The position numbers were made by a program, and so were the translations under genes. From contig JAFZFX010000043.1 of assembly GCA_017555695.1 (NCBI GenBank), positions 1-34,716 of the forward strand: a stretch of DNA of 34,716 bases. Direction: 5' to 3'. Positions 1-34,716 of this stretch are shown here, one piece after another. This stretch comes from Alistipes sp. Lineage in GTDB: Bacteria; Bacteroidota; Bacteroidia; Bacteroidales; Rikenellaceae. The notes under the pieces were generated by a model. The model was not told the DNA's origin, did not search any database, and worked only from the letters and a program-made list of their open reading frames with translations. Every line of letters begins with the position of its first letter. The first letter of the stretch is position 1.

Positions 1-411
1 CACTCCTCTGCTTTTCTTTGGTTGGATAGGCTGACGGAATGATTGTCGGAGTTTATCGTATTGCTCGCAGAACCATTGGCTGAGAGGTATTCGATTTGCA
101 GTTAAGATAAGCCGCCTATCGTTATCTCGCAGAATCTGTAGAGGGGTATTATCCGTAGCAAACCATCGGTTATGCTCCGAAGAGAATAGCCTCCCCGTAA
201 AATTCAGCCCCCGACCCTTAATCAACTCGGCAAAATCCATTGCCGAAAGCCCGAGTTGCTTGGCGAGGCGTTCCAATCTTAGGAGATTGGCAAAATCGGG
301 ATACCAACGATGAGCAGTCTTGATTATCGAATTTAGGATATTGGTCTCTTCTTTATGCTCTGCCACTTTTGCTTCAAGAGCCTTGTGATGCTCGTTGTCC
401 TTATACGGTTT
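1..411 (-). pseudogene. Truncated relaxase/mobilization-like reading frame (partial)
   Basis: A reading frame of 137 codons is open from 411 down to the window edge with no credible start; an in-frame TAA at 414-412 closes it upstream. The translation is charged at its start (a K/E/H-rich stretch) and then contains WYPDFANLLRLE and LIKGRGLNFTGRLFSSEH, followed by a basic end running off the window. This resembles the distal part of Bacteroides mobilization/plasmid-recombination relaxases, but I recognise it only by general style. The N-terminal relaxase motifs are absent here. It sits directly after the start codons of an HsdM-like gene in another frame, so it is best read as the stump of a gene joined to this place by recombination. 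It could also be an unrelated mobile-element protein. Confidence 0.4.
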
Positions 412-431
412 TTAATCTCACCTGTAATCAT
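402..431 (-). pseudogene. Remnant of the first ~10 codons of a type I methyltransferase gene (hsdM-like)
   Basis: Two bases after the stop codon of the XRE gene, an ATG opens the peptide MITGEIKNRI. This is the characteristic beginning of many Bacteroidetes type I restriction-modification HsdM subunits (usually followed by a D-x-I/L-W segment). Here the similarity ends after Ile10 and the frame closes after about 33 codons, while an unrelated relaxase-like frame starts at about 411. XRE regulators directly upstream of hsdM are common, which supports the reading. The call rests on a short match and is tentative. Confidence 0.4.
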
Positions 432-433
432 CG

Positions 434-757
434 TTATTCCTTGTTTAGAAGTTTATCTAACTCTTCTCGGTTATTGAAAATATATGGTTGATTATCAATA
501 TATATACAACCATAAACATCTGAAGGTGCAGTTTCATTCTGCTCCTGTTCTCCGTATATCAACACTTGAAGAGGTATGTTTAACACCGACGATACTTTTG
601 CCAGCATTACAACATTCTTGGTTGAAATGAGTTTATTGATATTCTGAGGCAGGATGCCCATCTCTCGTGCAAGCTGTGCCTTTGTGATGTTGGCTGCAGC
701 AAGAATCTCCATAGCGTGCTCCTCAAAATAGGTCTTTTCAGTGTCTAATCCATTCAT
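434..757 (-). CDS. XRE/Cro-family helix-turn-helix regulator
   Basis: This 107-aa protein has a helix-turn-helix domain at about residues 15-68 (AQLAREMGILPQNINKLIS is the recognition-helix region). A short acidic tail follows with an IYIDNQPYIF strand, which may be a dimerization or ligand segment. It is probably a DNA-binding repressor. It lies 2 bp upstream of an HsdM-like start, as in type I restriction-modification loci where such a regulator heads the operon; here the methyltransferase is gone, so the regulator may be orphaned. It is divergent from the gene at 908 across an AT-rich spacer of 150 bp. An internal ATG at codon 16 is an alternative start, but it would clip the first helix. 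Confidence 0.8.
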   Translation of the reverse strand: MNGLDTEKTYFEEHAMEILAAANITKAQLAREMGILPQNINKLISTKNVVMLAKVSSVLNIPLQVLIYGEQEQNETAPSDVYGCIYIDNQPYIFNNREELDKLLNKE

Positions 758-854
758 ATTGCTCCATATTTTCAGTAAAAATAAAAAATAATTATGAAAA
801 TGCCATTAAAAACAATAAAAATTATCTTTTTTTATTATAAAAGTCCTTCAAATA

Positions 855-887
855 TTTGCTTATATAATTATATTGTATTATATTTGT
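855..887 (+). promoter_or_regulatory. Bacteroidetes-type promoter for the 908-1765 gene set
   Basis: TTTG at 855-858 is followed after 20 bp by TATATTTG at 879-886, a match to the Bacteroidetes housekeeping consensus (TTTG, about 19-20 bp, TAnnTTTG). Transcription would start near 893, about 15 nt before the ATG at 908. Confidence 0.65.
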
Positions 888-907
888 AATACAAAAAGAT
901 AATAACA

Positions 908-1102
908 ATGAAGGCACAAGTAGGTAAATATTTCTTCGGAAGACACAGAAGATGCTTTGGCATTTGGCAGTATGATATGGTAAGCGAGACTGGAACATCA
1001 GCTACTTTTATTAAGGATGTATTCACCTACGAGGAGGCAGTTAGAGAGGTTTACAGATTGAATGGCTGGGGAGTGCCTAAATATATTAAGAGAGTTTTTT
1101 AA
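908..1102 (+). CDS. Small conserved mobile-element protein, function unknown
   Basis: This 64-aa basic protein is rich in aromatic residues (KYFFGRHRRCFGIWQYD, then FTYEEAVREVYRLNGWG). Similar short proteins occur in Bacteroides mobile elements, but I know no assigned function. No transmembrane or signal segment is visible. It is the first gene after a good promoter and runs co-directionally with the next two small genes, suggesting one transcript. The ATG is well placed and coding to the stop is continuous. Confidence 0.6.
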   Translation: MKAQVGKYFFGRHRRCFGIWQYDMVSETGTSATFIKDVFTYEEAVREVYRLNGWGVPKYIKRVF

Positions 1103-1126
1103 TTAGCAACTATAAAACATACAACT

Positions 1127-1453
1127 ATGAACGCATTGATTATCACAAACACAACAGCAGTTAGAATGAATGTAATTACAGAGCGCACACAGAACCTTTT
1201 GGTAGCAGGAGCAAAGGCAATGATGATTCAGAACTTGAAAGAGAAGCTCCGTAATGGTGTGGCACACTTTATCTTCGTTAAGAAGAATGGAGAGATTCGT
1301 GAGGCATTTGGCACAACAAACTCAGCGGTGGCATCAAAGTACACAAATGGCAATGGTATCAGCCGAGAGTATTTCAAGACCACAGCCTATTTTGACATTG
1401 AAAAGGGTGAGTGGAGAAGTTTTCGTTGGGAGTCAATCGTTAAAGTATTCTAA
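1127..1453 (+). CDS. SH3-like beta-barrel protein (DUF2693 type)
   Basis: The 108-aa protein has an N-terminal segment of about 35 residues followed by the pattern HFIFVKKNGEIREAFGTTNS and a closing YFDIEKGEWRSFRWESI strand. This 'F-x-K-x-x-G-x-x-R-x-x-x-x-T ... D-x-x-x-x-x-W-R-x-F-x-x-x-S' layout is typical of the DUF2693/SH3 beta-barrel proteins widespread on Bacteroides plasmids and conjugative elements. The molecular role is unknown; a nucleic-acid or peptide-binding fold is plausible. It starts 24 bp after the 64-aa gene and ends 3 bp before the next. Confidence 0.7.
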   Translation: MNALIITNTTAVRMNVITERTQNLLVAGAKAMMIQNLKEKLRNGVAHFIFVKKNGEIREAFGTTNSAVASKYTNGNGISREYFKTTAYFDIEKGEWRSFRWESIVKVF

Positions 1454-1456
1454 TCT

Positions 1457-1765
1457 ATGGCAGAGTATATTTTACAGATATTGAGAAGTCAGTTGATGGT
1501 AGTCTTTTCTTGGGGTTTCCATAACCCCAAGAGACTCCCAGAGGACAAAGGGGTGTCATTCTTAGTTGATGGCTTCAAATATCAGGGGAAGGTTAAGGTT
1601 ATCTACAACGAGGGCACAGATTTATTTGAAGTCCACTTGGCAGATGGGACTAGAGTGGAGGATGTATATCTAGATTGTTTGGTCAATGTAATTGATAGCC
1701 TGGTCGAGCGTACAGATGACTATAAAAACAGAATAGAGAAAGAATATGAAATCCACGGAAACTAA
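1457..1765 (+). CDS. Conserved mobile-element protein, function unknown
   Basis: This is a 102-aa protein beginning with a helix (ILRSQLMVVFSWGFHNPK), then a beta-rich stretch (VSFLVDGFKYQGKVKVIYNEGTDLFEVHL) and an acidic C-terminal helix with DVYLDCLVNVIDSLVE. Relatives with the same QLMVVFSWGFH and DVYLDxLVxVID pattern occur next to DUF2693 proteins on Bacteroides elements. No function is known to me. The start lies 3 bp after the preceding stop, which indicates translational coupling. Confidence 0.65.
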   Translation: MAEYILQILRSQLMVVFSWGFHNPKRLPEDKGVSFLVDGFKYQGKVKVIYNEGTDLFEVHLADGTRVEDVYLDCLVNVIDSLVERTDDYKNRIEKEYEIHGN

Positions 1766-1863
1766 CTTTTACTTCTCTAAAAAGTAAAAAGTGATTGATA
1801 ATCAGCATAGTTTATAAATAGCAGTTTTACTAACATCAATAACAATATAAAAAACTAAGTACA

Positions 1864-2451
1864 ATGGCACTAAAAGGACAATATACAACGGCAGAAGCAT
1901 TGAAGTGGGAAGAGATGATTAACCTAGTACACAGACTGTATCGTGATGGAGATTATCGTATGAGCTTACTGGTAGCAACTCAGTGTATGTGGGGCTTACG
2001 CATAGGAGATGAGCTTAAGTTGAAGTGGAGTGATATAATCTTCAAGGACGAGATTGTAATCATCGAGCAAAAGACTGGCAAACGCAGAGTGATAAGGGTA
2101 AACAAAGACCTCAAAAAGCATATCGAGGACTGTTATAAGGCTCTAGGTTCGCCAGCTCATACAGAACCTATATTCCTCAGTAGATTGAATACGGTCTATT
2201 CAAGAGAGTGGGTCAATATGAGATTGAAGGAGTTTAAGGTAAAGTATAGGCTTTCCATTAAGTCATATAGCAGTCATAGTCATCGAAAGACTTTTGGTCG
2301 TCATATTGTCGAGCGTGCTGGAGCTGATGCAGAGAAAGCATTGATAAAGTTGAGTGAGATATTTTCACACTCCAGTTGTGAGATTACCAGAAGATATCTG
2401 GGATTGAAGGCAGAAGAGATTGGGGAAGTATATGAGAGCCTTGATTTTTAA
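1864..2451 (+). CDS. Catalytic-domain-only tyrosine recombinase
   Basis: At 195 aa this has only the catalytic half of a tyrosine recombinase and lacks the core-binding SAM-like domain. Catalytic residues are visible: Arg46 in GLRIGDELKLKW, Lys70/73 in EQKTGK, His138 and Arg141 in HSHRKTFG, His169 in FSHSS, and Tyr178 in RRYLGL. Unlike the two larger integrases in this window it keeps the first catalytic Arg. Such short enzymes resolve dimers, invert DNA or move small elements. It stands beside a cluster of palindromic sequences (2457-2652) that may be its sites. About 100 bp of AT-rich spacer separates it from the upstream gene. Confidence 0.8.
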   Translation: MALKGQYTTAEALKWEEMINLVHRLYRDGDYRMSLLVATQCMWGLRIGDELKLKWSDIIFKDEIVIIEQKTGKRRVIRVNKDLKKHIEDCYKALGSPAHTEPIFLSRLNTVYSREWVNMRLKEFKVKYRLSIKSYSSHSHRKTFGRHIVERAGADAEKALIKLSEIFSHSSCEITRRYLGLKAEEIGEVYESLDF

Positions 2452-2456
2452 CTCCA

Positions 2457-2652
2457 TTAGCATATATGCTTATTATTGGTAGCTATGTTAGCATATACGC
2501 TAATGAGCGTGAGTCGGATTTTTTCTGACATTGCTATCGGAATATCTCCGAACATAATAAGAATATAACATATAATAACGGGTAGGACTGTTCCTACCCA
2601 TTATTATTTAGATGACTAGAGCTTCATATATATGAATTAGCATTTATGCTAA
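2457..2652. repeat. Cluster of AT-rich palindromes with TTAGCAT arms
   Basis: Four palindromes lie between the small recombinase and the leftward 330-aa gene: TTAGCATATATGCT at 2457-2470 (12-bp perfect core), TTAGCATATACGCTAA at 2488-2503 (one mismatched pair), TTCATATATATGAA at 2623-2636 (perfect), and TTAGCATTTATGCTAA at 2637-2652 (perfect 7-bp arms). Three share the same TTAGCAT arm. They could be recombination sites, operators or replication iterons; the sequence alone does not decide. Confidence 0.6.
2573..2606. terminator. Strong hairpin, likely bidirectional terminator
   Basis: GGGTAGGA (2580-2587) pairs with TCCTACCC (2592-2599) around a CTGT loop, and the flanks TAATAA / TTATTA extend the stem after one mismatch. 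It separates the convergent genes ending at 2451 and 2668. A U-tract is weak on either strand, so termination is inferred from the stem and the location. Confidence 0.55.
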
Positions 2653-2667
2653 GTTATTATATTTTAT

Positions 2668-3660
2668 TCAGCATTTAGACTTATCACCCCCCCTTCTATG
2701 TGTTATTTTCCCTGACAGTTCATCGGGGACTTTTATGCCGTGATTTTTGAGCGCTTCCTCAATATGCTGAAGAGTATCAAAGTTAGTGCTATCGTTATTG
2801 AATAGCTTTTTATTCACATATTTATAGGCTGTGTTGTTTGAACAATTAGCAGAGTCATATTTTTCTAGTGGAGTCTCTAAACCATTTGCAATTCTCACAA
2901 CAGCCTTTTTTAATAATTTACCTATTTCTCCCTTCTTCAACTCTTGCGCCTGGCTAAAATAGTACTGAAGGGCATAGTATAAAAATCCAACAGACTCAAG
3001 CTTTGTTTGCGTATTATATGTCGGTTCATTATCCTCTTTTGACTCTGATGCAGGTTGAAGTTCTTTCAAGTATCTACCATTCAAGAACACTTTTATATAC
3101 AAGTTTTCGTTTTCTTCACTGGATTTTGAATCAATAGAATCAACACCTCTTCTAACCAGTTCATTTATAATGACTTCCCTAATCTCACTTTCCGATTTAT
3201 GATGCAATTTTGAAAGGGTTGGGATAGCATCGTACATCAAGTCTTCGAGTTTCTTAATTGGATAAAACCATCTTATATCATCAGCACTCTTATTGCCTCG
3301 TCTGGTCAGTTGATTCATCTCCAATCCTCTCACATTATCCAATACCAACCTGGCATAAGTATATCTTTGGATAAGTCTCTCGGGGGTGCACAACATCTGT
3401 GTGTATGGCAAATACACCATTACTTCAGCTTTGTCATCAATATAATCCAATCTAGATATTACCCTATCAACCAATGTTTTCCAATAATCCACCTTGGATT
3501 TTCGGAGTATGGGTTCTCTATACTTTCTACACAATGTGATAATTGTATCATAAATCTGTTCCTCCTGCTGATTGATAGCAATACCGTAAAGCAATTGATA
3601 TGAATCAAAGTGTAGGTCTCGGTATTCAGGCAAAAAGTCTGTGTCTGTAATGTATCTCAT
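2668..3660 (-). CDS. Unrecognised 330-aa protein, possible element cargo
   Basis: I do not recognise this family. The protein is soluble, helical and charged, with no signal peptide or membrane segment. A central acidic linker (SKSSEENENLY, ESKEDNEPTY, about residues 185-225) separates an N-terminal helical region from a C-terminal region containing VGFLYYALQYYFSQ and a possible helix-turn-helix (NNTAYKYVNKKLFNN). The upstream extension to a TTG at 3681 is rejected because that TTG lies inside a promoter -7 box; ATG at 3660 is the better start. It is transcribed alone, divergent from the replication block, and ends in CHHHR-free basic residues GGDKSKC. It could be a regulator or a cargo protein. 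Confidence 0.65.
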   Translation of the reverse strand: MRYITDTDFLPEYRDLHFDSYQLLYGIAINQQEEQIYDTIITLCRKYREPILRKSKVDYWKTLVDRVISRLDYIDDKAEVMVYLPYTQMLCTPERLIQRYTYARLVLDNVRGLEMNQLTRRGNKSADDIRWFYPIKKLEDLMYDAIPTLSKLHHKSESEIREVIINELVRRGVDSIDSKSSEENENLYIKVFLNGRYLKELQPASESKEDNEPTYNTQTKLESVGFLYYALQYYFSQAQELKKGEIGKLLKKAVVRIANGLETPLEKYDSANCSNNTAYKYVNKKLFNNDSTNFDTLQHIEEALKNHGIKVPDELSGKITHRRGGDKSKC

Positions 3661-3678
3661 ATCTAATAGGTTATACTG

Positions 3679-3710
3679 CAAATATAATAAGAAAAACTTG
3701 GATTTGCAAA
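3679..3710 (-). promoter_or_regulatory. Consensus promoter for the 330-aa gene
   Basis: On the minus strand TTTG (3710-3707) is followed after exactly 19 bp by TATATTTGC (3687-3679). This is an essentially perfect Bacteroidetes promoter. Transcription would begin near 3672, about 12 nt before the ATG at 3660, which fixes the start codon. Confidence 0.75.
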
Positions 3711-3770
3711 ACTTGACTTGACTAGAATTGCAAGTATCTGATTTATAGGGTTTTAATGATTTTTTCTTTA

Positions 3771-3779
3771 TATATTTGC
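3771..3779 (+). promoter_or_regulatory. -7 promoter element for the replication block
   Basis: TATATTTGC matches the Bacteroidetes -7 box and stands 20 bp before the ATG at 3799. No clear TTTG is found at the expected -33 distance, so the promoter may be weak or activator-dependent. It is divergent from the promoter at 3679-3710 with about 60 bp between the -7 boxes. Confidence 0.5.
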
Positions 3780-3798
3780 ACCAGCAAAACGAACAAAA

Positions 3799-4245
3799 AT
3801 GGCGGCTAAGAAAAACATAAGTAAAGGTGAGCAGTTCTTGTTGGATAGCGGTTTATATGTAGCCCTTCCAATCAATATGCAGATACTCTTTACTCAGAGT
3901 GAGAGAGATGTTTTGAATACAATCAGGCATCTGTCAAACATCGGGTGTACTGCCGTTAGTATTTCGTTGCTAAGCATATATACAGGACTCACAGATAAGC
4001 CAATTAAGAAAGCAATTGATTCATTAAAAAGGATGGAAGTCATAGAGGTTGGCAAGGTTTGCAAGGCTGGCACTAGATACACTATAAAATATAAGGTGCT
4101 AAACAACATTATAGCTGACTTGAACCACGAGTTCAATCCTATTACTAGACTGCAACTGGCTGATAAGTTTAGAGGTGAAGGATACGAATTACACTCCAAA
4201 ATGATAGAGAAATACAAAGACTCGGAGTTTGACAATAAAGTATAA
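3799..4245 (+). CDS. Winged-helix-like DNA-binding protein of the replication block
   Basis: In this 148-aa protein, residues 33-80 (SERDVLNTIRHLSNIGCTAVSISLLSIYTGLTDKPIKKAIDSL) read as a winged helix-turn-helix followed by a beta wing (IEVGKVCKAGTRYTIKYKV). Such proteins upstream of a helicase-primase may bind the element's origin or regulate the block. It is the first gene after the -7 box at 3771 and lies 21 bp before the helicase-primase gene. No catalytic motif is present. Function is inferred from fold pattern and context only. Confidence 0.6.
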   Translation: MAAKKNISKGEQFLLDSGLYVALPINMQILFTQSERDVLNTIRHLSNIGCTAVSISLLSIYTGLTDKPIKKAIDSLKRMEVIEVGKVCKAGTRYTIKYKVLNNIIADLNHEFNPITRLQLADKFRGEGYELHSKMIEKYKDSEFDNKV

Positions 4246-4266
4246 ATTATTTAAAATAAATATAGT

Positions 4267-6105
4267 ATGAAGTCAAAAATTAACGAAATGGGCAATATGC
4301 CCTCACTCCTTCCTAAGGAGTATTTGATGCAGAGCATCACAGACATTTACACTAATGGCCTTCCTAAAGGTCTGTACACTCAGGTTAATAATCTCGATGA
4401 GGTCTTTCGCCTCGATACAGGTCGAGTAATTACTATCACAGGTGTTCCAAACTATGGAAAGTCTGAGTTTGTGGACTTTCTTACTACTACCTACAATAAG
4501 CTATATGGTATGAAAACCATGTACTTCTCCCCTGAGAATCAACCACTTTCATATCATATGGCGAAATTAGTCTCGAAGTACACCAACAAGAAGTTGAAAG
4601 ATTCTAACAGCTTAGAGGTTCAAAATGCAGGTTCCTATATTGGCGACCATTTCTTCTTCTGTAATTACCAGAAGGTTAGCACCTTATCTCAGGTTTTGAA
4701 TCTAGGCGCATCGCTCATTCAAGATAAGGGTGTTAGTATTATGGTTATTGATGCCTACAACAAACTGGAAACAGACAAACCAAATGAACAAGCTGAAACA
4801 GAGTTTGTTAGCAAGATGATGGATGAGTTGTGCAGATTTGCAATCAAGCATAATATTATGGTTATCCTAGTTGCCCACCCAAGAAAGATGGCTTATGATT
4901 CGTCTGCAGGAGCCTATGTATGCCCTAATGCTTATGATATCAATGGCAGTGCTAATTTCTTCAATAAGTCTGATTTTGTTCTTACCGTGCATCGAGACTT
5001 TAAGAAGAATGAAACAATCATTCGATGCGATAAGGTGAAGTTTGCAAATTATGGCAAGATGGGTGAGTGTCGTTTGAAGTATGATATAGACTCAGGCAAC
5101 TACTATAATGCTACAAAGGATGATGGATACTATCACGAAGAGGACGAGGAGGAGGTATACAAGCCCATTCCGTTTACTATCCCTACAGCTAATGTAAGTA
5201 GTCCCTTAGATGTTGAGGTATCTCTATATAAGGGAGTTAGTGATAATATTGGAACTGTCGTGAATCTCAAAGACTTTCTGTTCACAGACCAGTACAAGGA
5301 TATTGCAGAGGCCATTCGTAGCGGCAAGACTATCGAGGAGCGACACGAAATCAAGAATAGGTATCGTACAGCTCTTCCTTGTGCAACTGTCAGCGGACGT
5401 TTCACGGAGCGAAAGAGAGAGAAAGTAGCTGAATACTCAGGGCTAATAGCGATTGATATTGATTATAAGGATAACGTTGAGGTAATGCCAGAGGTTCCTA
5501 ACATCCTGAAGCAGATGGACTTTGTTATATATGCAGGCAAGTCTATTTCTGGAGATGGCTACTTTGCGATATGCAGGGTTGATGACCCTAAACGATTGAA
5601 AGAGCACTACTTGGCATTGGAAAAAGACTTTAAGGAGTACGGTATTACCATCGACAAGGCGTGTAAAGACACCACTCGACTTCGTTTTGCTTCTTACAAT
5701 GAGGAGCCTTATTACAATCCTTATGCGCTCACCTACTACAAGATGGTAGGTGAGCCTAAAAGGGAGACTCGGGTGTCCACAACCTATGCCCCTCGTGAGT
5801 TCTGCTATCACACAACCTCTACAGATAACGCTCAAAGGGTAGAGGAGCAAATTAAGTATTTGATAGACAATAATCTAACTCTTCCCGACGACTACCACTC
5901 GTGGTTCAAGATAGGTATGTCATTGTGCAGTGAGTTTGGTGAGTCGGGCAGACAATACTTCCACTCAATATCTTCACTATCGCCAAAGTATGACAGGTAT
6001 GAATGTGATAATCAATATGATAAGATAGCTGAAAGCTATGGTAGCGGAAACGATATAGGCCTTGGAACGCTGATGTATATGTTCAAGGAAGCAAAGCGAG
6101 TATAA
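4267..6105 (+). CDS. DnaB/Twinkle-like helicase fused to BT4734-type primase and PriCT-2 domain
   Basis: This 612-aa protein has three parts. Residues about 30-280 form a RecA-like helicase core with Walker A GVPNYGKS (59-66), Walker B IMVID (158-162) and VAHPRK (202-207), as in DnaB/Twinkle helicases. Residues about 315-490 match the BT4734-like/VirE-N family, with SGLIAIDID (Asp397, Asp399), SISGDGYFAI and TTRLRFASY. Residues about 520-610 match PriCT-2 (DDYHSWFKIGMSLCSEFGESG). It probably unwinds and primes the element's DNA. The order helicase then primase is the reverse of classical phage primase-helicases. The first two parts are joined by an acidic linker (HEEDEEEVY). It is followed 27 bp later by a Rad52-like gene. 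Confidence 0.8.
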   Translation: MKSKINEMGNMPSLLPKEYLMQSITDIYTNGLPKGLYTQVNNLDEVFRLDTGRVITITGVPNYGKSEFVDFLTTTYNKLYGMKTMYFSPENQPLSYHMAKLVSKYTNKKLKDSNSLEVQNAGSYIGDHFFFCNYQKVSTLSQVLNLGASLIQDKGVSIMVIDAYNKLETDKPNEQAETEFVSKMMDELCRFAIKHNIMVILVAHPRKMAYDSSAGAYVCPNAYDINGSANFFNKSDFVLTVHRDFKKNETIIRCDKVKFANYGKMGECRLKYDIDSGNYYNATKDDGYYHEEDEEEVYKPIPFTIPTANVSSPLDVEVSLYKGVSDNIGTVVNLKDFLFTDQYKDIAEAIRSGKTIEERHEIKNRYRTALPCATVSGRFTERKREKVAEYSGLIAIDIDYKDNVEVMPEVPNILKQMDFVIYAGKSISGDGYFAICRVDDPKRLKEHYLALEKDFKEYGITIDKACKDTTRLRFASYNEEPYYNPYALTYYKMVGEPKRETRVSTTYAPREFCYHTTSTDNAQRVEEQIKYLIDNNLTLPDDYHSWFKIGMSLCSEFGESGRQYFHSISSLSPKYDRYECDNQYDKIAESYGSGNDIGLGTLMYMFKEAKRV

Positions 6106-6132
6106 TTTATTTTTTAATACAAAATATTGAAA

Positions 6133-6984
6133 ATGAATACATTGATTCAAACAGAGGGTATGAATCCCTCGGGAGTTGAAATGATACACACTCCCCTTTC
6201 ATTTAGAAACCTTCGAGCTGATGAGGTTGAGGTGCGTCCAGCAGAAGCTCGTAATGGTAAGACGACCTTACTACTCTACCAGGATGCTCGATGTGGCATG
6301 AATATCCTTGATGAGACCCTTGGTACTCTTGGTTGGCAAAAGGAGTATTATGAAGCTAAAGGGTTGTTAATGTGCAGGATAGGCATACGTAATCCTGCAA
6401 CTGGAGAGTGGCTATGGAAATCGGACACAGGCTCTGAAAGCAATATTGAGGCTGACAAGGGCTTAGCATCCGATGCTTTCAAAAGGGCTGCTGTTTCCTG
6501 GGGTATCGGCAGAGAGCTCTATTCAGCACCTAGGATTACTGTCTCATTGACTGAGAATGATATGTTTAATGGAAAGCTATGCCAATCCTTTAAAGTTAAG
6601 GAGATGTCGGTTGCTAATGGTATGATAACTAGCTTGTTAATTATTGACAAGTGGGGCAATGAGCGTTTTAAGTGGGGAGAAAATCCCCAGGAGAGTTCGG
6701 CTGAAACCTCCAATACTCCGCTACCTAATGTACCAGCTTTGGATAGCAACCTAATGTGGACCGACGAATCCGAGAAACAGCCTATCAATCTAGTACAGGC
6801 CACATTACCGCCACTCGATAATATGGCTCAACTCGATAGTTGGTATAATGCTCGCTCGGACTACGATACCAATGTTCAACGCTTCTACTCCTTTTATAAG
6901 AATAGGATTGAAGCTGGAACCTGGAAGGGTAAAATGGATGTGGAAAGACTCTTTTCGCAATGGTGCGCTAAAAAAGCTGCATAA
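6133..6984 (+). CDS. Rad52-like single-strand annealing protein
   Basis: The first 180 residues carry the Rad52/Sak-type signature: LLYQDARCGMNILDETLG, an E-W-L-W-K-S-D-T-G segment, then KGLASDAFKRAAVSWGIGRELY. Proteins of this type coat single-stranded DNA and anneal complementary strands during phage or plasmid recombination. The C-terminal 90 residues are low in conservation and acidic, then end in a helical segment (WYNARSDYDTNVQRFYSFYKNRI). The ATG at 6133 is preferred over the TTG two codons upstream, giving 283 aa. It follows the helicase-primase gene and closes the replication block at a hairpin. I cannot decide between Rad52 and DUF1071 subfamilies by eye. Confidence 0.75.
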   Translation: MNTLIQTEGMNPSGVEMIHTPLSFRNLRADEVEVRPAEARNGKTTLLLYQDARCGMNILDETLGTLGWQKEYYEAKGLLMCRIGIRNPATGEWLWKSDTGSESNIEADKGLASDAFKRAAVSWGIGRELYSAPRITVSLTENDMFNGKLCQSFKVKEMSVANGMITSLLIIDKWGNERFKWGENPQESSAETSNTPLPNVPALDSNLMWTDESEKQPINLVQATLPPLDNMAQLDSWYNARSDYDTNVQRFYSFYKNRIEAGTWKGKMDVERLFSQWCAKKAA

Positions 6985-6992
6985 GAGGACTA

Positions 6993-7027
6993 AGGCACAA
7001 TGCCTATCGAGAGATAGGGTTGTGCCT
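6993..7027. terminator. Bidirectional terminator hairpin
   Basis: AGGCACAA (6993-7000) pairs with TTGTGCCT (7020-7027), and CCTATC (7003-7008) pairs with GATAGG (7013-7018) around a GAGA tetraloop. A T-rich stretch follows on the plus strand. It separates the convergent Rad52-like gene and integrase gene and overlaps the integrase stop codon by 2 bp. Confidence 0.75.
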
Positions 7028-8174
7028 ATTCTTTTTCCCATTGTTTAAGCATCTTTCCCACTTCGCTTGCAACAAAAGTATCAACGGGTCGAGCATAAGT
7101 TTTCTGTGTAATAATTGTATTTGTATGACCTAAGCACTTTGCCACTACTGAGATATTCACTCCATTATTGAGCAATGTGTGTGCATAGGTCTTTCTCAAT
7201 AGGTGTGATGTAATAACAGTCTCTATTCCCGCCAATCGCTGTATCTCCTTCAGGTAGGAGTTATATTTTTGATTAGATATGATTGGCAACCTTCCGTTGT
7301 ATTTGTCTAATATCTTCAATCCCCAAGGCAAAATAACAGTCGTAAACTGTATTCCAGTTTTCTGCCTATCGCCATTATATACGAATACACCCTCTAGTTC
7401 AATGATTCTACTCACATCGAAATTAACTAAATCGCAGTAAGCTGTACCAACAGACGCTTGAAATAATAAAAGGTCTCTAACCCTATCTAATCGTTCATAA
7501 TCAGACAAATCTAAATGTTTGATTTTATCTAGTTCATCTACAGTTAAGAACTCTACATTTGGGGTGCCTCTATCCACCTTTATCCCGTTGAATGGGTTTA
7601 TTTTTATCCAATTATTATCTATGGCGTAATGAAATATCGTTTTTATCTTTACCATATACCCAGCTGATGTAGATGGCATAAATCTATTCTTCAATATGTG
7701 ATAGATATTAACCATATCGGCATTATTAACTGTACTCACCTCTTTGGTGGGGGTTAGTATCTCAAACAGAAAATCTCTAACCAGTTCATATCTTTTATAC
7801 ACTTGTGGAACCATAGTTTTCCCCACTCGCTTCTTAATAATCCGCAGATATTCATCACATAGTTGCTCAATGGTGATACTCTTAGTGCCACCAGTTCGCA
7901 TATATTCTCTGATACAATTAGCGGTAATGGGTATCCCTTCGATTAAGAGTTGAGATATAATATTACTTACTTTAGACCTATATAGATTCAACAAATCGTC
8001 TATTTCAGCAGGTTTTCTCTTTCTATTAAATGCCTTGGGAGATAATTTTGTTGGTAGATTGATGAACAGCCTATTTTGATTTATGTTAATACACATCTCA
8101 AGAGGGGCTACACCTTGTTTGTTTGTCTTACTTTGTCTGCAATAGTAAGTGATTGAAAATGTTGTCCTTGCCAT
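7026..8174 (-). CDS. Tyrosine integrase of the left element
   Basis: The 382-aa protein has the three-domain layout of Bacteroides integrases: an N-terminal arm-binding domain (about 1-90), a SAM-like core-binding domain (about 100-195) and a catalytic domain (about 205-382). Visible catalytic residues are Lys272 (RQKTG), His324 and Arg327 (HLLRKTYAH), His350 (LGHTN) and Tyr360 (TYARP). The first catalytic Arg is replaced by Ala245 (SVGTAYCDLVNF), as in IntDOT-type enzymes of conjugative transposons. It faces left, 143 bp from the tRNA-Arg repeat at 8318, with inverted repeats between; it may integrate its element at that site. Plain ATG start. Confidence 0.9.
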   Translation of the reverse strand: MARTTFSITYYCRQSKTNKQGVAPLEMCININQNRLFINLPTKLSPKAFNRKRKPAEIDDLLNLYRSKVSNIISQLLIEGIPITANCIREYMRTGGTKSITIEQLCDEYLRIIKKRVGKTMVPQVYKRYELVRDFLFEILTPTKEVSTVNNADMVNIYHILKNRFMPSTSAGYMVKIKTIFHYAIDNNWIKINPFNGIKVDRGTPNVEFLTVDELDKIKHLDLSDYERLDRVRDLLLFQASVGTAYCDLVNFDVSRIIELEGVFVYNGDRQKTGIQFTTVILPWGLKILDKYNGRLPIISNQKYNSYLKEIQRLAGIETVITSHLLRKTYAHTLLNNGVNISVVAKCLGHTNTIITQKTYARPVDTFVASEVGKMLKQWEKE

Positions 8175-8200
8175 AACTACAAACTGTTAAATCGGTACAA

Positions 8201-8241
8201 TTTGTAGCCCATTTTTAATCTTGTAGCCATTGGGCTACAAA
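8201..8241. repeat. TTTGTAGCCC repeats upstream of the left integrase
   Basis: TTTGTAGCCC occurs at 8201-8210, TTGTAGCC at 8221-8228, and the inverted form GGGCTACAAA at 8232-8241; the last two make a tight hairpin. A further ACTACAAA lies at 8177-8184. Located between the integrase start and the tRNA repeat, they are candidates for integrase arm sites or an autoregulatory operator. Confidence 0.5.
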
Positions 8242-8317
8242 TACGGACACAAAAAAAGGTTATCATTGTATTGACAACCCTGATTTTCAGCGTTTTAACC
8301 GCATTTTGATGTGAAAA

Positions 8318-8366
8318 GTGATTCCGGCGGGATTCGAACCCACGACCCACAGCTTAGAAGGCTGTT
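8318..8366 (-). other. Left attachment site: displaced 3' fragment of tRNA-Arg
   Basis: The 49 bp are identical to 15279-15327 and cover the 3' acceptor strand, T arm, variable region and 3' half of the anticodon arm of tRNA-Arg(TCT). Beyond 8366 the sequence diverges, so there is no functional tRNA here. Confidence 0.9.
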
Positions 8367-8487
8367 ACACCCCATTTTTGCGGTTTTTTCACATTTCGCA
8401 TTTCAGCCGTAAATGATTGCTTTTCAGTCGCAAAGATAATAAATTATTTTTGATTAAATTTTGTTATTTTCACTTTGTTTTTTAATT

Positions 8488-8520
8488 TTGTGTGCAAATT
8501 GTGTGCAAATTGTGTGCAAA
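8488..8520 (+). repeat. Three tandem 11-bp repeats, putative integrase arm sites
   Basis: TTGTGTGCAAA is repeated three times without a gap (8488-8498, 8499-8509, 8510-8520). The same 11-mer recurs at 8598-8608 and at the other end of the element (15208-15218, with a 10/11 copy at 15219-15229), always in the same orientation. Confidence 0.75.
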
Positions 8521-8597
8521 TGAGCACCCGTTTTTTTGCATATAATCGGCCTCCTACGCACCTCTGAGGGGGTTTTAGTGTAAGCCGAGCAAAAAAG

Positions 8598-8608
8598 TTG
8601 TGTGCAAA
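8598..8608 (+). repeat. Isolated fourth copy of TTGTGTGCAAA
   Basis: A perfect copy of the 11-bp repeat lies 77 bp after the tandem triplet, between it and the integrase gene. It fits the spaced arm-site layout of tyrosine integrases. Confidence 0.65.
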
Positions 8609-8786
8609 TTTCCCAAAAAAATCGAGATTTTCGGCGTTTTGTGACATCTTTTGACACATTATAGGCGATTTTTCCGCCTCAACGATGATAATGCCCGCCC
8701 CGTTGAGGCCAACAAAGCCGACACCTCAACCACTGCCGGCCAACGCAAGAATATTGACACGGAATTTACGCAACAAAAACAACAAT

Positions 8787-10013
8787 ATGCTGGAATATTC
8801 AAAAGATGGTATAACAATTTCGCTATACCTTGACACTCGCAAGAGGCTGACCGATGGCCGTTATCCGCTAAAGGTGCGTATCGGCTACAACCGACACCGC
8901 AAATACTACCCAACGGGCAAGAGTTTCACACCCGCCGAATGGGAGGCGCTACCCAACACAAAGACCCGAGAGGCAACGGCTACCCGCCGAGATATTGAGA
9001 ATAGCTATAAACACATCCGAGATATTGCCGACCAACTGGCGCACGCTGGCACTTTTTCACTCCACACGCTCAATGTGCGACTGCGTGGCTCGGCCATAAC
9101 GACCATCAACGAGGCGTTCCGCAATAAGATTGCAGACCTAAAACAAAAGGGGCGTATCGGCAATATGGAAAACTACCAGTGTACGCTGAACTGTATAGAG
9201 CGCTTTGCTGGTGGATATATCCCCTACAATGCCGTAACAATCGACTGGGTAGAGCGTTATGCCGAACATCTGCGTAGTCGAGGCCTCGCACAAACGACAA
9301 TATCTATACGCCTGCGCACTCTGCGTGCCATCCTCAACGATGCAAAGGCCGTCGGCGTGATAAAAGAGGGCGAAATGCCGTTTGGTCGTGGCAAGTATCG
9401 AATACAAGAGGGTACGGGGCGAAAAATGGCTCTTTCGATGGAGCAACTGGGCGCTGTGGTGCGCTACACCGACGAGGTTAGACCCGCCACTCTGCGCTAT
9501 CGTGATTATTGGGTTTTTCTCTATATGTGCAACGGCATAAATGTTTCAGACCTTATGCGCCTACGCTACTCCGATATTGTCGGGGGCGAGATATACTACA
9601 AGCGCCAAAAGACCATCAACACAACCCGTTCACAAAAGGATATCCGTGTAGCCATCACACAACCGATGGTAGAGATAATCGAGCGCTGGGGCAACCCACC
9701 CCACCCCGACAACTTTATATTCCCACACCTCAACGGCAAAGAAACGCCATTAGAGGTGCGACGCAAGACGCAGACACTACTACGCCACATCAACCGAGCA
9801 ATGGCCTACATAAGCGAAAAGTTAGGTATAGAGCATATTTCGACCTATACCGCCCGCCACTCATTCGCAACCGTGTTAAAGCGTAGCGGAGCGAACATCG
9901 CCTATATATCCGAGTCGATGGGGCACAGTAGCCTAAAGACAACCGAAAACTATTTAGCATCGTTTGAGCAAGAGGAGCGCCAACGCAATGCCGAGTTATT
10001 AACCAAATTTTAG
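8787..10013 (+). CDS. Tyrosine integrase of the tRNA-Arg element
   Basis: Starting at the ATG at 8787 gives 408 aa; the frame is open for 34 more codons upstream but those are low-complexity and run through the end region. The protein has an N-terminal arm-binding domain (SLYLDTRKRLTDGRYPLKVRI), a SAM-like domain (about 105-205) and a catalytic domain. Visible residues are Lys275 (RQKT), Arg357 (TARHSFAT), His380 (MGHSS) and Tyr389 (TENYL). The first catalytic Arg position is Asn252 (NGINVSDL), and the His of HxxR is Tyr354, both tolerated in Bacteroidetes integrases. It is encoded just inside the left att copy and should mediate recombination at the tRNA-Arg site. Confidence 0.9.
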   Translation: MLEYSKDGITISLYLDTRKRLTDGRYPLKVRIGYNRHRKYYPTGKSFTPAEWEALPNTKTREATATRRDIENSYKHIRDIADQLAHAGTFSLHTLNVRLRGSAITTINEAFRNKIADLKQKGRIGNMENYQCTLNCIERFAGGYIPYNAVTIDWVERYAEHLRSRGLAQTTISIRLRTLRAILNDAKAVGVIKEGEMPFGRGKYRIQEGTGRKMALSMEQLGAVVRYTDEVRPATLRYRDYWVFLYMCNGINVSDLMRLRYSDIVGGEIYYKRQKTINTTRSQKDIRVAITQPMVEIIERWGNPPHPDNFIFPHLNGKETPLEVRRKTQTLLRHINRAMAYISEKLGIEHISTYTARHSFATVLKRSGANIAYISESMGHSSLKTTENYLASFEQEERQRNAELLTKF

Positions 10014-10021
10014 AGTGTATT

Positions 10022-10777
10022 ATGGAACAAATATTTGAGTGGGTAAACAAGTCAATTCAGTATATGACAGTGGCGCTCGTTGGCAAGAGCAAAGATTTTT
10101 CCGTAGCCGATTTGTTACAATCACGAAAAATGGATAGTGACAATCTGCCAATAAGCGAGTACCACCAATATACCGACTCGCTACTAAAAGCACTAATAAT
10201 CGCAGACGATGGATGCAGAAAGTTTATATTTAGGCATCTATTCGCTATTGCCTTTCCATTTTTTATTTTACGCAAATATATAGACCCGTTCAATATCGAA
10301 CTCGACGCCAAAAGGACTGACAAACTCACGCCCGACGAGATAGACAATTTGCACCGATTAATTTTCACTATCATAAACGACCTCGACCAATTTTATTTTT
10401 GGGTTCTCACATATTGCGAGCGCTGGGGCAACGATATAGAAGAATTGCTAAAAGTATGTGATAACGACGGCACACTGCGCCAAGAGGTAAACGAATATTA
10501 CAAACATTGCAGAGCGACACCTCAACCCGAAGAGCAGGCAAAATATAAGACTTTAGAGCGCACGCACCGCATTGCGATATTGAAAATATTGCTCGACTAC
10601 ACGGGCGTATCAAAGAATATCGACAAGACCAAAATAGCTGGCTTTGTTGAGGCTGTTACGGGCGGTAATATAGAGGTCAAACCGCAAGACTCCATATCGT
10701 ACAAAAAGCCGACCAAACAAGCAAATGGCGTAGCCGTCGAGTGGTTAGAGCGATTAAATATAAAGATAGATGATTGA
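10022..10777 (+). CDS. Unknown 251-aa protein following the integrase
   Basis: I do not recognise a family. The protein is helical and soluble in appearance, with a hydrophobic but probably buried stretch (RHLFAIAFPFFILRKYI, residues about 70-86). Its C-terminus, TKIAGFVEAVTGGN followed by about 35 residues ending WLERLNIKIDD, resembles the tail of small regulatory proteins placed next to integrases on Bacteroides elements. It starts 8 bp after the integrase stop and is followed by a hairpin, so the two genes probably form one transcript. A role in integration control is a guess from context. Confidence 0.6.
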   Translation: MEQIFEWVNKSIQYMTVALVGKSKDFSVADLLQSRKMDSDNLPISEYHQYTDSLLKALIIADDGCRKFIFRHLFAIAFPFFILRKYIDPFNIELDAKRTDKLTPDEIDNLHRLIFTIINDLDQFYFWVLTYCERWGNDIEELLKVCDNDGTLRQEVNEYYKHCRATPQPEEQAKYKTLERTHRIAILKILLDYTGVSKNIDKTKIAGFVEAVTGGNIEVKPQDSISYKKPTKQANGVAVEWLERLNIKIDD

Positions 10778-10790
10778 TTAATTAAAAATT

Positions 10791-10823
10791 TAGGAGCGTC
10801 CGACTATTAGTCCTACGCTCCTA
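10791..10823. terminator. Terminator hairpin after the integrase transcript
   Basis: TAGGAGCGT (10791-10799) pairs with ACGCTCCTA (10815-10823), and GACTA / TAGTC pair inside the loop. The stem lies 14 bp after the 251-aa gene and just before a new -7 box. No strong U-tract follows. Confidence 0.6.
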
Positions 10824-10830
10824 TTCGTTA

Positions 10831-10839
10831 TAGTTTTGC
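10831..10839 (+). promoter_or_regulatory. -7 promoter element for the excisionase/primase genes
   Basis: TAGTTTTGC matches TAnnTTTG(C). It stands directly after the hairpin and 54 bp before the next gene, consistent with a separate transcript for the genes from 10893 onward. A -33 TTTG is not evident. Confidence 0.5.
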
Positions 10840-10892
10840 ATTGTGGTTAATCACAAACGAGGTGGACGCACCCCATTTACTTTTAACTAAAA

Positions 10893-11267
10893 ATGCAAAA
10901 AATGGAAAATACAATTATTCTCACGACACCCGACCAGTTACAGCAGTATATCGGGCAGGCCGTTGAGGCTATCATTCCCAAACTGGCAGATTTCCGCCGT
11001 CGCAACGAGGCCAAAAAGAGCGACAACCTCACTATGTTAGAGGCCATCGACTACCTCGACGAATTAGGAGCGCCAACCACCCGTTCAAGCCTCTACAACC
11101 TTGTTTTTAGGGGGCAGATTCCGCATCGAAAAATAGGCCGTCGCACCATCTTTTCACGCAAAGAGTTGCAGGGGTGGGTCGAGAGTCGAACCGTACACCC
11201 CAACGACGCAAAAAGGGAGGCAATACAACGCATTGCAGAGAGCGCAACCCGTAAAATGGCGAGATGA
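10893..11267 (+). CDS. Excisionase-like helix-turn-helix protein (MerR superfamily type)
   Basis: In this 124-aa protein, residues about 46-100 form a MerR/Xis-like winged helix domain: TMLEAIDYLDELGAPTTRSSLYNLVFRGQIPHRKIGRRTIFSRKELQGWVE. The 'IPHRKIGRRTIFSRKEL' part is the wing and second helix typical of excisionase-family proteins. The N-terminal 40 residues are helical. It likely acts as directionality factor for the integrase or as regulator of the element. Its stop overlaps the next gene by 4 bp, indicating coupling. The second Met (codon 4) is an equally good start. Confidence 0.8.
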   Translation: MQKMENTIILTTPDQLQQYIGQAVEAIIPKLADFRRRNEAKKSDNLTMLEAIDYLDELGAPTTRSSLYNLVFRGQIPHRKIGRRTIFSRKELQGWVESRTVHPNDAKREAIQRIAESATRKMAR

Positions 11268-11590
11268 TGGGCGTAGCAACAAAAAAAGCGCCCGCCCATT
11301 GTAGCAATGAGGCCAGCGCAAACAACAATATGCGTCAAATGTTCGACAAAGATACGATTTCCTCTCTACCCCGCCAACAAAAAAGGGTATTAAATTACTT
11401 GTTAGCATCGAAACGCCCTCGCTCCGTTGCCGATATCAGCCGAGCGCTGGGGCAGTCTGACCCAAGAGGGCACATTCGCAACCTACGACTCAGAGGCTAC
11501 CCTATTGCCGACTTATGGGACACCACAAAAGAGCGTGAGCGTTTCAAGCGTTATTTTATCAGAAAGGAGGTAATAGATGGCAAACAATAG
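11264..11590 (+). CDS. Winged-helix DNA-binding protein
   Basis: This 108-aa protein has residues 37-90 (RQQKRVLNYLLASKRPRSVADISRALGQSDPRGHIRNLRLRGYPIADLW) reading as a winged helix-turn-helix, as in small Bacteroides regulators that decide on element replication or transfer genes. The first 25 residues are low complexity. Start and stop overlap the neighbours (ATGA at 11264, 14-bp overlap at the end), so the three genes from 10893 to 11867 are translationally linked. Target sites are unknown. Confidence 0.7.
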   Translation: MMGVATKKAPAHCSNEASANNNMRQMFDKDTISSLPRQQKRVLNYLLASKRPRSVADISRALGQSDPRGHIRNLRLRGYPIADLWDTTKERERFKRYFIRKEVIDGKQ

Positions 11591-11867
11591 AACTGCGAAA
11601 GGTTACGACTCGATAATCTATTATCGCCGTTGGGCTGAGTGCCTGCGCCATTTCCCCGACGATTTACGCTTAGCCATTCACGATGCAATAGACGCCTATA
11701 TAATCGACCAAGCCGAGCCGACGGAGGATATTGTGCGATTTTCTGCCTTTGCTCAAATTGTCGAGGATATAAAGTTAGACAAAGAGCGCTACGCCTCCAC
11801 TTGCGAAAAACGAGCCGAGGCAGGCCGAAAAGGTGCTAAATCTAAGCACAACATCAGTAGCAAATGA
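11577..11867 (+). CDS. DUF6291-like small protein
   Basis: The 96-aa protein has the pattern S-I-I-Y-Y-R-R-W-A-E, a helix DLRLAIHDAIDAYIID, then FSAFAQIVEDIKLDKERYASTCEKRAEAGRKGAKSK. This matches DUF6291-type proteins, usually found just upstream of replication genes on phages and mobile elements; their function is not established. A strong Shine-Dalgarno sequence (AGGAGG, 11563-11568) precedes the ATG, unusual for Bacteroidetes. The coding end reaches into a repeat-rich spacer before the primase gene. Confidence 0.7.
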   Translation: MANNRTAKGYDSIIYYRRWAECLRHFPDDLRLAIHDAIDAYIIDQAEPTEDIVRFSAFAQIVEDIKLDKERYASTCEKRAEAGRKGAKSKHNISSK

Positions 11868-11947
11868 TAGCAAATGCCACTTTTGCCAGCATTTGCCAAC
11901 AAAACTAACAAAAGTAGCAGATATGATATGTAGTGATATGATATGTA
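11860..11947 (+). repeat. Repeat-rich spacer before the primase gene, possible origin
   Basis: GCAAATGA (11860-11867) and GCAAATGC (11870-11877) are followed by the inverted copy GCATTTGC (11889-11896). Then GATATGATATGTA is repeated at 11920-11932 and 11935-11947 with a 15-bp period. Short iterons directly before a primase gene would suit a replication origin or an autoregulated operator; this is inference. Confidence 0.5.
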
Positions 11948-13029
11948 ATGATTATACAAGTAGAATAAAGAGGGAGGGTGTAGAGAGTGACACCACAAAA
12001 TCGTTGAGGTCGAGCGTGGCCTCTACGATTACCCCGACTGTTGAGGTTGAGAGTACGACTGTTGAGGCTGGCGTTGCCTGCCCGCTGAATATAGGACGAG
12101 TTTCGCTATTTTCCTCTGCTCTTTCTGCTCGTTATTGTGAGGATATAGATTTACTCTCTTTTCTTACAACAAACGAATATAGGGGCATAATAACCGAGAT
12201 AAGAGCCTCAACCGACCCGACCCACCGCCGAGAGTTGAAACAAAAGTTACCAGCCATCACGCCTGCGGGAGTATTCCACCACCGAGGCTCGGCAAACATA
12301 CTCACATACTCGGGTTTTATCTGCGTCGATATCGACGGCAAAGATAACCCCAATATCAAAGATTGGAGAGCCACAGCGCACTATATCGGCTCACTATCGC
12401 CCTGCGTGTTGTACGCTGGAGTGAGTGCGGGAGGTAGCGGGTGCTTTGCTATCTACCGTATCGCAACCCCCAATCGCTACGCAGAGCATCTGGCCTCCAT
12501 TCAGTCAGAGCTGAGCCATCGGGGCATCGTAACCGACAAGGCGTGCAAAGACCTCGCCCGCCTGCGCTTTGCCTCGTATGACCCCACACCATACATCAAC
12601 CGAGAACCAACACCCCACACTCTGCTATCGGGCGCAACCTCAACGGACAGCAACAGCGCAAAAGAGGCTACCTCTCTGCCTCAACACCCGCAGGCTGCTC
12701 AAGTAGCCGACCAAGCAAACAACTGCGAAAATAGAGCCTCTGCCCGTCCAAACACCCTACCGATAGAGAGAGTCGAGCGAGCCGTGCAGACACTCGTCGA
12801 GCGTGGCCTCAACATCGCAGAGGCGCACTACGATTGGGTGCGTATCGGCTTTGCGTTAGCCTCTACCTATGGCGAGCAGGCACGGCCTCTCTTTCACGCT
12901 ATATCGGCTCAGTCGAGCAAATACAAGCGTAACGAGTGCGACGCACAATTCACACACTGCCTGCGCTCAAAGGGCATCAATATCGGCACGCTGTTAGACT
13001 ACCTCAAACGGGTAGGCGTAAGGTGGTAA
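11923..13029 (+). CDS. BT4734-like primase with PriCT-2 domain (VirE-N family)
   Basis: The frame could begin at a GTG at 11833 inside the upstream gene, but the ATG at 11923 (368 aa) is more credible; ATG at 11938 is a further option. Residues about 55-235 match the BT4734-like domain, with SGFICVDIDGKDN (Asp136, Asp138), SAGGSGCFAIY and LARLRFASYD. A variable linker rich in S, T, Q and A follows, then a PriCT-2 domain at about 280-365 (YDWVRIGFALASTYGEQARPLFHAIS and a C-terminal IGTLLDYLKRVG). It probably primes replication of the element. Unlike the homologue at 4267 it has no helicase domain, so it would need a helicase from the host or a helper. Confidence 0.8.
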   Translation: MICSDMICNDYTSRIKREGVESDTTKSLRSSVASTITPTVEVESTTVEAGVACPLNIGRVSLFSSALSARYCEDIDLLSFLTTNEYRGIITEIRASTDPTHRRELKQKLPAITPAGVFHHRGSANILTYSGFICVDIDGKDNPNIKDWRATAHYIGSLSPCVLYAGVSAGGSGCFAIYRIATPNRYAEHLASIQSELSHRGIVTDKACKDLARLRFASYDPTPYINREPTPHTLLSGATSTDSNSAKEATSLPQHPQAAQVADQANNCENRASARPNTLPIERVERAVQTLVERGLNIAEAHYDWVRIGFALASTYGEQARPLFHAISAQSSKYKRNECDAQFTHCLRSKGINIGTLLDYLKRVGVRW

Positions 13030-13253
13030 GGCGTGGACTCACATAAGGGGTGGGGGGCATCAATTTTGAGCCGTTCCACCCCGCAAACCTCGCCCCTGCA
13101 TAAGTTTACACACACGGTATTTTTTTCAAATTTGCCAACTTTGTGAATTGCTTACAATCCACCAATAGGGGTTAGCATCAAAATTCATAGTAATTATACC
13201 ACTCAAAAAAACAAGGTAAAAGAAATTATAACAATATTTATTCCGATAAAAAA
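13030..13253. other. Spacer between primase and cargo genes
   Basis: A possible stem, GGGGTGG (13047-13053) with CCACCCC (13076-13082), follows the primase gene but lacks a T-tract. The rest is increasingly AT-rich toward the cargo promoter. No gene is seen. The composition change near 13100 suggests that the cargo pair was acquired separately. Confidence 0.4.
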
Positions 13254-13285
13254 TTTGCATTTCGCAAATCTAAAATGTATTTTTG
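13254..13285 (+). promoter_or_regulatory. Dedicated promoter of the ATPase/STAS pair
   Basis: TTTG (13254-13257), a 20-bp spacer and TATTTTTG (13278-13285) fit the Bacteroidetes promoter. Transcription would start near 13292. The in-frame ATG at 13275 lies upstream of that point, which makes the ATG at 13302 the likely start. Confidence 0.65.
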
Positions 13286-13301
13286 TATATTATTATTGCT
13301 T

Positions 13302-14189
13302 ATGCAAGGACTACAACCATATTCATTTTTGTTTAATTCAGTCAAACGCTTTGATTGGCTTAATACTATTGTGCAAGCACGAAAAGATTTGCTTGATATT
13401 CCACCCAGAGAAGAAATCAAGCTTTATTTTTCAGGATTTGAAGTAGGGAAAATGACCCCATTTCACATCGTATCGCTTGCTTGTTTAATCGAATGTATTA
13501 TACGAAGTGGCAGGCGCGTTAGAATAAAAAGTGATAAAGAGATAACAAAATATCTACAAGAAGAGTTGCAGTTTGAAAAGTATTGGGGTAAAAATGCGCC
13601 TTCTAATTTTGTGGAATCTCAAAACGATACCGTACTTAATTTATGGCGATTTGTAGATGATGAAAAGGAAGCTTATACAATGCGAATTCATCAATACCTA
13701 AAACGCCGATTCTTTGAGAACAAAGATTTAAGCGCGGTAAAAGAGAGTTTAGATGAAGCATACTATAATGTATCCGACCACGCAAATGCGGACGGCAATG
13801 CATTCTCATTCATAAAGTTTGACGAACAACAAGGCAAATTATATGTTGCAGTTTGTGATTTTGGCATCGGTATTGCCAATTCCATAAGAAGAGTGTTTAC
13901 TGATATTGACAATGATGCTCAAGCCTTATGCAAAGCTTTGGAATATAACATAACGACCAAATCTCACGAGAGAAACCAAGGAATGGGGCTCGGAAATATT
14001 AAAGATACTTGTACCGAAGATGATATATTGGGCATTATTAGTAATAACGGATGGCTACTTGCAAAAAGAGAAAATATTAGAAATGGATTACATAAAATTG
14101 ACTTCGATGGCACAATAATATATTATGAACTATCGTTGAATCATTTTGAGGAAGAAAATATACTTGACGCTTTTACATTTACTTTTTAA
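13302..14189 (+). CDS. Cytosolic GHKL-type ATPase with N-terminal STAS-like region
   Basis: The 295-aa protein (from ATG 13302) carries an HATPase domain at about 145-275: N box ESLDEAYYN (Glu152, Asn156), G1 box DFGIGI (Asp186, Gly188, Gly190) and G2 box GMGLGN (227-232). No phospho-acceptor His domain, sensor or membrane segment is present, so it is not a usual sensor kinase. Residues about 38-75 (YFSGFEVGKMTPFHIVSLACLIECIIRSGRRVRI) follow a STAS-like strand-helix pattern. It is closer in logic to anti-sigma kinases such as SpoIIAB/RsbW. The next gene encodes a STAS-like DUF4325 protein, its likely partner or substrate. The gene is AT-rich compared with the element's other genes. A role in phage or plasmid interaction is inferred from location only. 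Confidence 0.75.
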   Translation: MQGLQPYSFLFNSVKRFDWLNTIVQARKDLLDIPPREEIKLYFSGFEVGKMTPFHIVSLACLIECIIRSGRRVRIKSDKEITKYLQEELQFEKYWGKNAPSNFVESQNDTVLNLWRFVDDEKEAYTMRIHQYLKRRFFENKDLSAVKESLDEAYYNVSDHANADGNAFSFIKFDEQQGKLYVAVCDFGIGIANSIRRVFTDIDNDAQALCKALEYNITTKSHERNQGMGLGNIKDTCTEDDILGIISNNGWLLAKRENIRNGLHKIDFDGTIIYYELSLNHFEEENILDAFTFTF

Positions 14190-14210
14190 CTAAAATTGGA
14201 GGAGAAAACT

Positions 14211-14489
14211 ATGATTATTAAACTTCAACCTATTATGGATACGAAATCTTATCCGGAGGCTGGCGATACATTGTTTGACATCCTCGTGAAAAACATCAAC
14301 GAGGATAAGATTGTTATAGACCTCGAAGGAGTGGTATCATTACCATCTATATTTCTTAATGTATCAATAGGAAAATATATCAAAGATTATGGAATTGAGA
14401 AATTGAGAAGTTCTATATCTTTTACAAAGATAAGTGAAACGCAGGCCAAACGCTTAAATGAATATATAAGCAAATTAGCTACATCTTAA
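14211..14489 (+). CDS. STAS-like DUF4325 protein
   Basis: The 92-aa protein has the STAS/DUF4325 pattern: a strand DKIVIDLEGVVSLPS, then a helix IFLNVSIGKYIKDYG and a strand LRSSISF. Small STAS proteins are phosphorylated by, or bind to, GHKL kinases in partner-switching modules; Ser43 or Ser46 would lie near the phospho-acceptor position of SpoIIAA. A strong Shine-Dalgarno sequence (GGAGGAG, 14198-14204) precedes the ATG at 14211, which rules out a longer version beginning at a TTG at 14196. It follows the ATPase gene by 21 bp and ends before a good terminator. Confidence 0.75.
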   Translation: MIIKLQPIMDTKSYPEAGDTLFDILVKNINEDKIVIDLEGVVSLPSIFLNVSIGKYIKDYGIEKLRSSISFTKISETQAKRLNEYISKLATS

Positions 14490-14526
14490 AATGTGCAAAA
14501 ATAAACGACTATAACACAAAAAAAAC

Positions 14527-14558
14527 GGGGTTTTTCATCACAAAAACCCCATTTTTTA
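14527..14558 (+). terminator. Rho-independent terminator of the ATPase/STAS operon
   Basis: GGGGTTTTT (14527-14535) pairs with AAAAACCCC (14542-14550) around CATCAC, followed by ATTTTTTA. On the minus strand the A-run upstream gives a T-tract too, so it may also stop the leftward gene at 14627. Confidence 0.9.
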
Positions 14559-14626
14559 TGCCTTTTTGTGAGCTGTTTAGCCACCTAAATAACCAAATAT
14601 CGATAGCCGAAGCCTCAGAGGTAGGC

Positions 14627-15121
14627 CTATTCTCTTAATTCGTGGCACACCTCTAACTGATAGACAAACGCCTCTACCTCTCGCAATAAATCACCCATAC
14701 AACGCAATAGATTTGCTCTATCTGCGTCCTCTCGGGGAGTGGGGCGATATGTTAGACGCAAAGACTCCAACACCTCTGCCGGGTTCTCGTTTTGCTCTCG
14801 CTCAATACACCCGCCAGCATCTATATCGTGTAGCACTTGTTTATAGTCAAAGTCCATTTTTTGCAACTGCGCTAAATAATCAGTTGCCGAAAAGCGCATT
14901 AATATCTCGGCCATCGCTTTGTAATGGCGTTTCACTACACTATACGCATATATGGGGAGTGTTGAGGTTGAGGTTGAGGTTGAGGTTGAGGTTGAGGTTG
15001 AGGTTGAGGTTGAGGCACTGCCCGCCTCTACTGACAAACTGTCCGAGATAGAATATTTGAGATTTTTTGTCTGATTGTTGGCATTTCCCGCCACTGTTGA
15101 GGTACATTTTCCGTTTTTCAT
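14627..15121 (-). CDS. Hypothetical protein with a (Ser-Thr)n microsatellite tract
   Basis: I do not recognise this 164-aa protein. It has an N-terminal polar region of about 35 residues, a run of about nine Ser-Thr dipeptides (encoded by the GTTGAG repeat array) and a helical, acidic C-terminal region (HYKAMAEILMRFSATDYLAQLQ, ending in FVYQLEVCHELRE). No signal peptide or membrane span is seen. It is the only leftward gene of the element and lies next to the right attachment site. The Ser-Thr tract looks like a linker whose length may vary between strains. The C-terminal part appears to be a folded helical domain of unknown role. Confidence 0.6.
   Translation of the reverse strand: MKNGKCTSTVAGNANNQTKNLKYSISDSLSVEAGSASTSTSTSTSTSTSTSTSTLPIYAYSVVKRHYKAMAEILMRFSATDYLAQLQKMDFDYKQVLHDIDAGGCIEREQNENPAEVLESLRLTYRPTPREDADRANLLRCMGDLLREVEAFVYQLEVCHELRE
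14961..15014. repeat. Hexanucleotide microsatellite, 9 copies of GTTGAG
   Basis: Nine uninterrupted copies of GTTGAG fill 54 bp inside the 164-aa gene. A 6-bp unit preserves the reading frame, so slippage would change the length of the Ser-Thr linker rather than switch the gene off. Confidence 0.95.
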
Positions 15122-15207
15122 CGTTGTAAATATTAAAAGTTAAACATATAGCCACATACAACATCGACACCCGAAAAACCCACAAAACCGCTATCCGTTC
15201 CGGAAAG

Positions 15208-15229
15208 TTGTGTGCAAATTGTGTGCAAC
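15208..15229 (+). repeat. Right-end copies of the TTGTGTGCAAA arm-type repeat
   Basis: TTGTGTGCAAA (15208-15218) and TTGTGTGCAAC (15219-15229) are in tandem, 49 bp from the right att copy. They match the left-end repeats at 8488-8520 and 8598-8608. Confidence 0.75.
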
Positions 15230-15278
15230 ACAAAAAACAATCAGCCGTTCACATCACTGTAAACGACTGATTATTAGC

Positions 15279-15327
15279 GTGATTCCGGCGGGATTCGAAC
15301 CCACGACCCACAGCTTAGAAGGCTGTT
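15279..15327 (-). other. Right attachment site within tRNA-Arg
   Basis: This segment is identical over 49 bp to 8318-8366. The crossover must lie within it. It supplies the 3' part of the intact tRNA gene, so integration leaves the tRNA functional. Confidence 0.9.
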
Positions 15328-15353
15328 GCTCTATCCAACTGAGCTACGGAACC
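15280..15353 (-). tRNA. tRNA-Arg (anticodon TCT)
   Basis: A 74-nt cloverleaf reads on the minus strand. The acceptor arms are GGTTCCG and CGGAATC with discriminator A; the anticodon stem ACAGC/GCTGT encloses CTTCTAA, giving anticodon TCT; the T loop is TTCGAAT. CCA is not encoded. It decodes AGA/AGG arginine codons. It lies 107 bp beyond the 3' end of the his operon and is the integration site of the 7-kb element. Confidence 0.95.
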
Positions 15354-15460
15354 TATCCACAATAGCGCATTAACGCTTTTGCGTTGCAAAAATAAATCAT
15401 TTATTTCTTTTATCCAATTCTTTTGGCTAAAAGCCTCAAATAAATTGCTAAAATAGTTCG

Positions 15461-16063
15461 CTATCGGTGTCTGAGCGACAGTTCGTGCTCCAAATCTTCA
15501 ATCGAGCAACCCATCTGCTCCATCAACACCAGCAGGTGGTAAATCATATCCGACGCCTCGTAGATGAATCTGTCGCGGTTGCCGTCCACGGCCTCAACAA
15601 CGCTCTCTACGGCCTCCTCACCCACCTTCTGGGCAATCTTCTTAACGCCCTTAATAAAGAGTTTTGTGGTATATGAACCTTCGGGCATATCTCGGTGGCG
15701 CTGTTGCACAACGGCCTGCAGATGGCGGATAAAACCCTCGCTATCGGGGGTATCGAAACAGCTTACCGTACCACGATGGCAAGTCGGACCTATGGGGTTA
15801 GCCTTAATCAGCAGTGTATCCTGGTCGCAATCGACATAGACAGAATCAACCATCAGGTAGTTGCCACTCGTTTCACCCTTTGTCCACAGCGTATTGCGTG
15901 TACGCGAGAAGAATGTCACCTTACCTTCACTCATCGTCTTATCGTAGGCCTCACGATTCATATAGCCGAGCATCAGCACCTTCAGTGTCACGGCATCCTG
16001 CACCACTACGGGCAGCAGACCATCGGCACACTTATCTAATTTCAATTCATCGAATGTCAGCAT
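15461..16063 (-). CDS. hisIE: Phosphoribosyl-AMP cyclohydrolase / phosphoribosyl-ATP pyrophosphohydrolase
   Basis: The 200-aa bifunctional enzyme catalyses the second and third steps of histidine synthesis. Residues about 1-105 are HisI, with SRTRNTLWTKGETSG, the metal-binding VDCDQDTLL and GPTCHRGTVSC. Residues about 112-200 are HisE, with KKIAQKVGEEAVESVVEA and EASDMIYHLLVLM. The HisI-HisE fusion is usual for this family. It is the last gene of the operon; its start overlaps the end of hisF by 7 bp. Confidence 0.97.
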   Translation of the reverse strand: MLTFDELKLDKCADGLLPVVVQDAVTLKVLMLGYMNREAYDKTMSEGKVTFFSRTRNTLWTKGETSGNYLMVDSVYVDCDQDTLLIKANPIGPTCHRGTVSCFDTPDSEGFIRHLQAVVQQRHRDMPEGSYTTKLFIKGVKKIAQKVGEEAVESVVEAVDGNRDRFIYEASDMIYHLLVLMEQMGCSIEDLEHELSLRHR

Positions 16064-16815
16064 CTTACATCAATATTTAATCGTTTCAACTCCGTTTTCA
16101 AGTCTCCGACGGTAATCTCGCCAAAGTGGAAGATACTCGCCGCCAGTGCAGCATCGGCTCGTCCCACGGTCAGCACCTCGGCAATATCCTCAACCGAACC
16201 AGCACCACCCGATGCAATAATGGGGATTGACACCTCCTGCGACAAGCGCGCAAAGGTATCGCACGGGTACCCAGAGCGTGTTCCATCGTGATTCATCGAA
16301 GTAAAAAGTATCTCACCCGCACCTCGCTCCTGCGCCTCACGAGCCCACGAGAACAGCTCCTTGTCGCTGGGGCGGCTACCGCCGTGTGTCGTGGCTCGCC
16401 ACACGCCATCCTCCATTTGTCGGGCATCAATGGCTACGACCACAAACTGGCTACCATATCGGGCCGCAATATCGTTTATCAACTGCGGATTAGCTATCGC
16501 AGCACTGTTGATTGAAATCTTGTCAGCACCCGCATCGAGCAGTCGTGCAGCATCCTCAAGTGTAGAGATGCCACCACCCACCGTAAACGGGATATTTATA
16601 CCGTCAGAGATGCGCTCCACCAATCGTGTGAATGTCTGACGCCCCTCGCGTGTAGCGCTGATATCGAGATATACCAACTCATCAGCTCCCGAGCGAGCAT
16701 AATACTGACCCAATTCAACAGCATCGCCCACATCGCGCAAATCAACAAAGTTTACACCCTTTACCGTACGCCCCTCCTTCACATCAAGGCAGGGAATTAT
16801 GCGTTTAGCAACCAT
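16057..16815 (-). CDS. hisF: Imidazole glycerol phosphate synthase, cyclase subunit
   Basis: The 252-aa TIM-barrel subunit takes ammonia from HisH and PRFAR to give imidazole glycerol phosphate and AICAR. The catalytic Asp11 (RIIPCLDVKEGRTVKG) and Asp130 (VVVAIDAR) are present, as are the phosphate-binding VGGGI and ASGGAGS loops. Length is normal. It overlaps hisA by 19 bp at its start and hisIE by 7 bp at its end. Confidence 0.98.
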   Translation of the reverse strand: MVAKRIIPCLDVKEGRTVKGVNFVDLRDVGDAVELGQYYARSGADELVYLDISATREGRQTFTRLVERISDGINIPFTVGGGISTLEDAARLLDAGADKISINSAAIANPQLINDIAARYGSQFVVVAIDARQMEDGVWRATTHGGSRPSDKELFSWAREAQERGAGEILFTSMNHDGTRSGYPCDTFARLSQEVSIPIIASGGAGSVEDIAEVLTVGRADAALAASIFHFGEITVGDLKTELKRLNIDVRC

Positions 16816-17525
16816 CTCTCAATATCTTTTAGGGTTATACGATTCTCATATATAGCCTTACCCACGATGACTTTACGCAGGTGAAGTTCCTCCAAACGCT
16901 CAATGTCGGCCATCGAACTAATGCCGCCCGATACGGTGAAGTCCACCCCATCATAACGGCTCTGCAGCTGTGTGTAGAGGTCAAACGAAGGGCCCTCCAA
17001 CATTCCATCCTTGGTGATGTCGGTGCAGATAACCTGCTTGAGTCCATAGGGCAAAAAGCCATCCACCAAATCCTCGATCGAAAGCGCCAAATCCTCCAGC
17101 CAACCATTCACCGACACCTTGCCGTCACGCACATCAGCACCGAGAATCATCCTCTCGCCACCAAATCGCTCAAGCCACTCGGCAAAGAGTTCTCGCTGCT
17201 TGGCAGCCACACTACCGATGATAGCGTATGTTGCACCATAGTCAAACAACGCACGCAACGAGTCGTCGCTCTTGATACCACCGCCCCACTCTATCTCTAC
17301 CGATGTAGAGAGAGCAATACGCTCCAGCGTCTTCAGGTTCTTTGGCGAAGATGACTTTGCACCGTCCAAATCCACAATGTGTATGCGCTTGACGCCACAA
17401 TCGGCATAACGCTTGGCCATATCCACCACCGAGGCATCATAGACCTTTCGCTGGGCATAGTCGCCTTGCGAGAGGCGCACGCAACGCCCTTCTATTATAT
17501 CTATTGCAGGAATTATCTCAATCAT
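16797..17525 (-). CDS. hisA: ProFAR isomerase
   Basis: The 242-aa TIM barrel isomerises ProFAR to PRFAR. Catalytic Asp9 (IIPAIDIIEGRCVRL) and Asp131 (LGADVRDGKV) are visible, along with the WGGGI and VSGGIS phosphate-binding loops. It is homologous to HisF by ancient duplication. It overlaps hisF by 19 bp and follows hisH after 58 bp, the largest gap within the structural genes. Confidence 0.98.
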   Translation of the reverse strand: MIEIIPAIDIIEGRCVRLSQGDYAQRKVYDASVVDMAKRYADCGVKRIHIVDLDGAKSSSPKNLKTLERIALSTSVEIEWGGGIKSDDSLRALFDYGATYAIIGSVAAKQRELFAEWLERFGGERMILGADVRDGKVSVNGWLEDLALSIEDLVDGFLPYGLKQVICTDITKDGMLEGPSFDLYTQLQSRYDGVDFTVSGGISSMADIERLEELHLRKVIVGKAIYENRITLKDIERWLLNA

Positions 17526-17583
17526 TACTTTAACCTAACTTTAGTTTATCACTCTACGCCATCGGCTCACTCCCTTGAGGCCA

Positions 17584-18168
17584 TCACAAGCCGAGGAAGT
17601 TGGCCAATATTCTCTCACCCACATCACCACTCTTTTCGGGGTGGAACTGCGTGCCGTAGAAGTTCTCGTACTTCAGTGCAGCACTGAACATTGTTCCGTG
17701 AACAGAGGTAGCTATCGTGTCGGGACACAACTCGGGGTAGTAGGAGTGAACAAAGTAGACATATTCGCCACCCGAGATGCCTTTGAAGAGTTTTGTTTCG
17801 AGGTTACCAATCTTGTTCCAACCCATATGTGGCACCTTCAAATCGGGCTCGGGCTTGAAGCGTTTGACTCTGGCATCGAACAATCCAAGGCAATCGACAT
17901 CGCCCTCTTCGCTATGGCGGCACATCACCTGCATACCCACACAGATGCCCAACACAGGGCGGCGCAGTTGCTTGATGGTATCCACCAACGATGCCGCACG
18001 CAGATTCTCCATAGCCTCGGCAGCATTGCCCACGCCAGGTAGCAACACCCTATCGGCAGACTTTATCACCTCGGCATCGGCCGTTACCACATACTCGGCA
18101 CCCAGACGCTTCAACGCATTCTCCACAGAGCGCAGGTTGCCCATCTTATAATCTACAATCGCTATCAT
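17584..18168 (-). CDS. hisH: Imidazole glycerol phosphate synthase, glutamine amidotransferase subunit
   Basis: The 194-aa class I glutamine amidotransferase supplies ammonia to HisF. The triad is visible: Cys76 (LGICVGMQ), His176 and Glu178 (QFHPEKSG). The beginning [16 protein letters not shown] is typical. Its ATG overlaps the end of hisB by 4 bp. Confidence 0.98.
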
Positions 18169-19292
18169 AATACTCCCTTGCTTGACGGTAAATCATACTT
18201 GAATACATCGCGACGCACAGCCATCTTCAACGCTCGCGCAAAGGCCTTGAATACACCCTCGATGAGGTGGTGGTTATTCTCGCCACGAGCCTCGATATGC
18301 AGATTGCAACGCATAGCCACACACAGCGACTTGAAGAAGTGCTTGAACATCTCGGTCGGCACATCGCCAACCATCTCGCGTGTGAACTCCACATCCCACA
18401 CGAAATCGGCTCTGCCACCAAAGTCAATCAGCACCATAGCACGGCACTCATCCATCGGAAGCACGAAGCCATATCTATTGATGCCTCGCTTTGAACCCAA
18501 CGCCTGCGAAATGGCCTCACCCAGGGCTATGGCCACATCCTCGATTGTGTGGTGTTCGTCCACCTCCAAATCGCCCTTACACTCAGCCTTGAGTGCAACC
18601 GATGCATGGTGCGGCAACTGCCACAACATATGGTCAAAGAAGTTGAGTCCCGTAGAGATATTCGACTCGCCAACGCCATCGAGGTCCAACTCGATGTTAA
18701 TATCCGTCTCGCTCGTCTTGCGGCTAATAACAGCACGGCGCTCGGTGCGACGCAGAAACTCCGCCACATCGCTCCAACGATGGGTCACAAACTTACACGC
18801 CGAAGCAAACGGCTTACCCTCCAACATACGCTCGCCATCGGCCTTGGGCTGCAGAAGAATTGCATTTGCGCCGAGGTTGTAGGCCAACTCAACATCGGTG
18901 AGTCTATCGCCAATAACATAGCTCTGCGCCATATCATACCCCTCGCCCAGATACTTACCAAACATACCTGTTCTTGGCTTGCGTGTCGGAGAGTTCTCCT
19001 GCGGGAATGTAGGGTCAATAAGCTGGTCATCGAAGAATACCCCCTCACCAGCCAGCGTACGCAACATCTTGGTGTGTGCGGGCCAGAAGGTCTCCTCGGG
19101 GAAAGCATCAGTGCCCAAACCATCCTGATTTGAGGCCATAACCAACTCATAGTCGAGTTCGGCTACCGACTTCAGACCAGATATAGCGCCTGCCACAAAC
19201 TCCAGTTTCTCAAGCGAATCGACCTGATAATCTACGGGCGGCTCGACGATAATCGTACCGTCGCGGTCCACAAACAACACTTTACTCTTCAT
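18165..19292 (-). CDS. hisB: Histidinol-phosphatase / imidazoleglycerol-phosphate dehydratase
   Basis: The 375-aa bifunctional enzyme has an N-terminal HAD phosphatase (about 1-165; VLFVDRDGT with nucleophile Asp9 and Asp11, and [11 protein letters not shown]) and a C-terminal IGP dehydratase (about 180-375; [27 protein letters not shown] and a second [12 protein letters not shown] motif giving the two-manganese site). This fusion matches the enterobacterial type. It overlaps hisC by 11 bp and hisH by 4 bp. Confidence 0.98.
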
Positions 19293-20319
19293 ATCTCTTC
19301 AAAGACTCAATCAGTTTCAAATTCTCGTTATGCAGGCCGATGCTTATTCTTAGGCAGCCCTCACAACCCTTCACGCGGTTGCGGTTGCGGACAATAATCT
19401 TATCCTGAATCAGATGGTTGTAGAGCGCATCGGCATCCTTGACCTTAACCAGCAAGAAGTTGGCATCACTCGGATAGATATGCTCGACAAACGACATGGC
19501 AGCCATCGCCTCGGCAATCTCCTGACGCTGACTCTTAATCTCTGCCAGATCCTCGTCGATGGGATAAGAGAGCAACTGCAAGGCTATCTGCTGCGTTGCA
19601 ATGTTGATGTTGTAGGGATACTTCATCTGCGACATCAACTCCACGATACGCTTATCGGCCAGAGCAAGACCTACACGCAGTCCCGCCATTGCCCACGCCT
19701 TCGAGAGGGTCTGCAACACCACCAGATTCTTATGCTCGGCAATCTCCACCTTGAGGCTCTCCACCTCGGCAAAGTCGATATACGCCTCGTCCACTACAAC
19801 GATACCCTCGAACTCCTCAATGAGTCGCAACATCTCCGCTCTGGGGAACGAGTTACCTGTGGGGTTATTGGGTGAGCAGAGGAAGATAGCCTTCGTATTC
19901 TCGTCGGTAGCCGCAAGCAGCGCATCGGTCGGCAACGAGAAGTCGTCACCCAACTGCACCTCGCGCAGTTCGACATCGTTCATAGCGGCCGCCACCTTAT
20001 ACATTCCATAGCTCGGAGCGATGGCCACCACATTGTCGATTCGTGGCTCGCAGAATACTCTAAAGACCAAATCGATGGCCTCGTCGCTACCGTTACCGAG
20101 AAAGATATTCTCCGCCGACACACCCTTAAGCTCCGAAATGCGAGCCTTCAACTCGCGCTGATGCGGGTCAGGATAGCGGTTGTAGCCATTATTGAATGGG
20201 CTCTCGTTGGCATCGAGGAAGATGCCTATCTCGCCCTGATACTCATCGCGAGCCGTAGAGTAAGGCTCCAAAGCCTTGACAGCCCTACGAACTATAGAAT
20301 CTATGCTCTTAATCTTCAT
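19282..20319 (-). CDS. hisC: Histidinol-phosphate aminotransferase
   Basis: The 345-aa fold-type I PLP enzyme transfers an amino group from glutamate to imidazole acetol phosphate. The Schiff-base Lys207 is in [23 protein letters not shown] and VVDEAYIDF bind the cofactor. Length is as expected. It is 6 bp from hisD and overlaps hisB by 11 bp. Confidence 0.97.
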
Positions 20320-20325
20320 ATCTAT

Positions 20326-21612
20326 TTACTTTTCTAATCTAACCTTAACAGCCGCAGCGTGCGCCTCCAGCCCCTCGGCCTCGGCCATCGCAACGATGGT
20401 CGGCGCAAGACTCTCCAAGCCCTCGGTTGAGAGCGATTGGATGGTCATCTTTCGCATAAAGCTGTCGATATTCACGCCACCGTAGGAGCGAGCCCAACCC
20501 GATGTGGGAAGTGTATGGTTTGTACCCGACGCATAGTCTCCAGCGCTCTCGGGCGAGTAGTTGCCAATAAAGATGCTACCTGCGGCAGTAATCTTCTCGG
20601 CCACACTCCACGCATCCTCCATTGAGATTATCAGATGCTCGGCCGCGTACTCGTTGGCGAAGGCCACCATCTGGCTCTTATCGTCAAAGACTACGATTCG
20701 GCTGTTGGCCAACGACTCGGCGATATATACACCTCTCTCCAGTCGTTGCGTCTGCGAGTTCAGTTCATCGTTAATCTGCTTGGCCAACTCCACGCTGTTG
20801 CACACCACGATGGCCTGACTATCTCTACCGTGCTCGGCCTGCGAAAGCATATCGGCAGCAACGAAGGCGGGCAAAGATGTCTCATCGGCCATAACCATCA
20901 CCTCAGACGGGCCTGCAGGCATATCAATAGCCGTTCTACGCGATGCCACCAACTGCTTGGCAAGGGTCACATAGCGATTGCCAGGGCCAAAAATCTTATC
21001 TACCTTCGGCACCGATTCCGTACCATAAGACATTGCGGCTACGGCTTGCGCGCCACCCACCTTAAAGACTTTGCTAATGCCACATCGGCGTGCCGTATAT
21101 AGCACCTCGGCAGCCACTCGTCCCTGCTTGTTGGTGGGGGTGCAGAGTATCACCTCGCGGCATCCAGCAATCTTCGCGGGCAGAGCCAGCATCAATACCG
21201 TAGAGAAGAGCGGAGCAGTACCTCCAGGGATATACAAGCCCACACTATCAATCGCTACGGGGCGTTGCACGCACATAACGCCAGGTTGGGTCTCTACCCT
21301 AACCTCACGGGGCAACTGCGCCTCGTGGAATGACGAGATGTTGCGCTTGGCCACCTCGATAGCAGCCTTAACCTCGGCGCTGACCATAGCCTCGGCCTCG
21401 CTGAATTCAGCCTCGCTCACCTGCAATGACTCCAGAGAGACACCATCAATCTGCATAGCAAGTTCCTTGATGGCCTTATCGCCCTCCTTTGCCACGCGCT
21501 CGACGATGGCCACGACACGCTCCATTATCTGAGAGTTGTCCTGCTCAGCACGACGGCAGAGTTCGGGCCACTCATTCTGCGACGGGTTACAATAAATATC
21601 TGGCAATTTCAT
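20326..21612 (-). CDS. hisD: Histidinol dehydrogenase
   Basis: The 428-aa zinc-dependent NAD enzyme oxidises histidinol to histidine in two steps. Family marks include YIPGGTAPLFSTVLM, GPGNRYVTLAK, DMPAGPSEV, SQAEHGRDSQAIV and ASGTNHTLPTSGWAR, which hold the catalytic and zinc-binding His residues. It lies 5 bp after hisG and 6 bp before hisC. Confidence 0.98.
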   Translation of the reverse strand: MKLPDIYCNPSQNEWPELCRRAEQDNSQIMERVVAIVERVAKEGDKAIKELAMQIDGVSLESLQVSEAEFSEAEAMVSAEVKAAIEVAKRNISSFHEAQLPREVRVETQPGVMCVQRPVAIDSVGLYIPGGTAPLFSTVLMLALPAKIAGCREVILCTPTNKQGRVAAEVLYTARRCGISKVFKVGGAQAVAAMSYGTESVPKVDKIFGPGNRYVTLAKQLVASRRTAIDMPAGPSEVMVMADETSLPAFVAADMLSQAEHGRDSQAIVVCNSVELAKQINDELNSQTQRLERGVYIAESLANSRIVVFDDKSQMVAFANEYAAEHLIISMEDAWSVAEKITAAGSIFIGNYSPESAGDYASGTNHTLPTSGWARSYGGVNIDSFMRKMTIQSLSTEGLESLAPTIVAMAEAEGLEAHAAAVKVRLEK

Positions 21613-21617
21613 ATCTG

Positions 21618-22469
21618 CTACGGAATAATTTTATCCAATGTAAGCACCAAGATACCCTCGGCACCGATAGCCTTCAACTGGCGCACCTTGTCCCACAAAT
21701 CGGCTGCATCCACCACAGAGTGGAGCGAACACCAACCCTCAACGGCCAGAGGCATCACTGTCGGGCTTCGCATTGCGGGCAGAATCTTCACGGCTTCATC
21801 AAGCGCTGCAGTGGGGATATTCATCAGCAAGTACTTCTTGCCGCGACTCACTCGCTCCGACTCCATACGGAACAGCAACTCCTCCAACACCTCACGCTCC
21901 TCGGCCAAGAGGTTACGGTTAGCGATAAGCACAGCCTCAGACTCGAATACGCGCTCCACCTCCTTCAGACCGTTGGTTACGAGTGTACCACCCGACGAAA
22001 CGATATCGAAGATAGCATCGGCAATACCAGCCGCGGGAGCAATCTCCACCGAGCCTGTGATGACCTCAATCTGTGCCTGCACACCATTCTCGGCAAGGAA
22101 CTGACGCAAAATCTTGGGGTAAGATGTAGCTATTCGCTTACCCTGAAAATACTCCACCCCCGGATACTCGTCGCCCTTGGGAATAGCCAACGAAATACGG
22201 CAGCCGCCAAAACCCAACTTGGCCACCACCTCAACATCGCATCCGCGCTCGGCCACCTCATTCAGGCCTACGATACCCAGCGTGGCAGTACCATTCTCCA
22301 CCACCTGCGGAATATCGTCATCACGCAGATACAACACCTCAATAGGGAAGTTAGCCGCCTTTGAGAGGAACTTACGCTTTGCGCCCTCGATATCTATACC
22401 AATCTCGTGCAGAAGGGCCGTACTCTGTTCGTTCAGTCGCCCTTTTGTCTGGATAGCAATTCTCAACAT
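21618..22469 (-). CDS. hisG: ATP phosphoribosyltransferase, long form
   Basis: The 283-aa enzyme commits PRPP and ATP to histidine synthesis. It begins LRIAIQTKGRLNE and carries GIADAIFDIVSSGGTL, the PRPP-binding loop. The length and the final 75 residues (PTAALDEAVKILPAMRSPTVMPLA) indicate the long form with a regulatory ACT-like domain, which is inhibited by histidine and needs no HisZ. It is the first structural gene, 68 bp after the leader terminator. Confidence 0.98.
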   Translation of the reverse strand: MLRIAIQTKGRLNEQSTALLHEIGIDIEGAKRKFLSKAANFPIEVLYLRDDDIPQVVENGTATLGIVGLNEVAERGCDVEVVAKLGFGGCRISLAIPKGDEYPGVEYFQGKRIATSYPKILRQFLAENGVQAQIEVITGSVEIAPAAGIADAIFDIVSSGGTLVTNGLKEVERVFESEAVLIANRNLLAEEREVLEELLFRMESERVSRGKKYLLMNIPTAALDEAVKILPAMRSPTVMPLAVEGWCSLHSVVDAADLWDKVRQLKAIGAEGILVLTLDKIIP

Positions 22470-22537
22470 AACCTAACTATTTTTATTTTTGTTCATTAAT
22501 TTTCGGTCAATAGCCCACCTCGCAATAGAGTTGCAAT

Positions 22538-22569
22538 AAAAAAGGGCCTACCTCAGATAGGCAAGCCCC
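22538..22569 (-). terminator. his attenuator terminator
   Basis: On the minus strand a stem formed by GGGCTTGCCTA and TAGGCCC (with a TT bulge) is followed by TTTTTT (22543-22538). It sits between the His-rich leader and hisG. Its 5' arm holds CCTATC (22561-22556), which can instead pair with GGTAGG (22607-22602) at the end of the leader, making an antiterminator. Confidence 0.85.
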
Positions 22570-22602
22570 TTATATTGATAGATTACTCTATACCAACACG
22601 AC

Positions 22603-22662
22603 CTACCGTATCTTTCGCAAGATATGATGATGGTAGTGATGAATATGCAACATTGTAATCAT
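22603..22662 (-). CDS. hisL: Histidine leader peptide (attenuator)
   Basis: A 19-codon ORF with 6 His codons (CAT, CAT-CAC, CAT-CAT-CAT, broken by Ile and Tyr) ends in TAG. Ribosome stalling at these codons when charged His-tRNA is scarce would control pairing of the downstream RNA. Visible alternatives are CTACC in the leader with GGTAG at the stop codon, a short stem ATCTT-gcg-AAAGAT (22623-22610), and GGTAGG with the terminator arm. The ORF is too short for usual gene finders. The start lies about 17 nt after the predicted transcription start. Confidence 0.85.
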   Translation of the reverse strand: MITMLHIHHYHHHILRKIR

Positions 22663-22685
22663 AGTCTCAAACCTGGTTGGCTTAT

Positions 22686-22694
22686 GCAAATATA
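22686..22694 (-). promoter_or_regulatory. -7 promoter element of the his operon
   Basis: TATATTTGC reads leftward at 22694-22686, giving a start near 22679. A consensus TTTG is not found at -33. No gene lies between this and the 22785 gene, so it drives the leader and operon. Confidence 0.6.
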
Positions 22695-22784
22695 CAAATT
22701 TATCTCTATAATCAGCGTATTATATGCAAAATTTTTGAGTCAAAAACCCCTTTTTACGCCCTTTTTCTGAATATAAATGCATTT

Positions 22785-23633
22785 TTATGACTTTCTCAGC
22801 TCAAAGAGTCGCAACTCGCCCATCTCCACGCCATCAACCTTGACCGATGGGGCAAACAACTGAATGGCACACTCACCGCAACCGACAAGGCGCTGGCTGG
22901 GTCGTACCGACAGTTCACCGCGCTGGGCAAGTGCGACGAATCGCTGGTGAATAAAACTGTCGCCAACGGCAAAATCAATCTGACACAACAACCTACCCAC
23001 AATTCTCGGTGCTGCCTGCCACTCCTCGCCGCAAGCAAAGAGAATCAGCTCATCGAACACATCCTGCTCCGCCTCGACAATATCGCCACTATCCGACAAC
23101 AAACGCAATGCCGAGCGCGACTGCGACCATCGGCGCCACTGCTCTACGGCCAACGACTTCTCCTCGGCCGACAGTGCAGAGATATTCTCATACAACGCTT
23201 TTGCATTATCCACCGAACAGATGCCCATCGAGAGCGATTTCACGCTCTTATTGGATAACATATCGCGCAGCGGCGACAAGTCCACCACCGACAACTCTCT
23301 CCCGACAGCGGCACAAGTAAGATCGTAGAACAATCTATCGCCTACGCCATCTCCACGCCATACAACGACTTCGTCATAGGCCGAAAAATCGGTAGCAAGA
23401 TAGGTCATTATCTTCTGCGCCAACTCCTCGTCAGCACCACCCACCGTCATTAGCAGGGCACAGCACCGCTCGGCGTAAGCCTTCACTGCCTCTTCACTAA
23501 AATCGGCAAACAACTCGGCATACTCCAGAACCGATGGGAAAGCCACAACACTATCCTCTCGCGATAAATCACAAAGAGCCTGACGCAACACTCCTGCGCC
23601 AGACTCTCCGTAAACTAAATGCAATCTTTTCAT
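22785..23633 (-). CDS. DUF1835-domain protein
   Basis: The 282-aa protein begins LHLVYGESGAGVLRQAL, the DUF1835 signature, and has VVVWRGDGVGDRLFYDLTCA in the middle. The C-terminal part (about 195-282) resembles the companion domain DUF3658 with a FIHQRFVALAQRGELSV motif. Function is unknown. It is cytosolic and the last gene of a leftward group with the 196-aa gene (11 bp), galM and gltX. Confidence 0.75.
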   Translation of the reverse strand: MKRLHLVYGESGAGVLRQALCDLSREDSVVAFPSVLEYAELFADFSEEAVKAYAERCCALLMTVGGADEELAQKIMTYLATDFSAYDEVVVWRGDGVGDRLFYDLTCAAVGRELSVVDLSPLRDMLSNKSVKSLSMGICSVDNAKALYENISALSAEEKSLAVEQWRRWSQSRSALRLLSDSGDIVEAEQDVFDELILFACGEEWQAAPRIVGRLLCQIDFAVGDSFIHQRFVALAQRGELSVRPSQRLVGCGECAIQLFAPSVKVDGVEMGELRLFELRKS

Positions 23634-23644
23634 TCTCTATTCAC

Positions 23645-24235
23645 TTATGAGATCGGAGCCTCGCCATTGACATTGAGATTGACTTTCACATATTTATATC
23701 CTCGGTGGCGCAACTCCAACGATACACCCAACTCGAAGAATACCTTTACCACCTTTGCAAAGAGATGGAACGCCATAACGCTCTGCGGCTCGATACCCTC
23801 CTTGCGAATCATCGTCTGTGCCGTATGAGCACACTTGCGGATGGTGGTCTCGAGTTTGTTGTTCTCCTCGCTATCGAGCTTGTAGCCCACCAAGCACTCA
23901 ACAACATACTCGTCCAGAGCATCAAATCCGCGAGGCTTAGCCATCAGCGTGTACCAATCCTCGGTATCCTTGTAATCGCCCCACGACTTATCCCACAGCA
24001 CGGCAGCACCCATACCCACATAGCAAGCCCACGCAATGGCTGCTGACGGATACTCGGCAATCTGCGGCACGGCAGCCACCATATACTCGGGTGCCGATGT
24101 GCGCCACTTGTCGTTCAACTCCTCGACCAAAAGCATCTTGCCATCCAACATACCATCGGCCGTACACTGCTTAACCAGCGTATCAGACAACTTCTCGGCA
24201 AACGAGTTCAAAAACTCCAATTCCTTCTGCTCCAT
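23645..24235 (-). CDS. Conserved hypothetical protein
   Basis: The 196-aa protein has a helical start (EFLNSFAEKLSDTLVKQC), an alanine-rich centre (PSAAIAWACYVGMGAAVLWDKSWGDY) and a C-terminal part with KVVKVFFELGVSLELRHRGYKYVKVN. The centre is not long enough to call membrane-spanning with confidence. I recognise no known function. It starts 1 bp after galM and so belongs to its operon. Confidence 0.6.
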   Translation of the reverse strand: MEQKELEFLNSFAEKLSDTLVKQCTADGMLDGKMLLVEELNDKWRTSAPEYMVAAVPQIAEYPSAAIAWACYVGMGAAVLWDKSWGDYKDTEDWYTLMAKPRGFDALDEYVVECLVGYKLDSEENNKLETTIRKCAHTAQTMIRKEGIEPQSVMAFHLFAKVVKVFFELGVSLELRHRGYKYVKVNLNVNGEAPIS

Positions 24236-24236
24236 A

Positions 24237-25292
24237 TTAGAATGTAGATAACTTAAATACGATTTTCTGACAATATGTCTCCTCGGGCTGCAGTACTACC
24301 GACGGGAACGAAGGCTCGTTCACGGCATTGGGATAGTTCTGGCACTCGATAGCCACACCAGCATAGTCCTTGTAGCGGCTACCCGACTTTGTTACGGGGC
24401 ATCCGCCCTCGAGCCAGTTACCTGTATAGACCATAGCACCCGCCTGTGATGAGAGCACCTCAACCTTGCGGCCTGTGGCCTCGCAACGCAACTCACCCAC
24501 CTCGGCCAAGATATTGGGCTTCCAATTATCCAGCACAAAGAAGTGGTCGTAACCCTTAAAGTCCTTCATATAGTTGAACTCCGAGAGAATCTCGTCGCCA
24601 AACTTACGCCACGAAGTGAAGTCCTGCGGAGTACCCTTCACATCGAGGTAAGCTCCCGTAGGAATCTGCGTAGGATCCATCTCCAGCACGCGTGAGCAGT
24701 TCAGACGCAATTCGTGGTCGAGAATATCCTTACCGCAACCCTCGCCCGCCAGGTTCCAATAGACATGGTTTGTGAGGTTTACAACCGTAGTCTTATCGGT
24801 ACGAGCCATATAGGTAATCTCCAACTCGTTGTCATCGCTGAAATAGTAACCCGCCTCGACATACAACTCGCCAGGATAGTTCTGCTCGCCATCGGGTGAA
24901 GTACGAGAGAAGACCACGCGGTTAGTCTCTACACGGCTCTCCCACAACTGGTTTGCAAAACCCTTTGAGCCACCGTGCAGGTGGTTGGGGCCATTGTTAA
25001 TCTCGAGCGAATACTCCACACCATCGACCGTCATCTTACCCTTGGCAATACGGTTGGCAACACGACCAACGCTCTTGCCGCTGGCTGCGCCATCACCAAA
25101 GTAGCTCATAGCATCCTTATAGCCAAGAACGATATCGTCGATGTTACCATCGCGGTCGGGAGCCTTAACCGATACAATCGAAGCTCCAATATTACAGAGT
25201 TGCACCTGGCAACCATTGGCGTTGTTGATAGTGTAGATTACTATCGCCTCGCCCTCGGGTGTTGTTCCCCAAATGTGCTGCAAAATCTCCAT
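24237..25292 (-). CDS. galM: Aldose 1-epimerase (mutarotase)
   Basis: The 351-aa protein interconverts alpha and beta anomers of aldoses such as galactose. Catalytic His residues appear in NGPNHLHGGSKGF and NLTNHVYWNLAG, and the catalytic Glu in GVAIECQNYPNAVN. The length is typical and no signal peptide is present, so it acts in the cytosol. Its ATG shares one base with the gltX stop (TAATG), indicating coupling. Confidence 0.95.
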   Translation of the reverse strand: MEILQHIWGTTPEGEAIVIYTINNANGCQVQLCNIGASIVSVKAPDRDGNIDDIVLGYKDAMSYFGDGAASGKSVGRVANRIAKGKMTVDGVEYSLEINNGPNHLHGGSKGFANQLWESRVETNRVVFSRTSPDGEQNYPGELYVEAGYYFSDDNELEITYMARTDKTTVVNLTNHVYWNLAGEGCGKDILDHELRLNCSRVLEMDPTQIPTGAYLDVKGTPQDFTSWRKFGDEILSEFNYMKDFKGYDHFFVLDNWKPNILAEVGELRCEATGRKVEVLSSQAGAMVYTGNWLEGGCPVTKSGSRYKDYAGVAIECQNYPNAVNEPSFPSVVLQPEETYCQKIVFKLSTF

Positions 25293-26824
25293 TATTCTAC
25301 GGGTTTAAGATTTTCCAAAATATAGTCGATACGCTTCAGACACTCCTCCTTGCCGATGAATGCCGTTACATCGTACATACCCGGGCCCTTACCTGCGCCA
25401 ACCAATGCCAGACGCAGCGTGTTCATAATCTGACCCATACCGTACTCCTTCTCCTTAATCCAAGCGCCAACAACCTCCTCGGTGTTTTCCTTCGAGAAAT
25501 CATCGATTGATGCCAGCACCTCGCGTACCTCCTTCAGGCGTGCAGGGTTTTCGCCCTTCCAATACTTCTTCATCTGCTTCTCCTCGTAAGATGTGGGAGC
25601 TACAAAGAAATATGAGGTCAAATCCCACAAGTCGCCGATGAATGTAGCGCGCTCCTTCATGATGCCTGCGGCCTTGCCTGCCAACTCGTCAGAGGTCTCC
25701 ACGCCATTCTCACGCAAGATAGGCTGGAACAACTCGGCCAACTCGGCGTCGCTCTTGTGGTGCATATACTGTGCATTGAACCACTTTGCCTTATCGGGCT
25801 GGAAACGCGCACCAGACTTCGACACGCGGTCGAGTGAGAAGTTATCGATAAGCTCCTGCATAGAGAATATCTCCTGCTCTGTACCAGGATTCCAACCCAG
25901 CAGAGCCAACATATTTACGAACGCCTCGGCGAAATAACCATCCTCACGGTAGCCGTGAGCAGTCTCGCCAGTGGGTGAAGTCCAGAACAAGGGGAATACG
26001 GGGAATCCCATCTTGTCGCCATCACGCTTCGAGAGCTTACCACCACCCGTAGGCTTCAACAGCAGGGGAAGGTGAGCAAACTGGGGCTGTGAATCCTGCC
26101 AACCGAAGGCACGATACAACAGGTAGTGCAACGGCAACGAAGGCAACCACTCCTCGCCACGAATCACATGCGAAATCTCCATCAAGTGGTCATCCACGAT
26201 ATTTGCCAAGTGGTATGTGGGCAGTGCATCGGCACTCTTGTACAACACCTTGTCGTCCAAAGTCGATGTATTCACCTTCACATTACCACGAATCAGATCG
26301 TCCATCTCTACCACCTCGTTCTCGGGCATCTTGAAACGCACAACCCAAATATCACCACGCGCAATACGCTCCTCAACCTCCTCTTTCGAGAGGCTCAACG
26401 ATGTAGGCAACTTCTCGCGCACTGTATAGTTGTAAGCAAAGGTCTGACCTGCAGCCTCAGCCTCCTTACGCAAGACATCCAACTCCTCGGCTGTATCGAA
26501 AGCATAGTAAGCCCAACCCGCCTCAACGAGTTGCTTAGCATACTTAAGGTAAATCTCCTTGCGCTCGCTCTGACGATAGGGAGCGTGAGGGCCTCCAACA
26601 CCTACACCCTCGTCAATCTCGATACCACACCACTTGAGCGACTCAATGATATACTCCTCGGCTCCAGGCACGAAACGCTGTGAGTCGGTATCCTCGATAC
26701 GCAAAATCATCTTACCGCCGTGACGGCGTGCAAACAAATAGTTGTAAAGTGCCGTACGAACACCACCCATATGCAGGGGACCCGTCGGTGACGGAGCAAA
26801 ACGTACTCTAACCTCTTGTGACAT
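25292..26824 (-). CDS. gltX: Glutamate-tRNA ligase
   Basis: The 510-aa class I synthetase charges tRNA-Glu. The HIGH-type motif is [11 protein letters not shown] and the KMSKS-type motif is KLSKRDGD. The middle contains the anticodon-independent part typical of the family, with [13 protein letters not shown]. The C-terminal helical domain binds the anticodon. It heads the gltX-galM-196aa-DUF1835 group. Confidence 0.98.
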
Positions 26825-26847
26825 AATTTCTTTTATTTTTATATTTC

Positions 26848-27225
26848 TTATTTATTTTTCTTTTTCTCTTTTATCTTAAACCAGCCTGCAAGCAAGAGCG
26901 ATACCACCAAATAGGCAAGTGAATATATCAACACACCTCGGCTAAATCCATGAGTCGCGGGATACTGCTCCTGCAACAAAGTATTAACATCTACCGCAAA
27001 AAATACAGATACAAAAAACGACAAAGAGTATAAAATCTTATTATCCTTTTTGTTACGCTCAATTACAGGCATCGGCACCAAAAACTGTATCTGCCAAATA
27101 GTAAAGGTCCACATCCACATTGCCCAATAAACAACTGCAGGACAATAAAATGCCGTAACGGTCAACGCTGTAGCAACTGCAGCAAACACGCCTGCAACAA
27201 TCTGAAATATTTTCCAAATCTCCAT
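26848..27225 (-). CDS. Small integral membrane protein
   Basis: The 125-aa protein has about four hydrophobic spans: about 8-28, 29-50, 65-80 and 97-115, with a basic tail [10 protein letters not shown] recognise no family. It lies 23 bp upstream of gltX on the same strand and may be co-transcribed with it. The N-terminal span could be read as a signal anchor. Confidence 0.6.
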
Positions 27226-27278
27226 AGTTGTTAATTGTTAAGTGAGGTAATCTTCTATCTTAAGAATTTATTGAGAAT

Positions 27279-28040
27279 CTATTTCACTCTATACTCCACT
27301 TTCATCGTTATACGAGCCTTCTTTTGGCGACTTGTAGTGTTAAACGAGCCTCCAGCCGAAAACTCCTCATTGGAATTTGCTCCCGTAATCTGGAATACAC
27401 CCATCTTTGCCGATGCCACACGACCTATAGCCGTACCTGCATTCTCGGCTATCTTCTCGGCACGTGCTCGTGCATCAGCCGACGCCTGCTCAATGAGCGA
27501 GAGTTTCACATCGTCCAACTTTGTATAGTAATACGATGGCTGATAGGCCTCGATAGATACACCCTGCGCAATAAGTGCCGAAATCTCGCGCGAGATATTC
27601 TCCACCTTATCCACCTCCGAAGACTCTATCGAAAATCCCTGACTCAAACGATAACCCGTAAAGCGCTGACCAGCGTAGTTACCACTTGCATTATATACGG
27701 GCTCACTCTGCTTGTAGACATTAACAAACTTGAATACAATCTGCTGGACAGTAACGCCAAGCGGGGTAAGCCGCTCAGCAGCAACACCGCGCGAGGTAAT
27801 GAATTCCAGCACCTTCTGCTTGTTACGCTCCAACTGTGCATAGCCAGAAGCGACATCCTGCGTCTCAACAACAATCTCGCCATTCCACACAATGAGGTCC
27901 GAAGCAAACTCCGTCTCACCCAAGCCTGTCACAACGATAGTATCCTGCGAACGGTACTTGTAGGTATAGGCACGACCCAAAAGCCATGCGCTAACGACTA
28001 TCGCCACCGCGATAATCACATATTTCAAATTCGACTTCAT
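27279..28040 (-). CDS. SIMPL-domain (DUF541) protein, membrane-anchored
   Basis: From the ATG at 28040 the protein is 253 aa, beginning MKSNLKYVIIAVAIVVSAWLLG, an N-terminal signal anchor. The remainder is the periplasmic SIMPL domain: DTIVVTGLGETEFASDLIVW, GYRLSQGFSIES and ASADARARAEKIAENAG with a closing RITMKVEYRVK. Family members have been linked to interactions with kinases or to stress, but no function is settled here. An upstream ATG at 28064 would put extra residues before the anchor and is less likely. Confidence 0.85.
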   Translation of the reverse strand: MKSNLKYVIIAVAIVVSAWLLGRAYTYKYRSQDTIVVTGLGETEFASDLIVWNGEIVVETQDVASGYAQLERNKQKVLEFITSRGVAAERLTPLGVTVQQIVFKFVNVYKQSEPVYNASGNYAGQRFTGYRLSQGFSIESSEVDKVENISREISALIAQGVSIEAYQPSYYYTKLDDVKLSLIEQASADARARAEKIAENAGTAIGRVASAKMGVFQITGANSNEEFSAGGSFNTTSRQKKARITMKVEYRVK

Positions 28041-28121
28041 AGAGCAGAGTAATTCAAAATTCAAAATTTCAATCTTTTACTTTTAATGATTGTATTGTGA
28101 GGTTATTTCAAGGCTTGCGAA

Positions 28122-28168
28122 GTTTTCAAAAGCGGAGTTTACACATCGTAAATGAGCATTTTGAAAAC
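28122..28168 (-). terminator. Large inverted repeat downstream of ychF
   Basis: GTTTTCAAAAGC and GCATTTTGAAAAC pair (10-bp perfect arms), with a second inner stem TTTAC / GTAAA. It stands 35 bp after the ychF stop. No U-tract is visible, so it may be a transcript-end stabiliser rather than a true terminator. Confidence 0.45.
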
Positions 28169-28202
28169 AAGCGTAACGCAGAAAGAACTCACAAGACAAT
28201 TA

Positions 28203-29300
28203 TTAAACATTGAAAAGGAAGTGCATAATATCACCGTCTTGTACAATGTACTCCTTACCCTCGATGCCAATCTTACCCACATCGCGGCAAGCCTTCTCCG
28301 AGCCCAAAGCCACATAGTCGGCATACTTGATAACCTCGGCACGGATGAAACCACGCTCGAAATCGGTGTGGATAACACCCGCTGTCTGCGGAGCCTTCAT
28401 ACCCTTAACGAAAGTCCAAGCGCGGCTCTCGTCGGCACCTGTTGTGAAGAATGTCTGCAGATTGAGCAACTTATATGCCGCCTTGATAAGACGAGCCACA
28501 CCCGACTCCTCAAGACCCATATCTTGCAAGAACATCTGACGCTCCTCAAAATCCTCCAACTCGGCAATGTCGGCCTCGGTAGCAGCAGCAACAATCAGCA
28601 TCTCGGCGTTCTCGTCGGCAATAGCAGCCTTTACAGCCTCGGTGTGGATATTTCCGCTAACAGCACTCTTCTCGTCCACATTGCAGACATAGAGTACGGG
28701 CTTATCAGTCAGCAAATTGAGGTCAGCAACCAACTTACGCTCCTCCTTGTCTGTCTCAACGGTACGAGCCGAACGACCCTGCTCCAAAGCCTCCTTGAAC
28801 TGCACGAGCAAGTCGTAGCGACGCTTGGCATTCTTATCACCAGCAACAGCCTGCTTCTGGCACTTACCGATGTTGTTCTCTACAGTCTCAAGGTCCTTGA
28901 GCTGCAACTCGGTATCGATAATGCCCTTATCGCGTACGGGGTCTACCGAGCCGTCCACATGAGTGATATTACCATTCTCGAAACAACGCAGAACATGGAT
29001 AATAGCGTTTGTGTTACGGATATTACCTAAGAACTTATTACCCAGACCTTCGCCCTTCGATGCACCCTTCACCAAACCAGCGATATCGACAATCTCGATA
29101 GTCGTAGGAATAACCTTCTTTGGGTTGTCAATCTCGGCCAACTTGATGAGTCGCTCATCGGGCACAGTGATTACACCCACATTGGGCTCGATTGTACAGA
29201 AAGGGAAATTTGCAGCCTGCGCCTTAGCGTTAGACAGGCAGTTGAACAGAGTCGATTTACCAACATTGGGCAGACCAACTATACCACATTGTAAAGCCAT
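28203..29300 (-). CDS. ychF: Ribosome-associated ATPase/GTPase YchF
   Basis: The 365-aa Obg-family P-loop protein has G1 GLPNVGKS, a switch FPFCTIEPN, G3 DIAGLVKGASKGEGLG and the NVDE motif in place of NKxD, which explains the ATP preference reported for this family. The C-terminal TGS domain (about 280-365) contains FVKGMKAPQTAGVIHTDFERGFIRAEV. It acts on ribosomes in stress response. A possible -7 box TACTTTTG lies at 29347-29340. Confidence 0.97.
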   Translation of the reverse strand: MALQCGIVGLPNVGKSTLFNCLSNAKAQAANFPFCTIEPNVGVITVPDERLIKLAEIDNPKKVIPTTIEIVDIAGLVKGASKGEGLGNKFLGNIRNTNAIIHVLRCFENGNITHVDGSVDPVRDKGIIDTELQLKDLETVENNIGKCQKQAVAGDKNAKRRYDLLVQFKEALEQGRSARTVETDKEERKLVADLNLLTDKPVLYVCNVDEKSAVSGNIHTEAVKAAIADENAEMLIVAAATEADIAELEDFEERQMFLQDMGLEESGVARLIKAAYKLLNLQTFFTTGADESRAWTFVKGMKAPQTAGVIHTDFERGFIRAEVIKYADYVALGSEKACRDVGKIGIEGKEYIVQDGDIMHFLFNV

Positions 29301-29413
29301 TATCTATATCGTTTATGTTTATATACTTATATTAATTGACAAAAGTAGTTATTTTTTGGCAGACTACACCTATTTTATCCCCTTTTTTAACTATCAAACA
29401 GACGAGTAGTCGC

Positions 29414-29447
29414 AAAAAATAATGGTGACGCATTTAGCATCACCATT
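29414..29447 (-). terminator. Terminator of the steroid-reductase-like operon
   Basis: AATGGTGA (29421-29428) pairs with TCACCATT (29440-29447). On the minus strand the stem is followed by TTATTTTTTG, a T-tract. It lies about 20 bp after the SDR gene stop. Confidence 0.85.
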
Positions 29448-29465
29448 TCTCTATACTTTTTCAAT

Positions 29466-30278
29466 CTATTTTTGGAACTGCATCGTAAAATTACGCAGCC
29501 AACGCATCGGCGCACCGCCCAACATCTGACACACAGGAATGAACAATCTAAACCACCAATCGGGCACCTTACAACGCTGCTTGCGGAAGAGTCCATTCAG
29601 CGAGCGGCGAGCGCAACTGTCGGGACTCATCAAAATACCCGTTTTCAAGCCAAAGCGCTGGAGCTTGGGCGAGAGACCATAGAGGTCGGTAGCGATACCC
29701 GCAGGGCAGATAGCAGTAACATACACACCCTTGTCGCGCACCTCCTTCGAGAAGGCAACCGAAAAACTCTTTAGATAGGCCTTGCTGGCGCTATACAGCG
29801 ACAAACCAGGATAGGGCATCCAGATAGAGTAAGACGACATATTGAGTATGTAACCACCCCCACGCGCCGCCATATCGGTGGCGTAGAGTCGGCACATCTT
29901 CGTAGCGGTCATATCGTGCAACAGAAGCATACGCTCGATGCGTTCAACAGGCGTAGAGAGTATATCACAGAACGAGAACATACCCGCATTGTTAATCAAC
30001 ACATCGACCTTCACACCCTGCTGCTTGGTCCACGCAAAGAGCTCCTCGGCGGCGTTCATTTCGGCCATATCTTTCACCAGATGACGCACCCACACCTTAT
30101 CACTTACTGCGCTCACTTCGCTGGCCGTAGCCTCCAACTCGGCTTGATCCAACGACACCATCAGCACATTATATCCCATAGCGGCCAGTCGCAAAGCAAA
30201 ACTGCGACCTATACCCTTCGACGCACCCGTCACGAGTGCCGTCTTCGAGCCTGGCACAACAACTCCTCTACGCGCCAT
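29466..30278 (-). CDS. Short-chain dehydrogenase/reductase, possible hydroxysteroid dehydrogenase
   Basis: The 270-aa classical SDR has the cofactor motif TGASKGIG (17-24), NNAG (96-99), the catalytic Ser149 (MSSYS) and Tyr162-x-x-x-Lys166. The C-terminal PDWWFRLFIPVCQMLGGAPMRW is hydrophobic and may bind the membrane, as in 17-beta-HSD12-like enzymes. It follows the OYE-like gene by 1 bp and the 5-alpha-reductase-like gene. In that context a 3-beta- or other hydroxysteroid dehydrogenase is likely; by itself the sequence only shows an SDR. Confidence 0.7.
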   Translation of the reverse strand: MARRGVVVPGSKTALVTGASKGIGRSFALRLAAMGYNVLMVSLDQAELEATASEVSAVSDKVWVRHLVKDMAEMNAAEELFAWTKQQGVKVDVLINNAGMFSFCDILSTPVERIERMLLLHDMTATKMCRLYATDMAARGGGYILNMSSYSIWMPYPGLSLYSASKAYLKSFSVAFSKEVRDKGVYVTAICPAGIATDLYGLSPKLQRFGLKTGILMSPDSCARRSLNGLFRKQRCKVPDWWFRLFIPVCQMLGGAPMRWLRNFTMQFQK

Positions 30279-30279
30279 A

Positions 30280-31512
30280 CTACTTGAGATTCAATTCTTT
30301 GCGTATAACATTCGGAAGCTCACCACAGTTGTGGCAGCACTTCATATCTACCGAGTACATACGGGCAATGCAGTAGTCCTTATTGTCGCATCCCGAGCGG
30401 GTTGTCATATCACCCTCACGCATCTTATTCACAAATGCAGGGTCATTAACCAGCGCGCGGGCAATCTGCACCATATCGAAACCAGCATCCAGCACGCGCT
30501 CGATACCCTCACGCGAAACGATACCACCCACATACACCAGCGGACCCTTCAATGCCGCACGGAACTTCTTGGCATTCTCCAGGAAGAAGCACTCCTCGAA
30601 GTCGTACTGCTTAATCATCCACTGGCCGAACAGCGACACCACAATCTTCTGCGGCCACTGACTCCACGGCATATAGTAGCCCATAGTTTTGGTCGGTATG
30701 CGACCACGCATCACAGCCATAGGCGCACGCGACACAAAGCCCGACGAGAGGACTATGCCATCAACGCCGAATGACTCTATCTGCTTGGCTATTTCGATTG
30801 ATTCGGGGATCTGTATTCCGCTCTTAAAACCATCCTCCATATTGTGCTTAACCAGCACAGCCATCTTGTGCTTGGCAGCCTGCTCCATCACCTCCTCGAG
30901 GCACATATTCATAAATCGCATACGATTCTCGAGCGAGCCACCGAACTCGTCCCTACGACGGTTGGTCCACGGTGAGAGGAACTGCGAAATCAGGTAGCCG
31001 TGACCAGCGTGTACCTCAACACTATCGAAGCCTGCATCGTGAGCCGTCACCACAGCACGACCGAAGTCACGAGCCATCTCTGGCAACTCACTGCGGCGCA
31101 GACGACGGTGGAATGTAGGCGAATAAAGGTTAAAGCCATTAGAGGCCGACACGGGGAAGCAGCCAGCCGTAGACCAGTGGGTCATATTACCACAGTGGCC
31201 AATCTGAACGCCCACTGCAGCACCCTCGTTGTGTACGGCATCTGTGATATCTCGCAGTGCAGGTATGATCTCGTCACGCAGCCACAACTGCGAATTGAAC
31301 GACACACCACTACGATTGACCGATGCGTAGGCTAGTGTAGTCATACCCACACCTCCACGCGCTACGCTAACATGGTAGTTCTTCAGTGCCTCGGTAGGGC
31401 CGAAGTCCTTACCCATAGACTCGAATGCTGCGGAACGGATGGTACGGTTGCGCAGCGTTACGGGTCCCATCTGGTAGGGCGTAAAGAGTTTTGAGTCCTT
31501 TAATTCTTTCAT
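30280..31512 (-). CDS. Old Yellow Enzyme family NADH:flavin oxidoreductase, BaiCD-like
   Basis: The 410-aa protein is an FMN TIM barrel: QIGHCG, VHAGHGYLISQFLSPWTNRRRDEFGGSLENRMRF and the phosphate loop YVGGI. It has C-terminal cysteines (SGCDNKDYCIAR, KCCHNCGEL) that could hold an iron-sulfur cluster, as in BaiCD and 2,4-dienoyl-CoA reductases, but lacks the C-terminal NAD-binding half of about 250 aa. It could reduce a delta-4 enone, for example a 5-beta-reduction. It lies 27 bp after the 5-alpha-reductase-like gene. The substrate is inferred from context. Confidence 0.8.
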   Translation of the reverse strand: MKELKDSKLFTPYQMGPVTLRNRTIRSAAFESMGKDFGPTEALKNYHVSVARGGVGMTTLAYASVNRSGVSFNSQLWLRDEIIPALRDITDAVHNEGAAVGVQIGHCGNMTHWSTAGCFPVSASNGFNLYSPTFHRRLRRSELPEMARDFGRAVVTAHDAGFDSVEVHAGHGYLISQFLSPWTNRRRDEFGGSLENRMRFMNMCLEEVMEQAAKHKMAVLVKHNMEDGFKSGIQIPESIEIAKQIESFGVDGIVLSSGFVSRAPMAVMRGRIPTKTMGYYMPWSQWPQKIVVSLFGQWMIKQYDFEECFFLENAKKFRAALKGPLVYVGGIVSREGIERVLDAGFDMVQIARALVNDPAFVNKMREGDMTTRSGCDNKDYCIARMYSVDMKCCHNCGELPNVIRKELNLK

Positions 31513-31539
31513 ATTTTGTTTTTGATTGCTTGCTCTTTT

Positions 31540-32310
31540 TTAGTAGATGAAGGGGATTATACGCTTGCGGCCGAGCGAAGTGAACTCCTCGCCAAACTCC
31601 TTTGCATAACGCTTATAGAGCGACGCCGAGCGAGGTGCCAGATTAGCAAATGTCCACAACACAAACACAACGCCGGCCCACGACCACGATGCTACGGCAA
31701 AACCTGTCCACTCCAGCAACTCGCCGAAGTAGTTGGCCGACGACACATAGCGAAACATACCTCCCTTTGGAATATAGTGGCGCGTATCACCCTCACGACG
31801 CAGATGGCGGATAATGTAATCCGACTGCAGATTAACGAACATACCCGCAAAGAAGAGCAGTGCGCCAACATAGATAAACGGCTTAGCGAACCAGTCGGCA
31901 TAATACCCCTCGGGGGCGATATAGAATATCCAGCCGCCCTGCATCAAGGCATTCAGCGTGTTGAATATCATACCCATAAGCACGATTCCCAACGGCATCT
32001 TCGAGTTACCGCGCATCAGCAGAGGGAAGATAAACGAGCGCTGGAAATAGTGCAACTGAAACATAGCAAACAACACCAGCGGCACTGCATCGAAGCCACG
32101 CCCCGACATAGCCCACAAGCAGCACATTGCCACAAAAACGGGCGACTCCATAAGCACCCATCCCACCTTATTAGGCACGGGAGGGCCATATCGTCTATCG
32201 AAGAGGTAGCCATATCCCGCCTCGAAGAATTGCAAGGCGACAAAGACCACTACAGCCACCACGGCCATAACCCACAAAAAGGTGTTGTAAATTGGTATAA
32301 TGTTCTCCAT
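31540..32310 (-). CDS. Steroid 5-alpha-reductase family membrane enzyme
   Basis: The 256-aa multi-span membrane protein has the PF02544-type C-terminus: FRYVSSANYFGELLEWTGFA, then FANLAPRSASLYKRYAKEFGEEF and ending IPFIY, the same pattern as human SRD5A1. About six to seven hydrophobic segments are visible. These enzymes use NADPH to reduce a delta-4-3-oxo steroid to the 5-alpha product. It is the first gene of a three-gene operon with OYE-like and SDR genes. A matching promoter lies just upstream. Confidence 0.85.
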   Translation of the reverse strand: MENIIPIYNTFLWVMAVVAVVVFVALQFFEAGYGYLFDRRYGPPVPNKVGWVLMESPVFVAMCCLWAMSGRGFDAVPLVLFAMFQLHYFQRSFIFPLLMRGNSKMPLGIVLMGMIFNTLNALMQGGWIFYIAPEGYYADWFAKPFIYVGALLFFAGMFVNLQSDYIIRHLRREGDTRHYIPKGGMFRYVSSANYFGELLEWTGFAVASWSWAGVVFVLWTFANLAPRSASLYKRYAKEFGEEFTSLGRKRIIPFIY

Positions 32311-32333
32311 CTGATATTTTCCGTTTAAGTTTA

Positions 32334-32366
32334 CAAAGGTACTAAAATAAATATAAATAGCCCAAA
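32334..32366 (-). promoter_or_regulatory. Promoter of the 5-alpha-reductase-like operon
   Basis: TTTG (32366-32363), a 21-bp spacer and TACCTTTG (32341-32334) fit the Bacteroidetes consensus. The predicted start near 32327 leaves a leader of about 17 nt before the ATG at 32310. Confidence 0.55.
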
Positions 32367-32480
32367 TCAGCCTCTTATTTTTCCCAATTAGGCCAACATT
32401 ATGTCCTTATACGACACTTTCGACACCAAATGACCATTTTTCCCATTCATCACCACCCCACTCTCCTCCACCATAACGGC

Positions 32481-32522
32481 AAAAAAATTGGGTTGCCTCG
32501 ACCTAAAAGTCTGACAACCCAA
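32481..32522 (-). terminator. Terminator after the isomerase-like pair
   Basis: TTGGGTTG (32488-32495) pairs with CAACCCAA (32515-32522). On the minus strand the stem is followed by a run of seven T (32487-32481). It ends the transcript of the gene at 32582. Confidence 0.85.
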
Positions 32523-32581
32523 TATCTTCTCACCCACCCTCGACCATAACCAAGAGGGGCGAATTATAGCTGTATGAAAAA

Positions 32582-33436
32582 TTACTTCTTCTTTACGAAC
32601 TTAGCGTTACCGAGGTACTGTGCGCTCTCGCCAACACCCTCCCACATACGAGCCAAACGAGCCTCGTGTGAGTTACCAGGAGCACCCTCCTGCTCAACTA
32701 CGAAATCCTTGTAACCGTTCTTATAGAACTGCTTGAAGATAGCCTCGAAGTTGATCTTGCCGCTTGCACCAATTACGAAATCGTCCTTGATGTGGAGCAT
32801 CTTGATACGATCGGGATACTGCTGGAGGTAAGCAACGGGATCCTTACCACCACGAGTTGTCCAATATACATCCATCTGGAAGAATACATACTCGGGATTT
32901 GTGTTCTCGATCATATACTCCCAAACACACTGACCCTCGCGTACCTCATACTCGTGAGCGTGGTTGTGGTAACCGAGCATAATGCCATACTCCTTACCGA
33001 GCTTACCAACCTTGTTGAAGTAGTCGCAAACCTGCTTCAAGTAGTTCAAGTCGTTACCCAAACCGAAACCAGGGATAACGCAGTACTTAGCGCCCATAGT
33101 CTTCAAACCCTCGAAAACCTTGCGCCACTGTGCCATAACAGCAGCCTCGTTGTTGGGATCCATACCGATTGAAGTGTGAGTAGAAACAATCTCCAAACCG
33201 TACTTGTCGCACAAAGCCTTGAATGCAGCAGCCTCAAGACCGAAGCAGTTGGGGCTACCCAAAGTCTCAACTACAGTGTAACCTGCATCAGCAACCTTCT
33301 TCAATGAAGCCTCAACATTGCCCATATCCTGGTGGATAGAGTAAAGCTGCAAGCCTACACGCTTCTTTGACTTCGCCTCAACGAAGTTAGGCATAGCAAT
33401 CAACGCTGCCATCACAAGAAATAAAATCTTCTTCAT
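32582..33436 (-). CDS. Secreted sugar-phosphate isomerase/epimerase-like TIM-barrel protein
   Basis: From the ATG at 33436 the protein is 284 aa with a clear type I signal peptide (MKKILFLVMAALIAMPNFVEA). The rest matches the xylose isomerase-like TIM barrel (PF01261 type): GLQLYSI, ETLGSPNCFGLEAAAFKALCDKYGLEIVSTH, GYHNHAHEYE, FQMDVYWTTRGGKDPVAYL and a closing VVEQEG, giving the usual Glu/Asp/His metal ligands. It would act in the periplasm on a sugar or sugar derivative. A longer frame from 33502 is rejected because it puts 22 residues before the signal peptide. It is paralogous to the gene at 33490. Confidence 0.85.
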   Translation of the reverse strand: MKKILFLVMAALIAMPNFVEAKSKKRVGLQLYSIHQDMGNVEASLKKVADAGYTVVETLGSPNCFGLEAAAFKALCDKYGLEIVSTHTSIGMDPNNEAAVMAQWRKVFEGLKTMGAKYCVIPGFGLGNDLNYLKQVCDYFNKVGKLGKEYGIMLGYHNHAHEYEVREGQCVWEYMIENTNPEYVFFQMDVYWTTRGGKDPVAYLQQYPDRIKMLHIKDDFVIGASGKINFEAIFKQFYKNGYKDFVVEQEGAPGNSHEARLARMWEGVGESAQYLGNAKFVKKK

Positions 33437-33489
33437 AATTAATAGTTTTAATAGTTTGTTAATGTTTTTTAGACAAATTTTCCCATAGA

Positions 33490-34380
33490 TTAATACTCGC
33501 AAGAGCGAACAAAGTCAGACTCCTGCAAGAACTTGTTGCAGTCGGCAATACCCTGCCACATTGCGGCCAGATTGCGCTCGTTTGCGGCAGCATCCTCGCC
33601 AATCTCGAAAGGCAACTCATACTCCACGAAGCAGTCGATAGCGCCGTTAGCGTAGAATGTCTCGAACACCTGCTTGAAATCAACATCACCACTTGAGCCC
33701 AATACGCCCTCATCCTTCGCGTGCAACACCTTGATGCGGTCGCCGTAGGTCTTGAGGTAGTGCATAGGATCTACATCGCCCATATTGGTCTTGCAAACAT
33801 CCAACTCGATAAAGAACTTATCGGCATCGGTGTGAGCAATAACAAAATCGAGGATAGTCTGACCCTCAATCTGATTGAAGTCACCCTTGTGATTGTGGTA
33901 ACCGAACATCAAGCCATACTCCTTTGCTACTACACCCACCTGGTTGATGAATGCACAGCAAGCCTCCATCTCGGCCAATGTTGAGCCGAAGCTCATACCA
34001 GGGATAACGCAATACTTTGCACCCATAGTCTGCAGACCCTCGAACAACTTACGCCAATCGGCCATATTGCCCTCTAAGTCGGCGGGGTTATAAGGTACTA
34101 CAGCGTGAGTAGATGCGATACGCAAACCATACTTGTCGCACAAAGCCTTGAAATCAGCAGCCTCGAGGCCAAAGCAAGTAGGACCACCGAGAGTCTCAAC
34201 TGCTGTGTAACCTGACTCTGCAACCTTGGCCAATGTAGCCTCGATGTCGCTGTAAGCTTGACGAGCAGAATAGAGCTGAATACCAGCCTGCTTCTTCTCG
34301 ACAATCTCAGTCTGAGTGCAACTGCACATAACAGACACGGCTGCGATAAAAGTCATCGCCAGTGAAAAAAATCTCTTCAT
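33490..34380 (-). CDS. Lipoprotein sugar isomerase/epimerase-like TIM-barrel protein
   Basis: The 296-aa paralog of the next gene shares the same blocks (GIQLYSA, ETLGGPTCFGLEAADFKALCDKYGL, GYHNHKGDFN, FIELDVCKTNMGDVDP, VEYELP). Its N-terminus differs: MKRFFSLAMTFIAAVSVMCSC is a lipoprotein-type signal, with Cys21 the likely lipidated residue. It may be anchored while its partner is soluble. The pair is separated by 53 bp and is probably one operon. Conserved metal ligands are kept in both copies. Confidence 0.85.
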   Translation of the reverse strand: MKRFFSLAMTFIAAVSVMCSCTQTEIVEKKQAGIQLYSARQAYSDIEATLAKVAESGYTAVETLGGPTCFGLEAADFKALCDKYGLRIASTHAVVPYNPADLEGNMADWRKLFEGLQTMGAKYCVIPGMSFGSTLAEMEACCAFINQVGVVAKEYGLMFGYHNHKGDFNQIEGQTILDFVIAHTDADKFFIELDVCKTNMGDVDPMHYLKTYGDRIKVLHAKDEGVLGSSGDVDFKQVFETFYANGAIDCFVEYELPFEIGEDAAANERNLAAMWQGIADCNKFLQESDFVRSCEY

Positions 34381-34669
34381 AATATCGTATTCGTTTTAAT
34401 TAGTAATCGGAATTATCTGTAAACACAATTTCCATTATGCAAATATAATTATTTTATTGCAATATCCGCGATTATGAGAGACAAAATTTCCCTTTCTTCG
34501 CATTTTATCAACCCACCTCACCCCACTCTCTATTGGCCCCGCAAGCCACAAAAAGAGCGTTTTGGAAAACAAATGCAACTTTTTAGCAGAAAAATATCAT
34601 CAAACCGCTTATTTTTATTATTTTTGCCAAGATTTAGAAACATTAATCTATTAATATTATAAAAACACT
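34381..34669. other. Divergent intergenic region
   Basis: Between the leftward isomerase-like pair and the rightward phosphofructokinase start there is no gene. It contains a leftward -7 box TATATTTGC (34447-34439), about 50 nt before the ATG at 34380, and a rightward -7 box TATTTTTGC (34619-34627) about 43 nt before the ATG at 34670. Neither has a clear -33 TTTG. Confidence 0.6.
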
Positions 34670-34716
34670 ATGAAAGAGGCTATTGCTATTCTCACAGGTG
34701 GCGGACCCGCACCGGG
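34670..34716 (+). CDS. Phosphofructokinase, start only (cut by window edge)
   Basis: The first 15 codons encode MKEAIAILTGGGPAP followed by the beginning of a Gly codon. The glycine-rich ILTGGGPAPG loop is typical of pyrophosphate- or ATP-dependent phosphofructokinases in Bacteroidales. Only the start is visible, so the phosphoryl donor cannot be judged. It is divergent from the isomerase-like genes and has its own -7 box. Confidence 0.7.
   Translation, partial: MKEAIAILTGGGPAP

What the first reader, a model, noticed from the sequence alone, without database searches (positions are those of the whole stretch)
29466..32366. Steroid/bile-acid reductase-like operon: SRD5A-like, OYE (BaiCD-like) and SDR
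Three adjacent leftward genes, with gaps of 27 and 1 bp, one promoter and one terminator, encode a 5-alpha-reductase family membrane enzyme (NYFGELLEW, NLAPRS, IPFIY), an OYE-type flavoprotein with a cysteine cluster, and an SDR with a hydrophobic tail. Gut Bacteroidales such as Parabacteroides merdae and Odoribacteraceae have clusters of the same three families that convert 3-oxo-delta-4 bile acids into allo- and iso-allo- products. The OYE here is short, without the NAD-binding half of BaiCD.
Basis: partly seen in the sequence, partly recalled or inferred. Interest (0 to 1): 0.72.

Follow-up and report, generated by a model that had tools for sequence, protein, structure and literature searches.

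The report
Gut-bacterial steroid A-ring reductase operon
An uncultured Bacteroidales bacterium carries a three-gene operon of the kind that related gut bacteria use to change the ring geometry of bile acids; it belongs to a known class, but its third enzyme differs from the one in the best-studied species.

Summary
In detail: three leftward genes at 29466-32310, gaps 27 and 1 bp, a Bacteroidota-type promoter-like site ending at 32366 and a terminator-like hairpin behind. They encode an SRD5A-family membrane reductase (5AR), a 410-aa Old Yellow Enzyme (OYE) and a classical SDR. The trio is conserved in the window's genus, and 5AR with OYE directly downstream is widespread in Bacteroidales: 80 of the 80 named loci kept by a capped scan, and 37 of 45 genomes holding both in an order sample of 393. 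I identified a Parabacteroides merdae genome; in that species disruption of 5AR is reported to stop allo-bile-acid formation. Its 5AR and OYE are adjacent and 58% and 59% identical to the window's. So this is a new member of a known kind. Two corrections: (1) the OYE is not a shortened BaiCD but a family of its own with four invariant cysteines; (2) the SDR is a different family (SDR1) from the SDR beside the pair in P. merdae (SDR2), which I did not find in 17 genomes of the window's genus, so calling it the 3-beta-HSDH has no support. Substrate and stereochemistry are untested. Most open: whether SDR1-only operons give a different end product.

The parts
31540..32310 (-). 5AR: SRD5A/Steroid_dh-family membrane steroid 5-alpha-reductase (P0003, 256 aa), first gene of the operon
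   Evidence: PF02544 145.8 bits; aligns over residues 11-255 with PDB 7c83 (1.1e-51) and 19-256 with SRD5A2 7bw1 (4.8e-39); E55 and Y88 match SRD5A2 E57 and Y91, R171 and R227 match R171 and R227, all invariant in 134 of 134 aligned proteins
30280..31512 (-). OYE: FMN-type Old Yellow Enzyme family protein, 410 aa, with C107 and C375-x5-C381-x10-C392; candidate 5-beta-reductase/dehydrogenase
   Evidence: PF00724 185 bits; H168/H171/Y173 align with the HAAHGY stretch of YqjM and, like C107, C375, C381, C392, are invariant in 128 of 128
29466..30278 (-). SDR1: classical short-chain dehydrogenase (270 aa), third gene; probably acts on a steroid hydroxyl/keto group, position unknown
   Evidence: PF00106 140.5 bits; T17, G18, G22, G24, S149, Y162, K166 invariant in 25 of 25 SDR1 proteins aligned
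32334..32366 (-). Bacteroidota-type promoter-like site TTTG-N21-TACCTTTG, 23 bases before the 5AR start codon
   Evidence: the consensus is recalled, not from a call
29421..29447 (-). terminator-like hairpin, 11 pairs, followed by a T-run, 18 bases after the SDR stop codon
   Evidence: 4 such sites found, 4.4 expected by shuffling

Best explanation
The operon sets or inverts the A/B-ring geometry of 3-keto steroids, most likely bile acids that reach a gut Bacteroidales. The membrane 5AR reduces the C4-C5 double bond of a 3-oxo-delta4 steroid with NADPH from the alpha face, giving the flat 5-alpha (allo) form. The OYE handles the same bond on the beta side: it either oxidises 3-oxo-5-beta steroids to the delta4 intermediate that feeds 5AR, or reduces delta4 to 5-beta. 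The SDR then interconverts a keto group and a hydroxyl, most likely at C3. Shown here: gene order, conservation, families, catalytic residues, homology of 5AR and OYE with the adjacent P. merdae pair. From the literature: 5AR activity in P. merdae. Inferred: substrate, direction of the OYE, metal or Fe-S binding by its cysteines, position and stereochemistry of the SDR reaction.
For: In a sample of 393 Bacteroidales genomes 47 have a gut-type 5AR (over 330 bits, my cut), 54 the OYE (over 420 bits, my cut), 45 both, of which 37 adjacent in this order. Genome G818, identified as P. merdae by its beta-glucuronidase (see the full report), has 5AR and OYE side by side, 58.3% and 59.1% identical to the window's. 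PMC10382948 (passages): disruption of 5AR in P. merdae prevented alloLCA derivatives; the 5AR gene is clustered with a predicted 3-beta-HSDH and a NADH:flavin oxidoreductase hypothesised to be a 5-beta-reductase. G807, taken as P. distasonis, gave no 5AR or OYE, in agreement with PMC6069880 on 5AR (passages). Residues matching E57 and Y91 are present; mutating these compromised or essentially abolished SRD5A2 activity (PMC7591894, passages). The window's genome has two CBAH-family (bile-salt-hydrolase-like) genes.
Against: No activity is known to me for any member of this genus. The SDR is not of the family found in the P. merdae cluster. CBAH genes were found in only 6 of 12 window-genus genomes searched, so the operon is not tied to them, and that family has other substrates. 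OYE with SDR1 but no adjacent 5AR occurs in L104, L121, L139 and L141, so the OYE can serve without an adjacent 5AR. In 8 of 45 order-sample genomes with both, 5AR and OYE are not adjacent. The conserved NADP residues are general to SRD5A relatives and do not show the substrate (PMC7591894).
Confidence: 0.62

Rival explanations
1. Same chemistry, but the natural substrate is not a bile acid: steroid hormones or dietary sterol-derived 3-keto-delta4 steroids are reduced as an electron sink, 5AR and OYE giving 5-alpha and 5-beta products in parallel.
For: In the SRD5A family the NADP site is conserved while the substrate pocket varies (PMC7591894, passage), so the residues I tested do not show the substrate; another OYE-family enzyme, of Clostridium innocuum, reduces progesterone (PMC12238238, passages); 6 of 12 window-genus genomes searched gave no CBAH gene.
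Against: 5AR of P. merdae, 58.3% identical, is reported to be needed for alloLCA derivatives from 3-oxo-delta4-LCA (PMC10382948, passages). The two uses need not exclude each other.
Confidence: 0.25
2. The operon acts not on host steroids but on an enone in the bacterium's own lipids or quinones.
For: The OYE-SDR1 pair occurs without an adjacent 5AR in L104, L121, L139 and L141, and more distant 5AR relatives (250 bits or less) occur in further Bacteroidales genomes.
Against: Patchy occurrence (gut-type 5AR in 47 of 393 order genomes; not found in G807) argues against a housekeeping role; the reported P. merdae mutant points to steroids (PMC10382948, passages).
Confidence: 0.1

Closest known systems
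5AR - flavin oxidoreductase - HSDH cluster of gut Bacteroidota (Parabacteroides merdae and others; Sato et al. 2021, known here only through PMC10382948 and other citing papers)
   Same: Homologous, adjacent 5AR and OYE in the same order; one SDR behind them
   Different: P. merdae has SDR2 (23.5% to the window's SDR) and no SDR1 in the cluster; upstream of it lie a response-regulator-type gene and an RND efflux set; the window has SDR1 and other neighbours
BaiCD (NF041087), clostridial bile-acid flavoenzyme
   Same: FMN-type OYE barrel; residues 8-263 align
   Different: No second half (410 against 642 positions); 179.7 bits against a cut-off of 825; cysteine spacing differs (BaiCD/DCR spacing recalled)
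Human SRD5A2 (7bw1) and the bacterial 5-alpha-reductase 7c83
   Same: Near whole-length alignment, catalytic Glu and Tyr, NADP arginines
   Different: SRD5A2 Y178 is H178 here (H in 128 of 129 of the gut clade); H231 is L231
BaiP/BaiJ, bile-acid 5-alpha-reductases of Firmicutes (PMC9645264, passages)
   Same: Same reaction proposed
   Different: FAD-dependent oxidoreductases, reported as different from the membrane 5-alpha-reductases of Bacteroidetes

Membership tests
SRD5A / Steroid_dh (PF02544) | Score over the curated cut-off | tested here: met
   145.8 bits against 22.6
SRD5A / Steroid_dh (PF02544) | Catalytic Glu and Tyr, NADP-binding Arg | tested here: met
   E55, Y88, R171, R227, invariant in 134 of 134
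SRD5A / Steroid_dh (PF02544) | Seven transmembrane helices | tested here: inconclusive
   6 hydropathy segments over 1.6, two of them overlapping; near whole-length alignment to solved structures; no model obtained
SRD5A / Steroid_dh (PF02544) | 5-alpha reduction of a 3-oxo-delta4 steroid | not testable with these tools
   needs an assay
Old Yellow Enzyme (PF00724) | FMN barrel with His pair and active-site Tyr | tested here: met
   185 bits against 27; H168, H171, Y173 in 128 of 128
BaiCD (NF041087) | Score over the equivalog cut-off | tested here: not met
   179.7 bits against 825; all 50 members of A3 match the model at E <= 0.001, but bit scores were shown only for the window's protein
BaiCD (NF041087) | C-terminal FAD/NAD(P)H-binding half | tested here: not met
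   410 aa; 128 relatives 392-442 aa; no further Pfam domain beyond a weak His_biosynth match
Bacteroidota allo-bile-acid cluster | Adjacent 5AR and OYE homologous to those of P. merdae | tested here: met
   58.3% and 59.1% identity, same order, one clade in the 5AR tree
Bacteroidota allo-bile-acid cluster | Same SDR family as beside the P. merdae pair | tested here: not met
   23.5% to SDR2 against 45.7% to SDR1 of L117; best SDR2-profile hit in 17 window-genus genomes 72.3 bits against 273.1 in G025
Bacteroidota allo-bile-acid cluster | Formation of allo or iso-allo bile acids | not testable with these tools
   needs an assay
3-beta-HSDH | SDR with catalytic Ser-Tyr-Lys | tested here: met
   S149, Y162, K166; common to classical SDRs, so weak
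3-beta-HSDH | Specific similarity to known hydroxysteroid dehydrogenases | tested here: inconclusive
   best solved relatives are assorted SDRs, first 6zdz 'alcohol dehydrogenase' and 4bmv; two 17beta-HSD sequences (3is3, 3itd) are among the 60 listed, lower down

The most novel reading that the evidence does not exclude
Bacteroidales steroid operons come in forms that differ in their SDRs (SDR1 only, SDR2 only, both, or neither seen), so that organisms with the same 5AR and OYE release different stereoisomers at C3 or elsewhere; the window's SDR1-only form makes a product other than iso-allo. The OYE would be a separate family without the FAD half that uses a metal or Fe-S site on C375/C381/C392 (perhaps with C107) and an outside electron carrier, running as a 5-beta-dehydrogenase that feeds 5AR.
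Probability: 0.25. Interest if true: 0.55.

Novelty: new member of a known kind. Interest (0 to 1): 0.33.

Why it matters
IsoalloLCA is reported to act on regulatory T cells (PMC11271093, passages) and to inhibit Gram-positive pathogens including C. difficile (PMC10382948, passages). Knowing which uncultured Bacteroidales carry the operon, and which SDR goes with it, tells which products to look for. The SDR1/SDR2 split gives a direct test of what decides the final stereochemistry.

Tried and rejected
Rejected: a truncated BaiCD (128 full-length relatives have this length and the same cysteines). Rejected: the SDR as orthologue of the SDR beside the P. merdae pair. Rejected: a chance cluster. 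Checked and dropped: the in-frame TGA that one search reported in the distant OYE of G099 is its ordinary end stop; the other rows with a TGA (G295, G169, G825) were not looked at. Not obtained: a structure model of the OYE, so the geometry of the cysteines is unknown; the machine was busy at each of 11 tries. Sato et al. 2021 and Li et al. 2021 are not held (the DOI of Li et al. is recalled); I know their results only from citing papers, seen as passages. One search found no paper with 3 of its 4 terms and none with 4 of its 5; I make no claim that the SDR1/SDR2 split is not in print. I could not tell which genomes are Odoribacter, nor name the window's genus: the nearest named record is L102, 'Rikenellaceae bacterium isolate SIG176', which falls in the genus clade of the 5AR tree. 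The bit cuts (330 for gut-type 5AR, 420 for OYE) were mine, set after seeing the gap in the scores; 5AR rows of 250 bits or less, and G172, whose OYE lies in two contig-end pieces, are not among the 45. A phylum-wide sample gave the 5AR in only 8 of 395 genomes, the window's own and two Bacteroidales included.

Full report
What is there. The minus strand of 29466-32310 holds three genes in the order 5AR, OYE, SDR with gaps of 27 and 1 bp. A hairpin with a T-run follows the SDR (no more such sites in the region than expected). The neighbours are a YchF-type GTPase gene (28203-29300) and two xylose-isomerase-like TIM-barrel proteins (32582-34380), neither of steroid type.

The 5AR. PF02544 scores 145.8 bits. 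The protein aligns with the bacterial structure 7c83 and with human SRD5A2 7bw1 over nearly its whole length. SRD5A2 E57 and Y91, which are proposed to polarise the C3 carbonyl and whose mutation compromised (E57Q) or essentially abolished (Y91F) activity (PMC7591894, passages), are E55 and Y88 here. These, with R171 and R227, are invariant in 134 of 134 aligned proteins, the window's and five distant ones included.

The OYE. PF00724 scores 185 bits. The best NCBIfam model is BaiCD, but at 179.7 bits against a cut-off of 825, best stretch residues 8-263. Of 133 OYEs found in my loci I aligned 128 (4 cut by contig ends and L076 with a short frame left out); they are 392-442 aa long and all have C107, C375, C381 and C392 beside the active-site H168, H171 and Y173. 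C396 is kept in 75 of 128. It is therefore a family of its own. A metal or Fe-S site on the C-terminal cysteines is plausible, but the Fe-S relatives DCR and BaiCD use four cysteines with other spacing (recalled), and no model could be made, so the site is a proposal. How a protein without the FAD half gets or gives electrons is open.

The SDR. A classical SDR with the S-Y-K triad, invariant in 25 of 25 SDR1 proteins aligned. The best solved relatives are assorted SDRs; two 17beta-HSD sequences appear lower in the list.

Conservation. In the window's genus 21 of 24 other genomes searched have the 5AR; the three without are 72-85% complete. I read 18 loci of the 22 genomes with a match, own included: OYE follows 5AR in 18 of 18 (two of them cut by contig ends) and an SDR follows in the 16 with room on the contig. 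In an even sample of 393 Bacteroidales genomes 45 of 47 with a gut-type 5AR have the OYE, 37 of the 45 side by side in this order; 9 of 54 OYE genomes lack a gut-type 5AR. Genomes are related, so the Fisher p of 1.6e-47 overstates independence. A phylum sample had the 5AR in 8 of 395.

Link to the characterised cluster. The genus of G313 and G129 contains G807, with a 100% match to a 111-residue piece of PDB 3l23 (organism recalled as P. distasonis), and G818, whose 826-aa GH2 protein is printed as identical from residue 19 to the end with 6d7j/6dxu. I take that structure as the P. merdae beta-glucuronidase: a paper of that title was seen in a reference list, the link to the entry code is recalled. 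G818 has 5AR-OYE-SDR2 in a row. Upstream lie a gene with a Trans_reg_C domain (response-regulator domain just under its cut-off) and an RND set: AcrB-type, HlyD-type and outer-membrane efflux proteins. G807 gave neither OYE (E <= 1e-80) nor 5AR (E <= 1e-20); in that genus 32 of 38 genomes have the OYE and 20 of 38 the 5AR. PMC6069880 (passages) had noted the 5AR gene in all its chicken-caecum Bacteroidetes except P. distasonis and two Odoribacter. PMC10382948 (passages) reports that disruption of the P. merdae 5AR prevented alloLCA derivatives and that the flavin oxidoreductase beside it is a hypothesised 5-beta-reductase. In the 5AR tree (quick method, SH-aLRT only) the window and P. merdae fall in one clade of 55 of 62 rows with support 99, apart from five distant relatives and the two PDB rows; branching inside the clade is poorly resolved.

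Two SDR families. Several loci have 5AR-OYE-SDR1-SDR2 (L096, L111, L112, L114-L117, L120, L130, L132); P. merdae and near kin (L109, L123-L125) have SDR2 only; the window has SDR1 only; many named loci close to Cryptobacteroides show no SDR1 behind the pair. The window's SDR is 45.7% identical to SDR1 of L117 and 23.5% to P. merdae SDR2. A profile of SDR2 scores 273.1 bits in G025 but at most 72.3 bits in 17 window-genus genomes, own included, which is general SDR similarity; the remaining genomes of the genus were not searched for it. OYE-SDR1 without an adjacent 5AR occurs in L104, L121, L139 and L141, so this pair is separable from 5AR.

Bile exposure. CBAH-family (bile-salt-hydrolase-like) genes were found in 6 of 12 window-genus genomes searched, two in the window's own; in G014 one lies beside an SDR gene. 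This fits a bile habitat, but half the genomes lack them and the family has other substrates.

Verdict. A new member of a known kind: the 5AR step is well supported, the OYE step plausible, the SDR step open.

Noticed in passing
window 32582-34380, minus: Two tandem xylose-isomerase-like TIM-barrel proteins (PF01261), 46.5% identical to each other, just upstream of the operon; solved relatives of the first include 8tct and 3l23.
   Followed up: partly
L152 (G014) 1205-1996 and 2071-3183: An SDR gene directly before a CBAH (bile-salt-hydrolase-like) gene in a window-genus genome; beside the two CBAH genes of the window's own genome (L153 5328-6398, L154 5257-6324) no SDR was seen.
   Followed up: partly
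L123 (P. merdae) 7506-14119: A transcription-regulator gene and an RND efflux set (AcrB-, HlyD- and OEP-type) lie upstream of 5AR-OYE-SDR2; a possible link of steroid conversion to sensing or efflux.
   Followed up: partly
L104, L121, L139, L141: OYE-SDR1 pairs without an adjacent 5AR. The genomes of L104, L139 and L141 have a distant-type 5AR on another contig; that of L121 (G313) gave no 5AR. Suggests an older two-gene unit.
   Followed up: partly
G025, G027, G144, G242, G323, G387: Gut-type 5AR genes on other contigs than the OYE; G025 and G144 have two 5AR copies, and G025 gave no OYE at E <= 1e-30.
   Followed up: partly
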